From: Williamsia muralis NBRC 105860
GTDB taxonomy: Bacteria > Actinomycetota > Actinomycetes > Mycobacteriales > Mycobacteriaceae
Length of the DNA: 64,000 bases
NCBI RefSeq assembly: GCF_001598915.1
Contig: NZ_BDAP01000001.1
Location: 1,054,001-1,118,000 of the forward strand
Direction: 5' to 3'
Shown: positions 1 through 64,000 of the stretch, piece by piece
Position numbering within the stretch: the stretch's first letter is position 1
How the letters are laid out: every line of letters begins with the position of its first letter
Program-made: the position numbers and the translations under genes
Notes under the pieces: generated by a model
What the model saw: only the letters and a program-made list of their open reading frames with translations
Database searches by the model: none
Told to the model about the DNA's origin: nothing

Positions 1-7
1 CGCCCCA

Positions 8-478
8 TCAGAATCCGTCACCGGGGGCGATGGTGATGGTCGCGTCGATGCGCTGGATCAGGCAATCGGCGTTGAACCGGAAGGTCTCGTCCACGGTGGC
101 ATCGGCCAGATTGAGGTCGCCGACTCCGTATTCGAGGTCGTAGATCACCCGGACCGAGTCGCCGCTGCCCGACCACTGTTCGTTGTCCAGCGAGGTGATG
201 CCGCTGTACTGCAGATGCAGAGCGAGTTCGGCCTTCATCACATCGCCGGAGAACCCGGTCTGCAGCCCGTTCTCGAATCGGACCACGTCGTCGGCAAGGG
301 GGACGTCGTAGGCGTACGAGGGGTCGACGAGCGCATCGAGGTAGGTCTGGGCGCCGGCCACCCGATCGGCCGCAGTGCATGTCTCGGTGGGGGCGGCGGA
401 AGCGGCACCCGCGCCCGCAGACACCGCGGCGCCCACCGCCGCGACACAGACCAGTACCCGGACAACGTCAGATTTCAT
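8..478 (-). CDS. Secreted protein of unknown function
   Basis: A 156-residue protein with a clear Sec signal peptide: a short basic start, an Ala/Val-rich hydrophobic core and an ASA-AP cleavage region near residue 28. The mature part is small, acidic and contains two Cys residues (in the ETCTAAD and NADCLIQ segments) that could form a disulfide. Its composition and the repeated aromatic/acidic strands suggest an alpha+beta NTF2-like or DUF8021-like fold, but I cannot confirm that. It diverges from the kinase gene that starts at 634, so the 155-bp gap probably holds both promoters. Function unknown. Confidence 0.75.
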   Translation of the reverse strand: MKSDVVRVLVCVAAVGAAVSAGAGAASAAPTETCTAADRVAGAQTYLDALVDPSYAYDVPLADDVVRFENGLQTGFSGDVMKAELALHLQYSGITSLDNEQWSGSGDSVRVIYDLEYGVGDLNLADATVDETFRFNADCLIQRIDATITIAPGDGF

Positions 479-633
479 GGCGCTGAGCGTATTTGCCGAA
501 CAGTGCCACGCGGGCTGTTTTGGCGTGATCGGTCAGACGGTGTAATCGGCTCCGAGATCTGGTCCGCCCCAGCCGGTGGTGGCTACTATCTGCTCAGCTC
601 ACCGACCGTGGGTGAGAGCTGGAAGGGCATGAG

Positions 634-2652
634 ATGAGCGTGGCGATCGGTTCCTACATCGGTGGCTATCAAATTCTGGAGCTGCTCGGCCGCGGCGGGA
701 TGGGTGAGGTGTACAAGGCTCAGCACCCCCGGTTGCCCAGAGCCGATGCCATCAAGTTGCTGAACAACACCTACGGCGGTGACCCCGACACCCGGGCTCG
801 GTTCGAGCGGGAAGCCGATCTGGTCGCCCCACTCAGTCATCCGAACCTGGTGAATGTGCTGGACCGGGGTACTCACGAGGGTCAGCTGTGGATTGCGATG
901 GAGTTCGTGTCGGGTACCGACGCGGCGCACATGTTGATCGACGGCCCGCTGCATCCGCGACTTGCGGTGCAGATCATCTCCGAGGTCGCCGACGGGCTGG
1001 ACTACGCGCACCGCAAGGGGCTGCTGCACCGTGACGTCAAGCCCGGGAACATCCTGATCACGCCAGGTGCCGATCCGATGAACCCGGATGCGGTGAAGCT
1101 CACCGACTTCGGCATCGCGCGGATGGCGCAGGAGACAGACAGCAGTCTCACGTCGGTGGGGATGACGGTGGGCACGCTGCGGTACAGCGCCCCTGAACAA
1201 ATCGGCGGCGAGGAGATCGACCACCGTGCCGACGTGTACGCGCTGGGCTGCACGCTCTACGAGTTACTCACCGCTACAGCACCTTTCGATGCTCCCACCA
1301 GTCAAGGCCTGATGGCGGCGCACATGTTCAACGCCCCGCCGAACCCGGCCGCCGTCAATCCCGCGGTCCCGGCGGCGATGGCTTCGGTGATCGCAAGGGC
1401 GATGGCCAAGAAACCCGCTGACCGTTTCGACAGCGCCCGCGAGCTGGCCGATGCCGCACTGGAGGCGCTGCAGGGCGGTGGGGCGCCGCAGAGCACGCGT
1501 GCGCAGAACGCTTTTGTGCCCATCCCGGTCAAACCCGGTACGCCGCAGACGAATGCCCCGCGGTCGGCAGCTGCCACCACCTTCCCTCCGGCCGCGACGC
1601 CCGGGCACGTGCCGTCGAATCCCTATCAACCGGGACAGCATTCGTCACCGCAGCACTTCACTCCCCAGCATTCGTCGCCGGGTCAGTCGTCGCCCGGTCA
1701 TTCGTCGCCGGGCCAGTCGTCACACCCGAACTCGTCCCCGTATCAGTCGTCTCCCTATCAGTCGAACCCGTATCAGGGGGCGGGCCAGGGATACCCGGGG
1801 ATGGCGTCAAGTGGACAACGTCCGGCCTACGCGGGCGCCGGACCTGGCGCGGCCCCGACGCCGAACAGCCCGTGGTTCACCCGCCCTGCGATGCTCGCCG
1901 GGCCGGTGGTGGTGCTCGCGGTGGTGCTCGGTCTGATTGCCGGCATGCTGATCACCGGCGGCGGCAGTGCGCTGGCCGCGCCGCAGAAGCCTGCCGTCGA
2001 ACTGGCCGCAGAGTCCGTGGACATCAGTTGGTCCGCGGTGGACGGCGCGTCCGAGTACGTTCTGCGGCAGGGTGATTCGGTCATCTATGTCGGGGACAAG
2101 ACCGAGTATGCACAACCCATGCCGTTGCCGGGTACGTACTCGTACACGGTGTCGGCGCGATCGGGCGACCGGGATGAATCGTCCTATAGCCCGGCGAGTG
2201 ACGAGGTTGCGGTGGCGCAACGGTGGCACGGTCTGGAACAGATGGCGTCCACCTTCGGGGAGATCGTCGGCCCGAGCCCGTTGTCCACCGACACCTTCGG
2301 GCAAGAAGCGTGCTGGGGCGGCACGGGGAGTGTCGACCCGGAGATCCCGAAGACGGGCGTCATCTTCTGTCGCGACGCCGCTGCCACCTACACAGTGCAG
2401 CTGCGGCAGTTCCCGTCTCGTCAGGTCCGCGACGAGTATCTGGACAGTCTCAACCTGAAGACGTCATCGGTGACCACCGATCAGGGCGCCGACGGCACCC
2501 TCTATCAGGGCAACGGCCCGACCAGTGACTGGGCGGGTACCGCGATCCTGGCCTTCGACGACTCCGATCGTGAGGTGTACGACTTGAGCGTCACCATGGA
2601 GAGCGGCAAAGACGCCGACGCCGTGGCCCTGCTGGACAGGCTGCCGCTGTGA
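634..2652 (+). CDS. Transmembrane Ser/Thr protein kinase (Pkn family)
   Basis: A 672-residue Hanks-type kinase. Visible motifs: glycine loop GRGGMG (about 20), ATP-binding Lys41 in AIKLL, catalytic HRDVKPGN (Asp134), DFG (158-160) and APE (186-188). A Pro/Gln/Ser linker with many repeated HSSPGQ-type units spans about 283-415. One membrane helix lies at about 419-441. The extracellular part starts with a fibronectin-III-like domain (about 450-530), followed by a C-terminal domain with two Cys. No PASTA repeats are present, so it is not PknB. GGAAGG lies 7 nt before the ATG. The next gene overlaps its stop codon and encodes a second copy of the ectodomain type, suggesting a joint sensory function. 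Confidence 0.93.
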   Translation: MSVAIGSYIGGYQILELLGRGGMGEVYKAQHPRLPRADAIKLLNNTYGGDPDTRARFEREADLVAPLSHPNLVNVLDRGTHEGQLWIAMEFVSGTDAAHMLIDGPLHPRLAVQIISEVADGLDYAHRKGLLHRDVKPGNILITPGADPMNPDAVKLTDFGIARMAQETDSSLTSVGMTVGTLRYSAPEQIGGEEIDHRADVYALGCTLYELLTATAPFDAPTSQGLMAAHMFNAPPNPAAVNPAVPAAMASVIARAMAKKPADRFDSARELADAALEALQGGGAPQSTRAQNAFVPIPVKPGTPQTNAPRSAAATTFPPAATPGHVPSNPYQPGQHSSPQHFTPQHSSPGQSSPGHSSPGQSSHPNSSPYQSSPYQSNPYQGAGQGYPGMASSGQRPAYAGAGPGAAPTPNSPWFTRPAMLAGPVVVLAVVLGLIAGMLITGGGSALAAPQKPAVELAAESVDISWSAVDGASEYVLRQGDSVIYVGDKTEYAQPMPLPGTYSYTVSARSGDRDESSYSPASDEVAVAQRWHGLEQMASTFGEIVGPSPLSTDTFGQEACWGGTGSVDPEIPKTGVIFCRDAAATYTVQLRQFPSRQVRDEYLDSLNLKTSSVTTDQGADGTLYQGNGPTSDWAGTAILAFDDSDREVYDLSVTMESGKDADAVALLDRLPL

Positions 2653-3464
2653 AGCGCTGGGGATGGCCGCTGCTGGTGGTCGCCGGGGTGGTGGCGCTGG
2701 TTCTCGCGTTCACCATCACCTACTTCGTGCGGGGTTCCGGCAACTCGGTGTCGAGTCCGGGGACGGTGACGGCCAGTGCCGAGGGGCCGGTGGTGAAAGT
2801 CAGCTGGAAGTCGGCGTCAGGAGCCGATTCCTATCTGCTCAGTCGCGGTGAGGCGGTGGTGTACTCGGGCCCGGCCACCGAGTTCACCGACATCTCGGCG
2901 GTGGCTCCTTCAGGCGGCGACCGGGTGGAGTACCGGGTGCGGGCCGTGGACGACAAGGGCCGCGTGTCCGAACCGAGCGCTTCGGCGTCGGTCGAGGTGG
3001 GCTCCGGGTGGGGGCTGTATGCGGAGTCGGCCCAGCGGTTGCCCGAGCTGTTACCGGCGGGACCCGACGAGCAGGGATACAACGGCATGCGATGCGAGAC
3101 GCGGATGGATGCCGTGCCGCCGGAAGAAGGTGACGGGCCCGACGGATCGGGCGAGCAGTTCATCAAGGCGGGATTCCGCTGTGTCCTGGACTCCGGTGGT
3201 GAGCAGTACGACCTGTGGACCGACTTCTATGTCACACCCGAGGCACTCGAGAGCCGGATGGACGACATCCGCGGCTTCGACGGGGTGACCAGCACAACGT
3301 GGCAGAACGGGCGGGCGGTCAGCGGTGGCGGCGGGGACGAGCCGCGATGGATGGCGCTGACGGTCGACGGTATGCCCGACGTCTACATCGAGCTCTCCGC
3401 CGTGGACAAGGCCACCACGTCCGACCAGCTCGTAGATGCGGTGAACAGCCTGCCCGTGGGCTGA
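2649..3464 (+). CDS. Membrane-anchored paralogue of the kinase ectodomain
   Basis: A 271-residue protein that starts at a GTG overlapping the kinase stop codon by 4 nt, so the two are translationally coupled. One N-terminal membrane helix (about 5-27) is followed by a fibronectin-III-like domain (about 35-115) and a C-terminal domain with two Cys. This is the same order as the outer half of the upstream kinase, and the Fn3 wording (VSWKSASGADSYLLSRGE versus ISWSAVDGASEYVLRQGD) is clearly homologous. No kinase domain is present. It may be a co-receptor, decoy or ligand-presenting partner of the kinase; that role is inference. Confidence 0.8.
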   Translation: MKRWGWPLLVVAGVVALVLAFTITYFVRGSGNSVSSPGTVTASAEGPVVKVSWKSASGADSYLLSRGEAVVYSGPATEFTDISAVAPSGGDRVEYRVRAVDDKGRVSEPSASASVEVGSGWGLYAESAQRLPELLPAGPDEQGYNGMRCETRMDAVPPEEGDGPDGSGEQFIKAGFRCVLDSGGEQYDLWTDFYVTPEALESRMDDIRGFDGVTSTTWQNGRAVSGGGGDEPRWMALTVDGMPDVYIELSAVDKATTSDQLVDAVNSLPVG

Positions 3465-3562
3465 CCACCACACCGCAGAAAAATCCCGAAAGCGCACCTC
3501 GTCGCAGCCGAGCGGCGTTACGCTCCCGCGAAGCACGGCAATGAAGCCGGAGGGGGCTTGTT

Positions 3563-5116
3563 GTGGGCGCATGGGCGGGAAACAAAGGCGCGGTCCGGAT
3601 CGCGGTGATCTTCGGTGCGGTCCTGGCGATGGCAACGGCTACGGTCGGTCCGGCTTCGGCGGCCGCTCCGCCCGGGTACAACGACCTGATCGACGTCTGG
3701 CCGACCGCGGTGGACGTCGCGGACTGTCGACCGGGGGATCAGGTCGAGACCGGTATCCAGGGCGAGGTGCCCTTGGCGGACCGCAAGTCCGGGCGCAGCA
3801 CCAAGGGATACAACTGCAACATCGATCTGATCGGTCAGTATCAGGGGCAGGGTGCCGGCATCGTCAGTGCCACCTACGGTCACTGTTCGTACACGGGTTC
3901 TTCTTTCCCCACCAACTTCTTGGGACCCAATCCCGGGGTGCAGGTGATCGACGTCAGCGACCCGGCCAATCCACGGATGACGGATGTGCTGAGCGAACCG
4001 GCGATGGTGGGCGGCACCTGGGAGTCGTTGAAGGTCAACAAGGAACGTGGACTCCTGGTGGGCACGGGGGTGGGCATCCTCGAGGGTGCCGGCTACATCT
4101 CGGTGTACGACATCGCCACCGACTGCGCGCACCCGCGGTTGCTCAACACCGGCGCCGGGTCCCAGCTGTCGATGCCGATTCCGATCACCACCCACGAGGG
4201 CGACTTCTCGCCTGACGGGAACACCTACTGGGCCACCGGCATTGCCCCCGGCTACGTCAGCGCCATCGACATCACCGATCCGCGTGATCCTATGGTGGTC
4301 TGGTCCGGTGTGACGGGTGTCGAGGCTCACGGTCTCGGGTTCTCGCCGGACGGCAACACCATGTATCTGTCGAATCTTCTGGGACTGACGATGATCGACG
4401 TCTCGGCGGTGCAGAACCGCACGCCGAGAACGATTGTGCCCGAACTCATGCCGCACGTCGGTGAAAAGCTCTGGGCCGATGGTCAGATCACTCAACACAG
4501 CATCTACGTCACATACGACGGGCAGCCGCACGTCTTCAGCGTCGACGAGGGCGGTTCGGGTGGCGTCAAGTTGTTCGACGCCGCGCGCTCGTCGGATCTT
4601 CAGCAGCGCAACGCCATCAAGTTGGCGATCAATCTGCCGAAGAACGCCAACAGGTGGGCCCAGAGCACCACGGCCAACGGCGCGTTCGGTTACGACGCCC
4701 ACTACTGCTCGGTGGATCGTCCGGTCGATCCGACCGCGATGGCATGCGGGTGGATCCAGTCGGGCGTCCGAGTGTTCGACATCAGCGACCCCGACAACAT
4801 CGCGGAGATCGCGTACTTCAACCCGCCCGCGCAGACGGGCAAGAACTGGGAGTTGAGCAACTCTCTGCACGCCTTGCTCGGATCCATCGCGGCTCCGCCG
4901 ATCATCGGCACGCTGGCGGTCGCCCGGGCAGTGCTGCAGGGTGACAGCCCCGTAGACGGGATAATCAACGATCAGAGTCGTCTCGTCGGAGGCGATCTCT
5001 CGGCCGACTGGTGTCTGTCACCACCGGAGTTCCACGGCGATCAGCTCTGGGTGACCTGCATGGACAACGGGTTCATGGCGCTGGCGCTCGATCCGGCGGT
5101 GTATCCGGTCCGATGA
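3563..5116 (+). CDS. Secreted LVIVD-repeat beta-propeller protein
   Basis: 517 residues with a signal peptide (hydrophobic core about 12-28, cleavage near ASAAA-PP). The mature protein carries repeated blade-like units such as VQVIDVSDPANPR, VSAIDITDPRDPM, LTMIDVSAV and VRVFDISDPDNI, the signature of LVIVD repeats, which form beta-propellers on exported proteins. GTG start chosen because GGAGGGGG sits about 6 nt upstream and because the signal peptide begins there. The downstream DUF305 gene overlaps its stop codon by 4 nt. No catalytic motif is recognised. Propellers of this sort usually bind ligands or proteins at the cell surface. Confidence 0.82.
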   Translation: MGAWAGNKGAVRIAVIFGAVLAMATATVGPASAAAPPGYNDLIDVWPTAVDVADCRPGDQVETGIQGEVPLADRKSGRSTKGYNCNIDLIGQYQGQGAGIVSATYGHCSYTGSSFPTNFLGPNPGVQVIDVSDPANPRMTDVLSEPAMVGGTWESLKVNKERGLLVGTGVGILEGAGYISVYDIATDCAHPRLLNTGAGSQLSMPIPITTHEGDFSPDGNTYWATGIAPGYVSAIDITDPRDPMVVWSGVTGVEAHGLGFSPDGNTMYLSNLLGLTMIDVSAVQNRTPRTIVPELMPHVGEKLWADGQITQHSIYVTYDGQPHVFSVDEGGSGGVKLFDAARSSDLQQRNAIKLAINLPKNANRWAQSTTANGAFGYDAHYCSVDRPVDPTAMACGWIQSGVRVFDISDPDNIAEIAYFNPPAQTGKNWELSNSLHALLGSIAAPPIIGTLAVARAVLQGDSPVDGIINDQSRLVGGDLSADWCLSPPEFHGDQLWVTCMDNGFMALALDPAVYPVR

Positions 5117-5754
5117 AAGTCATTGTCGGCCAACGGTTGTGGCTGATCACCGCGGTTGTCGTGGCCTTGGTCGTCGGGCTGGGTATCGGGTTGATGGTCG
5201 ACCGCGGAGGTCCGGAGTCGCAGGCGGCCGGTGATTCGGCGACCGCCGTGGACGTGGGCTTTGCACAAGACATGTCCGCACATCACCAGCAGGCCCTCAT
5301 GATGTGCGACCTACTGGCGCCGACGGCGCAGCCGGATGTCCGGGCGCTCGCGGCCCAGATCGAGCAGGCGCAGTGGCGCGAGATCGGGCAGATGCAGGGC
5401 TGGTTACAGATGCTCGACGCACCGCTGCAGTCGACGCGTCCGATGAGCTGGATGGAAGCGGGTGGCCATCAGCACGCCGCGGGTGTGGCGACGATGCCGG
5501 GGATGGCCAATGGCGACGAACTGACCCGGATGTCGTCGGCCGACGATGTGCAGAGCGAGATCTTGTTCCTGCAGTTGATGATTCGGCACCACCAAGGGGC
5601 GATCGACATGGCCGCAGAAGCGGCCCGGACCGCTGGAGAACCCGCCATCCGGCGCGCGGCGGTCGGGATGGTGAAGTCGCAGTCGGACGAGATATCGGTG
5701 ATGACGGTGATGCTCGACCAGAGAGGTGGTGACACCCTGCCGTACCCGGTGTGA
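5113..5754 (+). CDS. DUF305 family membrane-anchored protein
   Basis: 213 residues. An N-terminal membrane helix or uncleaved signal (about 8-27) precedes a DUF305 four-helix domain with the diagnostic paired motifs DMSAHHQQAL and MIRHHQGAIDMA. DUF305 proteins belong to the ferritin-like superfamily and are often linked to copper or metal handling. The Met/His-rich middle (GGHQHAAGVATMPGM) fits metal binding. The start codon overlaps the stop of the propeller gene (ATGA), so both proteins are probably made together and act in the cell envelope. Confidence 0.88.
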   Translation: MKVIVGQRLWLITAVVVALVVGLGIGLMVDRGGPESQAAGDSATAVDVGFAQDMSAHHQQALMMCDLLAPTAQPDVRALAAQIEQAQWREIGQMQGWLQMLDAPLQSTRPMSWMEAGGHQHAAGVATMPGMANGDELTRMSSADDVQSEILFLQLMIRHHQGAIDMAAEAARTAGEPAIRRAAVGMVKSQSDEISVMTVMLDQRGGDTLPYPV

Positions 5755-5771
5755 GCTCGGCGGGTGCCCGA

Positions 5772-5963
5772 TCACTCCGCCTTCGGTGCGCCTTCGGGCT
5801 CGTCCGAGGCCGCCGCGTTCTCCGCTGCGTGGGCTTCGGGGTCACCGGCGCGACGATCCATCGGGTCCACTCCGTCAACGCCCTCGAGGACGGTGAACTC
5901 CTGCTCCGCGGACGCCACGAACTCCTTGGCTTCTTGTTTGATCTTGTGCACCCAGTCGGACAT
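5772..5963 (-). CDS. Small hydrophilic hypothetical protein (63 aa)
   Basis: Starts MSDWVHKIKQEAKEFV with CAGGAGT 5 nt upstream, which favours this ATG over an in-frame one further upstream. The sequence is a short amphipathic N-terminal helix followed by an acidic, Ala/Glu/Pro-rich and probably disordered tail. No domain recognised. It lies just upstream of the alpha/beta hydrolase gene transcribed away from it on the same strand order (hydrolase stop at 6023, this start at 5963), so it could be the last gene of that transcript. Confidence 0.6.
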   Translation of the reverse strand: MSDWVHKIKQEAKEFVASAEQEFTVLEGVDGVDPMDRRAGDPEAHAAENAAASDEPEGAPKAE

Positions 5964-6022
5964 TCGGCACTCCTGTTCCGCTCGCGGACGCCCGGTCGGC
6001 GCCAGAGACCACCCTACGTCGT

Positions 6023-6943
6023 TCACCTTTTGTCGAGCGCGGTCTCCGAATCCCAGACCGCCATCAGCTCCCCGAGGATGTCGACCGCCAGGCCCAGTCC
6101 GCCCAGATGACTCTCACCGGGCATGGTGAACATCTTGGCGTCGGGCAGCAGATGCACCACGTGTTCGCCGTGCTTGTGCGGAATGATGTGGTCGTGGTCG
6201 CCGTGCCACCAGCGCACCGGGACGGTCACGTCGCCGACCGTGAATCCCCAATCGCGGGCGAAGACAACAACATCGGCGAACGGGGCCTCCATCTGGCGGC
6301 GTCCGCCGTTGAGGAGATCGTCGAGGAACATCGCTTTGAACTCGGGGCGCTGGAGCAGTTCGCGGTCGGCAGCGGGGGACAGTCGTCCGTAGAGACCGAT
6401 GGCCGGCCCGGCAACCGGTCGTGCCACTCGCACGACCGAACTGACAACCCGACCGATCGGAGCCCCGGCCGTCTGCAGCAGGGGTGCGAGGAACTTGCCC
6501 AGTTCCATGGCGCCCCCACCGATCGCGTCGGGCCCGACGGCGGGTGCCACGCCGCCGAGTACGCCGGCGACGACCACTCGGTCGGGCATCGCATGGGCCA
6601 CGCCCAGCGCGTAGGGGCCTCCGCCGGAGAGGCCGATGACCGCAAACTTGTCGACGCCGAGGGTGTCGGCGACGGTGGCGAGATCGTCGGCGAAGGCGAG
6701 CACGTTGGGGTAGCTGTACGGGGTCGAAGACCCGACGCCGGGCCGGTCGAGACCGATGATCCGGATGTTCTCCGCTTCGCCGAGATCGCGGACCTCGATT
6801 GGGATCTGCCGCCTGGCGCCAGGCGTGCCGTGGAGCCAGAACACAGCTCGGCCGGTCGCGGAACCGAACTCGGCGAACCCGATCCGGCGTCCCTCACCGA
6901 CCGCCACGGAGCCTTCGATCTTGGGTCGTTCGATGTCGATCAT
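6023..6943 (-). CDS. Alpha/beta-fold hydrolase
   Basis: 306 residues. The oxyanion-hole region is FWLHGTPGARR, the nucleophile elbow is GLSGGGPYA (Ser in G-x-S-x-G), an acid lies near WHGDHDHIIP, and the catalytic His is in GESHLGG, giving a complete Ser-Asp-His triad. The cap region (about 150-220) is rich in Ala/Val and typical of epoxide-hydrolase or proline-iminopeptidase-like enzymes. Substrate cannot be predicted. The gene follows an MFS exporter gene on the same strand with a 59-nt gap, so the two may be co-transcribed. Confidence 0.85.
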   Translation of the reverse strand: MIDIERPKIEGSVAVGEGRRIGFAEFGSATGRAVFWLHGTPGARRQIPIEVRDLGEAENIRIIGLDRPGVGSSTPYSYPNVLAFADDLATVADTLGVDKFAVIGLSGGGPYALGVAHAMPDRVVVAGVLGGVAPAVGPDAIGGGAMELGKFLAPLLQTAGAPIGRVVSSVVRVARPVAGPAIGLYGRLSPAADRELLQRPEFKAMFLDDLLNGGRRQMEAPFADVVVFARDWGFTVGDVTVPVRWWHGDHDHIIPHKHGEHVVHLLPDAKMFTMPGESHLGGLGLAVDILGELMAVWDSETALDKR

Positions 6944-7002
6944 CCATCCAGAATGGCACCGAACGCCGGCCGTGTGTGCAATTTGCTGGTGGAACGCCTG
7001 CC

Positions 7003-8256
7003 TCACTCGTGGGAGGACAACACCACCCGGCCGTGGTCGAGCGAAGGCCGCATGTGACCGGCGCGCATCAGCAGCAGTCCGCACCCCGCCACGGCGATCG
7101 CGCTGATCGCACCACCGACGATCAGTGGTGCGCGCGGATCGGTCACCTGGGCGAGCCAGCCCAGCAAGGGGCTGCCGATCGGCGTGCCGCCGAGGAAACA
7201 GAGCATGTAGATGCCCATCACCCGGCCGCGCATCTGCGAATCGACCGACAGCTGCATGATGTTCATCGCCGAGGTGGTGAACATGATGTTGGCGACACCG
7301 ACCGGGATGAGGACCACTGCCACCAGCCAGAAGGTCGGCATCACACCGACGACGACCTCGAAGACACCGAACGCGAGGGCGCCGGCCAGAAAGTGCCGTA
7401 GCCGTGCCGGTTTCGTCCGGCGGGCTGCCACCAGTGCTCCGCTGAGTGTGCCCACGGCCAGCATCGTGGACAGCAGACCGTATCCGCCTGCAGTTCCCTC
7501 GAAGGTGTTCGCGGTCAAGAGCGCAAGCGAGAGTGGGAAGTTCAGGCCGAAGGTGGAGACGACGAACACCGTCGCGAGGACCACGACGAGGTGGCGGTTG
7601 CGGCGCACGTAGCGCACCCCACTGCGGATCGAGCGGTCCGTGGTGGCGCGGGCGGAGCGGATCAGCTCCGAGGTGCGCATCGCGAACAATCCGGCCAACA
7701 CCGCCAGTGAGGTGACCGCATTGATGAGGAAGACCGGGCCGGTGTCCACCAAGGTGATCAGGAGCCCGGCCACGGCAGGTCCGATGATCCGGGCGAGATT
7801 GAACGTCAGCGAATTGAGTGCCACGGCGTTGGGCAACTGCTCTGCGCCCACCATCTCGATGGTGAACGACTGCCGGATCGGCGCATCGATCGCCGAGACG
7901 CACCCCAAGGCGAACGAGAGGATGTACACCCAGGCCAGAGTTGCCATCCCCGCCACATCGAGCACCCCGAGGATCAGGGCACACAACGCGATGGTGGTCT
8001 GGGTGGCGATGAGGAGTTTGCGTTTGTCGAACCGGTCGGCCAGCGCTCCGGCGGGTAGCGACACGATGGCCGTGGGGCCGAATTGCAAGGCCATGACGAT
8101 GCCGACCGCAACGCCGCTGCCACCGGACAGTTCCAGTACCAGCCAGTCCTGGGCGATGCGCTGCATCCAGGTTCCGACCAGCGAGACCACCTGCCCGCCG
8201 GCCCAGAGACGGTAGTTGCGTACCCCGAGAGACGAGAACATCACCGGGAGTTGCAT
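7003..8256 (-). CDS. MFS transporter (MFS_3, EntS-like exporter)
   Basis: 417 residues with about 12 hydrophobic helices. The MFS motif A between helices 2 and 3 reads GALADRFDKRK, and the early segment WAGGQVVSLVGTWMQRIAQDWL is typical of the MFS_3 / enterobactin-exporter-like subgroup. The central loop (about 195-215) is basic. Such proteins are proton-driven drug or siderophore exporters; the substrate here is unknown. It precedes the hydrolase gene on the same strand. Confidence 0.88.
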   Translation of the reverse strand: MQLPVMFSSLGVRNYRLWAGGQVVSLVGTWMQRIAQDWLVLELSGGSGVAVGIVMALQFGPTAIVSLPAGALADRFDKRKLLIATQTTIALCALILGVLDVAGMATLAWVYILSFALGCVSAIDAPIRQSFTIEMVGAEQLPNAVALNSLTFNLARIIGPAVAGLLITLVDTGPVFLINAVTSLAVLAGLFAMRTSELIRSARATTDRSIRSGVRYVRRNRHLVVVLATVFVVSTFGLNFPLSLALLTANTFEGTAGGYGLLSTMLAVGTLSGALVAARRTKPARLRHFLAGALAFGVFEVVVGVMPTFWLVAVVLIPVGVANIMFTTSAMNIMQLSVDSQMRGRVMGIYMLCFLGGTPIGSPLLGWLAQVTDPRAPLIVGGAISAIAVAGCGLLLMRAGHMRPSLDHGRVVLSSHE

Positions 8257-8307
8257 CGGGAATAGTTTACCGCTGCCAACTAATTGGCCATGCGGCCCGG
8301 CAGCGAG

Positions 8308-9783
8308 CTACCCGATGAGCGCTTCGATGGGTTCCTTGGCGAAGTACAGGGCGAACAGCGCGGCCACCAGCCAGAGCAAGGGGTGGATCGACCGGATCTT
8401 GCCCCGTGCGGACGCGAGCACCACCCAGGTGATGAAACCGACGCCGATGCCGTTGGCGATCGAGTAGGTGAAGGGCATCACCACGATGGTGAGGAAGCAG
8501 GGCAGCGCGTAGTCGAACCGGGTGAGGTCGACGGTACGGATCTGCGCGATCATCAACGCGCCCACCACCACCAGGGCGGGTGCGGCGGCCTCGAGCGGCA
8601 CCACCGAGTACAGCGGCGTGAAGAACATGGCGACCAGGAACAGGACCCCGGTCACGACGTTCGCCAAACCGGTCCTGGCGCCTTCGGCGATGCCCGACGC
8701 CGATTCGACGAACACGGTGTTCGACGATGCCGACCCGGCGCCACCGGCGATGGCCCCGGCGCCCTCGACCACAAGGGCCTTGCCGATGTTCGGCAGATTG
8801 CCGTCTTTGTCCGCGAGCTCGGCCTCTTTGCCGAGGCCGGTCATCGTGCCCATGGCGTCGAAGAAGTTGGAGAGCACCAGTGCGAACACGAGAACCGACG
8901 CCGAGAGCACGCCGATGCGGGTGAACGCCCCGAAGAGGTCGACGTCGCCCACGAGGTCGAGGTCGGGCATTCCTCCGACGGATGACGGCCAGTCGGGCAC
9001 GTTGAGATTCCAGCCCTTGGTGTCGGTGACCGAGGGCCCCAGGTCGGTGAAGGTCTGCACGATCATGGCGACCGCAGTGGTGATCACGATGCCTATGAGC
9101 AGACCGCCCCGCACCTTGCGCACCACCAGGACACCCATGAGCAGCACGCCGAAGACGAAGATCAGGGTCGGCCAGGTGGCCACGGAGTTGTCGATACCCA
9201 GGCTCACCGGCACGGTTGTGCCCGCCGCGTCGGGGATGCGTTTGACGAAGCCGGCATCCACCAGGCCGATGAAGGCGATAAAACATCCGATGCCGGCCGC
9301 GATCGCGGCCTTCAGTTCTGCAGGGACGGCCCGGAACACCGCGGTCCGGAATCCGGTGACGGCCAGCGCCACGATGATGATGCCGTCGATGACGACAAGC
9401 CCCATCGCCTCGGCCCAGGTGACCTGCGGCGCGATCGACACCGCGAGCAGGCTGTTGATTCCCAGGCCGGCTGCGATCGCGAACGGATAGTTCGCGACCA
9501 GTCCGAAGATGATGGACATGATGCCGGCGACCAGAGCGGTGACGGCCGCAACCTGTGCAAGGGGGAGAACGTCTCCGAGGACGTCGGTGTTCTTGGAGTT
9601 GCCCGGTACCCCGCCGATGATGATCGGGTTGAGGACCACGATGTAGGCCATCGTGAAGAAGGTGACGAGACCGCCGCGAATCTCCCGCGAGAGTGTCGAG
9701 TTGCGCTCGGTGATCTTGAAGAAGCGGTCGAGTGCAGGGAGGCGATGTTCCGAGGTGCCGGTTTTCTCCTGGTCCAACGACAT
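8308..9783 (-). CDS. NCS2-family purine permease (AzgA/PbuG type)
   Basis: 491 residues. The N-terminal pattern STLSREIRGGLVTFFTMAYIVVLNP and the later segments FFDAMGTMTGLGKEAEL and SASSNTVFVESASGIAEGARTGL are hallmarks of the AzgA subgroup, which imports hypoxanthine, guanine or adenine by proton symport. About 14 membrane segments are visible, including the two half-helices that hold the substrate site. No purine enzyme gene adjoins it. Confidence 0.92.
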   Translation of the reverse strand: MSLDQEKTGTSEHRLPALDRFFKITERNSTLSREIRGGLVTFFTMAYIVVLNPIIIGGVPGNSKNTDVLGDVLPLAQVAAVTALVAGIMSIIFGLVANYPFAIAAGLGINSLLAVSIAPQVTWAEAMGLVVIDGIIIVALAVTGFRTAVFRAVPAELKAAIAAGIGCFIAFIGLVDAGFVKRIPDAAGTTVPVSLGIDNSVATWPTLIFVFGVLLMGVLVVRKVRGGLLIGIVITTAVAMIVQTFTDLGPSVTDTKGWNLNVPDWPSSVGGMPDLDLVGDVDLFGAFTRIGVLSASVLVFALVLSNFFDAMGTMTGLGKEAELADKDGNLPNIGKALVVEGAGAIAGGAGSASSNTVFVESASGIAEGARTGLANVVTGVLFLVAMFFTPLYSVVPLEAAAPALVVVGALMIAQIRTVDLTRFDYALPCFLTIVVMPFTYSIANGIGVGFITWVVLASARGKIRSIHPLLWLVAALFALYFAKEPIEALIG

Positions 9784-9827
9784 GTTCTTCGGCCCCTTCG
9801 CGACTCGACCAGATTGCCGTGCTCACC

Positions 9828-10511
9828 TCACCCTTCGGCGGCACGCCCCTTGCGGCTGTAACGATAGGCGAGCTTACGGGTACCTGATAGCCAGTTGGGT
9901 TCGGGATCAACGTCTCTGGTGGTGTTCACCGTGGGATCGAAACCGATGTTCGGGTAGTCGGCCTCATCGGCAGGTTCGGAGAGCGTCAACCGGGCGAGCG
10001 GCTTGAAAGGCCCCGTGCCGTGGGCCTGCTCGATGTCGAAGACCAGGCCGGCACCGTTGATCTGTTTGTGGAAGTTCTCCAGGGAGACGCTGGCCTGCGG
10101 TGTCTCCGGCGCAACCCGTGCCCGGAGCCACCAGCTCCCACCGTCGTGATGCAGCGGCTGCAGGGAGGAGAGGACGGCGCTTCCGAGGGCGCGAGCGGGG
10201 AAGGGGATGGTCCTGGCGATCGGATTGGTGCCGGCCGCGCTGGCGAGCAGCACGTCCCACGGCGCATGGTCGCCTGGATGCGGCGGCATCCGGATGGCAA
10301 GGCCCAGCACATCGGGAACCGTTCCGGGCATCCCGACACCTTTGGACACCCGGGCCACCACGTCGGAATCGGCGATCGGCAACCCGACACCGTCGGCGGC
10401 CATCCTGGTGAGGGTGCCTTTTGCGAGCACGCCGTCGGGATGGAAAAGGCGAGCGCCCCGGAGAGCGGCGCCTGCCTGAATGGGAAGGCCGGCTATGTCG
10501 GAAACCTTCAT
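9828..10511 (-). CDS. Catalase-fold-like protein lacking haem site
   Basis: 227 residues. AAGGAGCG lies directly before the ATG. The N-terminal half (RLFHPDGVLAKGTLTRM, then VSKGVGMPGTVPDVLGLAIRM and WDVLLASAAGTNPIARTIP) follows the layout of the catalase beta-barrel core (HPkGvgakGtf...RfS...RG.A.K). However, the catalytic His-Asn pair and the proximal-Tyr haem motif of true catalases are not seen, and the protein is less than half the usual length. It resembles short actinobacterial catalase-superfamily proteins often mislabelled as phosphodiesterases. Function unknown. Divergent from the methyltransferase gene, with a 250-bp gap between them. Confidence 0.6.
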   Translation of the reverse strand: MKVSDIAGLPIQAGAALRGARLFHPDGVLAKGTLTRMAADGVGLPIADSDVVARVSKGVGMPGTVPDVLGLAIRMPPHPGDHAPWDVLLASAAGTNPIARTIPFPARALGSAVLSSLQPLHHDGGSWWLRARVAPETPQASVSLENFHKQINGAGLVFDIEQAHGTGPFKPLARLTLSEPADEADYPNIGFDPTVNTTRDVDPEPNWLSGTRKLAYRYSRKGRAAEG

Positions 10512-10761
10512 CGCGCTCCTTCATCACTTGGGGGAGGTGGCGCTGTCCCAGGGCAGTTACCCGACGGCCGATGTGGGCAAACGCCCGGATGACTCGGTGG
10601 CTGCCGGTCACCCCGGAACGGGAATGTCGAGCCGTTCGGGGCAATATGCTCGGACGGCAAAGCGCACGGTGTGTTTACCGCCCACAGGTAGGGGGCATAA
10701 GAGACCCATGGCGGCCACGGCGATCAGCGTCGGCGGCCTCGAGACCGCAAAGGCCCACAAC

Positions 10762-11508
10762 ATGACAATGCTGCCAGTTCGGGGTGTCCCGATGCTTGCC
10801 AACTACGTGTCGGACCCTGTCGACGAGGCCGTGGCGGCCTTGGAGGCCATCGAGGTGCCGAACGGCGTGTACAAGCCGCAGGAGGACTCGCGACTGCTGC
10901 TCGCGGCCATGGCCGGTCTCGGAATGGTGCAGGGGCGACGGGTGCTCGATCTGTGCACGGGAAGTGGTGTGCTCGCCGTCGCGGCCGCACGGATCGGTGC
11001 CGCCGAAGTCGTCGCGTACGACATCTCGCCCAAGGCAGTGCAGTGCACTCTCGACAACGCGGAGGCACAGGGACTTGTCGTGGACGCACGGCTCGGTTCG
11101 CTGGAGGAGGCGCTCGAAGCCGGCCCGTTCGACCTCGTGGTCTCGAACCCGCCCTACGTACCCGCAGACCGTCTCTCGACAGCGACTGTGGGACTGACAC
11201 ATTCATGGCACGGTGGCCGCGATGGCCGCACGTTGCTCGACCCGCTGTGCGTCGCGGCCCCGGACTTGCTTGCCGACGACGGCACGATCATGATCGTCCA
11301 GTCGGAGTTCGCCGACACCGAGAGTTCGCTGGTCGAACTGCGTGCAGGTGGCCTCAACGCCGACGTCGTTGCCCGCGAACGCATTCCGTTCGGGCCGGTC
11401 CTGATGCAGAATGCGCGCTGGCTCGAGTCCCTGGGCATGCTCGAACCCGGTTGCCGCGAAGAAGAACTCGTGGTCGTCCGGGCGCACAAGGCCGCCGGTG
11501 GGCGATGA
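10762..11508 (+). CDS. HemK/PrmC-like N5-glutamine or small-molecule methyltransferase
   Basis: About 248 residues. SAM-binding motif VLDLCTGSGVLAVAAA, and the catalytic NPPY motif (SNPPYVPAD) that defines N-methyltransferases acting on amide or amino groups, as in PrmC and Mtq2. The family usually begins shortly before GVYKPQEDSRLLL, so I prefer the ATG at 10762 (AAAGG 9 nt upstream). In-frame ATGs at 10708 and 10792 are alternatives. The CDGSH gene overlaps the stop codon by 4 nt, so the two are coupled. A role alongside the CDGSH protein and the facing di-iron oxidase is inference from position. Confidence 0.85.
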   Translation: MTMLPVRGVPMLANYVSDPVDEAVAALEAIEVPNGVYKPQEDSRLLLAAMAGLGMVQGRRVLDLCTGSGVLAVAAARIGAAEVVAYDISPKAVQCTLDNAEAQGLVVDARLGSLEEALEAGPFDLVVSNPPYVPADRLSTATVGLTHSWHGGRDGRTLLDPLCVAAPDLLADDGTIMIVQSEFADTESSLVELRAGGLNADVVARERIPFGPVLMQNARWLESLGMLEPGCREEELVVVRAHKAAGGR

Positions 11509-11756
11509 CAGTTCCTGACAAGGGAACCGTTCCTGACAGGGGAAGAGGCGGCGATCGCCGGGTGATCCGGGTGGTGCAGGGTGGCCCCATCATGGTTCAA
11601 GGACCGGTGAGTATCGAGATGCCCGACGGCAGCACCGTCAATTCTGATCGGTTCATGGTCGCTCTGTGCGCGTGTAAGCGCAGCAAGACATACCCGCTCT
11701 GCGACACCAGTCATCGCGGCCGCAAGAAGATCGTGCGTCGCGAAGACCGGATCTGA
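11505..11756 (+). CDS. CDGSH-type iron-sulfur protein
   Basis: 83 residues. The C-terminal motif CACKRSKTYPLCDTSH gives three Cys and one His (C55, C57, C66, H70) in the spacing of the CDGSH/mitoNEET family, which binds a redox-active, transferable [2Fe-2S] cluster. The start ATG overlaps the methyltransferase stop (ATGA). The gene ends exactly where the convergent haem-oxygenase-like oxidase gene ends (11756/11757). Related actinobacteria often show this neighbour pair, so electron or cluster delivery to that oxidase is plausible. Confidence 0.9.
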   Translation: MTVPDKGTVPDRGRGGDRRVIRVVQGGPIMVQGPVSIEMPDGSTVNSDRFMVALCACKRSKTYPLCDTSHRGRKKIVRREDRI

Positions 11757-12785
11757 TCAGCTGATCGGTTCGAGCAGCGAGCACTTTCCTTCGGTCCAGC
11801 TCTTCATCAGTAGCGCTGCGAGTTTCTCCTCGAGGAAGTCGAATGCGCGAATCCCGAAGACCACGTCGGATTCGAGTTCGGGCTCCCGTGCCAGCAGGTC
11901 ACCGACCACCTCGTGGCGCAGCACCTGCTCGTGAACGGCGTCGGCCTCCACGTGTTCGCGGTAGAACCGAATGCACTCGTCTGGCGCGTCGAGACGCTCG
12001 AGAGCCTGCGCCAGCCGGCGTGAACCAGGCGAGGACGTGATCTCGGTGGCCGCGAAATGCCCGACCACCGCGCCCCGCAACGATCGGTGTAGCCCGAGCA
12101 TCGACATCAGGTTGACCAGCGCCAGGGACTCGCCGGGGACGATCTCCAGGTAAGCGAGGTAGTCGGAGTCGAGGCCGGCGGCATCGAGTAGGTCGGCGTA
12201 CAGCTGCTGGTGGACGTTCTCGCCGCGACCGCCACCGAACTCGTCGAATTCGACGGCGACAAACGACGCTTTGGCCTGGCCCGTGAGGCGGGGGATCGCC
12301 CACGCATGGGGATCGGCTTCTTTCAGGTGGTACACCGAGCGGTGCACGAAGTACTCCTGCAGCTGATGCCACGTCCCGACGTCGCACAAGTAGTACGAAG
12401 GTCCGCTGCCGTCCGGGGTCTCGATAGAGAGCGCCTCGATCTCTGCGGTGGCGTTGTCGCCCGGCTCCACGTCGGCGCGCAATGCATTCATGAACTTCTT
12501 CTCCAGGCGGCCGCGCAGCCGGAGGAGTTCGGGGTTCCATTCCCAGGCGTCGTCGACTCCGATGAACCCGCGGTAATGCAGTTCGTAGCAGACGTACAGT
12601 GCCAGCTGGAGATCACGACCGTACGGTTCGGTGTCATAGGCGGAGTCGTCGAGTGAGAGCAGCGACGTGGATGTCTCGGGATCGCGGGACAACGCCGAGA
12701 CGACCGCCGCCGAGAGAGGACCGGCAGGCTTCGGCAGGTCCCGGATGATCGAACTGGACGATGAAGTCTTCAGCGGTGCGGTCAC
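11757..12785 (-). CDS. Iron-containing redox enzyme, haem-oxygenase-like di-iron oxidase
   Basis: 342 residues from a GTG start. The central and C-terminal parts are helical and hold candidate metal ligands in the pattern of haem-oxygenase-like di-iron oxidases: E and H in YELHYRGF, E/H in YFVHRSVYHLKEADPH, E in EFDEFGGGRGENVH, H in GHFAATEI and E/H in FYREHVEADAVHEQVL. Members of this superfamily (UndA, BesC, SznF, CADD) do O2-dependent C-C cleavage or N-hydroxylation. Substrate unknown. It converges on the CDGSH gene with no gap, which suggests a functional pair. It lies 76 nt downstream of the Nudix gene on the same strand. Confidence 0.82.
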   Translation of the reverse strand: MTAPLKTSSSSSIIRDLPKPAGPLSAAVVSALSRDPETSTSLLSLDDSAYDTEPYGRDLQLALYVCYELHYRGFIGVDDAWEWNPELLRLRGRLEKKFMNALRADVEPGDNATAEIEALSIETPDGSGPSYYLCDVGTWHQLQEYFVHRSVYHLKEADPHAWAIPRLTGQAKASFVAVEFDEFGGGRGENVHQQLYADLLDAAGLDSDYLAYLEIVPGESLALVNLMSMLGLHRSLRGAVVGHFAATEITSSPGSRRLAQALERLDAPDECIRFYREHVEADAVHEQVLRHEVVGDLLAREPELESDVVFGIRAFDFLEEKLAALLMKSWTEGKCSLLEPIS

Positions 12786-12861
12786 GATGTTCGCCTACCC
12801 TTTCGGTGCTGTGCGGAAACCTCATGGTGACGAGGGGTACAGCCGGTTCTGGGCACCCGGA

Positions 12862-13509
12862 TCAACGCCATGCGAACACCGGCTGCTCGAACCCGTCGAC
12901 CCGGGTGTGGCGTCCTGCCAACACGACTTCGGCGAACTGGTAGATCACTGCGGCCGTGGGTGCGTGCACCAGCGATCCCACCAGCGGGAGCTGGATGACC
13001 GGCTTGTCCGACTCCGGGATGCTGATGAACCGCGGCGTCACCATCAGGTCGGACATCGGGATGAAGAACAGTTGGGCCACTTCGCCGGGGTTCGGATTGG
13101 TCTCGCGGTCGGGGCCTGCCCAGCACACGATCGGGGTCATCACGTACCCCGATCGGGTGGCGTAGTCGTCCAGGCGGCCCAGTACCTGCGTCTGATCGAC
13201 GTGGACGCCGAGCTCTTCGTGCATTTCGCGTAACGCTGCATCGGCGTGGGTTTCGCCGGCCTCGAGACGTCCGCCGGGGAGCGCGAACTGGCTGGGGTGT
13301 TCGCGCATCCGCGAAGGACGTTTGGTCAGCCAGATGCCGTACTCGCCGTCGCGACTGGTCACCGCGATCGCCACAGCGGCGGCCCGGACGCCTTCGGTGA
13401 GGTCGGCGGTGGCGTGGTCGAAACCGTCGAGACGGTCGACGATGGTCTGGCGGACCGCGTCCGGGCTCAATCCGAGGTCGCCGTCGCCCCTCGTGTTGTT
13501 CACGCTCAT
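12862..13509 (-). CDS. Nudix hydrolase, CoA-pyrophosphatase type
   Basis: 215 residues. The Nudix box is complete: GGRLEAGETHADAALREMHEELG, matching Gx5Ex7REuxEExGu. The preceding segment TKRPSRMREHPSQFALPGG is typical of the NudL/NUDT7 group, which splits CoA and its derivatives into phosphopantetheine and 3',5'-ADP. Cytosolic. It shares strand with the di-iron oxidase gene and diverges from the SDR gene at 13600. Confidence 0.88.
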   Translation of the reverse strand: MSVNNTRGDGDLGLSPDAVRQTIVDRLDGFDHATADLTEGVRAAAVAIAVTSRDGEYGIWLTKRPSRMREHPSQFALPGGRLEAGETHADAALREMHEELGVHVDQTQVLGRLDDYATRSGYVMTPIVCWAGPDRETNPNPGEVAQLFFIPMSDLMVTPRFISIPESDKPVIQLPLVGSLVHAPTAAVIYQFAEVVLAGRHTRVDGFEQPVFAWR

Positions 13510-13599
13510 GGATTCACTGTGCCGTATCGGCCGCCCCGGTGTGTCGGCGCAGGGACCAAACCGAGCCCACCGGTGGTGTTGCGGGATACGGTCGACGCC

Positions 13600-14481
13600 A
13601 TGGCAACACAGTGGCTACCCGACCGGCTCGGTGTCGTGAAGGGCAAACGGGTGGTGGTCACCGGGGCCACGAACGGGGTCGGATTCGCCACCGCCCGAGC
13701 ACTCGCAGGTGCCGGGGCGCGTGTGGTCCTGGCGGTCCGTGATGCCGAACTCGGTGCCCGGCGCGCGGTGGAGATCGGCGGCGACACCGAGGTGGTCCGA
13801 CTCGACCTCGCCGACCTCTCGTCGGTGCGCGATGCCGCGGCGAACCTCGACGGGCCGATCGACGTCCTGATCAACAACGCCGGGATGGTCCCGACGACAC
13901 GCGCTGACACCGGCGACGGATTCGAGACCGCCATCGGCACCAACTTCCTCGGACCGTTCGCCCTGACCAACCTGCTGCTGCCGCAGATTCGTGAACGGAT
14001 CGTCCTGGTGGCCTCAGACGCACACCGATCGGCGACCATCGACCCCGACGACCTGCATCTGCGCAGCGCACGGTGGTCGCCGCCCCGCGCCTACGCCCGG
14101 TCCAAGCTGGCCGTGATGTTGTGGGGCCTCGAACTCGACAAGAGGTTGCGCCACAGTGGTTCTCCCACCACGGCGATGCTCAGTCAGCCTGGTTGGGTGG
14201 CGTCCAACATCTCGAACAAGCCCCGGCTGGGTCCGGTACACAAGGTGGTGAAGGCCGCAGCGACCCTCGTCGCCAACGACATCGATGCCGGCGCAGCGTC
14301 CACGCTCTACTGCCTGACCGAACCGATTCCACCAGGCAGCTACGTGGGGATGGACGGGCTCTGGGCGCTGAAAGGGTCGCCGGTGCTGTCCGGTCGATCG
14401 TCCACCGCCTGCGACTACGACCTGGCCGGCGATTTGTGGCGTGCCGCCGAACGTGAGACCGGGACGAAATACCCGCTCTGA
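13600..14481 (+). CDS. Short-chain dehydrogenase/reductase
   Basis: 293 residues. Cofactor motif TGATNGVGFATA (TGxxxGxG), NNAG motif LINNAGMVP, and catalytic Tyr-Lys in AYARSKLAV, with Ser in LVASDAH. This is the retinol-dehydrogenase/oxidoreductase-like subgroup common in mycobacteria. The C-terminal part has a GSYVGMDGLWALKG motif typical of that group. NADP(H) preference is likely but not shown. Stands alone, followed 49 nt later by an SRPBCC gene. Confidence 0.9.
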   Translation: MATQWLPDRLGVVKGKRVVVTGATNGVGFATARALAGAGARVVLAVRDAELGARRAVEIGGDTEVVRLDLADLSSVRDAAANLDGPIDVLINNAGMVPTTRADTGDGFETAIGTNFLGPFALTNLLLPQIRERIVLVASDAHRSATIDPDDLHLRSARWSPPRAYARSKLAVMLWGLELDKRLRHSGSPTTAMLSQPGWVASNISNKPRLGPVHKVVKAAATLVANDIDAGAASTLYCLTEPIPPGSYVGMDGLWALKGSPVLSGRSSTACDYDLAGDLWRAAERETGTKYPL

Positions 14482-14530
14482 GAATGCGTTCGACGCGCAT
14501 CGACCAGTGGTCGCGGCGTACGTTGGCGCC

Positions 14531-14998
14531 ATGGCAGATACAACTGTGACAACAATTGACTCCGGCCCCCGCAAGATCGCCCGGCAGGTGGTGGTGAAGG
14601 CACCCGTATCCGAGGTCTTCGCGCTGGTCGCCAACCCTCACCGGCACCCCGAACTCGACGGATCGGGCACAGTCCGCGACACCCCGGTCAAAGGACCCGA
14701 CCGGCTGAGCCGGGGCGCGAAGTTCAGCGTCGGCATGAAGCAGTACGGACTCCCGTACAAGATCACCTCGACCGTGACCGGCTTCGAGGACGACAAGCTG
14801 GTGGAGTGGCAGCATCCGCTGGGTCACAAGTGGCGGTGGGAGTTCTCGTCGCTCGGCCCCGACACCACGCAGGTCACCGAGACGTTCGACTACAGCAGTG
14901 CGAAGTCGCCCAAGATGCTCGAGGTCTTCGGTTTCGAGAAGAAGAACGGCTCCGGCATCACCGGCACACTCGAAGCTCTCGCTGCCCGTTTCGCCTGA
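14531..14998 (+). CDS. SRPBCC (START-like) family protein
   Basis: 155 residues. The pattern ARQVVVKAPVSEVFALVANPHRHPELDGSG followed by alternating strands and a C-terminal helix is that of polyketide-cyclase/START-type ligand-binding proteins. These bind lipids or other hydrophobic molecules in a helix-grip pocket. No catalytic signature is visible. ATG at 14531 is the first Met and gives the expected family start. Confidence 0.85.
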   Translation: MADTTVTTIDSGPRKIARQVVVKAPVSEVFALVANPHRHPELDGSGTVRDTPVKGPDRLSRGAKFSVGMKQYGLPYKITSTVTGFEDDKLVEWQHPLGHKWRWEFSSLGPDTTQVTETFDYSSAKSPKMLEVFGFEKKNGSGITGTLEALAARFA

Positions 14999-15015
14999 CG
15001 GCACAGCAACTGACG

Positions 15016-15186
15016 TCACCGGTTCGGGGCGGTGCCCTCGGCTTCCTCGTACCGCTGGTGCAGGCGGGCCCGGATGTCGTCGGCCGTATAGGCGTTGCGC
15101 TGGCGGACGTCCCGCCGCACCAGGACTCCGCTTGCGGCGACACCTACGACACCGGCCAAACCGATCCACTTCCAGGCGTTGCGCAC
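15016..15186 (-). CDS. Small membrane-anchored protein (56 aa)
   Basis: Too short to be called by most gene finders. Reading from a GTG at 15186 it gives RNAWKWIGLAGVVGVAASGV, a single membrane helix, and then a basic stretch LVRRDVRQRNAYTADDIRARL and an amphipathic tail ending TAPNR. The hydrophobic-then-basic layout and the (ADDIR)ARLHQRYEEA helix are typical of a small conserved mycobacterial membrane protein. It fills the gap between the SRPBCC gene and the NlpC/P60 gene. Function unknown. Confidence 0.65.
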   Translation of the reverse strand: MRNAWKWIGLAGVVGVAASGVLVRRDVRQRNAYTADDIRARLHQRYEEAEGTAPNR

Positions 15187-15248
15187 CGGTAGAGCGTACC
15201 GGCGCCGTGATGCTGCGGGGGTCGACGTGGCGCGTTTAGGCTCTGCGT

Positions 15249-15974
15249 GTGCATTCCCAGCGGCCTGCGGCCATCTCGCTCGACGAGGCGCTCGACTCCA
15301 CCCGGACCGGAGATGTGTGGCTGTTCCGGGGGCGGTCGGGTCCCGACCGCGCCATCCAGACCCTCACCAACAGTCCGGTGAACCATGTGGCGATGGCGGT
15401 CGCGCTCGACGACCTGCCGCCGTTGATGTGGCACGCCGAGTTGGGCAACAAACTCACCGACATGTGGACCGGCACCAACCATCGAGGCGTGCAACTTAAC
15501 GACGCCCGTGAGGCCGCCGAGCAGTGGATGCAGAAGTACGGTCAGCGATGCTGGATCCGGCAGCTGACGCCGTATGCGGCCCGGGAACAAGAAGATCTGC
15601 TGCTCAAGGTGATCGCTCGAATGGACGGCACCGCGTTCCCGACGACTGCCCGGCTTGCCGGCCGATGGTTCAAGGGGCGCGTTCCGACGATGAGTGACGT
15701 CACCCGCGGCGTACCGGTACTCGACGACAAGGTGCGGAGTTCGGCGGACCGACGACGTGCCGCGAGGCGTGGGACAAAACAATCGAAGGTCGGGCTGGAA
15801 TCGGCATACTGCGCCGAGGTGGTCGCGATGACCTACGAGGAAATGGGTTTGCTCGCCACCGAGAAAGAACCGAATTGGTTCGACCCCGGCCGGTTCTGGA
15901 GCGGCGACTCGCTGCCGCTGGCCCCCGGTTATGCACTCGGTGCCGAAATTGCGGTCGTGCCGGCCACGCCGTAG
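15249..15974 (+). CDS. Permuted NlpC/P60 (YiiX-like) cysteine hydrolase
   Basis: 241 residues. The order of catalytic elements is permuted: a His-containing strand comes first (PVNHVAMAV, about residue 40) and the Cys-bearing helix comes last (SAYCAEVVAMTYEEMG, about residue 180). This is the arrangement of YiiX/YaeF-type papain-like enzymes. The N-terminal GDVWLFRGRSG fits the same family. No signal peptide is seen, so it probably acts in the cytosol or on lipid-linked amides rather than on the wall. Confidence 0.8.
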   Translation: MHSQRPAAISLDEALDSTRTGDVWLFRGRSGPDRAIQTLTNSPVNHVAMAVALDDLPPLMWHAELGNKLTDMWTGTNHRGVQLNDAREAAEQWMQKYGQRCWIRQLTPYAAREQEDLLLKVIARMDGTAFPTTARLAGRWFKGRVPTMSDVTRGVPVLDDKVRSSADRRRAARRGTKQSKVGLESAYCAEVVAMTYEEMGLLATEKEPNWFDPGRFWSGDSLPLAPGYALGAEIAVVPATP

Positions 15975-16105
15975 ACCGGGGGTTGCCCATACCTAATCGG
16001 GATAAATCAGGAACAATGGCACGTGCGTCTCGTCGGGGAAAGGGACGCCGCCCGCGAATCGTGTAGCCGAGCGCGGTGGGCGGTACTCATCGACAGGGGT
16101 GGTGC

Positions 16106-17095
16106 ATGCGTTCGTCGCCGACGATTCAGTTGACTGCGATGATCTGCAGTGTGCTGGTGGCATCCACCGGCCTGTTCGCATGTTCGAGCGATTCGCAATG
16201 CACGGTCGACACCACATCTTTCGACAATTCCGCGGACACCTGTCTGCGGTTCGGCGTCGGTACTCCGGGCGGCTTGTCGGCCGGTGAAGAGGTGGCCGCG
16301 GTGGCCGGCCTGGTCGGTGAACAGCCCAGCATCGTGCTGGCTTTCTCCGACTTCACGGCGGCTCCTCCGATCGGTGGTCTCGATGTGGTGCGCGGCGCGG
16401 GCGCCGACCCGATCGTGACCTGGGAACCCTGGAAGTATCTCGGCGGCGACAGCTACGACCGGTCTGCTTTCACGATGGCTTCCATCATCTCGGGAGCCCA
16501 CGACGACTACCTGTATCGATGGGCCGACGAATTGGCGGCCTGGGGCCAGCCGGTCTACCTGCGCTTCGCCCACGAACCGAATGGCACCTGGTATCCGTGG
16601 AGCCCGGCCGGCGGCACCTCTCCGCAAACCTATGTACAGGCGTGGCGGCATGTACGGAACATCTTCGCGACGAAGAACGTGCAGAACGTCCGATGGATAT
16701 GGGCGCCCAATGTTGTTCTCGCCGGCGAACAATTGGCGGACTGGTATCCAGGTGACGATGTGGTCGACGTCATCGGGGTGGATGGATACAACTGGGGCAC
16801 CTCGATCCCCGATGGAAAGTGGACCGCGCCGGAGGACTTGTTCGGGGAATCTCTGGACCAGATCCGAGACGTCGCCGCCGACAAACCCATTCTTGTCACC
16901 GAGGTCGGCAGCGCGGAGCAAGGTGGTTCCAAACCCGACTGGATCAAAGACCTCGTCGCTTATCTGGGAGGAGCAGCAAACGTCTCAGGATTTGTGTGGT
17001 TCGACTACAACAAAGAGGCCGACTGGAGGATCGAGAGTTCTCCCGGATCAGCAGCGGCGATGACCGAAGCACTGCAGAAAGCGTTGAACCGATGA
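16106..17095 (+). CDS. GH26 glycoside hydrolase, lipoprotein (beta-mannanase-like)
   Basis: 329 residues. Signal peptide with lipobox LFAC (Cys26), so it is probably a lipoprotein on the outer face of the membrane. GH26 features: acid/base Glu157 in RFAHEPNGTWYPW, nucleophile Glu266 in PILVTEVGSAE, and IWAPNV and DVIGVDGYNW between them. GH26 enzymes cut beta-1,4-mannan, beta-1,3/1,4-glucan or similar chains. First gene of a five-gene overlapping operon with a PP2C phosphatase, a cellulose-synthase-like GT2, a STAS protein and an anti-sigma kinase. It may trim or release the polymer made by the GT2. Confidence 0.88.
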   Translation: MRSSPTIQLTAMICSVLVASTGLFACSSDSQCTVDTTSFDNSADTCLRFGVGTPGGLSAGEEVAAVAGLVGEQPSIVLAFSDFTAAPPIGGLDVVRGAGADPIVTWEPWKYLGGDSYDRSAFTMASIISGAHDDYLYRWADELAAWGQPVYLRFAHEPNGTWYPWSPAGGTSPQTYVQAWRHVRNIFATKNVQNVRWIWAPNVVLAGEQLADWYPGDDVVDVIGVDGYNWGTSIPDGKWTAPEDLFGESLDQIRDVAADKPILVTEVGSAEQGGSKPDWIKDLVAYLGGAANVSGFVWFDYNKEADWRIESSPGSAAAMTEALQKALNR

Positions 17096-18336
17096 GTATC
17101 GACACCGAGATCGCCGAGATCCAGCTCGTCCTCCCGCCCGAAGTCGAGGAGAAGCGTCTGCGCTCTCTCGACCAGCTCCAGATCCTCGATTCACCGCCAG
17201 AGGATCGATTCGAGCGGGTCACCCGGATGGCCCGGCTCATCTTCGGGGTACCGATGGCTTCGGTCGCGCTGCTCGATCGAGACCGGTTGTGGTTCAAGAT
17301 GGTCGAAGGATTGCCGCTGACTCAGGTGCCGAGGGCCGAGACTGTGTGTCAGACCACGGTGGCACGTATGTATACCCAGCCGGCCGACCCGGCGCTCATC
17401 GTCGATGACCTCGAACGGGTACCGGAGTTCGCCGCGCTTCCCGGCGTCGGTGGTGATGGCGGCGTGAGGTTCTACGCCGGCTACCCCCTGTACGGCCCGG
17501 GTGATCAGCCGGTCGGGACGTTCTGCGTCTATGACACGAAGCCGCGAACTTTCGACGAATCCCAGCAGGCGACATTCCGTGAGCTCGCTGCGTGGGCCCA
17601 GCGGGAGCTCGAGCGCGCCGACGACCTGGATCGAGCGGCCGAGGTACAACGTCAGTTGCTGCCACCGCCACTCGAAGGCGTCGATGGTTACTCGGTTGTC
17701 TCGATGTGCAAGCCGGCCTATGCGGTCGGCGGCGACTTTTACGACCACTACCTGCTCGACGGCGGTGCCATGTTCACGGTCGCCGATGTGATGGGTAAAG
17801 GACTGGGCGCGGCGATCCTCACAGCAAGTGTGCGGGCTGCCTTGCGGGGAGCGTCACAGGCCCTCGACGACGTGAACCCTGGGATCAGTCCCGCCGAGGC
17901 CGTGACGATGGTCGCGGGTCATCTCGACCGCGACCTCGCCGAGACCGAGAGCTTTGTGACACTGTTCCACGGCCGGTTGACCGCATCGACCGGCCGGGTC
18001 GAGTACATCGATGCCGGGCACGGCCTTGCGCTGGTTGCCCGGGCTGATGGCAGCGTGGAGTCGTTACCCGGATGTGGTCTGCCCCTCGGTGTGCTGCCCC
18101 GGGATTCGTGGAAATCCGACACCACGACTCTGCTACCGGGGGACACCCTTGTGATCGTCTCTGACGGGCTTCTCGATCTCCTGTCCGAAGACAGTGAGAC
18201 CGAGACGGTGCAGGAGTTCGTTCGGCAACACCCCGACTCCAGGTCGCTGTGTGCCGCGGTGACGGCCTTGGCCAACGCAAGCGCGCCGCTCGACGACGTC
18301 ACGATGGTGGCGGTGCGCCGGGACGACGCCGGATGA
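17092..18336 (+). CDS. GAF-PP2C/SpoIIE-type protein phosphatase
   Basis: 414 residues. The ATG overlaps the GH26 stop codon (ATGA). An N-terminal GAF sensor domain (about 20-165) is followed by a PP2C/SpoIIE phosphatase domain (about 195-410). Metal-binding motifs are present: GGDFYD, VADVMGKG, IDAGHG, VSDGLLDL and LDDVTMVAV. RsbU-type phosphatases dephosphorylate STAS anti-sigma-factor antagonists, and a STAS protein and an RsbW-like kinase are encoded two and three genes downstream. The three therefore look like a local partner-switching set. The signal sensed by GAF is unknown. Confidence 0.92.
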   Translation: MSIDTEIAEIQLVLPPEVEEKRLRSLDQLQILDSPPEDRFERVTRMARLIFGVPMASVALLDRDRLWFKMVEGLPLTQVPRAETVCQTTVARMYTQPADPALIVDDLERVPEFAALPGVGGDGGVRFYAGYPLYGPGDQPVGTFCVYDTKPRTFDESQQATFRELAAWAQRELERADDLDRAAEVQRQLLPPPLEGVDGYSVVSMCKPAYAVGGDFYDHYLLDGGAMFTVADVMGKGLGAAILTASVRAALRGASQALDDVNPGISPAEAVTMVAGHLDRDLAETESFVTLFHGRLTASTGRVEYIDAGHGLALVARADGSVESLPGCGLPLGVLPRDSWKSDTTTLLPGDTLVIVSDGLLDLLSEDSETETVQEFVRQHPDSRSLCAAVTALANASAPLDDVTMVAVRRDDAG

Positions 18337-20312
18337 CGCATCGCCGCGTCGCGACCGAACCCGACCTCGGTACCACTCCATCACCCTGGTTGCGCCTGCT
18401 GATCGTGGTGACCGCCATCCTCGGCATCAACTACGTGGTGTGGCGGTGGCTGGCCTCGATCAACTGGGAGGCGTGGTGGATCGCCGTCCCGTTGGTGATC
18501 GCCGAGACGTACAGCCTGATCGACTCGTTGCTGTTCGGTCTGACGATGTGGCGGCTGCGCAGGCGCGGCGATCCGGGCGACCCACCCGAGGGGGCAACGG
18601 TCGACATCTTCATCACCACCTACAACGAGCCCTTGGAGATGGTGATGGAGACGGCCAATGCCGCTGTGCGGGTCGAATACCCGCACACCACATGGATTCT
18701 CGACGACGGCGACCGCCCGGAGCTCGCGCAGATGGCCAAGGAGAACGGCATCGGCTATCTGACCCGCACCGAGAGCTGGGTCGACAAGCCACGGCACGCG
18801 AAGGCCGGCAACCTCAACAACGCGCTGCTGCAGACCGACGGGGAGTTCATCCTCATCCTCGACGCCGACCAGATCCCCGAGCCGCAGATCCTCGACCGAA
18901 CCCTTGGCTACTTCAAGGACGAGAAGATGGCGTTGGTGCAGACGCCGCAGTACTTCGTCAACGTGCCGCCGAACGATCCACTCGGCAGCCAGGCACCTTT
19001 GTTCTACGGACCGATCCAGCAGGGCAAGGACGGTTGGAATGCTGCGTTCTTCTGTGGCTCCAACGCGGTGTTGCGGCGTGAGGCCCTGATGCAACTCGGC
19101 ATCACCGGATATGTGCGTGCCATCGAAGAGGGCATCGAGGAATCGCTGCGCGCAGCGAAAGCGGTCCTGAAGAAGACCCGCAAACAGGTGAAAGACGACA
19201 ACCCCGAGGCAATCGTCGCGCTGGATGCGGTGGACGAGGCCGTTCGGATCGCCCGGGCCGATCTGAAGGCGAAGAAGCCCCTGGCCGACGTGACATACGA
19301 CTTCCAGCAGCGGGTCGACGCGGCCGCGAGAGGGCTGGTCGAATCCGACATGGAGATGATGCGGGCCGACCTCGAGGCGATCGCCGCACTCAACGAACTG
19401 GCCGAGCAGGAGTCGGGCGCAGCGCCTCTCGACGAAGATGCGTTCGCGGCCTTGGCCGGTCGTGATTGGTCACCACTGGGCGCTCTCGAGTCCATTCGGG
19501 CGATGATCCGCGCGGTGGATGTCGGGCGCGACGACGAAGCGCAGCCGATGCTGCCGCTGGCGACGATCTCGGTCACCGAGGACATGGCGACCTGCATGCG
19601 ACTGCACGGAATGGGCTGGCGGTCGGCCTATCACGACGAGGTGCTCGCGCTCGGACTCGCACCCGAGGACGCCAAGACGATGATCACCCAGCGACTTCGT
19701 TGGGCGCAGGGCACGATTCAGGTGATGCTGCGGGAGAATCCGCTGATACAAAAAGGTTTGAGCATCCCGCAGAGGCTCATGTACTGGGCCACCATGTGGA
19801 GCTATCTCGCCGGGTTCGCGGCCATCGCATACATTGCTGCGCCGGCGATCTATCTGATCCTCGGCATACTTCCCGTGCAGGCGTTGAGCTTCGACTTCTT
19901 CGTCCGGTTGATCCCGTTCCTCTTGTTCAATCAGCTGCTGTTCTTCATCATCGGGCGAGGTAGGTCCACCTGGCGGGGGCAGCAATACAGCCTGGCGTTG
20001 TTCCCGGTGTGGATCAAGTCCTGCACCACGGCATTTCGCAATGTCTACTTCAAACGCCCACTGGGCTTCGCGGTGACGCCGAAGACCCGGCAAGACCAGG
20101 AGGCGGTGCCGTGGCACCTCATCCGGCCCCAGCTCGTCGCCATGACCGTGTTGGTGGTGGCGTCCCTGATCGGGATCGTGCAGCTCTATCGTGGTTCGAT
20201 CTCGGTACTCGGTGTCGGTGTGAATCTGTTCTGGGTGCTGTTCGACCTCGTGGTACTCAGTGTCGTGATCCAAGCGGTCCGCTATCGCGGGTCGACCACA
20301 GAAGGAGAATGA
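18333..20312 (+). CDS. Cellulose-synthase-like family 2 glycosyltransferase with large insertion
   Basis: 659 residues, again starting in an ATGA overlap. Two N-terminal and several C-terminal membrane helices surround the cytosolic GT2 domain. Catalytic motifs: DDGD (Asp124/125), DADQ (177-180), TED (415-417) and QRLRW (453-457). These match processive beta-glycan synthases (BcsA/CslA). Between CGSNAVLRREAL (about 240) and TED there is an extra block of roughly 150 residues, charged and helical, rich in Lys/Glu/Ala. BcsA-type proteins have only a short loop there. No PilZ domain is present, so direct c-di-GMP control of the BcsA kind is unlikely. The product is probably a beta-linked exopolysaccharide. 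Confidence 0.9.
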   Translation: MTHRRVATEPDLGTTPSPWLRLLIVVTAILGINYVVWRWLASINWEAWWIAVPLVIAETYSLIDSLLFGLTMWRLRRRGDPGDPPEGATVDIFITTYNEPLEMVMETANAAVRVEYPHTTWILDDGDRPELAQMAKENGIGYLTRTESWVDKPRHAKAGNLNNALLQTDGEFILILDADQIPEPQILDRTLGYFKDEKMALVQTPQYFVNVPPNDPLGSQAPLFYGPIQQGKDGWNAAFFCGSNAVLRREALMQLGITGYVRAIEEGIEESLRAAKAVLKKTRKQVKDDNPEAIVALDAVDEAVRIARADLKAKKPLADVTYDFQQRVDAAARGLVESDMEMMRADLEAIAALNELAEQESGAAPLDEDAFAALAGRDWSPLGALESIRAMIRAVDVGRDDEAQPMLPLATISVTEDMATCMRLHGMGWRSAYHDEVLALGLAPEDAKTMITQRLRWAQGTIQVMLRENPLIQKGLSIPQRLMYWATMWSYLAGFAAIAYIAAPAIYLILGILPVQALSFDFFVRLIPFLLFNQLLFFIIGRGRSTWRGQQYSLALFPVWIKSCTTAFRNVYFKRPLGFAVTPKTRQDQEAVPWHLIRPQLVAMTVLVVASLIGIVQLYRGSISVLGVGVNLFWVLFDLVVLSVVIQAVRYRGSTTEGE

Positions 20313-20650
20313 TGACCAGCTACGAAACGCGCACCACCTCTGGGGGTGCCGTGGTACTCCGGCCGGAGGGCAGGCTCAACATGGTCGCCGCCCCCGCGAT
20401 GCGCGAGCAGTTGCACAAGCTCGTGGAGTCTGGGTCGACCAAGATCGTCATCGACTTGTCGGCCACCGATTTCATCGACTCGTCCGGTCTCGGTGCGCTC
20501 ATCTCGGGTTTGAAGGTGGCGCGGCAGGCAGGCGGTGATCTGCGGATCGCAGCCCCGTCCACGCAGGTGGAGTCGGTGTTGTCGTTGACCAATCTCAATC
20601 GGGTGCTGCGCTCACACCCCTCGGCGGACAGTGCATTCGATGCCGACTGA
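20312..20650 (+). CDS. STAS-domain anti-sigma-factor antagonist
   Basis: 112 residues. AAGGAG lies just before the start, and the ATG overlaps the GT2 stop as TGATG (an ATG 3 nt earlier is also possible). STAS fold with the phosphorylation motif DFIDSSGLGAL, where the Ser after ID is the usual kinase target, as in SpoIIAA and RsbV. With the upstream PP2C and the overlapping downstream kinase it forms a complete phosphatase-antagonist-kinase triad. It could act on a sigma factor or directly on the glycosyltransferase. Confidence 0.92.
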   Translation: MTSYETRTTSGGAVVLRPEGRLNMVAAPAMREQLHKLVESGSTKIVIDLSATDFIDSSGLGALISGLKVARQAGGDLRIAAPSTQVESVLSLTNLNRVLRSHPSADSAFDAD

Positions 20651-21065
20651 CAACCCGCCCGGCGTGCGGGTGCTCGAGGAGTTCGCTCAACCGGACACGG
20701 TGGAACGGGTGCACCAGCTGTGGTCCGAACTGCTGACAGCCGAGCCGGTAGACGACATGGACGCGATGCAATTCGAGTTGGCGCTGGCCGAGATCGCGGC
20801 CAACATCATCGAGCACGCAGAGAAGACCGATGGTGGGCAGGTGTCGATCCGCCTCGAATTGGAGCTCCGGCCGGACAGCATTCAGGCGAGGTTTTCCGAC
20901 GACGGGAAGCAGGCCCGTGTCGATCTCAAGACGGTCGAGCTTCCCGATGAGTTCTCCGAGCGTGGCCGGGGACTGGCCATCGCTCTCACCGTTCTCGACG
21001 AACTGTCCTATCGGCGGGCAGATCACCGGAATCACTGGACGCTGGTCCGCAACCGAACCCTCTGA
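20640..21065 (+). CDS. RsbW-like anti-sigma / serine-protein kinase
   Basis: 141 residues, overlapping the STAS gene by 11 nt. GHKL ATPase features: N-box ELALAEIAANIIEHA, a short G1 box with FSDDGK, and GRGLAIAL as the G2 box. Such proteins phosphorylate STAS antagonists and bind sigma factors. No sigma factor gene is adjacent, so the output is either a remote sigma factor or the polysaccharide machinery itself. A GTG at 20631 is an alternative start. Last gene of the operon. Confidence 0.9.
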   Translation: MPTDNPPGVRVLEEFAQPDTVERVHQLWSELLTAEPVDDMDAMQFELALAEIAANIIEHAEKTDGGQVSIRLELELRPDSIQARFSDDGKQARVDLKTVELPDEFSERGRGLAIALTVLDELSYRRADHRNHWTLVRNRTL

Positions 21066-21168
21066 CATCGGATAGGAACAGACACCCAATCTTTTTCCGC
21101 TGTACTCCTTTTCGGCGGCCGACGGGTTACCGTCGTAGTGCCAGTTGTCGTCGAAAGGCTTGTCAGCG

Positions 21169-22410
21169 ATGCCGTCCCTGCCGTTTTCCGCTCACCCGTA
21201 CGAGGCTTTCAACGCAGGTTTCTACCGCAGTCCGGACCGCGATTTCGAGGTCAGGCTCGTCTTGGGTCAGTCCGTCTACGGTGCCGCCGACATCGGTGAG
21301 GTGCTCTCGGCCATCGCGACGGTGGGGGAGAGTGCCCATCAGGAGTGGTTCGATGCGTGGGTCGGGCTCGGCGACCGGATCACGGCGCTGGCCGAGGCGG
21401 GGCGGGCTGCCGGCCACGATCTGAGCGCTGCCCGTGCGTATCTGCGCGCCGCGACGTACTACGCCACGGCGGTCAACTCGGTTGATGAACTCGACTCCGA
21501 GGATGCGCTGCTGCCGACGTTCCGCAAGCACCGCGACTCCTGGGACGCTTTTGTCGACGCCACCCCGCACAAGACCGAACGGGTGGACATACCGTACGAA
21601 GACACCACTCTTCCCGGATACTTCTTCCAGCCACGGCATTCCGGCGACGGCCCTCGCCCGACACTGATCCTGAACAACGGAAGCGATGGCCCGATCAGCA
21701 GTCTGTGGACTTGCGGCGGGGCAGGTGCCCTCGAGCGTGGATACAACGTGCTGTTCTTCGATGGGCCGGGCCAGCAGTCGATGTTGTTCGAACGGTCGGT
21801 GCCCTTTCGTCATGACTGGGAGGCCGTGATCACGCCGATCGTCGACTTCCTGGGCGCCCGTGCCGACGTCGACGAATCGAAGATCGCCCTCTACGGCATC
21901 AGTCAGGCCGGATACTGGGTTCCGCGCGCACTTGCATTCGAGCACCGGCTGGTCGCGGCGATCGCCGACCCGGGCGTTGTGGACGTGTCGGCGTCGTGGT
22001 TGGCGCACATGCCCAAGAGCATGATCAAGCTCATCGAGCAGGGCAATCGCGAGAAGTTCGACCGCAACATGGCCACCGGGATGAAGTTCTCCAAGAAGAA
22101 CTCTCGGATGTGGAACTTCCGGGCGCGTCCCTACCAGAAGGACACCTACTTCGACACGCTCGCAGAGGTGCTCAAGTACCGGATCTCCGATGACGAGGCG
22201 GCAGCCATCACCACGCCGCTGTTCATCACCGACCCCGACGACGAACAGTTCTGGCCAGGACAGTCAAAGGCCTTGGCCGACAAGCTGAACGGCAAGGTCG
22301 TGTTGTCCCACTTCACGGCGGACGAGGGAGCCAACTTTCATTGTCAGCCGCTCGCCCGCGCGTTGACCGATCAGCGCATGTTCGATTGGCTCGACGACAT
22401 CATCTCGTGA
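21169..22410 (+). CDS. Alpha/beta hydrolase, FrsA / dihydropseudooxynicotine-hydrolase-like
   Basis: 413 residues. A helical N-terminal part (about 1-140, with YLRAATYYATAV) precedes the hydrolase domain. The oxyanion region is LILNNGSDGP, the nucleophile elbow is YGISQAGYWVPRA (Ser in G-I-S-Q-A-G), an acid is in FITDPDDEQFWP and the His in EGANFHCQPLA. This long-cap architecture matches esterase/C-C hydrolases of the 2,6-dihydropseudooxynicotine hydrolase group. AAAGG lies before the chosen ATG. Monocistronic; substrate unknown. Confidence 0.85.
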   Translation: MPSLPFSAHPYEAFNAGFYRSPDRDFEVRLVLGQSVYGAADIGEVLSAIATVGESAHQEWFDAWVGLGDRITALAEAGRAAGHDLSAARAYLRAATYYATAVNSVDELDSEDALLPTFRKHRDSWDAFVDATPHKTERVDIPYEDTTLPGYFFQPRHSGDGPRPTLILNNGSDGPISSLWTCGGAGALERGYNVLFFDGPGQQSMLFERSVPFRHDWEAVITPIVDFLGARADVDESKIALYGISQAGYWVPRALAFEHRLVAAIADPGVVDVSASWLAHMPKSMIKLIEQGNREKFDRNMATGMKFSKKNSRMWNFRARPYQKDTYFDTLAEVLKYRISDDEAAAITTPLFITDPDDEQFWPGQSKALADKLNGKVVLSHFTADEGANFHCQPLARALTDQRMFDWLDDIIS

Positions 22411-22422
22411 CGCGGCTCGGGC

Positions 22423-23478
22423 TCAGTTGCGCGAGCCGGCGGCCCACTGCAGCACCTCGTCGGCCGGCCAGGTCGTGACGATGCGCTCGGGGGGGATGCC
22501 GTGTTGCTCTGCCCGTTCGCATCCGAGGGCCTTGAAGTCGAGTTGGCCTGGTGCGTGCGCGTCGGAGTCGATCGCGAACAGACAGCCGGCCTCCATCGCC
22601 AATTCGATGAGTTCGTCTGGGGGATCGACTCGTTCAGGGCGCGAGTTGATCTCCACCGCGGTGTTGGATTCGGCGCATGCCTCGAACACCGCCCGGGCGT
22701 CGAACACCGACCTGGCGCGTTTGCCCCGCCCCCCGGTGACGAGTTGCCCGGTGCAGTGGCCGAGCACGTTCACGTAGGGGTTGCGCACTGCGGCGACCAT
22801 GCGCCGGGTCATCGGTCCGGCATCCATCTTCAACTTGGAATGCACCGACGCGGTGACGATGTCGAGTTCACCCAGCATCTCTTCGGTCTGGTCGAGCGAC
22901 CCGTCGTCGAGGATGTCGACCTCGATGCCGCGGAACAGGCGAAAACGTTCTCCGAGTGTGTCGTTGATGCCGTCGACCACGTGCAGTTGCTTGCGTAAAC
23001 GTTCCACCGACAGGCCATTGGCGACGGTGAGCCGTGGCGAATGATCGGTCAGGGCCATCCAGTCCTGACCCAGGTCGATCGCGGTGAGCACCATCTCGTC
23101 GATCGGGGATCCGCCGTCGCTCCAGTCCGAATGGCTGTGCAGGTCGCCCTTGGTCATCGCGTAGAGGTCGGTGCCACCGGTGGCGAGAGGTGCGGATTGC
23201 TCGTCCTGCAACGCTTTCAGATAGTCCGGTACCTCGCCCGAGACGGCCTGAGTGATGACGGCGGCGGTGGTCTTGCCGATGCCGGGCAGGTCGGTGAGTG
23301 TGCGCCGCCTGACCTTGTCGGCCAACTCGTCGTCGCTGAGGCCTGCCACCACCTTGAGCGCTTTGCGAAATGCTTCGACGCGGTAGGTGCGTTCGCGAGC
23401 CCGTTCGAGGAGCAGGGCGATTCGGCGCAGAGCCTCCGCGGGCGCCACCGGTGCGGTCAACGGATCTATGGATCTCAC
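22423..23478 (-). CDS. PHP-domain metal-dependent phosphoesterase with helix-hairpin-helix N-terminus
   Basis: 351 residues from a GTG that overlaps the MMPL stop codon by 4 nt. The N-terminal third has a helix-hairpin-helix of the DNA polymerase X type (LTDLPGIGKTTAAVI). The C-terminal part is a PHP domain with metal motifs GDLHSHSDWSDG, ALTDHSPRL, GIEVDIL, SVHSK, GHCTG and IDSDAH. The combination equals the N- and C-terminal parts of bacterial PolX without its nucleotidyltransferase palm. It probably acts on DNA ends or a phosphoester. Confidence 0.88.
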   Translation of the reverse strand: MRSIDPLTAPVAPAEALRRIALLLERARERTYRVEAFRKALKVVAGLSDDELADKVRRRTLTDLPGIGKTTAAVITQAVSGEVPDYLKALQDEQSAPLATGGTDLYAMTKGDLHSHSDWSDGGSPIDEMVLTAIDLGQDWMALTDHSPRLTVANGLSVERLRKQLHVVDGINDTLGERFRLFRGIEVDILDDGSLDQTEEMLGELDIVTASVHSKLKMDAGPMTRRMVAAVRNPYVNVLGHCTGQLVTGGRGKRARSVFDARAVFEACAESNTAVEINSRPERVDPPDELIELAMEAGCLFAIDSDAHAPGQLDFKALGCERAEQHGIPPERIVTTWPADEVLQWAAGSRN

Positions 23479-25730
23479 TTCACCAGTTTGCCCTCCGCGT
23501 CCGCGGGGGCGCGCGGGGCGGTGTCGCGAGAGCCGTCGTCGCTCGACCGGACATCGGGGATGTCGTCATCGTGCGAACCGTCGACGCGGGGCAGCCAGCT
23601 CAACCAGGACGGGAACCACCAGTTGGCCTTGCCGAGGATCTCCATTGTGGAGGGCACCAGCAGCAATCGGACGATGCTGGCGTCGATGAACACCGCGACA
23701 GCGAGTCCGACCCCGAGGATCTTCAGGCTCCGATCGGGCATGAAGGCCAGCGACAGGAACACGCAGACCATGATGAGAGCGGCGCAGGTGATCACGCGGG
23801 CCGTGCTGGCAAGCCCTTCGGCCACCGACGTGGTGGCGTCCCCGGTCCGCTCGAAGCGCTCTTTGATGCGCGAGACGAGGAACACCTCGTAGTCCATCGA
23901 GAGCCCGATTGCCGTGACGAACAACATGATCGGTACCCAGGCATCGATGGGACCCGCCCGGCCGACCCCGAACAGTGAACCGGCCCAACCCCATTGGAAG
24001 ATCGCGACGATCACTCCGTAGGCGGCGCCGAGCGACAGCACGTTGACGATCACGGCCTTGACCGGGACCACGATCGACCGGAAGGCCAGCACCAGCAGCA
24101 CGAATGCGGCCGCCAGCACAGCTGCGATCGTCCACGGGAGCAACTCGAGTGTGATGTCGGCATAGTCGATCGCGCCGGCGGTGATGCCGGTGACACTGAC
24201 CGAGATGTCGGAGTCGGGTCCCAGGCTGTCCGGGATCACCTCGCTGCGCAGGCGTTCGATGAGTTCGGTGGTCGCCTCGTCCTGCGGCCCGGTGGCCGGG
24301 TTCACCGACATCACGGCGATCTGGCTGCCGTCGACCTGGCCGACGGGGATGGGGGGAGTGACCCCACCTTGCGCGACATCGGGATCCGCCTGGATCCGCT
24401 CCTGCAACGTTCCGAGGGCCGCCTGCGGGTCGGTTCCGTCGGGGTATTCGGCGACCAGCACGAGCGGGCCGTTGGCACCGACACCAAAGCCTTCGGTGAC
24501 GTAGTCGTAGGCGACGCGGGTGGTCGCGTCGGTCGACCGGTTCCCCGCGTCGGAGAAACCGAGGCGGAGGGAGAACGCCGGGATCGACAGGATCACCAGG
24601 ATGAGCACCGCGGTGGCCACGCCGACCCACGGTCGCTGTTGGATGCGCCGGCTCCACTTACTCGCCCACACGCCTTCCAGGGCCTTGTCGGGGTCTTTGC
24701 CGCGGCGTTTGCGCAACCAGTGCAGAGACAGGCTGTTCACCCGGGTACCGATCACCGACAGCAGCGCGGGCAGTAGCGACACCGACGCGATCAGCGTGCC
24801 GAGAATGCCTGCGATGGCCGCGAACGTCAGTGACGGTCCGAGGTCGCCGCCGGAGATCAGGATGCCGCACATGGCGATGATCACCGTGCAGCCTGCGAAC
24901 ACAACCGACCGTCCGGCTCGTAGCATCGCCGTCCGGACCGCCGCGTCGGTGTCGAGACCTTCGTGAAGCCCCGAGCGGAAGCGGGTGACGATGAGCAGTG
25001 CGTAGTCGATGCCGACGCCGATGCCCAGGATCATCGTCACCGAGATCGCGAAGTTGGGGACATTCATGACGTTCTGGAAGAGGAACAGCACGGACGCGCC
25101 CACCCCCACGCCGAACAGTGCCGAGAGGATCGGCAGGCCGGCGGCGATCACCGAGCCGAATGCGATCAGCAGGATTATGAGAGCCAGCAGTACGCCGATG
25201 CCTTCGGATGTCCCACTCGGCGGCACCTCGTCGAAGCGCGGATCACTGAATTCCACTGCCACGCCGGGGATGTCGGCGCTGTCTGCGATCTCCTTGATGG
25301 TGTCGACGCGGTCTTGCACCACCGAGTCGGTCCCGGTGCCGAGGTCGAGGGAGGTGATGGAGATGCGTCCGTCCGGTGAGATCTGTGCACCCTGTCCATA
25401 GGGGTCGCCGACGGTCACGTCCGAGGAACTCGAACGGATTTCGCCGGCAAGGCCTTCCACGGCCTGGGTCACCTCTGCGTTGCGGACACCGCCGGGGATG
25501 TCGTTAGACGCGGCTATGACGATCTGACCAGCGGTCGCCTGGTCACCTTGGCCGGCGCGTTCGAGGAGTTCACCGGCCTTACCCGACTCCGTCCGGGTGT
25601 CGTTGGTGAACGCTGTGGTGGTGGGGCCGGCCCACATGGCCGCTGCGGCGATCGCGGCGATCAGCACCGCAATCCAGGTGCCGATCACAAGCCATCGGCG
25701 ACGGATGATGAATGACGTGTAACGGTCCAT
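23475..25730 (-). CDS. MMPL-family RND transporter
   Basis: 751 residues with the usual two sets of one-plus-five membrane helices and two large extracellular loops. Starts MDRYTSFIIRRRWLVIGTW after a CCGGAGGC ribosome-binding site, which is preferred to an upstream Met. Motifs include GIGVGIDYALLIVTRFRSGL in the first half and ALDGLRGVPRL-type AIGLSMDYEVFLVSRIKE in the second, the proton-relay helices of MMPL proteins. Size is closer to YdfJ-type exporters than to MmpL3 (over 900). Exports lipids or hydrophobic drugs. In one operon with the PHP gene. Confidence 0.92.
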   Translation of the reverse strand: MDRYTSFIIRRRWLVIGTWIAVLIAAIAAAAMWAGPTTTAFTNDTRTESGKAGELLERAGQGDQATAGQIVIAASNDIPGGVRNAEVTQAVEGLAGEIRSSSSDVTVGDPYGQGAQISPDGRISITSLDLGTGTDSVVQDRVDTIKEIADSADIPGVAVEFSDPRFDEVPPSGTSEGIGVLLALIILLIAFGSVIAAGLPILSALFGVGVGASVLFLFQNVMNVPNFAISVTMILGIGVGIDYALLIVTRFRSGLHEGLDTDAAVRTAMLRAGRSVVFAGCTVIIAMCGILISGGDLGPSLTFAAIAGILGTLIASVSLLPALLSVIGTRVNSLSLHWLRKRRGKDPDKALEGVWASKWSRRIQQRPWVGVATAVLILVILSIPAFSLRLGFSDAGNRSTDATTRVAYDYVTEGFGVGANGPLVLVAEYPDGTDPQAALGTLQERIQADPDVAQGGVTPPIPVGQVDGSQIAVMSVNPATGPQDEATTELIERLRSEVIPDSLGPDSDISVSVTGITAGAIDYADITLELLPWTIAAVLAAAFVLLVLAFRSIVVPVKAVIVNVLSLGAAYGVIVAIFQWGWAGSLFGVGRAGPIDAWVPIMLFVTAIGLSMDYEVFLVSRIKERFERTGDATTSVAEGLASTARVITCAALIMVCVFLSLAFMPDRSLKILGVGLAVAVFIDASIVRLLLVPSTMEILGKANWWFPSWLSWLPRVDGSHDDDIPDVRSSDDGSRDTAPRAPADAEGKLVK

Positions 25731-25855
25731 AGCGGTCGGCCTCCGGGGCGAGATGGCGAGCGGGACGAATCCCATCCTTGCCCAGGGGCCGGGACGGATC
25801 CATCAGGAATGACCCTGAGATCTCCCCGAATTCATCGGTGTGACCGACGAGAGGT

Positions 25856-26470
25856 CTACTTTTCTGCCGGCGCCGAGCGCATCACCAGACGAAACGCGTG
25901 TTTCACCACCGCGTCGAGGTCGTCTCCGAGGTGTCCTGCGAGCCAGTCCTGCGCGAGTTCGGCCATCGCGCCGGTGTACATCGCCGCGCCGACCCTGGTG
26001 GCCACGGGATCTGAATCAGGGAACACCTGACCACTTTCGGTCAGCACCAGTTCACGCAGAACATCTTGTGCCACAGCGCGTCTCGCCGCCAGGACGGGAT
26101 TTGCTCGGGCGTCGGTGAACAGCACCCGGCCGCGGCGTGGGTCTTCAGAGCTGAAGCCGAGGACCGCCCGGATGCCGGCACGCGTGCGGTCCGGGACCGA
26201 ATCGCCGGCGTCGGCCATCGCCTGTTCGACGGTTGTCGCCAGTGCAACGGCGACCCGGTCGTACACAGCGCCGAGCAATTCGTCGGTGTCGGCGAAGCTC
26301 TCGTAGAAGTAGCGGGTGTTCAACTCGCACTCGCGGCAGACCGAACGGACCGAGAGTGCGGCCTCGCCGCCCGACCCGAACAGCGCGAACCCGGCGTCGA
26401 CGAGCAGTGTGCGGCGTTCGGCGCGACGATCGGTCAGCGGAACGCCGGCCCATCGGGTGGGGGTCGACAT
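25856..26470 (-). CDS. TetR-family transcriptional regulator
   Basis: 204 residues. N-terminal helix-turn-helix of the TetR type (LVDAGFALFGSGGEAALSVRSVCRECELNTRYFYESFADTDEL region, about 20-65), followed by a helical ligand domain. Divergent from the MpaB-type oxygenase gene, start codons 70 nt apart, so it probably represses that gene and itself. It lies upstream of the MMPL operon on the same strand and could also control export. Confidence 0.9.
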   Translation of the reverse strand: MSTPTRWAGVPLTDRRAERRTLLVDAGFALFGSGGEAALSVRSVCRECELNTRYFYESFADTDELLGAVYDRVAVALATTVEQAMADAGDSVPDRTRAGIRAVLGFSSEDPRRGRVLFTDARANPVLAARRAVAQDVLRELVLTESGQVFPDSDPVATRVGAAMYTGAMAELAQDWLAGHLGDDLDAVVKHAFRLVMRSAPAEK

Positions 26471-26540
26471 GGGCAAAGCGTACTTCCAGCCCCAGTCGAA
26501 TCAAAGAGAAGTCTGGTCACGACCGTAACCAGACCCTATT

Positions 26541-27578
26541 GTGGAGACACACGTCGCCAAACCGAGAGTGAATCGATCCATGCTTGCTCTACTGCCGCAC
26601 CAAGTAGCCGGCCAATGGCTCAATCAGCGCTTCGACAAGGACATCCGCAGCAAGTACTTCCGGGGCATGGAGTTCGCCGGTCCAGAAGGTGATCCGGGCT
26701 GGTTCGGCCCAGACAGTGCAACGTGGCACGTGCACTCGCACACGCCGGTGTTGATCTTCGGCCTGCAGTGCGCCTCGTACCTCGAACGGCTTGATCCCAG
26801 CATCTTCTGGATGGGCATGCACCATTCACGGCTGGTCCAGAAGGATGCTCGCGGTGAACCCACCGGACAACTGGACCCCGCCGGGCTCGCGGTGCGCCTC
26901 GGGCATTCGGTTGCCTTCTTCATCGGCACCGCCTACGGATCCACCGAGACCGCCGAACGTCTGGCCAAGACCGTGCGGTCGATGCACCACACCATCAAAG
27001 GTGTTCGGCCGGATGGTCTCTCGTACGATGCCGACGACCCGGAGTGGTTGCGGTGGAACTATGCGACGGTGGTGTGGGGGATTGCCACCGCACACGAGAT
27101 CTACCATCCGAAGCCGCTGCGCGGGGCAGACCTCGACGAGTACTACCGCGAGTTCGTCCGGGTGGGGCACGCCCTGGGCGGTACGGATCTGCCGACCACC
27201 AAGGCCGAGACGCTCGACTGCCTGAAGTCGTACCTGCCCCGATTGGCGATGACACACGGGAATGCGGTGGCCACCGGCGTCAACCTCGTCGACCCTGTTC
27301 CCGCGGCGGTCGATTGGGCCATCCGCGACACGATGCCGACGTGGGCGGCCCAGCTGGTGATGTATCGCCCGCCCAATTCCCTCGAGCGCGCTGCGCGCCG
27401 AACCGCGGTCTGGAGTTCGCTCAATGGTCTACATCTGGCGATGGGAACCGCACCCGAGTTCGAGGAAGCCAAGGCGAGGGTTGCGGGCGGCACGACGTCG
27501 GCACACACGCTCCCGACGTATCAGTTGGGGACTGATGAGGTCCGCGATCGCGAGGCCATCGAAGCGAGCTTTGTCTGA
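26541..27578 (+). CDS. Oxygenase MpaB family protein (DUF2236)
   Basis: 345 residues from a GTG start. Family features: GWFGPDSATWHVHS near the N-terminus, RLGHSVAFFIGTAYGSTETAERLAKTVRSMHHTIKGV in the middle, and WGIATAHEIY. The conserved His and Arg/Asp residues in these blocks bind a b-type haem in the related latex-clearing protein and MpaB. Likely a haem oxygenase/peroxygenase acting on a hydrophobic compound. It faces the TetR gene, its likely regulator. Confidence 0.87.
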   Translation: METHVAKPRVNRSMLALLPHQVAGQWLNQRFDKDIRSKYFRGMEFAGPEGDPGWFGPDSATWHVHSHTPVLIFGLQCASYLERLDPSIFWMGMHHSRLVQKDARGEPTGQLDPAGLAVRLGHSVAFFIGTAYGSTETAERLAKTVRSMHHTIKGVRPDGLSYDADDPEWLRWNYATVVWGIATAHEIYHPKPLRGADLDEYYREFVRVGHALGGTDLPTTKAETLDCLKSYLPRLAMTHGNAVATGVNLVDPVPAAVDWAIRDTMPTWAAQLVMYRPPNSLERAARRTAVWSSLNGLHLAMGTAPEFEEAKARVAGGTTSAHTLPTYQLGTDEVRDREAIEASFV

Positions 27579-27672
27579 CGACGCGGTCTGACGGCCGTCC
27601 GTGGTGTGGCCAGTGAGGCAGCGGCGAGCCATGCCCGGGTGGCGCGTCGACACCCAGGCACGCGCCTCGGTG

Positions 27673-27753
27673 TCAGCTGCCGTTGGCGTAGAGCGCCAGG
27701 ATGGGGCCGATGAATGCCAGCAGTGCGGTGAGGGCGAGTTCAGAAGACGACAT
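27673..27753 (-). CDS. 26-residue single-helix membrane peptide
   Basis: A very short reading frame that begins MSSSELALTALLAFIGPIL and ends YANGS. Almost the whole length is one membrane helix. CCGAAAGGAAC gives a good ribosome-binding site 4-5 nt before the ATG at 27753, which makes real translation likely. It lies 140 bp outside the left attachment repeat, so it belongs to the host side. Size and layout recall KdpF-like or stress-induced membrane peptides, but no homology can be claimed. Confidence 0.5.
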   Translation of the reverse strand: MSSSELALTALLAFIGPILALYANGS

Positions 27754-27895
27754 GAAGTTCCTTTCGGCGATGTTCGAACTGATCTGATCGCCGATGCGCA
27801 CTCTGCTCGGCGACCGGGATGACAATCGCATCCAGGCCGCCGTTTTGTCTGCGAAACAAACTGTCTTTCGTGCAGCAAATGTCGGGTTCAAAAGG

Positions 27896-27948
27896 GTGGT
27901 GCCCCCTCTCGGGCTCGAACCGAGGACCTGCGGATTAAAAGTCCGTAG
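27896..27948. repeat. Left attachment site (attL), 53-bp copy of tRNA-Lys 3' part
   Basis: Identical to 40749-40801 over 53 bp. It contains the complement of the CCA end, acceptor 3' strand, T-arm, variable loop and anticodon arm of tRNA-Lys, and then diverges (TACAGGC instead of CTCTACC). It is not a functional tRNA gene because the D-arm and the 5' half are missing. Confidence 0.95.
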
Positions 27949-28286
27949 TACAGGCAGAAACGCGCAGGCGCACAACCTGCGTAAATGCTCGTCTCAAGGG
28001 GCGGCAGAGCGTCTTGAACAGCGCAAATGGGGTCGGAAGAGGTCGCTTCCGGCCGGTTCGCGATCTGCTGAGGTCGGTCCGGTATTGCCCCCGGTCGCCG
28101 GGGTGATGCCGGGGTGATTGGCAGGCGTCTCGTCCTGGGCGGCGGCTCTCAGGGCGACAAGGTCACCGCGACGCTCTTCGATCAGCGCGCAACTTTCGAA
28201 GTCGACCACACCGACGGTGTGATCGTGCTCGGAAGAGCGCGGACAGCAAAGGATGCTCAGGCCCTAACCTAGGTTGCTTTACGGCG
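27949..28286. other. Non-coding left end of the element
   Basis: No convincing gene in 338 bp. It holds the tandem 11-bp repeats at 28097-28118 (probable integrase arm sites) and a 10-bp palindrome AACCTAGGTT at 28266-28275 just past the stop codon of the leftward gene, which may help end its transcript. Open frames here lack ribosome-binding sites and protein-like composition. Confidence 0.6.
28097..28118 (+). promoter_or_regulatory. Tandem 11-bp repeats, probable integrase arm-type sites (left)
   Basis: Two adjoining copies of GCCGGGGTGAT with no gap. A matching pair, ACCGGGGCGAA-ACCGGGGTGAC, lies at 40675-40696 near the other end, in the same orientation and with the same 11-bp period. 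A pair of direct repeats near each attachment site, one helical turn apart, is the usual form of arm-type binding sites for the N-terminal domain of lambda-like integrases. Confidence 0.6.
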
Positions 28287-29102
28287 TTAAGTTTCTGGGG
28301 TGTAGTCGAGGCTCTCGGCGTCGGAATAGGTCCCGTCCGGCCTGGGGTACGTAGCGACAATTTGATCTCCGCTACGGTTCCGTGACCCACCGAACAGAAA
28401 TCCAGAAGGTCCTGGAAAACTATGAAACATCCTGCTGACGTGCACCCCGAGGAACGACTTAGTTCCTCGTAGTTCCACAACGCGTAGCTCCCTCGATGTT
28501 GGCTCACCAGAGGGCGACGTCCCACCCTGTCGAATTCGCTTGTCCCCGGACTCCCCGTAGATGCCTGGCCGCCACCGTCCGTGGAGTAGCCACCCCTCCA
28601 ACGAGTAGCCATTTGACGTACTTGGTGTGCATAGAAAGTCGCCCATATCTTCCTGACGGAACACCAAGTCGGACGTTCGCGGTACCTCGACCCTCTTGTA
28701 GTCGTGCAGGCCCCAGGCGGATATTCCAAACGCGGGGCCGGTCGGTACTCCCACATCGATTGGTACCGAAAATACGCCAATCCCCTTCGGGATTCCGAGT
28801 GGATTGATTCCCGACCGAATCTTCCCCTTGACCTCGCTACTGAACTGCACAAGACCGTCCCGATGATGCGACAGCTTGGCGCGGTCAGAAGCCGTGTAGT
28901 GAACGGCGTCGTCGGCCGATATCCATTTCCCCTTGCGAGGGCCGTAGCCAAGTCCTACGGGGAGCTTGAAGAGCCATCCTTCGCGGGCTTCGTGATATGG
29001 ACAGAGCACCGAGTATCCGCCGTCTGCGAGTGATTGGATCTTGCACAGCGCCCGCAGCTGTCCGTCGTCTTCGATAACTACGCGCCAGCCTGAACCACTC
29101 AT
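28287..29102 (-). CDS. Unknown cargo protein (271 aa)
   Basis: Starts MSGSGWRVVIEDDGQLRAL. It is rich in Gly, Arg and aromatic residues spread along the length (GLGYGPRKGKWISADD, GYSLEGWLLHGRWRP, FLFGGSRNRSG), with no membrane segment, signal peptide or recognised enzyme motif. The pattern suggests a mainly beta protein. The region is visibly less GC-rich than the host genes and has mixed codon use, consistent with transfer. Position at the edge of the element, transcribed toward the attachment site and away from the phage-like genes, fits accessory cargo. Function unknown. Confidence 0.65.
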   Translation of the reverse strand: MSGSGWRVVIEDDGQLRALCKIQSLADGGYSVLCPYHEAREGWLFKLPVGLGYGPRKGKWISADDAVHYTASDRAKLSHHRDGLVQFSSEVKGKIRSGINPLGIPKGIGVFSVPIDVGVPTGPAFGISAWGLHDYKRVEVPRTSDLVFRQEDMGDFLCTPSTSNGYSLEGWLLHGRWRPGIYGESGDKRIRQGGTSPSGEPTSRELRVVELRGTKSFLGVHVSRMFHSFPGPSGFLFGGSRNRSGDQIVATYPRPDGTYSDAESLDYTPET

Positions 29103-29159
29103 ATCGCGATCATCGCACTGGCCACAGGCATCCTGCGCGGCCCCGGAACCTGCTGACGG

Positions 29160-29513
29160 TTAGTCCTTCCCGAGCCACTCGCGCCAGTCCTCGCGCTTTC
29201 CTGTTGTGGGCTTCGCTTTGGCGCTGTTGACCGTGATGTGGGTCTTGCATTGCCAGCAATCGAAGGTAGATCGGTTCCGCTCAATGTTCTGGCGGGCGTT
29301 GCAGCGAGGGCAGGTGACGGCTTTCATTCCAGGTGGCGCAGCGGGTGTGCCTGTGACGGCGGCAGCGATGACGATTCCGATGAGTCCGAGTAGGGCACCG
29401 ACAAAGAAAAACGCCGCGAAGCTCCGGTCTTTGCGCGCGGCGAGCTCGGCAGCGATCCAGCCGCACGCGAACTGGACTACTGCGATGACAATAACGACTG
29501 CTTCTTCACTCAT
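29160..29513 (-). CDS. Two-helix membrane protein with zinc ribbon
   Basis: 117 residues. Two N-terminal membrane helices (about 5-23 and 34-53), then a cytosolic zinc-ribbon with CPRC and CWQC (about 69-88), and a charged tail ending EWLGKD. Similar TM-plus-zinc-ribbon proteins occur widely in actinophages and prophages with no known role. It lies upstream of the 271-aa cargo gene on the same strand, and diverges from the XRE repressor gene. Superinfection exclusion is one possibility, by analogy only. Confidence 0.7.
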   Translation of the reverse strand: MSEEAVVIVIAVVQFACGWIAAELAARKDRSFAAFFFVGALLGLIGIVIAAAVTGTPAAPPGMKAVTCPRCNARQNIERNRSTFDCWQCKTHITVNSAKAKPTTGKREDWREWLGKD

Positions 29514-29653
29514 TTGCTAAGGCCTTCCGTCGTCTCCTTGGCGGGGCTCCTGGCCGCCGCAGGGAAGCATACGGTAAGAAATGGCGCCTGAGCTGGAGAT
29601 ACGACGTTTCTACTCTGGGCCGATGTGCGCTAGACGTATGAGCTTGCCTGGAC

Positions 29654-29902
29654 ATGTCTGCCACGCCGAAGCCGCCCCTGAACGCCACGCTCGCCGCGTT
29701 TGGCGCTCGGGTGCGTGCCCGAAGGGTGGAACTCGGTTGGAGCCAGGAAGACGCCGCGCAGGAGATCGGGGTGCACTGGACCTACTTGGGCCAGGTGGAA
29801 CGCGGTCAACGCAGCGCCCGTATTGAGAACATTCTCAAGCTTTCAGCGGGTTTGCAGACCACGCCGGGGCAGTTGCTCGACGGCCTCGACGTCGAGGACT
29901 GA
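29654..29902 (+). CDS. XRE/Cro-CI-type DNA-binding protein, candidate element repressor
   Basis: 82 residues. Helix-turn-helix of the Xre class: RVRARRVELGWSQEDAAQEIG then VHWTYLGQVERGQR, with LKLSAGLQTTPGQLLDGL closing the five-helix domain. There is no extra oligomerisation domain. It sits between the leftward cargo pair and the rightward capsid/replication genes, the usual location of an immunity repressor. A 14-bp perfect palindrome overlaps the 3' end of its own gene ahead of a TATAAT box. Confidence 0.85.
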   Translation: MSATPKPPLNATLAAFGARVRARRVELGWSQEDAAQEIGVHWTYLGQVERGQRSARIENILKLSAGLQTTPGQLLDGLDVED

Positions 29903-29947
29903 TACGGAACGACCCTCGGCCCGGTACGGACTCACGGTCGCTATAAT
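29884..29947 (+). promoter_or_regulatory. Candidate capsid-operon promoter with palindromic operator
   Basis: A perfect -10 hexamer TATAAT at 29942-29947 preceded by GC (extended -10-like), without a good -35. Thirty-odd bases upstream lies CCTCGACGTCGAGG (29884-29897), a perfect 14-bp palindrome within the last codons of the XRE gene. This could be the repressor operator. The capsid gene starts 130 nt downstream, so a leader of about 120 nt would be made. Confidence 0.4.
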
Positions 29948-30078
29948 CGGCCTAGTCGATTCGTCGGAGACGGACGGCAGCAGTTCGTGTTAGTGCGGCG
30001 CAGAGCGCGCAGCTCCCGAGGCTGGTGGCCCGGAGTGAGAACACACCCTCATTTCAGTCATTCACCCTTGGAGCCCTC

Positions 30079-31290
30079 ATGTCTCACAACTTGATCTATC
30101 CCAACGTCGATGCCTACCTCAAGCCGATCTTCGGCTCCGAACGTCCAGTGCGTCGAGGCATCAGCTCGCAAGGCGACGTTCTCGTCAACCAAACTGTCGA
30201 TGGCATCGACCTTAACGAAATCTGGGACGAGTGGGCCGATGTCCTCGAGCTGTGGAACAGCGAACGAACGACCATCGCTTCCCTGCTCAGCTACTACACA
30301 ACCCGAAAGGGGGAAGCGGTACCGCAGACCCTCGGTCAGATGAAGTTCGAGCAGGCATCTGAGTTCGGCGTTCCTCAATCGGGTCGCGCCGATGCAACAC
30401 CGCTCCGCCTTGGCTACACCTTCGACGACTACGACCTGCGACTGGCCACGACCTGGCGCTACCTGCGAGACGCAGACTCCCGGCAACTAGCCGCGAACTT
30501 CACCGAAGCGATCGAGGCCGACAACCGCCTGCTGACCGGCTCCGTTCTGAGTCGGCTCTTCGACCCTGCCCCTTCTGCCAACGAAGACGCCACAACCGTC
30601 TACGGGCTGTACACCGGCGACGACGGCATCGCACCTCCGCCGTACATGGGCCGAGAGTTCCCGGTGGATACGACGCACTACTTCACCACCGGCACAACGG
30701 TTCTGGATAGCAAGGACATCGAGGATGCGATCAAAGCCATCACCAGCAAAGGCTACGGTCCTTCAGCAGGAGCTCAGCTGGTGATCTTGTGCAATGAGTT
30801 CGAAGCCGACGTGATCAGCACCTGGCGTCGCGGCGAGCCTTCCCGCGACGCCACTGCCGAAGAGTTGGCGGTAGACCCCGAGGCCAAAGGCCCGGTCGCC
30901 AAGTTCGACTTTGTTCTAAGCGCGTCTGCACCGGCCTACCTCACCGAAGAAGTCATCGTCGGCCAGCAAGCGCCGGGCAGCTACAAGGGGTTACCCGTTT
31001 ACGGTTCGTACGGCGAGGCATTTGTTATCAAGACGAACTTCGTGCCAAATGGCTATGTGGCCGTGGTCGCTACCGGTGGCCCGAACTCGGAACTCAACCC
31101 GATCGCCATCCGGCAGCACCCGAACACTGCTTACCAGGGCCTTCGTGCGATCGGCGGCGCGGACCAATACCCACTGCAGAACAGCTTCTTGCAGCGTTCG
31201 TTTGGTGTGGGTACCCGTCGCCGTGGCGCTGCCGCTGCGATTCAGGTGACGACGGGTTCGACCTACGTTGCCCCAAGCTTCCCTGTCTAG
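30079..31290 (+). CDS. HK97-fold-like major capsid protein
   Basis: 403 residues. The ATG at 30079 has GGAG 6 nt upstream and fits better than an upstream in-frame start. Features resembling phage capsid proteins: an acidic N-arm, a helix-rich middle (FTEAIEADNRLLTGSVLSRLF, a spine-helix-like segment), and a C-terminal A-domain-like stretch with NPIAIRQHPNTAYQGLRAIGG and NSFLQRSFGVGTRRRGAAAAIQVT. No N-terminal delta/protease target region is obvious, and no prohead protease gene is nearby. The nearest analogue by context is the capsid gene of phiRv1/phiRv2. An encapsulin-like shell is the alternative. Confidence 0.65.
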   Translation: MSHNLIYPNVDAYLKPIFGSERPVRRGISSQGDVLVNQTVDGIDLNEIWDEWADVLELWNSERTTIASLLSYYTTRKGEAVPQTLGQMKFEQASEFGVPQSGRADATPLRLGYTFDDYDLRLATTWRYLRDADSRQLAANFTEAIEADNRLLTGSVLSRLFDPAPSANEDATTVYGLYTGDDGIAPPPYMGREFPVDTTHYFTTGTTVLDSKDIEDAIKAITSKGYGPSAGAQLVILCNEFEADVISTWRRGEPSRDATAEELAVDPEAKGPVAKFDFVLSASAPAYLTEEVIVGQQAPGSYKGLPVYGSYGEAFVIKTNFVPNGYVAVVATGGPNSELNPIAIRQHPNTAYQGLRAIGGADQYPLQNSFLQRSFGVGTRRRGAAAAIQVTTGSTYVAPSFPV

Positions 31291-31301
31291 CAGCACGCCG
31301 C

Positions 31302-31345
31302 AGCCGGTCAGCGATAGGTGTGCTCCCACCTACCGCTGGCCGGCT
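31302..31345 (+). promoter_or_regulatory. Long hairpin between capsid gene and next gene
   Basis: The arms AGCCGG-CAGCG-TAGGTG and CACCTA-CGCTG-CCGGCT pair over about 18 bp, with one wobble and one mismatch, around a 6-nt loop. There is no T-run after it, so it is more likely an attenuator, RNA-stability element or weak terminator than a classical terminator. It would let the capsid gene be expressed more strongly than the genes downstream. Confidence 0.55.
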
Positions 31346-31370
31346 CGGCCTCCCTTGAAAGAGTGCGCAC

Positions 31371-31598
31371 ATGAGTCGTGATGACGACGACGCCGAGTTC
31401 TCGTTGCCGCCCACCGGTCGTAGTTCGCGTCGGCGCGGTCGCGTGACCGCTGTTGCTTCGGCGACTATCGGGGGTGATCGATACCTCGGGCAGATCGCTT
31501 CGGAGACCATAGAAGACGCCATCGTCAAGCAGGCCACGCACCCCGGCAGCCCGGCCACCGTTCCACTGCCCAAACGCACTCGCCGCGCGAGTCAATAA
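31371..31598 (+). CDS. Small basic protein after the capsid gene (75 aa)
   Basis: Begins MSRDDDDAEFSLPPTG, then has a basic patch (RSSRRRGRVTAV), a short helix (LGQIASETIEDAIV) and a basic tail (PKRTRRASQ). GAAAGAG gives a ribosome-binding site. The acidic-then-basic charge pattern and the position directly after the capsid gene suggest a capsid-associated, DNA-condensing or head-completion protein. No homology recognised. Confidence 0.55.
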   Translation: MSRDDDDAEFSLPPTGRSSRRRGRVTAVASATIGGDRYLGQIASETIEDAIVKQATHPGSPATVPLPKRTRRASQ

Positions 31599-32027
31599 AA
31601 CGCGAGTTTGCGCCGCAGCGGAACAACTTACGTCCCTGAGACGCCGCCTCGCGAGTTTCGACGGACTGCCGCGTACCTACCTACCGCGAGAAAAGCCTCA
31701 GAAATGCCAAAACGACTGTGTAGCAGTCACTCCCGACAGGTCGATAGTAGACGCCGCGCGTCGGAACGAGTACGCTCGGGAGTACCGGGTCGCGCAGGCG
31801 GGCCCGCTGCGATACGCAACGACGTTACTGAAGAGACACGAAACCGCAGTTGCTTGGTAAGACCGCGAGGGAGGTGGACCCCCCTCCGTGAACGCCGTTA
31901 GAGGTGCATGAGCGGCCCCAGACTTCTGGGCACGCACTGAGGCAACTAGCGAAAACAGGCACGCATCAACTGACAAGCTGGTCAGGGGAGCGTGCTTGCG
32001 TTCTCCTGCCCTACCCAGGAGGGCATC
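31599..32027 (+). other. Regulatory/non-coding stretch ahead of the excisionase gene
   Basis: 429 bp without a convincing gene. Visible items: repeated CGCGAGTTT words (31601-31609 and 31650-31658 region), a short hairpin CCCAGA-CT-TCTGGG at 31917-31930, and a pyrimidine/purine-rich patch near 31870-31888. One rightward frame of 97 codons is Arg/Ser-rich, lacks a ribosome-binding site and looks like a chance frame. Likely a leader or control region for the early genes. Confidence 0.5.
32003..32024 (+). promoter_or_regulatory. Hairpin that can hide the excisionase ribosome-binding site
   Basis: CTCCTG (32003-32008) is complementary to CAGGAG (32016-32021), and GCCCT (32008-32012) to AGGGC (32020-32024). 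Either pairing covers AGGAGGG (32017-32023), the Shine-Dalgarno sequence of the GTG start at 32028. This could keep excisionase translation low unless the RNA is opened. Confidence 0.45.
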
Positions 32028-32249
32028 GTGGAAACTCAGAATCAGCACTACCGTGGAGAGCAGTCAGCCGCTGGCCGCATCGCCGAGAAATACGGGGTGC
32101 AATGCAGTGGTCGCTACATCAAGAGTGAAACGGAAGCCGGGCGGCTCCCGGTCGTGATTTTTGCTCATCAAAGGTGGTATTCCGAAGCCGATTTGGACGC
32201 CTGGTTCGCGTCGAAGCGCAAGTCGGTTGCTTCTGGTGGTGCCGCATGA
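32028..32249 (+). CDS. Excisionase-like winged-helix DNA-binding protein
   Basis: 73 residues from GTG at 32028, chosen because AGGAGGG lies 5 nt upstream. The sequence GRIAEKYGVQCSGRYIKSETEAGRLP followed by WYSEADLDAWFASKRK is the MerR-like winged helix of the helix_turn_helix_17/excisionase family. In phiRv1 and related elements a similar gene (Xis) lies beside the primase gene. Expected role: bend DNA at the attachment sites and direct the integrase toward excision. Confidence 0.75.
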   Translation: METQNQHYRGEQSAAGRIAEKYGVQCSGRYIKSETEAGRLPVVIFAHQRWYSEADLDAWFASKRKSVASGGAA

Positions 32250-33115
32250 GCGCTAATCTGACCCCTGGACGTAGAGCTGAACTCACCAGAAGATTCGAGT
32301 TGGATCGACGTCGCGAACGGCGAAGCCTGGCCAATCCTGAGATTGAGGCAGATGAGGCGAGCCTGCGACTAACGGCGCGGTTGTCGTCGGGGGCGGGAAG
32401 CAACCCGATTGTCGGCCCAATCGTGGAGAACTATGTCAAGGGGCCCTTCACCCTGGCCGACTATTCACTATTGGTTGCCGTGCTCTCCTACATCCATTCG
32501 AATCTCACCCGTCGGGGCCCTGCGCCGTGGCGGGCCGATGGTTACTCAGACGAGCAGATAGTCGACCGGACCGAAACCCGCTGGCTCGCCCAGGACCGAG
32601 TCGACCGATATGCCGAGCTGCTGGAGTCTGTTGGACTCGGGCGTGCGGGGCAGGTGGAGGTCGTGCTGCACGGCAAGGGAGCGCCGAGAGTGACGGGTGG
32701 TGAGAACCGAACCGCGGCATCGGTTGCGTTTCCAATCATTCCGAATCCCGTGATCGAGATTCCGTCGACCATCGCGGACGTCGGGATCCCGTTGGCGGGC
32801 GAAGAATGTGAGCCAGCATTTGCTTGGCCGTTATCTCGCATAGTCATTCGGCTGATGAGCCTGTTTGCGTCTGAGTGTCTCTTCTGCCCCTTGCTCGACA
32901 ACCAGCTACGTCATGATCGGGGTTCGCATCCGGACCAAGCTTTGGTAGTCGGGCGGGGCCAACGTGTCCATGTCTTCCCGGTATGCGTGTGGTGCATGCG
33001 AAAGATCGAACGGCCGTACTACGACGACGATGACCTTGATCCAAACGTCTTGACGTTCATGGGCAACGACGACTTCCTCGCACAAGTCGGCCACCCAGAA
33101 CAAAAGTGGTACTGA
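32246..33115 (+). CDS. Unknown early protein with paired CxxC motifs
   Basis: 289 residues; ATG overlaps the excisionase stop (ATGA). The N-terminal half is helical and charged (GRRAELTRRFELDRRRERR, VLSYIHSNL, LAQDRVDRYAELLESVGLG), somewhat like a replication-initiator winged helix. The C-terminal part has CLFC and CVWC about 40 residues apart with intervening His (LRHDRGSH), an arrangement that could bind one zinc ion. An HNH-like or zinc-ribbon fold is possible. Gene order places it with the replication module. Function unknown. Confidence 0.65.
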   Translation: MSANLTPGRRAELTRRFELDRRRERRSLANPEIEADEASLRLTARLSSGAGSNPIVGPIVENYVKGPFTLADYSLLVAVLSYIHSNLTRRGPAPWRADGYSDEQIVDRTETRWLAQDRVDRYAELLESVGLGRAGQVEVVLHGKGAPRVTGGENRTAASVAFPIIPNPVIEIPSTIADVGIPLAGEECEPAFAWPLSRIVIRLMSLFASECLFCPLLDNQLRHDRGSHPDQALVVGRGQRVHVFPVCVWCMRKIERPYYDDDDLDPNVLTFMGNDDFLAQVGHPEQKWY

Positions 33116-33124
33116 CCTCCATCA

Positions 33125-33175
33125 CAACCTGGTGGGCCAGGAGCTTATGTAGGAAGCAACCTGGCCCACCAGTTG
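33125..33175 (+). promoter_or_regulatory. Strong 13-bp inverted repeat ahead of the primase gene
   Basis: CTGGTGGGCCAGG (33129-33141) and CCTGGCCCACCAG (33160-33172) are perfect complements. The 18-nt loop contains a further AGCTT/AAGC pairing, and CAAC/TTG extends the stem with one bulge. No T-run follows. It lies between the stop at 33115 and the primase start at 33231. Options: intercistronic terminator or RNA-processing site, or a protein-binding or single-strand initiation hairpin for replication. Confidence 0.6.
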
Positions 33176-33230
33176 ACGTCGACGCGATCGACGTAACGAA
33201 TTCCCCTGTGCTGCAGAAAGAACCGCAACT

Positions 33231-35477
33231 ATGAGTCTATCGCATGAACCGCCGCTACCTCCCGCTGAAACCGCGACGCTACAGCACCCCGTTTCGCGAC
33301 ACCCAGTGCCTTCTGGTGCCACTTACGCAGACGCCTATCCTGTGTATCTGTCCAGGGGTTGGGACTCGCCTCTACCTCTCCCGAGAGGCAAGAAGAAGCC
33401 GCCGCCGAAAGGGCTGACTGGGCGTGGTAGCGCCAGACCTACCGCTAACAGGCTCAAAGAACTGGCCAAGACCCACCCCGGCGGCAATCTGCTACTTCGC
33501 CTGCCTGACAACGTCATCGCGATTGACGTCGATTGCTATGACGAGAAGCCGGGGATGGGAACGATCGCGGAATTGGAGCAGGAGGCCGCAGCCTCACTTG
33601 CGGCGACGTGGTCTTCGACATCGCGGCAGGATGGCAGTCGGCAGATGTTCTATCGGGTACCCGACGGGTTGGAATGGCCCAGCAACGTCGGACCAGGTGT
33701 CGAGTTAATTCACGCCTCCCATCGCTACTCGGTCGTCTGGCCCTCAGTACATCCGGACGGCCGTCAGTACCGCTGGCAGAGCCCGGAGGGGGAAGAGGCG
33801 AGCGTGCCACCCCGCCCGGAAGACCTAGCGGACTTGAACCCTGCGATCGTGCAGGTTCTTACCGCGCGCGCAGCGAACCCGACGGAGAAGGCAGACGAGA
33901 CGGCAGGAATCGCGCTTCTCGACGCACTCCCCGCAGGACCTGCGGGCGCGGACGTACTCGAAGTTCTGGCCAGAGGGCTGCAGGAACTGCCTTCGTCTCG
34001 CCACGAGGCGGCTCGCACAACACTCAACCGCCTACTGCGCATGGGGGAGCAAGGGTCTTCCGGCGTGCGAGATGCGATCGGTGAGCTTCGAGCCGCGTTT
34101 GTGCGTGAGGTCGCGAATCGTGCCGGTCCGAACGCTGCGGGCGAGGAGTTCGACTCCATGCTCCGCTCCGGTAGCCGATTGATCGCAGGCGACCCAACGT
34201 CAGACGCAGACCTCGCTGACTGGGCGCTAGCCCACGAAGCCTTCGGCCCTGGCGGACGGTGGAACCCTGACACGCCTGGCACCCTCGCGAACCGAATGGC
34301 CCAGGCGTCAAAACGAACAGCACACACAACGGTTACCAACGGTGAGCGGGGGTCCATCTTCAAACTAATGTCGGCTGACGAATGGGCAAAGCCCGTGCCG
34401 AAACCGGCGTTCTTGATTCGAGGGGTGCTAGTCGGAGATACGTTTGGAGTCGTTGCTGGCCCGAAAAAGTCTCTTAAGACTCACGAAAACCAAGCGATCG
34501 CGTTAGCAGTCGCCACCGGACAAAACCTGTACAACCACAACCAATTTGAGGTGGCCAGCTCACGCCGAGTGCTGTACATCGTTGGCGAGGGCGGCGAGTC
34601 CGATGTGCGTCGAAAGCTGCGACGGATGTGCCGCGCATATGGCGTGGACCCAGCTGATGTAGCTCGCGACCCCGCATTCCCGCTGCAGGTTGCTTTCGGT
34701 GCCGCTCCGATGAGCGAGAAGCGGTTCAGTGACGAGCTGAAGGGCATGTTGGACACCGCGCAGCCAGACCTGGTGTTGATCGAGTCGTTCTACAACTTCC
34801 ACCCCGCAGACGTCGAAGCGTCCAACCTGTACCAGCGAGGGCAGGCAATCGACGGGTTCCACAGGTTCGTGCGACGCCAGTGCGAAGGCGCGACGTCGCT
34901 GATGACTGACCACTATCGCTCGACTGCGGGCAAAGGCAATGACCTGGACATGATTTCGATGGCCGGCCAGGCGGAAAACGCAGACAGTTGGATTACCAGG
35001 TACCACCGGCACCCACCCGAGGTCGACAAAGGAGACTTCTCGTTACGCGTGAGCTTCAACTCTCGCCAGTGGGGCGGGCGCGAGTGCGACATCGATTGGC
35101 ATCTGGGGGCGTTCGATCCTGACACCGGAACGCACGACGGCGAAATATCGTGGACCGTACACGTGGGAGACGACGGCTCAAGTCCTCAAGACAGCGGGGC
35201 GCGGACGCTTGAGGGGCGCAAAGAGATAGTTGCCGATTGGATTTCGACGCATCCGGAGATGTCGAAGACCAGTTCTACCGAAGCGCTCGCCAAACAGTAC
35301 GCGATGCACCAGAAAAACTTCCGCGAGGCGTGGTCTGTTCTGGAAGGCGACAAGCGCATCTATCAAACCAGCGACAAGCTGCCCTTTGGCAGCGACGGTC
35401 GCACTCGTAACAAGCAGGTTTGGAAGGTTCGCGACAACGGTTTTCTGTTCGGTTCGGACAACGGGAGTGTTCGATGA
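33231..35477 (+). CDS. Prim-pol / AAA (RepA-like) replication protein
   Basis: 748 residues. N-terminal bifunctional primase-polymerase domain: metal-binding IAIDVDCYD (about 98-105), then SRQMFYRVPDG and ELIHASHRYSVVWPSVHPDG, typical of AEP prim-pol proteins. A helical linker (about 215-380) leads to an AAA_25/RepA-type ATPase: Walker A-like GPKKSLKT (410-417), ILYIVGEGGESDVRRKLRR, and a hydrophobic strand ending in acid, DLVLIESF (about 515). The C-terminus (about 650-730) resembles a winged helix. Such proteins start and drive replication of phages and satellites, acting at a nearby origin. The repeat cluster directly downstream is a good candidate. Confidence 0.85.
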   Translation: MSLSHEPPLPPAETATLQHPVSRHPVPSGATYADAYPVYLSRGWDSPLPLPRGKKKPPPKGLTGRGSARPTANRLKELAKTHPGGNLLLRLPDNVIAIDVDCYDEKPGMGTIAELEQEAAASLAATWSSTSRQDGSRQMFYRVPDGLEWPSNVGPGVELIHASHRYSVVWPSVHPDGRQYRWQSPEGEEASVPPRPEDLADLNPAIVQVLTARAANPTEKADETAGIALLDALPAGPAGADVLEVLARGLQELPSSRHEAARTTLNRLLRMGEQGSSGVRDAIGELRAAFVREVANRAGPNAAGEEFDSMLRSGSRLIAGDPTSDADLADWALAHEAFGPGGRWNPDTPGTLANRMAQASKRTAHTTVTNGERGSIFKLMSADEWAKPVPKPAFLIRGVLVGDTFGVVAGPKKSLKTHENQAIALAVATGQNLYNHNQFEVASSRRVLYIVGEGGESDVRRKLRRMCRAYGVDPADVARDPAFPLQVAFGAAPMSEKRFSDELKGMLDTAQPDLVLIESFYNFHPADVEASNLYQRGQAIDGFHRFVRRQCEGATSLMTDHYRSTAGKGNDLDMISMAGQAENADSWITRYHRHPPEVDKGDFSLRVSFNSRQWGGRECDIDWHLGAFDPDTGTHDGEISWTVHVGDDGSSPQDSGARTLEGRKEIVADWISTHPEMSKTSSTEALAKQYAMHQKNFREAWSVLEGDKRIYQTSDKLPFGSDGRTRNKQVWKVRDNGFLFGSDNGSVR

Positions 35478-36212
35478 TGCAGCTGCAGCCAAGTAGCCAG
35501 ACGAGCCTACGCACAACCGCCGGTCGGTTCGGGAAGGCCTCCGGCCGGGCATCGGCCGGGTATCCCCGGCCCGAAAAACGATGCCCGGCCGCGACTGCGC
35601 GGAGCAGCCGGAGATACCTGCTTGGAGCTGCATTTACGTGCGGAAACGATGTCCGGCCCGGATAGCCGGGCATCGGCCGCATATCGTCCGTCGAGGATCG
35701 AAAGGGCGCCGGAGAGGGCCGTTTCCGGCCCTCCGGCTCGTCCTATAGGGCCGGGCATCGTCGGCCGGGCATGCAACCGGAGGACGAGGGAGGGTCAGTT
35801 AATAGCCGCTAACTCAATTTAGCCACTTGCCGAATACCTCTCTCGCGACGTCTATTTCGCCTCACCGAACCGGCGCCTTGGCTGTAAGTGCGATGCCTGA
35901 CTCGGCTGTGCTGGAGAAACGCCAGCCGCCATCGTAACGAGATGAAAGGAGCGACCCGCCGAACGACTGCTAGATGCCCTTCAGCATGGGGAGCGTTGGA
36001 GCTAGGTGGGTAGGCGACGCTGCTGCGCACGGTCGATCGCCGATAGCTACGGCGACTACGGCTCGGCAAGCCTAGATATGAAGTGGCTGAACATCATTCG
36101 GATACTGATTGCAGATCGCTGGCGTAACGTAAGCGGCGTCGAAAACCTGAAAACGGTCGTTAAACGATTCCGACGCCGGGCGACCTGGCAGAACAGAGTG
36201 AAGGGAAGAACG
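35478..36212. other. Non-coding region with candidate origin, before the recombinase genes
   Basis: 735 bp. The first 300 bp carry the iteron-like repeats (separate entry), a hairpin at 35708-35737 (GCCGGAG-A-GGGCCG pairing with CGGCCCTCCGGC), and an AT-richer patch with AGTTAATAGCCGCTAACT near 35797-35814. The second half (35823-36212) has long stretches with stops in all frames. No convincing gene. Confidence 0.6.
35543..35773. repeat. Six iteron-like copies of GGCCGGGCATCG, candidate replication origin
   Basis: Copies at 35543-35554 (+), 35579-35590 (-), 35647-35658 (-, one mismatch: CGATGTCCGGCC), 35665-35675 (+, first base differs), 35749-35760 (+) and 35763-35773 (+, last base missing). 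The 35647/35665 pair forms an inverted repeat. The cluster starts 65 bp past the prim-pol gene and is followed by an AT-richer patch. This is the layout of initiator-binding sites plus an unwinding element. Confidence 0.6.
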
Positions 36213-36977
36213 ATGAGCACATCGTCCAACCGCGCCGAAGCACTACGGCGCGCCCTGGCATCAGGCAGCGCGCCCATCCCGCGAGAGGTGGTACCAGCCG
36301 ACGGCACGAAAGATGCCGCAGTACAACAGGTATTGCCGCTGCGGTTGATTGGGTACGCGCGGGTGTCAACTGCAGAGCAGAGTGTCAAGGGCTACGGACT
36401 CCGATCGCAAGGCGAAGTGCTGCAACAATATTGCGCATCGAGGGGCCACGAGCTGCTGACAGTGACGAACGACGTCATCAGCGGTAGCAAGGCGGAGCAG
36501 ATGCACGGGCGAGCAGTCGCCATCGCTGCGGTCGAAGCCGGTCTGGCGGACGGGTTGCTGGTGCGTGCGCTTGACCGTGCAACCCGCGACCAGCTCGACG
36601 CAGCAGAACTGTACAAGCGAGCAGAGAAGCGCGGATGGCGGCTGATGGATTGCGACAACGCAGACAGCAGCGACCCGAGCCAGCGGCTGACGGCAGACAT
36701 ACGCCTCGCCGTGGCAGCGGAAGAACGCAGACGAATCAGCTTGCGGACGCGCGAAGGGTTGGCGCGTGCAAGGCGTGAGGGTAAGAAGCTTGGCCGGCCG
36801 AGTCGGATCGCACCTTTCATTGTGGAAGAAATCGTGCTGATGCGACGCGACGAAGGGATGGGGCCGAAGGCAATTGCAACGTGCCTGGACGAAGCAGGCG
36901 TGCCAACACCAGGCGGCGGAGAGCGGTGGCACTACGCGACCGTGCGGCGAGTGCTCCAACGAGAGGGTGTGGCCTGA
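36213..36977 (+). CDS. Serine recombinase (resolvase/invertase family)
   Basis: 254 residues; AGGGAAG precedes the ATG. After a 45-residue extension comes the resolvase catalytic domain: YARVSTAEQSVKGYGL with Ser52 as nucleophile and Arg50, DGLLVRALDRATRDQLD, and RISLRTREGLARARREGKKLGRPS as the E-helix. A C-terminal DNA-binding segment with GPKAIATCLDEAGVPTPGG and WHYATVRRVLQR follows, like the start of a Recombinase domain. It is much shorter than phage-type large serine integrases. One nucleotide separates it from the tyrosine integrase gene, so both are made together. Perhaps a resolvase for multimers or a relic of a second integration system. Confidence 0.85.
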   Translation: MSTSSNRAEALRRALASGSAPIPREVVPADGTKDAAVQQVLPLRLIGYARVSTAEQSVKGYGLRSQGEVLQQYCASRGHELLTVTNDVISGSKAEQMHGRAVAIAAVEAGLADGLLVRALDRATRDQLDAAELYKRAEKRGWRLMDCDNADSSDPSQRLTADIRLAVAAEERRRISLRTREGLARARREGKKLGRPSRIAPFIVEEIVLMRRDEGMGPKAIATCLDEAGVPTPGGGERWHYATVRRVLQREGVA

Positions 36978-36978
36978 G

Positions 36979-38427
36979 ATGGCATACATACGCGCTTATG
37001 ACACAACCCAGCGCCGAAAAGGCAAAGCGGTCAAGCGATATGAGGTTGTGTGGACGGAGCCAGTGCGGGATGCGATGGGGCTACCAGTGCCCGTCGATCC
37101 GTCAAACGCCAGCGGCAAGAAGCGCCAGCGCTCACGGCAAGAGAGTTACAGCACTCGCGAAGCGGCAGAAGAACGGCGCGACCAGCTGAACGCGGCAAGG
37201 CGTACGTCCACAGGCACGGCCACGCTCGCGGATCAGCGCAAGGCAGGTGACCTACCAGTCGGCCACTATGCGCGAGAGTTCATCGAGTCCATACGAGGGA
37301 CAGTCAAACCGAGAACAGTCCGAGAGACGGAGTCGGTGTACCTGCGCTACATCGCAGAACCGTTCGGCGGCAGAGCGGTTGCTAGCTTGACGGCGGCGGA
37401 CGTTCGACACTTCCGCGCCGACCTGTTGTCGCCGAGACCGCGCCGCAGCTATGACACGCGTTCAGTGAACCGGGCGGAGGTTGACCCGAGTAAGGCGACT
37501 GAGTTGGTGACGCTGTCCCGTTCGACGGCCAAGCACGCCTACGACGTTCTGCGGCGAATCCTGGATGTCGCGGTGGTGGATGGGGCACTTCACGCGAACC
37601 CGGTTCACTCCGTGCCATTGCCCCGGCAGGCCGCGACTGTTCGGACGACGGACCCGACGACAGGCGAGCCCCGCGTGTTCAAGGCGTCGCCGTTGACCGG
37701 CGCGCAGGTTGCCGCAGTCGCGGGCCACATGGCCGAGAAGATGGGCCGTCCTATCGACGCCCTAGCCGTCACTTTCAGTGCTTATACCGGCGTCCGAGCA
37801 GGGGAGCTACGAGGCTTGGAACTAGGCGACCTCGACTTGCCGGAGCGGTCGGGCGCTCCCGGCTCGGTATCGGTGACGCGTACCAAGACGCGGCGTAGGG
37901 GCGGCTGGGAAGTGGGCACGCCTAAGTCGGCCCGTTCTACGCGGGTGGTGCCGATAGATGGCTGGCTGGCCGATGATCTGCGCGCGTACCGTGCAAGCCA
38001 TCCCCGCCGACTCGACCCGGCTGCGCCGTTGTTTCCAGGCAGGATGTCACGCGCCGAGGCGAAGGCGGCAGGGGTGAACGCGAATGACCCGACAGCGACC
38101 GTGAAGTGGTCGGAGCCGATCAATACCGACAACGTCTCGGACCATTACTACACACCCGCCCTGGCGGCCGTGGGCGTTCCTCAAGCCCGCTGGCACGACC
38201 TGCGGCATACGTTCGCGGTCCTAAGCCTGAGTGCGGGCGAGCACTACATGCAGGTCTCGAAGTGGCTGGGACATGCGTCATTCGTGACCACGCTGAACGT
38301 GTACGCCGACTACATTTCGGAGGTGGAAGGCGGGAAGAAAGCGCCGCTTACGCGTCCTGAGCTGGCGCTTCCGGCGCAGCGGGATCAGTCGGCTCCGTCG
38401 AATGTGGTGAGTCTGTTTGGGCGATAG
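36979..38427 (+). CDS. Tyrosine recombinase/integrase
   Basis: 482 residues. N-terminal arm-binding part (KGKAVKRYEVVWTEP, with SYSTREAAEERRDQL), a core-binding SAM-like domain (about 95-220, KPRTVRETESVYLRYI), and the catalytic domain: Arg273 in TGVRAGELRG, Lys in the VTRTKT region, HDLRH (His406, Arg409), His432 in LGHAS and nucleophile Tyr442 in LNVYADY. All catalytic residues are present. This is the likely integrase for the tRNA-Lys site. Its 3' end overlaps the convergent DUF4062 gene by 80 bp. Confidence 0.93.
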   Translation: MAYIRAYDTTQRRKGKAVKRYEVVWTEPVRDAMGLPVPVDPSNASGKKRQRSRQESYSTREAAEERRDQLNAARRTSTGTATLADQRKAGDLPVGHYAREFIESIRGTVKPRTVRETESVYLRYIAEPFGGRAVASLTAADVRHFRADLLSPRPRRSYDTRSVNRAEVDPSKATELVTLSRSTAKHAYDVLRRILDVAVVDGALHANPVHSVPLPRQAATVRTTDPTTGEPRVFKASPLTGAQVAAVAGHMAEKMGRPIDALAVTFSAYTGVRAGELRGLELGDLDLPERSGAPGSVSVTRTKTRRRGGWEVGTPKSARSTRVVPIDGWLADDLRAYRASHPRRLDPAAPLFPGRMSRAEAKAAGVNANDPTATVKWSEPINTDNVSDHYYTPALAAVGVPQARWHDLRHTFAVLSLSAGEHYMQVSKWLGHASFVTTLNVYADYISEVEGGKKAPLTRPELALPAQRDQSAPSNVVSLFGR

Positions 38428-39505
38428 GCGGTGAGTCCTCGGGATCACCGACCTTTCCTGAACCCCCAGCAACAGGGCTGGGCTTCTTGACAGTCATGAG
38501 GTCGGCTAAGTAGGCCTGACCGGTGGGCGTCAAGCGCAGATACTTGTTGGCGTCGCTCACTGCGCGTCTTTTAGTTCCACTCTCAATCATTCCCAAGAAC
38601 CGAAGATGGACCACGACCTTTTCAAACTCATCCTCGGATGCATACAGCCGCTTATTTGGCACTTTGTTGACAGCTTCTATGTCACTCTCGCTCATTCTGC
38701 CGTGGTACGCGCAGAGTTTGAGCTTCTCCTTCACCTCGTCCTCTGTTGCCTCATCAATTAGAGCGGGGCCGATCGCCTGGATAATGTCGTCCCAGGTGAC
38801 GGTGGTTATCGGGTCTGCGCTCGACTGACCCGTGAGGCGTGAACGTACTGCGATTTGGAGCTCGATCTCGTCAGAGCCGTGAGCCAGCGACGCTTCATCT
38901 AAGCCGGTCGAGTTTTCGATGCGGAGGCTTTGTGACTGCTCCCGCGCTTCGGCCAGCTCTGCTCGCAATCTGAGTATCTCGCGTTCAGCTTCGTCGCCCG
39001 CAGCGGAGTCGCCACGTATCCAGCCGATGCCGGGTCTCGTGCGTATAGCTCGATTGAGAGCGCGAGATACTTTCGAACCCAGCTCGTCCGCGGTGAGGAA
39101 GTCTGCGACGACTCGGTCTTGCATCACGCGAGAACGAAACTTCGCCAGCAGCTCCCGGGACTCATCATCTTTGTCCGTCTTCCCCTGCGCAATGTCATCA
39201 GTATTCCCGTGGACGAACGCGAGCACATGTTTGCCCTGTTGGAGAGCGTAGTTGAACTCTTGTTCGGTAAAGCTGATGCCATCCTTCGTTCGGCTGCCGT
39301 ACCGGCCTCCGACTATCAGGACGTAGTAGTCGGAGAGGTCAATGACATCTCGAATCAGCTCCCATTGGGTCTCGTCGGCTGCGACGAATAGTTCCATGCC
39401 GGCCGGGATGCAGTCGAGTTCAAGTATCGCTTGGGTCACCTGGCGACGTTCCTCGATCAGATCGACGTACGTCGAGCTGACAAAGACCTGATAGCGCCTA
39501 TCCAC
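38348..39505 (-). CDS. DUF4062 protein, candidate defence-module component
   Basis: 385 residues from a GTG. N-terminal DUF4062 (about 1-100): RYQVFVSSTYVDLIEERRQV, DLSDYYVLIVGGRYGS and SFTEQEFNYALQQGKHVLAFVH. This Rossmann-like domain is related to TIR/nucleotide-processing folds and is often found at the head of NACHT or WD40 proteins. Then a coiled coil (ILRLRAELAEAREQSQSLR), a winged-helix-like region (FEKVVVHLRFLGMI, YLRLTPTGQAYLADL) and a disordered acidic/Pro tail. Its start overlaps the stop of the upstream gene (TAGTG). Third gene of a leftward operon at the tRNA end of the element. It overlaps the integrase gene antisense by 80 bp. Confidence 0.82.
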   Translation of the reverse strand: MDRRYQVFVSSTYVDLIEERRQVTQAILELDCIPAGMELFVAADETQWELIRDVIDLSDYYVLIVGGRYGSRTKDGISFTEQEFNYALQQGKHVLAFVHGNTDDIAQGKTDKDDESRELLAKFRSRVMQDRVVADFLTADELGSKVSRALNRAIRTRPGIGWIRGDSAAGDEAEREILRLRAELAEAREQSQSLRIENSTGLDEASLAHGSDEIELQIAVRSRLTGQSSADPITTVTWDDIIQAIGPALIDEATEDEVKEKLKLCAYHGRMSESDIEAVNKVPNKRLYASEDEFEKVVVHLRFLGMIESGTKRRAVSDANKYLRLTPTGQAYLADLMTVKKPSPVAGGSGKVGDPEDSPPIAQTDSPHSTEPTDPAAPEAPAQDA

Positions 39506-39924
39506 TAGAAGTCCCTGTCTGTATCGACATGCTTCGCAAGGTCGCCGATGTTCACAGTTATGGCCTCCTGGCGACCACGCTTCTCGCCCGCTGAACCGCG
39601 CTCGGTCTCGATGCGGTCTCTGGCGAAGATGGTGAAACTGAGCGAGCTGAAAGGTGAGTTGGTTCTGAAAGTCTGGGCCCGGGAGAACCTCGGGAACACA
39701 TCGAACACCTTCACACGAAGCTTCTCCTGAGGAATCGGACCTAGTGATGCGCCCGTCTCCGGGTCCTCGATGGAGTTTTCCTCGCCTGCCTCGTTGTATA
39801 GCGCAAATATCATTCCAGGCCGCACGCCCGAGTTAGAACCGCGATTGATGACGATGGTGTGCTCGTCCTCGACGGCGGCCACCTGTCCGGCTATCTGCTC
39901 AGGGTTAGTTAGAAAGTTCGCCAT
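39505..39924 (-). CDS. FlgT-C-like small beta protein
   Basis: 139 residues. GAGGGAAAA precedes the ATG at 39924. The central pattern INRGSNSGVRPGMIFALY, a DPETGASLG turn, and a following strand pair LRVKVFDVFPRFSRAQT match the FlgT C-terminal/OB-like domain, seen in envelope proteins and in many uncharacterised bacterial proteins. The C-terminus is charged (RDRIETERGSAGEKRGRQEA). It overlaps the 2TM gene by 20 nt and the DUF4062 gene by 1 nt. Probably an adaptor between the other two products; that is inference. Confidence 0.7.
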   Translation of the reverse strand: MANFLTNPEQIAGQVAAVEDEHTIVINRGSNSGVRPGMIFALYNEAGEENSIEDPETGASLGPIPQEKLRVKVFDVFPRFSRAQTFRTNSPFSSLSFTIFARDRIETERGSAGEKRGRQEAITVNIGDLAKHVDTDRDF

Positions 39925-40624
39925 TTTTCCCTCGTTCTTGGCCGCTGTCAGTAGAAGGCTTTGTTTCCCCGTCACGCGTGACCGTCTGCGGGTTGGTACC
40001 GAGAACGATCTTCGGCCGGTCCGCGAACGCCCGTTCGTCATCGGAAAAGTTCGTTTGAGCCGTTGTGAAGCCGTCAATGGATAGAAGTTCCCACTCGCGG
40101 GTGGCCTGCTGAGCGGTCATCAGAGTTAGTTCCGTAGCGGTCTTGGCCTGACCCATTCGAACGATCGCATCGCCGATGTTTTCTGAACCCAGGGCGAGGG
40201 CGGCTTCCTGAATCTTCTCGTCGGCGTATTGCACCCCATTGCTGAGGTTGAGAGTCGTGTAGGTGGCGCTCCGGACCCGTAGCTCTAGCGTTTTTTCCGC
40301 GCTCAATCGGTGGTACAGGTGAGTCGTGACGCCACCGATTGCGATCGCAAGCAACGGTACTGCCGCCACCACGCAAAACGTGCCAAAGGCGCCATCGCCA
40401 TCGATTAGCGCCCCTGAGAGGCTTGAAACCAGAAGGGTTACTAGCCCTGCAAGCGCGTAGGCAGGCCACCAGCGGTAAAGGTGGTGGGGAGTTTTAGCCG
40501 CTGACCTCTCAGCCACCGGCGCTGGAGGTGACGCTGGCGACTTTGGTGTTGGCTTCGGCGACGCTGGCGGGTTTGGCTTCGGCGGCTCTGTCGCGCCCTC
40601 GCCAGCATCTCCTGATTCGACCAC
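39905..40624 (-). CDS. Two-helix membrane protein, first gene of cargo operon
   Basis: About 239 residues; the start is uncertain (GTG at 40624 or TTG at 40627; no strong ribosome-binding site). A Pro/Lys/Ser-rich cytosolic N-terminus precedes two membrane helices (about 54-74 and 81-103). A long helical cytosolic part follows (EKTLELRVRSATYTTLNLSNGVQYADEKIQEAALALG and TELTLMTAQQATREWELL). Two close helices with a long amphipathic tail resemble SLATT-type 2TM effectors, which form pores in conflict systems, but I cannot show homology. The arm-site repeats at 40675-40696 lie about 50 bp upstream, probably inside its promoter region. Confidence 0.68.
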   Translation of the reverse strand: MVESGDAGEGATEPPKPNPPASPKPTPKSPASPPAPVAERSAAKTPHHLYRWWPAYALAGLVTLLVSSLSGALIDGDGAFGTFCVVAAVPLLAIAIGGVTTHLYHRLSAEKTLELRVRSATYTTLNLSNGVQYADEKIQEAALALGSENIGDAIVRMGQAKTATELTLMTAQQATREWELLSIDGFTTAQTNFSDDERAFADRPKIVLGTNPQTVTRDGETKPSTDSGQERGKNGELSN

Positions 40625-40674
40625 CAATGGATCATGCCATTTGGCCCCGACAACCCCGCCCCGGCGCGCGGTGG

Positions 40675-40696
40675 ACCGGGGCGAAACCGGGGTGAC
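40675..40696 (+). promoter_or_regulatory. Tandem 11-bp repeats, probable integrase arm-type sites (right)
   Basis: ACCGGGGCGAA directly followed by ACCGGGGTGAC, the counterpart of the pair at 28097-28118. They lie 53 bp inside the right attachment repeat and about 50 bp upstream of the first gene of the leftward cargo operon. Integrase bound here could block or modulate that operon. Confidence 0.6.
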
Positions 40697-40748
40697 GGGG
40701 CTGAAGCGACTAGGCCGGAAACGCCGTAGCGCTTCGACCTGGGTGTTC

Positions 40749-40801
40749 GTGGTGCCCCCTCTCGGGCTCGAACCGAGGACCTGCGGATTAAAAGTCCGTA
40801 G
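40749..40801. repeat. Right attachment site (attR) inside tRNA-Lys
   Basis: 53 bp identical to attL, here as part of the complete tRNA-Lys gene. Because the element supplies the same sequence, the tRNA stays intact after integration. Recombination between the two copies would release a circle of about 12,853 bp. Confidence 0.95.
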
Positions 40802-40825
40802 CTCTACCAACTGAGCTAAAGGGGC
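40750..40825 (-). tRNA. tRNA-Lys (anticodon UUU)
   Basis: Reads GCCCCTTTAGCTCAGTTGG at the 5' end, anticodon loop CTTTTAA with TTT, T-loop GGTTCGAGCC, discriminator A and an encoded CCA. The acceptor stem pairs GCCCCTT with AGGGGGC (one G-U). Complete cloverleaf. Its 3' part is the integration site of the element on the left. Confidence 0.97.
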
Positions 40826-40848
40826 GTGCCCATTTCAGGGCGCAACGA

Positions 40849-40854
40849 AGTTTA
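40849..40854 (-). promoter_or_regulatory. Candidate -10 box for tRNA-Lys
   Basis: On the minus strand TAAACT lies 24 nt upstream of the tRNA 5' end, at the right distance for a short-leader tRNA promoter. No clear -35 seen. It faces away from the tRNA-Glu promoter. Confidence 0.35.
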
Positions 40855-41021
40855 CAAGACGGCGGCGTGGGGTCGTGTAGTCGGGGCACGCGGTCGGTCG
40901 GTGTGCTGCCGCACGCGTTCGGTCGCCGAGCACGTGTTTGAACACGGGCGTGGTGATCGATGCGGTGCGTCGTCGACCGGGAGTGGCAAACTGTTCAAAT
41001 AATGCGGGCTGACCTGCTGAT

Positions 41022-41051
41022 TTGGGATTTTCTGCGCCCGTGTCCTAAGCT
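41022..41051 (+). promoter_or_regulatory. Candidate promoter of the tRNA-Glu/Asp/Phe transcript
   Basis: TTGGGA (41022-41027) and TAAGCT (41046-41051), 18 bp apart, fit an actinobacterial housekeeping promoter. The tRNA-Glu 5' end is 28 nt past the -10 box. The three tRNA genes follow within 350 bp and end at a strong terminator, suggesting one transcript. Confidence 0.5.
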
Positions 41052-41078
41052 GATTCAGCTCCCTTACGGAGAACACCG

Positions 41079-41151
41079 GCCCCCTTCGTCTAGCGGCCTA
41101 GGACGCCGCCCTTTCAAGGCGGTAGCGCGGGTTCGAATCCCGTAGGGGGTA
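41079..41151 (+). tRNA. tRNA-Glu (anticodon UUC)
   Basis: 73 nt. Anticodon loop CTTTCAA with TTC, T-loop GGTTCGAATCC, D-arm TCGTCTAGCGGCCTAGGA typical of tRNA-Glu. Acceptor GCCCCCT pairs with AGGGGGT (G-U at the first position, as in mycobacterial tRNA-Glu). Confidence 0.95.
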
Positions 41152-41182
41152 CGCGAGCCAGATGACACTGGCAAGCATGCAA

Positions 41183-41256
41183 GGCCCTGTGGCGCAGTTG
41201 GTTAGCGCGCCGCCCTGTCACGGCGGAGGTCGCGGGTTCGAGTCCCGTCAGGGTCG
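41183..41256 (+). tRNA. tRNA-Asp (anticodon GUC)
   Basis: 74 nt. Acceptor GGCCCTG pairs with CAGGGTC; anticodon loop CTGTCAC with GTC; T-loop GGTTCGAGTCC; discriminator G as expected for Asp. Confidence 0.96.
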
Positions 41257-41324
41257 CTTTACATCTCCGGTTCGCCGGAGATCGCAACACCAAGTTCGAT
41301 TGGCATTCGGTTCGGGTGCCGTCC

Positions 41325-41398
41325 GGCCAGGTAGCTCAGTTGGTACGAGCGTCCGCCTGAAAAGCGGAAGGTCGTCGGTTCGATCCCGACTCTGGCCA
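41325..41398 (+). tRNA. tRNA-Phe (anticodon GAA)
   Basis: 74 nt. Acceptor GGCCAGG pairs with TCTGGCC; anticodon loop CTGAAAA with GAA; T-loop GGTTCGATCCC; discriminator A followed by CC. Order Lys, Glu, Asp, Phe matches the block found in mycobacteria. Confidence 0.95.
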
Positions 41399-41417
41399 CC
41401 GTTATCGCAGTCCACGA

Positions 41418-41448
41418 AGTCCGATCCTCTCCGAGGGTCGGACTTTTT
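41418..41448 (+). terminator. Intrinsic terminator after the tRNA genes
   Basis: AGTCCGATCCTC and GAGGGTCGGACT form a 12-bp stem (one G-U) with a 3-nt loop, followed directly by TTTTT. This classical form is unusual for high-GC actinobacteria. It ends the tRNA transcript and could also protect against read-through from the leftward EAL gene that stops at 41494. Confidence 0.92.
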
Positions 41449-41493
41449 GCATTCTGAGTCGAGCTGATTCCCTGACCTTGACTGTTCTGCCGC

Positions 41494-42786
41494 CTATGGC
41501 CGCGCACTCGAGAGCATCGGGAATGCGTCGGCGGGCTGCGCGGCGGACCAGTGATAGCCCTGCCCGTAGCGGGCCCCGACGATGCGTGCCTGGTGTGCCT
41601 GTTCAGCGGTCTCGATGCCTTCGATGACCAGGAATTGGCCCAGCTCGGCGGTGAGTGCGGTCAAGGCGCGGGCGATCGCGCGTCCGGTCGGTGTGTGCAG
41701 CGACGACCCGACGCTACGGTCGGCCTTGAGGCCGTTGACGCCGATCGCGAGCAAGTGTTCGGCGGGCAGCCAGGGACCGCCGATGTCGTCGAACACGACG
41801 ATGTAGCCGCGCTCCCGGAGATCGTCTATGACGTGGGCATCGATGAGCGCGGTGGTGGGTACGGCAACCGATTCGGTGATCTCGAGGGTGACTGACGAAG
41901 GGGCCACGCCGGCCGCTGTGGTCACCTTGTCGATCCGGTCGGCGCAGTCGGGACGATAGAAGTGGTGGGCGGAGAAGTTGACCGCGACCCCGATGTGGTC
42001 GGCATCGATGCGTTCGCTGCGCCACCGCTGCAGGTCGGCAACCGCCCGGGCCAACATGGTCAGGTCGAATTCGATGATGAGATCGGTGTTCTCGACCAGC
42101 GGTATGAAGGAGTCGGCGGCCAGCACCCCGCGCGCGGGGTGCATCCACCGCGCCAGTGCTTCGACGGCCGTGAGCTCGCCGGTCTGCAGGTCGACGATCG
42201 GCATGTACCACGGCACGATCTGGCCGTTGTCGATCGCCGCGGACACCTCGCCGATGCCGAGTTCGGCATCACCGTGGCTGCGGGGCGCCCCGGCGCCGAT
42301 CGCTATGCGACTGTTCTGCGAGCGTGCCGCGTCGAGGAGTTCACCTGCCAGGACCGCGCAATGTTGCAGCGCCACCAGATCGAATCCTTGTGCCGTGTGC
42401 GGCTCGGTGTCGAGGACGCACAGTGTGGCCACCGGCAGGTCTTCGCGACCGAGCAGGGGGATGCCTGCGTACGCACGAAAACCGGCGCGGCGCAACGGAT
42501 CTGCGACTTCTTCATCTGCGTCCGGACTGGCGGAGTCGAGAATGGTCACCGGCGCACCCCGCCTTATCACCCCGGCGCACGCGGACGTGCTCAGTGGAAC
42601 AACGATTCCGGTGTCGAATCCGTGAGCAGCGACGGTGTGCTGATGCGTTCCGTCGACCACGTTGATCAAAGCGATCGGACACCTGGTCACCTGCGCGGCG
42701 AGGGCAAGCACGGAAGTCAGGCCGAGAGAAGGTGTGATCCGCGTGTAGTGCGACGCCGACTGCGCGCGCCGGTCGTCTTCGGCCAT
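41494..42786 (-). CDS. GAF-EAL cyclic-di-GMP phosphodiesterase
   Basis: 430 residues; GGGAG 7 nt before the ATG. An N-terminal GAF domain (about 15-160: VTRCPIALINVVDGTHQ, AYAGIPLLG, VATLCVLDTEP) is followed by an EAL domain (about 185-425). Catalytic residues look complete: VEAL, VNFS, EITES, FDDIGG, LKADRS, IEGIET and GQGY. It should therefore hydrolyse c-di-GMP under control of a small ligand or redox signal at GAF. It shares the locus with a second EAL protein and an ANTAR protein; no GGDEF synthase is seen in the window. Confidence 0.9.
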   Translation of the reverse strand: MAEDDRRAQSASHYTRITPSLGLTSVLALAAQVTRCPIALINVVDGTHQHTVAAHGFDTGIVVPLSTSACAGVIRRGAPVTILDSASPDADEEVADPLRRAGFRAYAGIPLLGREDLPVATLCVLDTEPHTAQGFDLVALQHCAVLAGELLDAARSQNSRIAIGAGAPRSHGDAELGIGEVSAAIDNGQIVPWYMPIVDLQTGELTAVEALARWMHPARGVLAADSFIPLVENTDLIIEFDLTMLARAVADLQRWRSERIDADHIGVAVNFSAHHFYRPDCADRIDKVTTAAGVAPSSVTLEITESVAVPTTALIDAHVIDDLRERGYIVVFDDIGGPWLPAEHLLAIGVNGLKADRSVGSSLHTPTGRAIARALTALTAELGQFLVIEGIETAEQAHQARIVGARYGQGYHWSAAQPADAFPMLSSARP

Positions 42787-42932
42787 GGCCACACTCCCTC
42801 GGGTCGGATGCCAACTCAACCACCCCCGCCGGATTCTTGCGCGGGCAACCTGCCTGGACTCAGATGCCGGACAACTTGTCTCGCATCTGTAGGGCGATCG
42901 CCGCCGTGGTTTCGACAGTCGAAACTCTCGTG

Positions 42933-43145
42933 TCAGTTGTATTCGGGCCGCAGTGGTCTCGGGTGGGTGTCGATCAATACCGACGCGGCATCGAACAACG
43001 ACACCTTGGACACGGTTGCGACCTGCGTCAGTCGCCGCGTGGCATCGATGCGTCTGAGCTTGCATCGTTGCATCAGCATCCCGACGGCGATTGCGATGAC
43101 GTGTCGCTCGCTGAGTACGCCATTGAGCTCACTGCTGGTGCCCAT
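42933..43145 (-). CDS. Stand-alone ANTAR-domain RNA-binding regulator
   Basis: 70 residues. ERHVIAIAVGMLMQRCKL followed by DATRRLTQVATVSKVSLFDAASVLID matches the three-helix ANTAR domain, which binds paired hexaloop hairpins in nascent RNA and prevents termination. ANTAR proteins normally carry a receiver, GAF or PAS sensor in front. This one has only a 12-residue lead. AGGGAA precedes the ATG. It lies 146 bp upstream of the GAF-EAL gene on the same strand, whose GAF domain resembles the usual ANTAR partner. Confidence 0.75.
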   Translation of the reverse strand: MGTSSELNGVLSERHVIAIAVGMLMQRCKLRRIDATRRLTQVATVSKVSLFDAASVLIDTHPRPLRPEYN

Positions 43146-43279
43146 GTGGGGTTCCCTTGTTCACTGCGACACCGAAGGGGATGTCTGCCGTAGAACCCCA
43201 TTGTGCGCTTCTGGCTGCGCAGAAGGCGAACCACGATGGGCTGACCGTCGCGTGCTGACCGTAAAGATCACTATGACCA

Positions 43280-43489
43280 TTGTCTGTCCGGGCAAATTCT
43301 CGGTACGACATACTTCCCCGGGTGTGGTGGTGGATCGGCGTCGGAGCCGTCGTCTGGGTGGTCGTATCGATCGGTGTTGCAATCGTTGTTGCGCGCGTGA
43401 TCAGCCATGCCGACCTCGAAGACGAATCCGAAACCCTGCGGCGAAACGAACACCACCGCGGGCTTCGCGGTGTGTTCCGCCGCCGCTGA
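43280..43489 (+). CDS. Small single-helix membrane protein (69 aa)
   Basis: Probable TTG start. Short basic lead RYDILPRVWWW, one membrane helix (about 15-40, IGVGAVVWVVVSIGVAIVVA), then a charged tail with LEDESETLRRNEHH and a basic end. Composition is protein-like and the frame is open up to a stop just before the ATP-grasp gene. No strong ribosome-binding site, so the start is uncertain. Function unknown. Confidence 0.5.
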   Translation: MSVRANSRYDILPRVWWWIGVGAVVWVVVSIGVAIVVARVISHADLEDESETLRRNEHHRGLRGVFRRR

Positions 43490-43582
43490 CCCGGCCGGAC
43501 GACGTGTGTAGCTTCTACCCCGATGAGGAAGTATGTGCACCCACCGGCACGGCTGTGTTCCGTGGCCGGCTGAGGACCGGGT

Positions 43583-44476
43583 ATGAGACACGCGCGGTGG
43601 CGCGAACGCAGCAGGCTGGTGCGGTGGTGGCGACTCAAGCAGACGCGGAAACCCGAAACGTTCACCGAGAAAGTTCGATACAAGATGTTGCGGGACCATC
43701 GCAGTCTCGTGGTGACGTTTGCTGACAAGGTCGCTGTGCGAGACCTTGTCGGGACCACCGTGGGCACGGGCTATCTCCCTGCGGTGTACGCGATCATCGA
43801 CGATCCGGAGCGGCTTCTCACCGAAGCCTTGCCGCGACAGTATGTCGTGAAGCCGTCCCACGGGAGCGGGGCTGTCGTGGTGGTCTCCGACACTGCCGAT
43901 CCAGGCGCCCGCCTGCCCGGCGTAGAGGCGTGCTGGTCCTACAGTCATGTCCGCCCCGAGCACGCGGACCGGCGCCAATTGACGGCGATCGCACGCTACT
44001 GGCTACAGCAGTTGTACGGGCAGGGCCCGAACCGGGAGTGGGCGTACGGCCACGTCCCTCGGCGGATCATCGTCGAAGAACTTCTGACGAATGACCTCGG
44101 CGACATACCGCACGACTACAAGTTCTTCGTCTTCCACGGCAGATGCGAGTTCATTCAGGTAGACACATGCCGCTTCGGCAGGAGAACCCAGAACTTCTAC
44201 CGAAGGCCTTGGACCCTCTTGCCGCTGAGTGGTGGTCCTCCGCCCGCTGAGCATCCCCAGGCGGCACCGGAGTGTTTGGACGAGATGATCATCGTGGCCG
44301 AGAAACTGGCCACCTCCACCGATTTCGTCCGGGTCGACCTGTACGTCGTCGGCGGGCGAGTGGTGTTCGGCGAGATGACTAACTACCCCGCCGGTGGGGA
44401 GAGTCCTTTTCACCCGGCGTCGTTCGACCGGGAATTCGGTCGAACGTGGCGGGTTCCGAAGGCCTACGTCGACTGA
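43583..44476 (+). CDS. TupA-like ATP-grasp ligase
   Basis: 297 residues; GAGGA before the ATG. Features of the TupA/ATP-grasp amidoligase group: KPETFTEKVRYKML near the N-terminus, FADKVAVRDLV, YVVKPSHGSGAVVVV (ATP-binding loop), IIVEELL, and the DYKFFVFHGRCEFIQVDT and VRVDLY-GEMTNYPAGG metal/ATP motifs at the C-terminus. TupA ligates amino acids onto teichuronic-acid-type polymers. In actinobacteria these genes go with cell-surface glycan decoration. It is alone here between small genes. Confidence 0.85.
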   Translation: MRHARWRERSRLVRWWRLKQTRKPETFTEKVRYKMLRDHRSLVVTFADKVAVRDLVGTTVGTGYLPAVYAIIDDPERLLTEALPRQYVVKPSHGSGAVVVVSDTADPGARLPGVEACWSYSHVRPEHADRRQLTAIARYWLQQLYGQGPNREWAYGHVPRRIIVEELLTNDLGDIPHDYKFFVFHGRCEFIQVDTCRFGRRTQNFYRRPWTLLPLSGGPPPAEHPQAAPECLDEMIIVAEKLATSTDFVRVDLYVVGGRVVFGEMTNYPAGGESPFHPASFDREFGRTWRVPKAYVD

Positions 44477-44503
44477 CGGAGCATCGCCGCCGCACGATCG
44501 ATT

Positions 44504-45778
44504 TCAGGAATCATGTTGTGAAGCAGGATCATTGCGATGGTGTATCCGTCGCATGAGTGCTCGGGCAGCGGTGGTCACAATGGAACGGTCGTGGGTGAGC
44601 GTGTACTCGTACCGGCGGTCCGGGTCGTCGGGAGGGTCGCCGAGGTCGCGGGCGATGAGCGCTCCGAAGTAGTGCGCGCCCGTGACCGTGATCGTCCACT
44701 CGCTGACCAGATTGTCGTCCGCGCTGAGGGGGACTCCGACCACCCCTGCTACCGGGTGAGTCGGCATGTCGACACCGAAGGCCGCCACAAAAGCATGGGG
44801 GTGTGTGGCCGCCAGGGCGGAAAATCGTTCTGCGACAACGGGTCCGAAACTTTCAGCGTCTTGGAAAGTGGCCAGGACCGTGACCGGGGCCCGCAGTGTC
44901 GAGGCCATGTCCTCGAGGTGGCGGGACAGCGTGATGAGCAGGCTCTTGCGGCCGATGCGCGGACTCATCGTCTTCAGCGCCTCCGACGGCGGGCTCAGCG
45001 GCGCGTTGCGCACATCGGTGAGCGGGAGCATCCTGTTCGACACAGCTGAAAAGACGTCGGGCAGGGGTGCGGGGCGTCCGAACAGCCAACCTTGGCCATG
45101 GGTCGCGCCGAGCGCCAGAGCTTGTTCGAGGTCGGCCTCGGTTTCGATTCCCTCCGCGATCAGCTCCGTGGCGGGGGTGGCTTCGATGTACGCGGCAATG
45201 GCGGCCAGGGTTGCGGTGTGGACCGGGGTCGGGCGGCGAGTCCGGGTGAGTGGGCCATCGATCTTGATGATCTCCGGTGCCACGAAATTCAGCATGGTGA
45301 GGCAGTCCGGATTGGAGCCGACGTCGTCGAGGGCCACCCCCCACCCCAGCGCCCTGGCTTCCTCGGCGATTTCCAGAACACGACCGGGGTCGACAAGCAA
45401 CGCGCGCTCGGTGATCTCGATGACCACGCGGCCGGGCCCCGCATCACCTTCTGGAGCGAGCACGTCGGCGGTCATCGACAGACTCGACGATGTGTCGGCT
45501 TCGACGTTGATGAAAAGGGTGTACGCGCCGGGTAGTCCCGCCTCACACGCGCCATGCAACGCGGCTTGCTGCGCGCCACGATCCAGGGCGGCGAGTGTGC
45601 CGTCGTCTCGTGCTGAACCGAACACTTCGCCCGGGCTCAGGTCTGGTCGGCTCGGCCACCGTGCGAGTGCCTCGTACCCCGTTGTCTCGCCAGTGCGCAG
45701 GTCGATGATCGGCTGGTAGAGGCAGACGATGGGAACTGCGGCAATGCCTGACGTCGAATCTTCACTCCGGTCCATCAT
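44504..45778 (-). CDS. EAL-DICT cyclic-di-GMP phosphodiesterase
   Basis: 424 residues; GGAGAAA precedes the paired ATGs at 45778/45775. An N-terminal EAL domain (about 15-260) has all expected residues: YEAL, INVE, EITE, LDDVGS, IIKID, AEGIE and GQGW. The C-terminal part (about 280-415) matches the DICT sensory domain (RKSLLITLSRHLEDMA, FGPVVAERFSALA, ARDLGD), common in actinobacterial c-di-GMP proteins. Cytosolic, probably active as a phosphodiesterase with input through DICT. Confidence 0.88.
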   Translation of the reverse strand: MMDRSEDSTSGIAAVPIVCLYQPIIDLRTGETTGYEALARWPSRPDLSPGEVFGSARDDGTLAALDRGAQQAALHGACEAGLPGAYTLFINVEADTSSSLSMTADVLAPEGDAGPGRVVIEITERALLVDPGRVLEIAEEARALGWGVALDDVGSNPDCLTMLNFVAPEIIKIDGPLTRTRRPTPVHTATLAAIAAYIEATPATELIAEGIETEADLEQALALGATHGQGWLFGRPAPLPDVFSAVSNRMLPLTDVRNAPLSPPSEALKTMSPRIGRKSLLITLSRHLEDMASTLRAPVTVLATFQDAESFGPVVAERFSALAATHPHAFVAAFGVDMPTHPVAGVVGVPLSADDNLVSEWTITVTGAHYFGALIARDLGDPPDDPDRRYEYTLTHDRSIVTTAARALMRRIHHRNDPASQHDS

Positions 45779-45896
45779 GGGGCACGTTTCTCCGCTGTCA
45801 GCAGGCCTGCCGAACTGTTGTGAGAAGCCTAGTTGACGATCTCGCGTGCAGTGGGGCGTGCGTGTGCCAGGAAGCGGTGAGGGGCGGTCGTGCGCA

Positions 45897-47519
45897 TCAC
45901 TTGCTCTGGGCCTGCTGGAATGCAGCCGCGACCATACCCACGTCGTCACCCACCTGGAAGATCCCGCGGGGCAGATCGGGGAACACCGCGTTGCTGACCC
46001 CCACGACGAAGAGCAATCGACGGCCGTCAGCGACTTCGAGATAGCCCGACAGCCCCTGGACCGTCATCACCAAGCGTCCCGTGACGGGCTCGGCGTCGGC
46101 GGAGGTTCCCGTCTTGCCGACGACCATTCCCTTGGCGGGACTGTCGACCCCCACCCCGCTGAGCGACCCGCGCTCACCAAGGATGGGCTGTCCCGCCCAG
46201 AAGGTGTCGGCCCAAGGTCGTCCGTCCACCCACTGGAACCACTGTGTGATCGCGGTGGGCGTGGCCGACGACGGGTCGCTGCCCTGCCCGTCGACGATGA
46301 CGAAGTCGGACGGCGAGATGCCGGCCTCGGTGGCGAGCTCCCGGATCGCGGGCAGGCCGTCCGAACAATCCTGGGACCCCGCCTCGACCGCCAGCAGACA
46401 GAGGAAATCGTTTGCGCCCGTGTTGTAACTGGTGGCCAGGATCATCGAGCCCATCTCTTGGAGCGGTACGGATTCGAGTTTCGCGAGGCGCAAATCGTCT
46501 CGATAGCTGTTCTCGGCCGGGAGTGCGGCCTGATCGTTCACCTTGGCAGTCGATGAGACCGTTACGCCCTTGCGCTGCAGGGCTTCGACGAACAGCTGAC
46601 GCGCCCAGGTCGGAGCGTCGGTGATGCGGAAGACCGTGAGAGTCGACTTGCCCGCGGGTACCGAACCGGTCACCCGCATGAGGGTGGGATCGAGCTCGTC
46701 CGCGCTGACCGTCATGGTGGAGTCACTGTCGGCCGCGCCCGTGGTGACTTGCGAGTCGAGTCTGAAAAGCCCGTTGCCAGGCAGCATCTGGATGGTCGCC
46801 GGCTGTCCGGGCTGCCCTGGTGTGGCTTGGATGTCGACCAGGTTGTCGTTGACGTAGATCGACGGAACCACCCCTTCGACCGTTGTGTATCGCTCCCACA
46901 ACCGTGGGTCGACGAGTACGTCTCCGTCGATGCGGGTGACCCCGGATGCGACAACCTGGGCGGCGAGGTCATCGAGTCCGGCGAGCGGATCGCCGGGTGC
47001 CAGTACGGCACCCGGGATGGCATCGGCGTACACGTGGTCGATGCCGTCGGTGGCGAAGTCGAACCTGCCGTCGGGTGCATTGCGCCCGCCGAGCGCCAGA
47101 TCGCCGGAGCCCACCAGGACGAGATTCCCACTGAGCGTTCCGCCCACAGGAGCTGCCGTTGCGTAGACAGGAGTGGTCAGTCGCCGGTCGACGCCGAGAT
47201 CCTGGTAGACCGTCCCGACGGTGAAGTGCTTTGTCTGCGAGGCCATGAACATGAACTCGTCGGCCAGATTGCTGTAGATGACCTCGTCGGTCTCCGGGTC
47301 CACCACCAGATATGACCACCGCGCAGCCTTGTACGGTTCGGTCTCCATGATCGCCGTCGCGGCGGCGGGCAGCGCCTGACCTTGCCCACCGGGCGACTTC
47401 TCGTCGGATCCCGACGAGTCGCCTGAGCACGCGGCGGCGAAGAGCAGTCCACCGACGGTGAATGCAGCCAGCGTCGTCCTTGCGCGATACGTCTTGGTTT
47501 GTGATTCGACTGATGGCAT
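45897..47519 (-). CDS. D-alanyl-D-alanine carboxypeptidase/endopeptidase (PBP4, S13), lipoprotein
   Basis: 540 residues. Signal peptide with lipobox ending AAAC (Cys31). Penicillin-binding motifs: ASQTK (Ser94/Lys97), SYNTGAND as the SxN element, and GKTGTS as KTG. The inserted domain between SxxK and SxN (about 140-330) is typical of DacB/PBP4. It trims peptide stems of peptidoglycan outside the membrane. Divergent from a second serine hydrolase gene with 200 bp between. Confidence 0.92.
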   Translation of the reverse strand: MPSVESQTKTYRARTTLAAFTVGGLLFAAACSGDSSGSDEKSPGGQGQALPAAATAIMETEPYKAARWSYLVVDPETDEVIYSNLADEFMFMASQTKHFTVGTVYQDLGVDRRLTTPVYATAAPVGGTLSGNLVLVGSGDLALGGRNAPDGRFDFATDGIDHVYADAIPGAVLAPGDPLAGLDDLAAQVVASGVTRIDGDVLVDPRLWERYTTVEGVVPSIYVNDNLVDIQATPGQPGQPATIQMLPGNGLFRLDSQVTTGAADSDSTMTVSADELDPTLMRVTGSVPAGKSTLTVFRITDAPTWARQLFVEALQRKGVTVSSTAKVNDQAALPAENSYRDDLRLAKLESVPLQEMGSMILATSYNTGANDFLCLLAVEAGSQDCSDGLPAIRELATEAGISPSDFVIVDGQGSDPSSATPTAITQWFQWVDGRPWADTFWAGQPILGERGSLSGVGVDSPAKGMVVGKTGTSADAEPVTGRLVMTVQGLSGYLEVADGRRLLFVVGVSNAVFPDLPRGIFQVGDDVGMVAAAFQQAQSK

Positions 47520-47718
47520 GGTGGCGCACCACTTCCTGGGTCCGACTCGACACCCACTCCCGACATGGGTGGTAATTACTGCAAATTACACCGTGCAAGT
47601 TGCATTTGATGGAAGTATGGTCGATACATTGGCGCGAAGCGTCCACCTCGGGGTGGATCGGCACGTGCCGTATCGGGTTTCGACGGGTCGCCGCGGCCGC
47701 GACACCAGGGGAGAGCAC

Positions 47719-49047
47719 ATGTCATCACCGTCAACATCAATCCGCGTAGGTCGGCGGCACCGGAACCGTAAGGCAGCGGCCGTCGCCGTGATGCTCACAG
47801 CGGCTCTTGTCGCCACCGCGTGCTCGTCGGACTCGAGTAGTTCGTCGACGTCGTCATCGAACAGTGCTGCGCCGGGTGGTGCGCTGGTGCCTCTCGACCC
47901 TGCCGCGATGGACAAGGTGGTCGACGAGATGGCGACCGAGTTCCGCGAGATCGGCATGATGGTGCTGGTCCGGACGCCCGAGGGCGACTACACGAAGTCG
48001 TGGGGCACCCTCGGAATCGGCTCCACCGAAGCTCCGACCCCAGATACCAAGGTGCGCATAGGTTCCAACACCAAGACGTGGACCGGCACGGCCATCATGC
48101 AGATGGTCCAAGAGGGCAAGATCTCCGTGGACGACCCGGTCAGCAAATACCGTCCCGATGTCCCCAATGGGCAGAACATCACGATCGGGCAGCTACTCGA
48201 CATGCGCAGCGGGCTCTACAACTACACGGCCACGCTGGAGTTGAACACGGCGCTGGACACAGAGCCCGAAAAGGTTTGGACTCCAGAACAATTGCTGGCT
48301 CTGGCGTTCGCCAACCCGCCCTTGGCGCCGCCCGGTGCCGAGTACAACTACAGCAACACCAACACGGTGCTCCTGGGTCTCATCGCCGAGCAACTCGACG
48401 GGAAACCCCTCGGACAGATCTTCCAGGACCGCTTCTTCACCGAGCTGGGGATGACGGGTACCTCATTCCCTGCCAGCACGGATACCTCCATCCCGGCGAC
48501 TTACGTGAACGGCTATTCGTACAGCGGGAACGTCGAGACGCTGGGTGAGGGCAAGGAGTCGCTCTCGCCAGAGAAACTGGCGGCCATCGAATCCGGCACC
48601 GTCACCCCACGGACCACAACCAATGACAACCCGTCGTGGACTTGGGCTGCGGGGCAGGGCATTTCAACCGCCAACGACCTGGCCACCTGGGTCAAGGCGA
48701 TCGGCAAGGGTGATCTGCTCGACGAGAAGACCCAGAAGCTGCGGATGGACAGCGTGCAACCGTCTGATCCCGAGGACCCATCGGGGAGTAGCTATGGCTA
48801 CGGGATCGCCAAGATGGGACCGATGTACGGACACATCGGCGAGATGCCCGGCTACAACTCCTTCATGGGCTACGACCCGGTGAACGACGTCACCATCGTG
48901 GTGTGGGGCAATCTCGCTCCGACCGCAGAAGGGTTCCCGCCTGCGGCGATGGTTGCCAAGTCCCTGGTTCCCCTGATCTACGCGGGCCCAGCCACCGACA
49001 CCGGCGAAGACATCGACGATGCGGCGGAGGACACAAGCGGCGGCTAG
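47719..49047 (+). CDS. Serine hydrolase of the beta-lactamase/class C family, lipoprotein
   Basis: 442 residues. ATG preceded by GGGAGAG. Lipobox VATAC (Cys35), then a Ser-rich linker. Active-site SNTK (Ser116/Lys119), a Tyr motif at YNYSNTN, and a HIGEMPGYNS segment in place of KTG (the HxG variant of class C relatives). Resembles mycobacterial esterase/D-aminopeptidase-like LpqK-type proteins. Outer-leaflet location expected. The first 200 bp upstream are AT-richer and probably hold the divergent promoters. Confidence 0.88.
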   Translation: MSSPSTSIRVGRRHRNRKAAAVAVMLTAALVATACSSDSSSSSTSSSNSAAPGGALVPLDPAAMDKVVDEMATEFREIGMMVLVRTPEGDYTKSWGTLGIGSTEAPTPDTKVRIGSNTKTWTGTAIMQMVQEGKISVDDPVSKYRPDVPNGQNITIGQLLDMRSGLYNYTATLELNTALDTEPEKVWTPEQLLALAFANPPLAPPGAEYNYSNTNTVLLGLIAEQLDGKPLGQIFQDRFFTELGMTGTSFPASTDTSIPATYVNGYSYSGNVETLGEGKESLSPEKLAAIESGTVTPRTTTNDNPSWTWAAGQGISTANDLATWVKAIGKGDLLDEKTQKLRMDSVQPSDPEDPSGSSYGYGIAKMGPMYGHIGEMPGYNSFMGYDPVNDVTIVVWGNLAPTAEGFPPAAMVAKSLVPLIYAGPATDTGEDIDDAAEDTSGG

Positions 49048-49139
49048 CAGCCGGCGGTCGCGGCGGCTCGCAGCAGCGTCTCGGTAGGATTGGCTCTCGC
49101 GGCCGTATCGAAACACGACGCTCCGCGGGAAGGAGATCA

Positions 49140-49781
49140 GTGGCCCAGGGCGACCTCAACACGACGTCGTATGTGATCTTGGGTCTACTGACGGCCAAGG
49201 ACAGATCGGCCTACGAAATCGCCGAGCAGGTCGGACGAGGGGTCTCCGCACTGTGGCCGCGAGCAGACAGGCAGCGCTACAACGCACCGAAGCGACTCCT
49301 CGAACGCGGCCTGGTCACAGCGCGAACCGAACCGGCGGGCAAGCGCCGCAACCGGACGATCTACTCGATCACGCCGCAGGGTCGTGCTGCGCTCACCGAA
49401 TGGCTGGCCACCCAGTCGCAGCCGCCCGCGTTGGTGTTCGAGGGAATGATCCGCGTGTGCTTCGCAGAACAGGGTTCGATCGAGGATCTGCGGGCGAACC
49501 TGCGCAACATGCGTGATCAGGCCGAGGCGGCCCGAAAGCTGTTCATCTCCAACGCCGAACGGATGCTGGAACCGGATCGGGGTTCACATCCTGAACGCCG
49601 CCATCTGCTGACCTTGGCCAACCGCTACATGGTCGGGCACTACGCCCACATCATCGAGTGGTCGGAGTGGGCATTGTCCGAGACCGATTCATGGCCCGAC
49701 ACCGTCAGTCCGGCGGATACGTCGCGCGGCCGTACCGAGGAGATCCTCAAAGCCGTGGTGCGTGAGGGCAGGGAAGCGTGA
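49140..49781 (+). CDS. PadR-family transcriptional regulator
   Basis: 213 residues from a GTG with AAGGAG 5 nt upstream. Winged helix at the N-terminus (YVILGLLTAKDRSAYEIAEQVGRGV, RLLERGLVTARTEPAGKRRNRTIYSITPQGRAAL). A C-terminal helical dimerisation part (about 100-210, RANLRNMRDQAEAARKLF) matches the PadR/AphA-like subgroup. It may control the adjacent serine-hydrolase gene, which ends 92 nt upstream. Confidence 0.88.
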   Translation: MAQGDLNTTSYVILGLLTAKDRSAYEIAEQVGRGVSALWPRADRQRYNAPKRLLERGLVTARTEPAGKRRNRTIYSITPQGRAALTEWLATQSQPPALVFEGMIRVCFAEQGSIEDLRANLRNMRDQAEAARKLFISNAERMLEPDRGSHPERRHLLTLANRYMVGHYAHIIEWSEWALSETDSWPDTVSPADTSRGRTEEILKAVVREGREA

Positions 49782-49794
49782 ATGGCACCTGTCT

Positions 49795-51303
49795 TCAAGT
49801 GCCGCAGAACGTCTGAAAGTTCTCGCTGAACACCAGCGGGGCGGGCCCGCTGTATTCAGACCACTCGTCGCGACGCTCGAACGGATGCGTGACCACTTCC
49901 AGCAACGTCTCGAAGGGACCGAGATCGCCCTCCGTGGCGGCGCGCAACGCGGCGTCGAGGTGGTGATTACGCGGAATGTAGATCGGGTTCACGCGGTCCA
50001 TCGCATCTGCGGCTTCCGGCAGCGCCACTCCCGCATCCGCCAGAGCGCCGCGCCATCGTTGCAACCACGAGGCGGTGCGCTCACGAGACAACAGATCGTC
50101 CAGAGCGGCAGAGTCGCCGCGGAGTTCGTCGGCGAGGGCGCGGAAGGTGCTCGTCCAATCGACGCCGTGATCGGTTAACAGCGCGAGTAGGTCGTCGGTC
50201 AACTCTTGTTCGACGACCGCGCCGGCCAAGCCGAGTTTTGCCGCCATGCCCGCCGAGTAGTGACTCGCGTAGCGCGCATCAAAAGTGTTCAGCACTTCGG
50301 TCACCGCGGCAATGGCGGTGTCGGGTTCAGAGTCGATCAGTGTCAGCAGGGTTTCTGCGAGGCGAGCCAGGTTCCACTTCAAAACGGCGGGTTGGTTGCC
50401 GAACGCGTACCGGCCACCGCGGTCGATGGAACTGAAAACCGCATTCGGGTCGAATGCGTCGAGGAAGGCGCAGGGGCCGTAGTCGATGGTCTCGCCCGAG
50501 ATCGTCGTGTTGTCCGTGTTCATCACGCCGTGCACAAAGCCTGCGAGCATCCACTGCGCAACCAGTGAGGCCTGCGCATCCACCACCGCATCGAAGAATG
50601 CCAGATATCGACTGTCTGGACCTTGCGCGGGCAGATCGGCCACTGCCGGGTAATGGCGGGCGATCGCGTAGTCGGCGAGTGGCTGCAGGATCTGGCCCTG
50701 TCGAACCGCGAACTCGAAGGTGCCCACTCGCAGGTGGCTGGACGCAATGCGCGCGAGCACGGCTCCCGGCTCGAGACCGTTTCGGCGAACGGCTTGTCCG
50801 GTGGCGACCACCGACAGCGAGCGGGTCGTGGGGATTCCGAGGGCGTGCATGGCCTCGCTGACGAGGTATTCGCGCAGCATTGGCCCGACCACCGCGAAGC
50901 CGTCTCCGCCGCGGGAGAACGGGGTGCGTCCTGAACCCTTGAGGTGCAGGTCGATACGGCGACCGTCATCGGTCTTCAGTTCGCCGAGGAGCAGTGCCCG
51001 ACCGTCGCCGAGCAGCGGCGTGTATCCCCCGAACTGGTGGCCGGCGTACGCCATCGCGACGGGCTTTGCCCCGGGTGGCGCTGACGTCCCGGACAGGACG
51101 GCGACTCCTTCGGCGGTGCGCAGCGTTTCGGCGTCGAGATGCAGTGACTCGGCGAGTTGCTCGTTCAGCACGAGCAGGTTGGGGTCGGGTGCGGGAGCGC
51201 CCTGCCATGGAACGGTGAGTGCGGTCAGCTGGTCGGCGAAAGTGCTCTCGAGGCCGGCGATCGCGGCTTTCGTGTCCACTGGGGGATGCGGTGTTTCAGC
51301 CAT
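49795..51303 (-). CDS. selO: Protein adenylyltransferase SelO (YdiU)
   Basis: About 502 residues (ATG at 51303; a GTG one codon earlier is possible). Pseudokinase features: YAGHQFGGYTPLLGDGRALLLGE, DLHLKGSGRTPFSRGGDG, TTRSLSVVATG, and GVMNTDNTTISGETIDYGPCAFLDAFDP with the inverted active-site residues. SelO transfers AMP to protein hydroxyls during redox stress. The C-terminus ends FCGT, so the final selenocysteine/cysteine position is a Cys. The gene converges with PadR (14-nt gap). Confidence 0.95.
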   Translation of the reverse strand: MAETPHPPVDTKAAIAGLESTFADQLTALTVPWQGAPAPDPNLLVLNEQLAESLHLDAETLRTAEGVAVLSGTSAPPGAKPVAMAYAGHQFGGYTPLLGDGRALLLGELKTDDGRRIDLHLKGSGRTPFSRGGDGFAVVGPMLREYLVSEAMHALGIPTTRSLSVVATGQAVRRNGLEPGAVLARIASSHLRVGTFEFAVRQGQILQPLADYAIARHYPAVADLPAQGPDSRYLAFFDAVVDAQASLVAQWMLAGFVHGVMNTDNTTISGETIDYGPCAFLDAFDPNAVFSSIDRGGRYAFGNQPAVLKWNLARLAETLLTLIDSEPDTAIAAVTEVLNTFDARYASHYSAGMAAKLGLAGAVVEQELTDDLLALLTDHGVDWTSTFRALADELRGDSAALDDLLSRERTASWLQRWRGALADAGVALPEAADAMDRVNPIYIPRNHHLDAALRAATEGDLGPFETLLEVVTHPFERRDEWSEYSGPAPLVFSENFQTFCGT

Positions 51304-51363
51304 CACTCGAGGGTAGCGATCGACAGTGGTGGGGCGCTGTTTGCTTCTTGTCGGACGCCGACA

Positions 51364-51615
51364 TCAGAACAGGCCTACGACACGAGCGATAAGACCGATG
51401 GCGATGAGGAGCACGATGAACGAGATCACGCCGATGGCGATGATCGGCCCGGTGCGGCCACGCTGAGGCGGTTCATGATTCGGGCCACCAACACCCGTTT
51501 CGGCGGGCGGGGTGTCACCGGGGGTGACGCTGCCCCCGGCTTCGAGTCCCGCGGTGTTGTTCGGTTCGGGGTTCTGTGGTTCGTACTCGGAGTTGTCAGG
51601 AGCGTCAGCAGGCAT
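51364..51615 (-). CDS. Small membrane protein, DUF6480-like (83 aa)
   Basis: A disordered N-terminus rich in Pro, Glu, Asn and Gly (about 1-55) is followed by one C-terminal membrane helix, IIAIGVISFIVLLIAIGLIARVVG. This tail-anchored layout is common in a small actinobacterial family annotated DUF6480. Function unknown; sits upstream of selO on the same strand. Confidence 0.7.
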   Translation of the reverse strand: MPADAPDNSEYEPQNPEPNNTAGLEAGGSVTPGDTPPAETGVGGPNHEPPQRGRTGPIIAIGVISFIVLLIAIGLIARVVGLF

Positions 51616-51681
51616 GGGTGCCGAGTACCCGAATCGACGATTGTGAACCAGTGGGGTGAAGCGGTCCGGGACTCGAGTGCT

Positions 51682-52065
51682 CTACTTGCCCCGGTATTTC
51701 TGTTCGTACGCTTCGTAGAGATGGGCGTCGCGCTTTCGGGCGATCGCGTTGACCAGGTCGGGATCCAACCCGTGCTGGGCCAGCCGGTGACGGCGGTATA
51801 CGCGGTTCAGGGCGATCGAGAACATGACGTACGGCAAGAAGATGGGGACCGTCATGTTCAATCGGACGTAGATCGACGCGTGCACGAAGAGCATTGGCGC
51901 GAGCAGGAGGATGCAGGGTATCGCCCAGCGAATGATCATCCGCCGGGTGGCGCCGGGGCCCGCCTGGTCGTTGGCGACCCACGCACTCATGCTGTCGGGC
52001 AATTTGGCTCCGTAGCAGTACTTCACGTACTCGAAGAAGGCCGGTCGATCTGCCTCGGATGTCAC
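51682..52065 (-). CDS. DUF5313-like membrane protein
   Basis: 127 residues from a GTG with GGAG 7 nt upstream. Starts TSEADRPAFFEYVKYCYGAKLPDSMSAWV, then has two membrane helices (about 47-65 and 70-90) and a basic C-terminus with the RVYRRHRLAQHGLDPDL pattern. This is the mycobacterial DUF5313 layout. Function unknown. Confidence 0.75.
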   Translation of the reverse strand: MTSEADRPAFFEYVKYCYGAKLPDSMSAWVANDQAGPGATRRMIIRWAIPCILLLAPMLFVHASIYVRLNMTVPIFLPYVMFSIALNRVYRRHRLAQHGLDPDLVNAIARKRDAHLYEAYEQKYRGK

Positions 52066-52358
52066 GCTCGCTCCACTTCTAAGGTCTCCGGCGTCCCCAG
52101 GTGGGACGGCGCCGGGCTGTGAGTTCGATCGCGCTGAACCGGACTCGCCACTGGTGCGCACAGAAATACATCGTGCACTATCTAATAGGACGCTACGCCG
52201 GTGGTGGGGCAGGGGCCAGTCATGATGACAGAGGTCACAACGTTGAGTGGCCAGTGAATAAGACGCGATTGAATCGCGTGCTATGCAGTAGATTGGGTGT
52301 CAATCCGGGTCACCAGCCGCTGGAAGCGGTACTGCCTGTTCGATCGAGGAAGAGTTCC

Positions 52359-52817
52359 GTGAGCACAATTTCGAAGCAAGAAGAAGGCCATGTTGATCCC
52401 CTGGCTCTCGAACGGCAGGTCTGCTTTGCGCTGGCCGTCGCCAACCGCTCGGTGCTGGCTGTCTACCGGCCATTGCTCGAACCGCTCAACCTGACCCACC
52501 CGCAATATCTCGTGATGCTCGCGCTGTGGGAGCAATCGCCGCGCTCGGTCAAAGAGATCGGCACTGCCCTGCAACTCGACTCGGCCACGCTCTCGCCGCT
52601 CCTGAAGAGGCTGGAGACAACCGGGTACCTGACCCGCCGCCGCGATCCGGCAGACGAGCGATTGGCCGTCATCGACCTCACCGCACAAGGTCTCCGAGTC
52701 CGCGAGAAAGCACTTCTCATTCCCGATGCGGTCGTCGAGGCTCTCGGCGTCGACCTGGACACACTCGAGCGGCTTCATTCGGTTCTGACGACTGTGAACG
52801 CCGCCGCACGCCGCTGA
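52359..52817 (+). CDS. MarR-family regulator of OhrR type
   Basis: 152 residues from GTG with GAGGAAGAG upstream. Winged helix in the middle (SVKEIGTALQLDSATLSPLLKRLETTGYLTRRRDPADERL). The N-terminal block ERQVCFALAVANRSVLAVYRPLLEPLNLTHPQYLVMLALWE carries the conserved reactive Cys (Cys22) of OhrR, which senses organic peroxides. No ohr gene adjoins it, so its target is elsewhere or different. Confidence 0.85.
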   Translation: MSTISKQEEGHVDPLALERQVCFALAVANRSVLAVYRPLLEPLNLTHPQYLVMLALWEQSPRSVKEIGTALQLDSATLSPLLKRLETTGYLTRRRDPADERLAVIDLTAQGLRVREKALLIPDAVVEALGVDLDTLERLHSVLTTVNAAARR

Positions 52818-52987
52818 GTGGATCAGTGGCTTCACGGCGACCGCTCGTGGCTGCCGGCACTCAACGAATCAATCGCTCACGTTGGCAGTTCGCCGAACAT
52901 TCACGCACTGTTCGTCTGACGCTCTCCGGCGCACCGGAATCTCCGCTCCATGCCGCGAATTCCCCGCTTGCGGTACAGACTTGAGAA

Positions 52988-53218
52988 ATGACATCACGTA
53001 TCGCGCCAGCCGATCATGCGCGTTTGCTCGAGTTCGCAGAGCGGTGGTACCCGTTCGGGGGAGGCTCGGCCGAGGACATCTTTGTCGAGTTCGGGCTCAC
53101 CGTGGATGCTTACTTCGAACGGTTGTCCGATGCGCTCGGCGCCGGTCTCGGTGGTTTGGCCCCCGAGGTGCACGAGGCTCTTCAAAGGATTTGTAATCAG
53201 CGACTGCATAGCGCTTAG
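52988..53218 (+). CDS. DUF3263-like small protein (76 aa)
   Basis: Pattern LLEFAERWYPFGGGSAEDIFVEFGLTVDAYFERL matches the actinobacterial DUF3263 family, small proteins with a helix-turn-helix-like core. It ends 11 nt before the next small gene, with which it probably forms an operon. Function unknown. Confidence 0.75.
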   Translation: MTSRIAPADHARLLEFAERWYPFGGGSAEDIFVEFGLTVDAYFERLSDALGAGLGGLAPEVHEALQRICNQRLHSA

Positions 53219-53229
53219 GATCTACGACC

Positions 53230-53454
53230 ATGCCGTCAGTGTCCGATAGCGTCAGTCCCAGCGAAGAGCAAGCGCGGTACTTCGCAGACCAGCTCGAGCA
53301 GTGGGCGGACCAACTCGAGGCCGAGCTGTCGGGCCGGGCGGCGGTGCCGGTGGCCGTGCAGCACGCCAAGCGCCGCGAGTTGTACGACGTTCAGCGCCAG
53401 ATCAAAGCCTTGCGAGATCGATTCCCGAATGCCTTCGAACCCAGGCGGCGCTAG
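53230..53454 (+). CDS. Small helical hypothetical protein (74 aa)
   Basis: Mostly helix: EEQARYFADQLEQWADQLEAEL, then AKRRELYDVQRQIKALRDRF. Possible coiled coil. No domain recognised. Its stop overlaps the stop region of the convergent MFS gene by 4 bp. Pairs with the DUF3263-like gene upstream. Confidence 0.65.
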   Translation: MPSVSDSVSPSEEQARYFADQLEQWADQLEAELSGRAAVPVAVQHAKRRELYDVQRQIKALRDRFPNAFEPRRR

Positions 53455-54977
53455 CTGCGATTGCTGGTCAGCGGAAGGCTGGGCGACCCGGAAGGCGGCG
53501 AGGGGTCGTGCATCCGGTCGACCTGCTCCAGACTGATCCCCGTCGTCTCGACCCGGAATCTCCAGGTGATCAGGGCGCCGAGCAGTGAGGTGCCCGCCAG
53601 GATCAGGACGATGACGGCCGTGCCCCATTCTTCGAGAAGGATCGGGAAGAGGAAAGCGGTGAGGACGGCGCCCACCTTTGCCACCGAGGCCGCCATTCCT
53701 GCACCGGTACCCCGCAGGTGGGTGGGGAACACCTCGCCTGCCAACAGGTATGTCATCGAGTTCGGGCCGAGATTGGTCATCAAGTTGAACAACATGAAGC
53801 CGGCGAAGACCAGGACGATCTGCAGGGTTCCCGTCATGACCGTTGACAGGGCCGCGATGACGAGACCGACTGCGCAGCCGAGGAAGCCGAAGACCTGCAG
53901 TCGGATTCGGCCGAACCTGTCCACCAGGATGACAGCGAGGACGATGCCGATCAGCAAGAAGGCGTCGATCATCACGGCACCTTCGGTGCCCTGGAGGTCG
54001 TTGTCGACGACGGCGGTGACGGTTGACTCGTTCGCGGTGGCCGTGCCCACAGTCGCGGCGATGACGGTAGGTGTGAAGATACCGATGCCGTAGGTGCCGA
54101 GGTCTTGGAGAAACCAGGGAACACTCGCGAGAATGGTCGACCGGCGCCACGGTGCGCGCAGCAGCATTCCGACGCCGGCGCCGGAGGGTGCTGCGGTGGC
54201 TGGATCGCGTCGGTCCAACGTCACCGTGGCCGGATACACCGGCTCCCGCGCAAGTAGGCGCTGGAGCTCGGCTTCGGCCTCCTCGACTCGACCGATGTGG
54301 AGCAGCCAGTGCGGGCTCTGCACGATGAACACACGCCCGACCATCACCAGCAGCGATGGGATGACCACGACGGCGAACATCCAGCGCCAGTCGGAGAGCT
54401 CGTCTCGATTGCCGAGAATGAGCACGCCGACCAGAGTGCCCGCCAGCGCTCCGACGGCTTGGAAACCGAACGCCGCCAACACCCCTCGGCCGCGCACGCT
54501 GGTCGGCATCGTCTCCGAGATCATGGTGTGCGCGGTGGGGTAATCGCAGCCCAGCGCCAGACCCATACCGATAAGGCACACGACGAGGCTGCCGTACCCC
54601 GGGCTGACGGTGACGCCCACGAGGAAAACCGTGAACAACGCCATCTCGGCGAGGAACATCTGGCGGCGTCCCCATCGGTCGGACAGGCCGCCGAGGGCGC
54701 TCGCGCCGATCATGATGCCGAGCAGTGGTGCGGCCGTTGTCAATCCGGCCTGGGCGGAGGTGAGGTCGAACTCGGCGGTGATCAGCGGCAGCGCCACCCC
54801 GACCATGAAGACGATCATTCCCTCGAAGAACTTGCCTGCCGACGCCAACAGCCAGATGCGCTTCTGCATCGAGGTCATCGCCCCGGCGGTGGCCGGCGTG
54901 CCGTCGCGCCAGGCCGGCACCTCGTCGATGTACTGCTGCACCGTTGTCGGGCGGCCGTCCTGATCAGTCGCTGTCAT
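53451..54977 (-). CDS. MFS transporter, sugar/organic-acid porter type
   Basis: 508 residues, 12 helices. Sugar-porter-like signatures: GGLSDRWGRRQMF (motif A), then QSPHWLLHIGRVEEAEAELQRLL after helix 6 and PTHLRGTGAGMAASVAKVGAV in the second half. The central loop (about 225-265) is long. Resembles SP/AAHS-type importers and exporters. Substrate unknown. Confidence 0.87.
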   Translation of the reverse strand: MTATDQDGRPTTVQQYIDEVPAWRDGTPATAGAMTSMQKRIWLLASAGKFFEGMIVFMVGVALPLITAEFDLTSAQAGLTTAAPLLGIMIGASALGGLSDRWGRRQMFLAEMALFTVFLVGVTVSPGYGSLVVCLIGMGLALGCDYPTAHTMISETMPTSVRGRGVLAAFGFQAVGALAGTLVGVLILGNRDELSDWRWMFAVVVIPSLLVMVGRVFIVQSPHWLLHIGRVEEAEAELQRLLAREPVYPATVTLDRRDPATAAPSGAGVGMLLRAPWRRSTILASVPWFLQDLGTYGIGIFTPTVIAATVGTATANESTVTAVVDNDLQGTEGAVMIDAFLLIGIVLAVILVDRFGRIRLQVFGFLGCAVGLVIAALSTVMTGTLQIVLVFAGFMLFNLMTNLGPNSMTYLLAGEVFPTHLRGTGAGMAASVAKVGAVLTAFLFPILLEEWGTAVIVLILAGTSLLGALITWRFRVETTGISLEQVDRMHDPSPPSGSPSLPLTSNRS

Positions 54978-55098
54978 CGGCTCTCGCCACCGCCCGCCCC
55001 TGTACTCGGCTACCCAGACGGGGGCACCCTACAACGTCACGGTGAACCCGGGTTGTCCTGCACAAGAACGTAATCGGCAGCGACCGCCGCTTGTCGCG

Positions 55099-55788
55099 CT
55101 ACTGGTTGTACCCGCTGACCGGCTGCTTCAGTGCTTCGAACACCTCTGGATGCAGACCACGTTTGATGTCACCGAGTACCTCAGACCGGGTGTTGGCGTT
55201 GGAGCGAGCCCACTCGACCGCGGCGGTCAGCACGTCGGCCTCTTCCGCGACCTCGTCGACAAGCCCCAACCGAAGTGCCTCTTCTCCGCCGTATCGCCGG
55301 CCTGTCATCAGTGCTTCATGTCCGGCACGTGCAGGCAGACGCGCAGCGGTCAGCGCCAGCACCCCGGGTGCATAGGCTGCACCCAGGGTGATGCCGGGGA
55401 AACAGAGATAACCGCGGTCGGCCCGCATCACCGAGTGGTCGTGGGCGATGGCGAGGAACGCACCTGCGCCGAAAGCGTGACCTTGCATCGCTGCCACCGT
55501 CGGCATCGGAAACGCCAGGAGGCGCGCGAGCAGAGCCTGGATCTCACTCAGACACCAGTCGATCTGGTGCGGATTTTGCGCGCCCCAGCTCAAATCCGCG
55601 CCGGTGGAGTAGTACTTGCCGTGGCCGGTTGTCACCAGAGCGCGCGGCCCGGCCTCGGCTTCCACCTCGTCGAGCAGAGCATGAGCGGTCTTGAGCCAGT
55701 CCGGATTGAAACGGTTCTGAGGATCGGGGGAGTCGTGCCCGCCGAAATGGAGAACCGACACCTCGCCGTCTTTGTCCAAGTAGGGCAC
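55099..55788 (-). CDS. Enoyl-CoA hydratase/isomerase family protein
   Basis: 229 residues from a GTG preceded by GAGGA. Crotonase fold: RALVTTGHGKYYSTGADLSWG (first oxyanion-hole strand) and AAMQGHAFGAGAFLAIAHD (second). The usual catalytic Glu of hydratases is not obvious in the GITLGAAYAPG segment, so an isomerase or other crotonase activity (ECI-like) is more likely. It follows the methyltransferase gene by 6 nt in one operon. Confidence 0.88.
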   Translation of the reverse strand: MPYLDKDGEVSVLHFGGHDSPDPQNRFNPDWLKTAHALLDEVEAEAGPRALVTTGHGKYYSTGADLSWGAQNPHQIDWCLSEIQALLARLLAFPMPTVAAMQGHAFGAGAFLAIAHDHSVMRADRGYLCFPGITLGAAYAPGVLALTAARLPARAGHEALMTGRRYGGEEALRLGLVDEVAEEADVLTAAVEWARSNANTRSEVLGDIKRGLHPEVFEALKQPVSGYNQ

Positions 55789-55794
55789 TGTTCC

Positions 55795-56697
55795 TCAGCC
55801 CTGTGAGAACTTCGCCGGAAGTGGCCGGGCGGTCGGCTTGGCCAGACTGAACTGCATGATGTCGATGTACCCCTTACGGAAGTAATCGGCACAACCGGTC
55901 AAGTACTTCACGTAGGTGTTGTAGGTGTCCTCCGAGGCGACCTCGATCGCCTCGTCGCGCCGCTTCTGCAACGCCTCCGCCCAGCAATCGAGCGTGCGCG
56001 CGTAATGCAACTGCAGCGGATGGACGCGCTCGACGTTGAAGCCGGCACGATTCGCGCCGTCCACCACCCACTGCGGTTCGGGCAGTTGGCCACCGGGGAA
56101 GATCTCGAACTGGATGAACTTCCCGAACTCCATGATCTCCCGGTTGATCGGCAGGCCCTTGTCCCGGATCTGGTGACGGTTGAAGCCGACGATGGTGTGC
56201 AGCAACATCCGGCCGTCGTCGGGCAGGAGCGTGGTGCAACGGTCGAAGAATGCGTCATAGCGTTCACGCCGGAAGTGCTCGAATGCGCCGATCGACACGA
56301 TCCGGTCGACCGGTTGGTCGAAATCCTCCCAGCCCTGCAATCGCACCTCTGCACTGCGATTGGTGGCAGACCGGTTCTCCAGCAATTCGCTGGCATACCG
56401 GTGCTGATTGCGGCTCAGGGTGAGTCCGATGACGTTCACGTCGTACTTCTCTACTGCGTGGAGCAGGGTCGATCCCCACCCACAGCCGACGTCGAGCAGA
56501 GTCATACCCGGCTCCAGGTCGCATTTGCCCAGTGCCAGATCGATTTTGGCGATCTCTGCTTCCTCGAGTGTCATGTCGTCGCGCTCGAAATACGCGCAGC
56601 TGTATGTGCGGGTGGGGTCGAGGAACAACGCGAAGAACTCGTCGGACAAATCGTAGTGGGACTGCACGTCATCGTAGAACGGCGTCAATTCGGTCAT
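55795..56697 (-). CDS. Cyclopropane mycolic-acid synthase-type methyltransferase
   Basis: 300 residues. N-terminal SHYDLSDEFFALFLDPTRTYSCAYFE is diagnostic of CmaA/MmaA/Cfa enzymes. SAM motif LLDVGCGWGSTLLHAVE, then VIGLTLSRNQHRYA and VSIGAFEHF with the bicarbonate/active-site residues, and RKGYIDIMQFSLAK at the end. It adds methylene or methyl groups to double bonds of mycolic or fatty acids. Start at 56697 gives the family length; upstream in-frame Mets exist. Supports a mycolic-acid-containing host. Confidence 0.92.
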   Translation of the reverse strand: MTELTPFYDDVQSHYDLSDEFFALFLDPTRTYSCAYFERDDMTLEEAEIAKIDLALGKCDLEPGMTLLDVGCGWGSTLLHAVEKYDVNVIGLTLSRNQHRYASELLENRSATNRSAEVRLQGWEDFDQPVDRIVSIGAFEHFRRERYDAFFDRCTTLLPDDGRMLLHTIVGFNRHQIRDKGLPINREIMEFGKFIQFEIFPGGQLPEPQWVVDGANRAGFNVERVHPLQLHYARTLDCWAEALQKRRDEAIEVASEDTYNTYVKYLTGCADYFRKGYIDIMQFSLAKPTARPLPAKFSQG

Positions 56698-57045
56698 CGA
56701 AGGCATTCCTTCCATGCCTGCGGCGGATGCCGCCCACACGGGTTTGGTTTGGTTTCGATTCACCAGCGCGGGGCACGAACATCGGCGCAGACAGATTCCG
56801 GTGTCTGGCGGCGACCCGCGTTCTTGGAGCCGGTGTGACGGCAGTCACTTTGCCATAGAACGCGCCGATTTTCCATTCATGGAATGCGCGCGTCCGATAA
56901 CGGGTGTCGGTTCGAGACCCGGTGCGGATCGATGGCACCCGGAAACGACAAGGACGGATCACGGGAAACCTCAGGTCTCCCACGATCCGTCCATGTCACA
57001 AAGGTTGCTGTTCAGACGCTTTCGTCCGTCAGCGCTGCGGGCACA
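56698..57045. other. Intergenic region between icd and the methyltransferase gene
   Basis: 348 bp without a gene. It holds the icd terminator hairpin (56952-56992) and, closer to 56700-56880, the promoter region for the methyltransferase operon, where I see no clear hexamers. Confidence 0.6.
56952..56992 (-). terminator. Hairpin downstream of icd
   Basis: GGACGGATC (56952-56960) pairs with GATCCGTCC (56984-56992). Inside, GGGA pairs with TCCC and ACC with GGT around a TCA loop, leaving small symmetric mismatches. It lies 54 nt past the icd stop codon. On the minus strand TTGTCGTTTCC follows, a weak U-rich tail, so it is a probable transcription terminator. Confidence 0.7.
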
Positions 57046-59283
57046 TCACTTCTGGGCAGACTCCAGGGCCTCGTTGAAGGTCTTGCTCGGCCGCATGACG
57101 GCTGTCGCGAGTTCGGGGTCGGGCGCGTAGTACCCGCCGATGTCAGCGGGTTGCCCCTGGGCCTCGTTGAACTCCTTGACGATGGTGTCTTCGTTCTCGG
57201 CCAGCGACTTGGCCAGCGGTGCGAAGTGCTTGCGCAGTTCCTCGTCCTCGGTCTGGTCGGCCAGCTCCTGCGCCCAGTACATCGCGAGATAGAACTGGCT
57301 GCCCCGGTTGTCGAGTTCGCCGGTGTTGCGCGAGGGCCCCTTGCTGTTCTCCAGCAGCTTTCCGGTTGCGGCATCGAGTGTTTTCGCCAGGATGGTCGCC
57401 CGCTTGTCGCCGGTCTTGGTGCCGAGGTCCTCCAGGCTGACGGCGAGCGCCAAGTACTCGCCGAGCGAATCCCACCGCAGATGGTTCTCTTCGAGCAGCT
57501 GCTTGACGTGCTTGGGTGCCGAACCACCGGCGCCCGTTTCGTACAGTCCGCCTCCGGCCATCAGCGGCACGATCGAGAGCATCTTTGCGCTCGTACCCAG
57601 CTCGAGAATCGGGAACAGGTCGGTGAGGTAGTCGCGCAGGATGTTGCCGGTCGCGGAGATGGTGTCGAGACCGCGGACGAGCCGTTCCATCGTGTACCGG
57701 ATGGCCCGCACCTGCGACATGATCTGGATGTCGAGTCCCTCGGTGTCGTGGTCGGCGAGGTACGTCCTCACCTTCGTGATCAGTTCGTTCTCGTGGGGAC
57801 GGTAGGGATCGAGCCAGAACACCACGGGCATCCCCGACTCACGTGCACGCCGAACGGCCAGCGCCACCCAGTCGCGGATCGGCGCGTCCTTGACGATGCA
57901 GAGGCGCCAGATGTCGCCTTCTTCCACGTTCTGGGTCAAGAGCACCTCGCCCGTGGCGAGGTCGGTGATGTTGGCGACGCCGCCTTCGGGAACCTCGAAG
58001 GTCTTGTCGTGTGAACCGTATTCCTCGGCCTTCTGTGCCATCAGGCCGACATTGGGGACGGTGCCCATCGTCGCCGGGTCGAAGGCGCCGTTGGTCTTAC
58101 AGAAGTTCACCATCTCCTGGTAGATGCGGGAGAAGGTGGACTCGGGGTTCACGGCCTTGGTGTCCTTGGGGCGGCCATCGGCGCCGTACATCTTGCCGCC
58201 GGCCCGGATCATCGCAGGCATGGAGGCATCGACGATCACGTCGCTCGGCGAATGGAAGTTCGAGATGCCGCGGGCGGAATCGACCATGGCCAGCTCGGGA
58301 CGGTGCTCGTGGCACTTGTGCAGGTCGTCGATGATCTCTTCTTTTTTCGACGCCGGGAGTGACTCGATCTTGTCGTACAGATCGGACAAGCCGTTGTTGA
58401 CATTGACACCCAGCTCATCGAACAGCTCGCCGTGCTTGGCGAACGCGTCCTTGTAGAAAACCCGCACCGCGTGCCCGAAGACGATGGGATGTGACACCCG
58501 CATCATGGTGGCCTTGACGTGGAGCGAGAACATGACGCCGGTCTTGTAGGCGTCTTCCATCTGCTCTTCGTAGAACTGGATCAGGGCCTTCTTGCTCATG
58601 AACATGCTGTCGATCACGTCGCCGGCATTGAGCGTCACCTTGGGCTTGAGAACAAGCGTCTGGCCGCTCTCGGTCAGCAGTTCCATCTTGACTTCGCGGT
58701 CACTGTCGACGGTCATCGACTTCTCGCCGTGGTAGAAATCGCCCTCGCGCATGTGTGCCACGTGGGTGCGTGACGCCATCGACCACTCGCCCATGCTGTG
58801 GGGGTGCTTGCGCGCGTACTCTTTCACTGCCTTGGGTGCGCGCCGGTCCGAATTGCCTTCGCGCAGGACGGGATTGACCGCACTACCGAGGCACTTGACG
58901 TAGCGGTCGTAGATCTCTTTTTCTTCGTCCGTCTTCGGGTTGCCCGGGTAGTCGGGGAGTTTGTACCCCTTGGACTTGAGCTCCTTGATCGCGGCGAGCA
59001 ACTGCGGCACAGAGGCACTGATGTTGGGCAGCTTGATGATGTTGGTGTCGGGCAGTTGGGTGAGCCGGCCCAGCTCGCCCAGGTTGTCCGGGATGTGCTG
59101 ATCTTCGGGCAGGTAATCGGGGAACTCGGCGAGGATGCGGCTCGCCACGGAGATGTCGGTTGATTCGACGTTGATGTCAGCCGCACCGGCGAAAGCACGG
59201 ACCACCGGCAGGAATGCGTGGGTCGCAAGCATCGGCGCCTCGTCCGTCAGTGTGTAGATGATGGTGGGCTGCTTAGCGTTCAT
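57046..59283 (-). CDS. icd: NADP-dependent isocitrate dehydrogenase, monomeric
   Basis: 745 residues, the exact size of the monomeric (IDH-II) enzyme of corynebacteria and mycobacteria. Recognised segments: [44 protein letters not shown], and [14 protein letters not shown] near the NADP site. It converts isocitrate to 2-oxoglutarate with NADPH in the TCA cycle. Start at 59283 removes an upstream in-frame extension. Divergent from the DinB gene (216-bp gap). Confidence 0.97.
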
Positions 59284-59499
59284 AATTTGCTTCGTCTCCG
59301 GTTTCCGTAGCGTTTTCAAGAGGGGTTTTGCCCCTAGTTACCAGTATCACGGCGAATGGGACATCGTGCGAGCAAAGGGGTGGGTGGGTGCTGACCGCCC
59401 GCAAACCGGTGGGTGAACTGCGGGCAATCGCGGACCGTTTCTGACCGCAATCGGTCATAACGTCATGGGCGTTCAGTTCCTCCCCGAAAGGACCACACC

Positions 59500-60069
59500 A
59501 TGGCCGGCACATACACCTCCGTCACCCTCAGCGTCCCCGTCACCGGCGAGAAAGCCGACATCCTGACGCTTCTCGCCGATCAGCGAGCGCTGCTGAAGGT
59601 CACCGCACGCGGCCTCACCGACGCTCAGTCCCGCACGCGGTCAACGGTCAGTGGACTCACCATCGGCGGCTTGATCAAGCACCTCGCCCGCGGCGAACGC
59701 GAACATGCCGCGACCATCCGCGAGCGCGACGAGAACGCCGAGTTCGACATGGACGCGGCTGTGGACGCGTACGCCCTCAATGAGGGCGAGACACTCTCGG
59801 ATTGGCTGGACGAGTACGACCGGGCCGCCGCGGACTACGACCGTGTGATCGCGGAGGTGGAGAGTCTCGACGACCTGATTCCTCAGCCGACCGCACCCTG
59901 GCAGCCCGAGCGGGAGTGGTGGTCGGTCCGCAAGATGGCGCTGCATCTGCTCCGTGAGACCGCTCACCACTGCGGCCATGCAGACATCATCCGCGAGGCG
60001 CTCGACGGTCAGAGCACCATGGCGGCCATCTCCGGGGACATGGATTGGGGTGACGGCCTCGGCGAGTGA
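59500..60069 (+). CDS. DinB-like (DUF664) family protein
   Basis: 189 residues. Four-helix DinB/YfiT layout with the three-His metal site: His in GLIKHLARGEREHA and the pair in RETAHHCGHADIIREAL. These proteins are usually thiol-dependent transferases or hydrolases (mycothiol-linked in actinobacteria), with a divalent metal. Preceded by AAAGG before the ATG. Specific substrate unknown. Confidence 0.88.
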   Translation: MAGTYTSVTLSVPVTGEKADILTLLADQRALLKVTARGLTDAQSRTRSTVSGLTIGGLIKHLARGEREHAATIRERDENAEFDMDAAVDAYALNEGETLSDWLDEYDRAAADYDRVIAEVESLDDLIPQPTAPWQPEREWWSVRKMALHLLRETAHHCGHADIIREALDGQSTMAAISGDMDWGDGLGE

Positions 60070-60129
60070 CCGTGGCGTCCGCTCGACGGGACTGTCGTCC
60101 GGCGGCCGGTTGTCCGAGGCCCGGGATAG

Positions 60130-60582
60130 ATGTCGGCCGTGACCTCTTCGTCGTCGGCGCGCCCCCGTTCGCCATTGCTGCAGGTGCGCCGGATCTGGGC
60201 CGAGCCGGAGGCTCAAGCCGATCTGCGCGGCCAGCAGGTGCTCGCGCGATTCCCCGACGCCGACATCATCGACGTCGAGTCGCACTGGCAGATCCCGTCG
60301 TTGCACGGCAGTGAGGGCAACGTCGATCGATGGGTGAGGGTCAAGACCGAAGATCTTGTCCTCGGTATGAAGAAGTCGCTGACGGCGCGACCCAACGGGA
60401 GGTCGGCTGACTGGATCGCGCCGTCGACGGCCAAGACTCCGGGCATCCAGCAGACCAAGCGGTCGCAGTCGGGCGGTATCAACGTGCGGTATCGCAACGC
60501 AGTCAAAGCCTACGCCGTGCACACAATGGTCGAGCTGATCGCGACGCACGCCCCGTGGCTGACTGTCCGCTATGCGTTCTGA
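60130..60582 (+). pseudogene. Spore-photoproduct-lyase family protein with radical-SAM core deleted
   Basis: 150 codons in one open frame. The first 100 residues match the N-terminus of actinobacterial SPL-family proteins (VRRIWAEPEA, SHWQIPSLHGSEGNV, ARPNGRSADWIAPSTA). In that family the next residues form the radical-SAM Cys cluster (ANGCAMACAYC). Here the sequence jumps at about 60430-60441 to the family's C-terminus (IQQTKRSQSGG, NVRYRN, LTVRYAF). About two thirds of a normal protein, including every cluster Cys, is absent. The frame is kept, so a small protein may be made, but it cannot be a radical-SAM enzyme. The 3' end overlaps the convergent kinase gene by 13 bp. Confidence 0.78.
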
Positions 60583-62096
60583 CCAGTCGGATCCGGATCG
60601 TCGCCGAGGGGGAGATGGAACTCGAACACGGCGCCGCGAGGGAAGTTCTCGCGCGCCGACAGGGTTCCACCCTGGCGGGTGATGATCCGGTGGCTCAGAG
60701 CCAGCCCGATGCCGTGGCCGGTCGACTTGTCGGTGAACGCGCCGTCGAAAATGCGGCCGGAAGGCATGTGTGACAAGCCTTTCCCTTGATCGGTGACGGT
60801 GAAGACGCCGAAGTCTCGCTCCCGCCGTACCGCCACCGACACCAATCGTTGCTCCGCCGGCCACTCCGCCATCTCCTCGATGGCGTTGAAACACAGGTTG
60901 AGCACCACCTGCCCGGTCAGCACCCGCTCGCACACCACTTCGACCGGGTCTTCGGCAGGTGCGTACTGCACGATGACCCCCCGTTCCCGGGCGCGCAGGT
61001 CGATGAAATAGGCACACTCCGCGACGATGTCGTTGAGGTCTGTGTGCTGCTGTGACTCCTCGAGAGTGGTGACGTACTCCCGGAGGCTCCGCACGATGTT
61101 GTTGGCCCGATCGAGTTGTCTGCGTGCATGTTCGAGCCCGCGGTGGATGTCTTCCTGCCCCGACTGGCTGTCGCCGAGGCGGCTCTGTGTACCCGCCAGG
61201 TAGTTGGTGGCGGCAGCGAGCGGCTGGGCGAGTTCATGAGCGATGGCCATGGCCATGTCGCCCATGGCGTTGTACCGGGCCAGATGATTGAGGTACTGGG
61301 CGTCACGGCGATGCGCTTGCTCGGTGAGGACGTGCTCGGTCACGTCATGACACAGCAGCAGCGAACCGCTCAGGTCGTTCTCGATCTCGATGTGCTGGCA
61401 ACTACCCGAATGCCAACGCACACGTCCACTCGGCAGAGCCAGCTCGTAGCGGATGCTCTCTGGCTCACCGTGGCGCGCTGTGCGCCCGAGCGCAGCCTGC
61501 ACGCTCTGCCGGGATTCTCCTGGACGGCAGAAGTTGATGAACTGTGCGCCGACCAGGTCGTCGACCGACGAGTCGAGCAACGCAGCCGCTGCCTCACTGG
61601 CGTACGTGATCAGGCCGTCGTCGTCGAGGACAAGAATGCCTTCGCTCATACTCCGTAAAAAGGCCGCCAGACGTGCCTCGGTTCTGGTGAGGTCGGCCTC
61701 TGTGCGCACCAGGTTGCTACGCATCAGCGCTTCGTGTTCGATGTCGCGGAACTGGACCATCACCACCGGTCGGGCGGACAGCTCGACGCGAATGGCGATC
61801 GCCTCGGTGAGGATGACCCGGCCGCTCTTGGCCCGGTACGCCCATTCGGTCACCGCCACACCGTTGTCCGCGGCATCCTGCAGCCATTGGCGGCCGACCG
61901 ACCGCCGGTACCGGCGTTCGCGGGCACTCATGTCCGGTGCCTTGAGGGGACGCAGTTCTTCCACACTGAACTCGAGGAGTTCGGCGGCCGCCGGGTTGGC
62001 CCACAGGATGTCTTTCGTCACCGCGTCGTGAACGAGGACGCAGTACCGCAGTGACCTGACCAGGCGCTCGTAGTCGCTTGCCGTCAATTCGGGCAC
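60570..62096 (-). CDS. PAS-PAS sensor histidine kinase (FixL-like)
   Basis: 508 residues, no membrane helices, so cytosolic. PAS1 about 10-125, a coiled linker, PAS2 about 145-258, and HisKA with His287 in AIAHELAQPLAAATNYL, the H-box type of FixL/TodS/StyS kinases. A HATPase_c domain follows (about 390-500) with NLCFNAIEEM (N-box), VTDQGKGL (G1) and GIGLALSH (G2). Two-PAS soluble kinases of this sort often sense redox state or aromatic ligands. Divergent from the iac-like operon (155-bp gap), so it is a candidate regulator; no response regulator lies in the window. Confidence 0.9.
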   Translation of the reverse strand: MPELTASDYERLVRSLRYCVLVHDAVTKDILWANPAAAELLEFSVEELRPLKAPDMSARERRYRRSVGRQWLQDAADNGVAVTEWAYRAKSGRVILTEAIAIRVELSARPVVMVQFRDIEHEALMRSNLVRTEADLTRTEARLAAFLRSMSEGILVLDDDGLITYASEAAAALLDSSVDDLVGAQFINFCRPGESRQSVQAALGRTARHGEPESIRYELALPSGRVRWHSGSCQHIEIENDLSGSLLLCHDVTEHVLTEQAHRRDAQYLNHLARYNAMGDMAMAIAHELAQPLAAATNYLAGTQSRLGDSQSGQEDIHRGLEHARRQLDRANNIVRSLREYVTTLEESQQHTDLNDIVAECAYFIDLRARERGVIVQYAPAEDPVEVVCERVLTGQVVLNLCFNAIEEMAEWPAEQRLVSVAVRRERDFGVFTVTDQGKGLSHMPSGRIFDGAFTDKSTGHGIGLALSHRIITRQGGTLSARENFPRGAVFEFHLPLGDDPDPTGQNA

Positions 62097-62181
62097 ATCC
62101 GCCTCCTTTGCAGGCCTTCAGCATCGGGTGCCCGGGGCCGGGGTGCAAGTAAGGAATTGCTTAGTCGCCACGCGGGAAGTC

Positions 62182-62199
62182 CCGATACCGCGGAATCGG
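62182..62199. promoter_or_regulatory. 18-bp near-perfect palindrome, candidate operator
   Basis: CCGATACCG-CGGAATCGG has one mismatched pair. It lies 53 bp upstream of the iacA-like start and 85 bp upstream of the kinase start, in the shared divergent promoter region. Suitable as a binding site for a dimeric regulator of the catabolic operon. Confidence 0.45.
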
Positions 62200-62251
62200 C
62201 CGCGTCCATAGCGTTTGCGGCAGAGCGATTTCGAACGAATGGGAGACAGCG

Positions 62252-63424
62252 ATGACGACCGAGAGCGTGACGCAGAAGGTGTCCGCGGAACCGGCGGGTC
62301 CGGCACGAGACGCGGCTTTTGATCACGCACTCGAGGTGCTCCGAGCACGTCGCGACGAGTTCAACGAGCAGCGATTTGTGCCGAAGGACTACATCGAACT
62401 CCTCAAGCGCGCCGGGATCTATCGGGCCTCCACGCCAGCGGCGTTCGGCGGTGAGCCAGTGCCGCCCGCCGACTTCATGCGACTGATCGAGCGTATCTCC
62501 GCTGTCGATCCGGCCACGGGATGGGTCTCGAGCTTCGGTTCAGCACTGGTCTACTTCGCGGCTCTGCCCGTCGAGACCCAGGAGAAGATCTATGCCGAAG
62601 GGCCCGATGTCGCCTATGCCGGTGGTCTTTTCCCGATGCAGAAGGCCGAGAAGGTCGACGGTGGCTTCGTCTGCTCGGGCGTATGGCAGTTCGCCAGCGG
62701 ATGCCGTGGCGCGGACATCCTGGGCATCGGACTCGTCGGTGGGCCGGACACCGGAGGCAAGCCACTGACCGCCCTCGTCCACCCCGACGATGTGGAGATC
62801 GTCGACAACTGGTCGGTGGCCGGGATGAAGGCCACCGGAAGCCACTCGATCCGCGCTGAGAGGCTGTTCGTCCCCGACGAGATGACCTTCGTCCGGGGCG
62901 GGGCTCCGCAGGTCGACGAACCCCTCACCCGGTATCCGTCGCTGGCCTACGCCGCGCAGGTGCTTGCGGTGGTGGCGCTGGGCGCGGCCAGGGGAGCTCT
63001 CGATCACGTCATCGAGGTGGGGGCGGCCAAGTCGTCCATCACCGGCGGTGAGGCCAAGGGCAATCGGCCCGCCTACAAGTCGGGAGTTGCCAAGGCAGAG
63101 GCGGAGTTGCGGTCGGCGCGCGCCTTCTTCTACGAGACCAGCGAGCAGGTATGGCGCAAAGCTGTTGCCGATGAGCCCATCTCGGACACGGACCGGGCGA
63201 TGTTGCGGCTGTGTGCAACACACGCCGCGCATGTCGGGCGTGCTGTGGTGCTGCAGGCGTTCGACCTTGCGGGCACCGGCGCGATCTACGAGACCCACCC
63301 ACTGCAGAGATATGTGCAGGACGCACTTGTCCCCGCACAGCACGCCATGCTGCAGACCCATACGTACGAGGCAGCCGGCGCGCTGATCCTCGGACTGGAC
63401 GCCGGGATTCCCAGCTTCCCCTGA
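62252..63424 (+). CDS. iacA: Acyl-CoA-dehydrogenase-like flavin monooxygenase (IacA-like)
   Basis: 390 residues. Group D flavin-dependent monooxygenase fold: PKDYIELLKRAGIYRASTPAAFGG, IERISAVDPATGWVSSFG, VCSGVWQFASGCRGADI, and a helical C-terminal domain with LCATHAAHVGRAVVLQAFDLAG. Relatives are HsaA, HpaB-type and IacA enzymes, which hydroxylate aromatics with reduced FMN/FAD from a separate reductase. The next gene encodes an IacB-like protein and then an SDR, the order of indole-3-acetate catabolic clusters. IacA starts the attack on indole or indole-3-acetate. An indole-only (ind/iif-type) pathway is the alternative. Confidence 0.8.
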   Translation: MTTESVTQKVSAEPAGPARDAAFDHALEVLRARRDEFNEQRFVPKDYIELLKRAGIYRASTPAAFGGEPVPPADFMRLIERISAVDPATGWVSSFGSALVYFAALPVETQEKIYAEGPDVAYAGGLFPMQKAEKVDGGFVCSGVWQFASGCRGADILGIGLVGGPDTGGKPLTALVHPDDVEIVDNWSVAGMKATGSHSIRAERLFVPDEMTFVRGGAPQVDEPLTRYPSLAYAAQVLAVVALGAARGALDHVIEVGAAKSSITGGEAKGNRPAYKSGVAKAEAELRSARAFFYETSEQVWRKAVADEPISDTDRAMLRLCATHAAHVGRAVVLQAFDLAGTGAIYETHPLQRYVQDALVPAQHAMLQTHTYEAAGALILGLDAGIPSFP

Positions 63425-63486
63425 ACCCTGCCTTCCCCAGGCATTGTGCAGCAGCAACATTCACCTCGACCAAGGAGTAGGACATC

Positions 63487-63852
63487 ATGGCCACCGAGCC
63501 GCTACGCACACTCTTCTGCATCGGCAACAACCAGAACTTCTTCGACCTGCCGAAGTCCGAGATCGGCCCCGTCTGGGTTGCCATCTCGACGATGCTGTCG
63601 AACCTCAAGAACATGGACGGCGTCGACATCATCGGCACGTTCGACGACGATTCGCACATGGTGGGACCGTCGGACGGTTGGCCGTGGACGTGTTACGTGC
63701 TGGCCGATGTGCGTGATCAGCCGACGGTCAAGGAAGCCTGCAACCTGCTTCGCACCACCATGATCGGCGAGTACGCCCTGTGGAAGTACTTCAAGATCGA
63801 GGCCCGGATGGGCCGCGAGTTGACGATTCGCGACGACGTCGCACTTGACTGA
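63487..63852 (+). CDS. iacB: IacB-like small protein of indole-acetate catabolism
   Basis: 121 residues; AAGGAG lies 7 nt before the ATG. RTLFCIGNNQNFFDL, IIGTFDDDSHMVGPS, WPWTCYVLADV and EACNLLRTT are the kind of conserved blocks found in IacB. That protein always accompanies IacA/IacE in indole-3-acetate degradation clusters and has no firmly known activity. The dimeric alpha-beta-barrel-like alternation suggests a small ligand-binding or isomerase-like protein. Second gene of the operon. Confidence 0.75.
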   Translation: MATEPLRTLFCIGNNQNFFDLPKSEIGPVWVAISTMLSNLKNMDGVDIIGTFDDDSHMVGPSDGWPWTCYVLADVRDQPTVKEACNLLRTTMIGEYALWKYFKIEARMGRELTIRDDVALD

Positions 63853-63882
63853 CCACACGAGCGCCGACCACGAGGTGAACCG

Positions 63883-64000
63883 ATGATGCGAGACGAGCAC
63901 GCCACCCAGACCGGTATCGCGGTGGTGACCGGGGCGGCAGGGGGAATGGGCCGCCACATTGCCAGCCGACTGCACGCGGACGGTCATCGAGTTCTCCTCA
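63883..64000 (+). CDS. Short-chain dehydrogenase (IacE-like), 5' part only
   Basis: The window ends 39 codons into this gene. MMRDEHATQTG leads into the SDR cofactor motif AVVTGAAGGMGRHIASRL (TGxxxGMG form) and DGHRVLL. Starts 30 nt after iacB, clearly the same operon. Position and family fit IacE, the dehydrogenase step of indole-3-acetate breakdown. The rest, including the catalytic Tyr-Lys, is outside the window. Confidence 0.75.
   Translation, partial: MMRDEHATQTGIAVVTGAAGGMGRHIASRLHADGHRVLL

Follow-up and report, generated by a model that had tools for sequence, protein, structure and literature searches.

Among described systems, the closest to the locus reported here is Swarozyc (KpSwz), a single-gene, portal-triggered TIR-like NADase acting through abortive infection, which was presented in a preprint of May 2026 (PMC13174449). 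Its DUF4062 protein is itself both sensor and effector and defends without a partner, and the same preprint mentions some operons that combine a DUF4062 gene with genes for other enzymes (PMC13174449). Other points of comparison are the cargo hotspots of phages and satellites, which reportedly (PMC9122126) likewise hold variable immunity-type cargo at a fixed satellite position, although in a different satellite family, and the noncontiguous Tha/Ith operon (PMC11087260), which likewise shows an antisense overlap of defence and phage genes. Contrary to Tha/Ith, the overlap described here involves the integrase gene, and any regulatory effect would be hypothetical.

In the window (the whole stretch of 64,000 nucleotides that was analysed), three overlapping genes form one cassette. 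On balance, we favour the view that this cassette is cargo of a tRNA-Lys-integrated satellite-like element, and that it holds two stacked anti-phage modules: a Swarozyc (Swz) homologue, and a gene pair encoding a protein with two transmembrane segments (2TM) and a small FlgT-like protein.

The satellite-like element and its cargo slot

The element measures 12.85 kb, is inserted in a tRNA-Lys gene (40750-40825, minus strand), and is bounded by a perfect att repeat of 53 bp, whose left copy (27896-27948) is 100% identical to the right copy inside the tRNA gene (40749-40801). The unoccupied site is present in the Williamsia genome G092, where the junction is intact with a single 53-bp copy. On its plus strand, the element encodes a major head protein (30025-31290; phrog_3990, E 2.5e-95), for which 44 of the 401 genomes of the bacterial family have a homologue at E <= 1e-60; a primase/AAA replication protein (33231-35477; Prim-Pol E 2.9e-22, AAA_25 E 1.2e-15); a serine resolvase-type recombinase with an uncertain start codon (36006-36977; Resolvase E 2e-27); and a tyrosine integrase (open reading frame 36874-38427, the true start being uncertain and probably downstream; Phage_integrase E 6.8e-9, phrog_1 integrase E 2.1e-46). 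Neither a portal nor a terminase was found among the element open reading frames scanned, and those at 28287-29102 and 32174-33115 had no PHROG match. With its att boundaries, integrase, replication gene, single head gene and incomplete virion set, the element has the features of a phage satellite or mini-prophage.

Between the integrase gene and the right att copy lie three minus-strand genes, which encode the 2TM protein (40624-39905; GTG start, 239 aa), the FlgT-like protein (39924-39505; ATG start, 139 aa), and the DUF4062 protein (39505-38348; GTG start, 385 aa), overlapping by 20 nt and by 1 nt (TAGTG), respectively. The 3' end of the DUF4062 gene is antisense to that of the integrase gene over 80 nt (38348-38427), and in 7 of 10 satellites the cargo runs antisense to the 3' end of the integrase gene.

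A second Williamsia element (G076) shares the att site and an 89% identical integrase, and carries other genes in the cargo slot. In 30-column bins, the similarity between both elements is 0.87 at 38392-38421, 0.53 at 38422-38449, and 0.17-0.5 beyond. Since the similarity breaks off at the integrase 3' end and returns at 40645, the three genes are exchanged together as a unit, the exchange cassette spanning 38428-40644 with an accuracy of around 30 bases at its left boundary. One of the replacement genes in G076 is PD-T7-4-like (E 6.4e-13), so the interval is an exchangeable and probably defensive cassette. In other satellites of the family, the slot is filled by DUF5677, or by DUF5343 together with HEPN_Swt1, and in the G053 satellite (L072, the same as L173) it is occupied by the 2TM/FlgT-like pair alone. 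A sequence-only reading of the window had proposed three overlapping leftward genes in a satellite cargo position with a defence role. The gene layout was reproduced to the nucleotide, the att repeat, the empty site in G092 and the slot exchange in G076 bear out the position, and the PD-T7-4-like gene, together with the Swarozyc homology presented below, supports the role.

The DUF4062 protein and Swarozyc

The DUF4062 protein (38348-39505, minus strand) consists of a DUF4062 (TIR-like NADase) domain (PF13271, E 4.8e-28) with the putative catalytic Glu81, a coiled-coil-like stretch, and a C-terminal auxiliary region of HTH/winged type, and it matches phrog_15411 over residues 1-341 (E 2.3e-90). 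On its own, it aligns with KpSwz (PDB 10wc, 11cq, 11cv) at E 2.1e-52 over residues 1-263, where the alignment ends, whereas the Swz family profile, whose nine rows include the window protein, covers KpSwz chain positions 3-325 (E 2.1e-119). Glu81 aligns with chain position 82, the sole Glu of the KpSwz motif (presumably the catalytic E97); it is invariant in the nine profile rows and kept in 12 of 13 aligned homologues, a Tenacibaculum protein lacking the catalytic Glu.

The resemblance to Swarozyc thus comprises the N-terminal DUF4062 domain with its Glu motif, the stalk, a C-terminal HTH/winged region comparable to the KpSwz AUX domain (as judged from the profile coverage and the C-terminal alignment), and the mobile or defence-type context. 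In contrast to Swarozyc, the window gene is the last of a three-gene operon, behind the 2TM/FlgT-like pair, its NADase activity and portal sensing are putative, and the extreme C-terminal tail of its product is encoded by antisense integrase sequence. The earlier proposal of an undescribed system is not supported for the DUF4062 protein, a homologue of Swarozyc (PMC13174449); for the pair, our literature search found no describing paper. PADLOC, whose 2023 library is older than Swarozyc, had no model matching any of the three proteins.

The view of this protein as an NLR-like (or STAND) head was discarded, because Pfam showed no NTPase domain (NACHT or NB-ARC) in its 385 residues. The roles first assigned to the operon (DUF4062 protein as sensor or nucleotide enzyme, FlgT-like protein as adaptor, 2TM protein as effector) also need partial correction, since the KpSwz protein combines sensor and effector. 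Regarding its distribution, a scan of the phylum with the DUF4062 protein at E <= 1e-25 returned 1 of 396 genomes, its own, and no relatives turned up in viral contigs when these were scanned with this protein, with the window FlgT-like protein or with three further FlgT-like proteins. The Swz homologues examined on 12 viral contigs and 4 plasmids have no FlgT-like gene beside them.

The membrane/FlgT-like gene pair

The 2TM protein (39905-40624, minus strand) has hydrophobic segments at residues 56-74 and 78-96, called by simple hydropathy, followed by a long C-terminal tail. It had no Pfam, NCBIfam or PADLOC match, and its PHROG matches were meaningless (E 0.69 and 0.95). Matches at E <= 0.01 were obtained in 37 of 301 genomes, from which the best 11 (E <= 1.9e-6, its own included) were taken as relatives, found in Mycobacteriaceae; the weaker matches probably arose by chance and were left aside, apart from L052 (G046), whose locus contained no FlgT-like gene. 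SLATT 2TM effectors are characterized by two transmembrane helices and a long helical tail. Even though the window protein shares this outline, none of the 11 family members matched the SLATT Pfam model, and the SLATT identity suggested earlier failed this comparison by sequence.

The FlgT-like protein (39505-39924, minus strand) is a small beta-type protein without a hydrophobic segment, predicted to be cytoplasmic. Its match to FlgT_C (PF16538; E 8.3e-5) reaches 23.4 bits against a cut-off of 27, and 19 of 26 relatives match the same model at E <= 1, the best at E 9e-6 (26.5 bits). The family profile finds TsaP in the PDB (E 3.2e-6), and the overall picture is one of weak similarity to the envelope-associated domains FlgT_C, TsaP (LysM plus an FlgT_C-like domain) and the MreC barrel, including a DPxTG motif shared with FlgT_C/TsaP. 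Contrary to FlgT_C and TsaP proteins, the members scanned fall below the Pfam cut-off, stand alone at 100-170 aa, have no hydrophobic segment where this was computed, and adjoin a membrane-protein gene on mobile elements. A flagellar function was set aside, the FlgT_C match being sub-threshold only; as descriptions, both FlgT_C-like and 2TM remain apt.

We found 26 loci of this pair, in phages, satellites, plasmids, chromosomes and one archaeon; L044 and L049, which have a 2TM homologue without a FlgT-like open reading frame, were excluded. The genes overlap in 21 of 23 pairs, the other two having gaps of 1 and 11 nt, and in L072 the FlgT-like ATG lies at 5813, one base past the upstream stop. 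The recurrence of this layout in unrelated hosts indicates more than chance. The membrane partners of different groups share a common topology but gave an hhalign probability of 1.6%, so that homology across groups is not demonstrated; no segment of the L072 partner exceeds the hydropathy threshold.

A Swz gene was found near only two of the 26 pair loci, the window and L073, the latter from another family and with the Swz gene convergent to the pair, outside the operon. This search used a Swz-specific profile over stretches of 4.7-19 kb, so distant DUF4062 proteins could escape detection at the other 24 loci. The strict triad as a recurring system was consequently rejected, given its single, convergent counterpart among the 25 other pair loci. 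A TIR gene adjoins the W. muralis pair, and a short W. muralis open reading frame (L011, 6481-6666), DUF4062-like by eye (ISSPGDT), had no Pfam match and was left out of the count.

The pair is also linked to mobile elements and defence genes: a tRNA adjoins 4 of the 16 pair loci scanned, and in 5 of 7 Firmicutes/Fusobacteria phage-type loci the FlgT-like gene lies beside the integrase and directly 5' of an AbiD/Abi_2 (PF07751) gene. The window cassette differs from these in having no Abi_2 gene, the Abi_2 effector being of HEPN type and not an NADase. Small plasmids carry the pair without adjoining defence annotation, and in the mycobacterial loci L046, L048 and L050 it has common neighbours and looks stably chromosomal. 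Its distribution is patchy: the FlgT-like gene occurs in 14 of 397 genomes of the order, the window's own included, and a second count gave 11 of 394. Stable mycobacterial copies notwithstanding, this is not the pattern of the housekeeping envelope function that would have spoken against the sequence-only reading.

Two proposed stacked modules and the competing explanations

In the reading that we favour, the DUF4062 protein would both sense and act without help: its C-terminal auxiliary region would bind a structural protein of the infecting phage (the portal in KpSwz). This binding would align the TIR-like domains, leading to the destruction of NAD+ and to cell death before phage release. 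Portal-triggered NADase activity and abortive infection are established for KpSwz, and by analogy we infer the same action for the window homologue. In the translationally coupled pair, the small cytosolic beta-type protein would probably act as a sensor or adaptor holding or gating the membrane protein which, in turn, may act at the inner membrane by depolarisation or by blocking DNA entry, if the pair is indeed defensive.

The three genes could instead form one system, with the FlgT-like protein as sensor or scaffold, the 2TM protein positioning the assembly at the membrane, and killing left to the DUF4062 NADase. We regard this three-part machine as possible, though rather improbable and less supported than two stacked modules. 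The 20-nt and 1-nt overlaps and the exchange as one cassette fit a single system, as do the Abi_2 genes adjoining FlgT-like genes in Firmicutes phages and the DUF4062 operons with other enzymes (PMC13174449); moreover, a rare Swz gene by the pair twice, plus the TIR gene by the W. muralis pair, exceeds chance expectation and could mean partnership. Against it stand the 24 of 26 pair loci without a Swz gene by the Swz-specific profile, the convergent orientation in L073, the pair alone in the G053 satellite, and the partner-free defence of KpSwz; the Swz homologues without a FlgT-like neighbour likewise agree with two modules. That the pair serves to regulate the NADase, keeping it silent until infection or during induction of the element, in the way that Ith acts on Tha in S. 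aureus phages, is the least probable explanation considered. There is precedent for a defence gene that is overlapped in antisense by an inhibitor gene (PMC11087260), and both the translational coupling to the DUF4062 gene and the frequent antisense position of the cargo would suit such control, but the scarcity of Swz genes at pair loci and the independence of KpSwz argue against it.

It is also unlikely, in our estimation, that the pair is non-defensive, be it a satellite or phage lifestyle module (helper interference, lysis, holin-like function or superinfection exclusion) or an envelope module that mobile elements have co-opted. The weak similarity to FlgT_C, TsaP and the MreC barrel, the stable chromosomal copies in some mycobacteria and the plasmids without defence annotation would be in line with this, whereas the patchy distribution, the tRNA and integrase positions, and neighbouring genes such as Abi_2, Swz and TIR point elsewhere. 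Furthermore, the sister satellite without the pair indicates that the pair is dispensable for the life cycle of the element.

A broader and tentative proposal, which we hold with clearly less confidence than that of two stacked modules, is that the FlgT-like protein is the adaptor shared throughout a so far unrecognised defence family, spread over bacteria, archaea, phages, satellites and plasmids. Either alone after a regulator region or translationally coupled to a membrane anchor, it would recruit interchangeable killers: Swz or TIR NADases in actinobacteria, and Abi_2 HEPN proteins in Firmicutes phages. If so, the window operon would represent the version that couples all three, anchor, adaptor and NADase. 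The satellite family is a source of further cargo cassettes to examine. With this locus, an NADase defence family that was described very recently is met in a natural satellite cassette that can be swapped, and attention is drawn to an overlooked, widely distributed membrane plus FlgT-like gene pair that accompanies tRNA-integrated elements and immunity genes.

Cargo slot and attachment site of the element

The cassette is formed by three overlapping minus-strand genes: the two-transmembrane (2TM) gene (40624-39905) overlaps the FlgT-like gene (39924-39505) by 20 nt, and this one overlaps the last, the DUF4062 gene (39505-38348), by 1 nt. These genes are flanked by the end of the tyrosine integrase gene (38427) and by tRNA-Lys (40750-40825). 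A perfect 53-bp repeat (27896-27948 and 40749-40801) encloses 12,853 bases which, in addition to the integrase, encode a major head protein, a primase, and a resolvase-type recombinase. The unoccupied site is represented by another Williamsia genome, G092, where window positions 25699-27948 and 40749-42048 match adjoining stretches having one 53-bp copy in common. The flanking markers of this tRNA-Lys site are present in all nine Williamsia genomes; regarding the repeat, counted within the stretch compared in eight of them (window included, G106 left out), three genomes have two copies (the window, W. muralis G010, and G076) and five have one.

G076 carries a sister element in the same attachment site, with identities of 89% for the integrase, 76% for the head protein, and 82% for the recombinase. 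The likeness ends at the 3' end of the integrase gene (in 30-column bins) and restarts at 40645, and the G076 slot holds a DUF4145 protein matching PD-T7-4 (PADLOC, E 6.4e-13), plus two genes with a single hydrophobic segment each. In the window, the final 80 nt of the DUF4062 gene (38348-38427) lie antisense to the integrase gene. The closing cargo proteins of the two elements are unrelated except for a common C-terminal tail, which arises because each gene's 3' end runs antisense through the end of the integrase gene (window 38348-38427; G076 region L146, 8901-8989).

Of 401 genomes in the bacterial family, 44 have relatives of the head gene at E <= 1e-60, and this satellite family uses several tRNAs, with varying convergent cassettes between integrase and tRNA. 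Twenty head-gene regions (L168-L187) were taken, defining a slot as ORFs lying between a tRNA and a related integrase at most 3 kb away. Eight regions had one, with L175 and L185 set aside due to orientation or a second element, making ten slots together with the window and G076. Their content ranges from the 2TM/FlgT-like pair alone in the G053 satellite (L173, the same locus as L072) to DUF5677 (L176), DUF5343 with HEPN_Swt1 (L187), proteins of no recognised kind (L169 and L177), an ambiguous content (L179), and proteins judged by eye to be like those of G076 (L174 and L180). This recurring cargo type (L146 8901-11067, L174 2420-4008, L180 16224-17111), whose likeness was also judged by eye, shows one transmembrane segment and a coiled-coil-like stretch, with no Pfam match. 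Judged from predicted ORFs and not from gene annotation, antisense overlap of the integrase with the final cargo gene occurs in 7 of the 10 slots, by 80 nt in the window, 89 in G076, 62 in L174, 59 in L180, 12 in L177, 11 in L176, and 4 in L173.

The DUF4062 protein as a Swarozyc homologue

The DUF4062 protein matches the DUF4062 domain profile, phrog_15411 (E 2.3e-90, residues 1-341), and KpSwz, the characterised member of the Swarozyc defence family, in the PDB (E 2.1e-52, residues 1-263). When the query is combined with eight homologues in a nine-row profile, KpSwz is matched over chain positions 3-325 (E 2.1e-119). The Glu of the KpSwz motif has its counterpart in Glu81, and 12 of 13 aligned homologues keep this residue; only a protein from a Tenacibaculum plasmid lacks it. 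According to PMC13174449, DUF4062 proteins are TIR-like NADases, around 20% of the bacterial homologues are located in defence islands, and KpSwz, with an auxiliary domain of HTH/winged fold, is activated by a phage portal and depletes NAD+, conferring defence by abortive infection. As no portal is found among the scanned genes of the element, we infer that portal sensing need not strike the element itself.

Swarozyc homologues are rare: among 396 genomes from the phylum, one gave a match at E <= 1e-25. They lack a FlgT-like neighbour in the 12 viral contigs and 4 plasmids examined. In the viral contigs L086, L087, and L091 they stand alone, in the direction opposite to their neighbours.

The 2TM/FlgT-like pair and its partners

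The pair, or a fused ORF, is present at 26 loci: 23 listed with separate ORFs, two fused (L043 and L070), and L050. Twenty are actinobacterial, four are plasmids (Psychrobacter, Glutamicibacter, Candidatus Megaera, and the archaeon Haladaptatus), and two are the phages P7.1 and Funu1. The ORFs overlap in 21 of the 23 loci, and a tRNA adjoins 4 of the 16 scanned (window, G010, L047, and L072). The FlgT-like protein is the conserved member. Where hydropathy of the upstream protein was assessed (by eye in Funu1), one or two hydrophobic segments were seen, apart from L072 with none above threshold; homology of the upstream proteins across groups is not demonstrable by sequence. The fused ORFs belong to two genomes of the bacterial family (L043 8954-10078, L070 5290-6555). 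In the Haladaptatus plasmid (L078 3989-10273), the gene behind the pair is very large and encodes an AAA domain.

FlgT-like genes are also found outside the pair. Among seven Firmicutes/Fusobacteria loci, P7.1 and Funu1 included, five have a FlgT-like gene without pair partner directly preceding an Abi_2 gene (Javan321, Javan374, phi575, an L. curvatus plasmid with prophage genes, and iA2). In P7.1 the next gene is the integrase, while in Funu1 it falls outside the scan. Gordonia and Mycobacterium phages carry the FlgT-like gene with neither partner. In the five phage, prophage, or satellite loci of Firmicutes that have the FlgT-like gene immediately before an Abi_2/AbiD-type gene (L008, L079, L080, L082, and L096), this arrangement lies near the integrase.

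Around the 25 other pair loci, the Swarozyc-specific profile gave a single match, in L073, where the gene is convergent with the pair. In G010, a 3-kb island bounded by the attachment repeat at the same tRNA-Lys holds the pair and, behind it, a gene for a TIR protein (TIR_2, E 3.2e-10), with no integrase-sized ORF called (L011 5180-8300); by eye, a second stretch resembling a tRNA 3' end lies inside. The flanking chromosome is 90-96% identical between G010 and the window, versus 71% for the pair, which was therefore either not inherited with the site or is fast-evolving. Since Swarozyc genes are rare, these two or three contacts of the pair with NADase genes are suggestive of a partnership; however, defence genes accumulate in elements that share a hotspot regardless of any partnership.

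Proposed mechanism

The layout, homology, exchange, and recurrence of the cassette parts are established at the sequence level. The NADase gene is a further member of an already described family; no description of the pair, or of its coupling to the NADase gene, was found in the largely open-access literature searched. By analogy with Tha/Ith (PMC11087260), one may speculate that the overlap with the antisense integrase gene contributes to silencing the cargo when the element is induced. The best-supported reading combines two modules: the DUF4062 protein, by its homology, would drive abortive infection of the Swarozyc type, and the recurrent pair would provide a second, membrane-located module with a putative role in defence.
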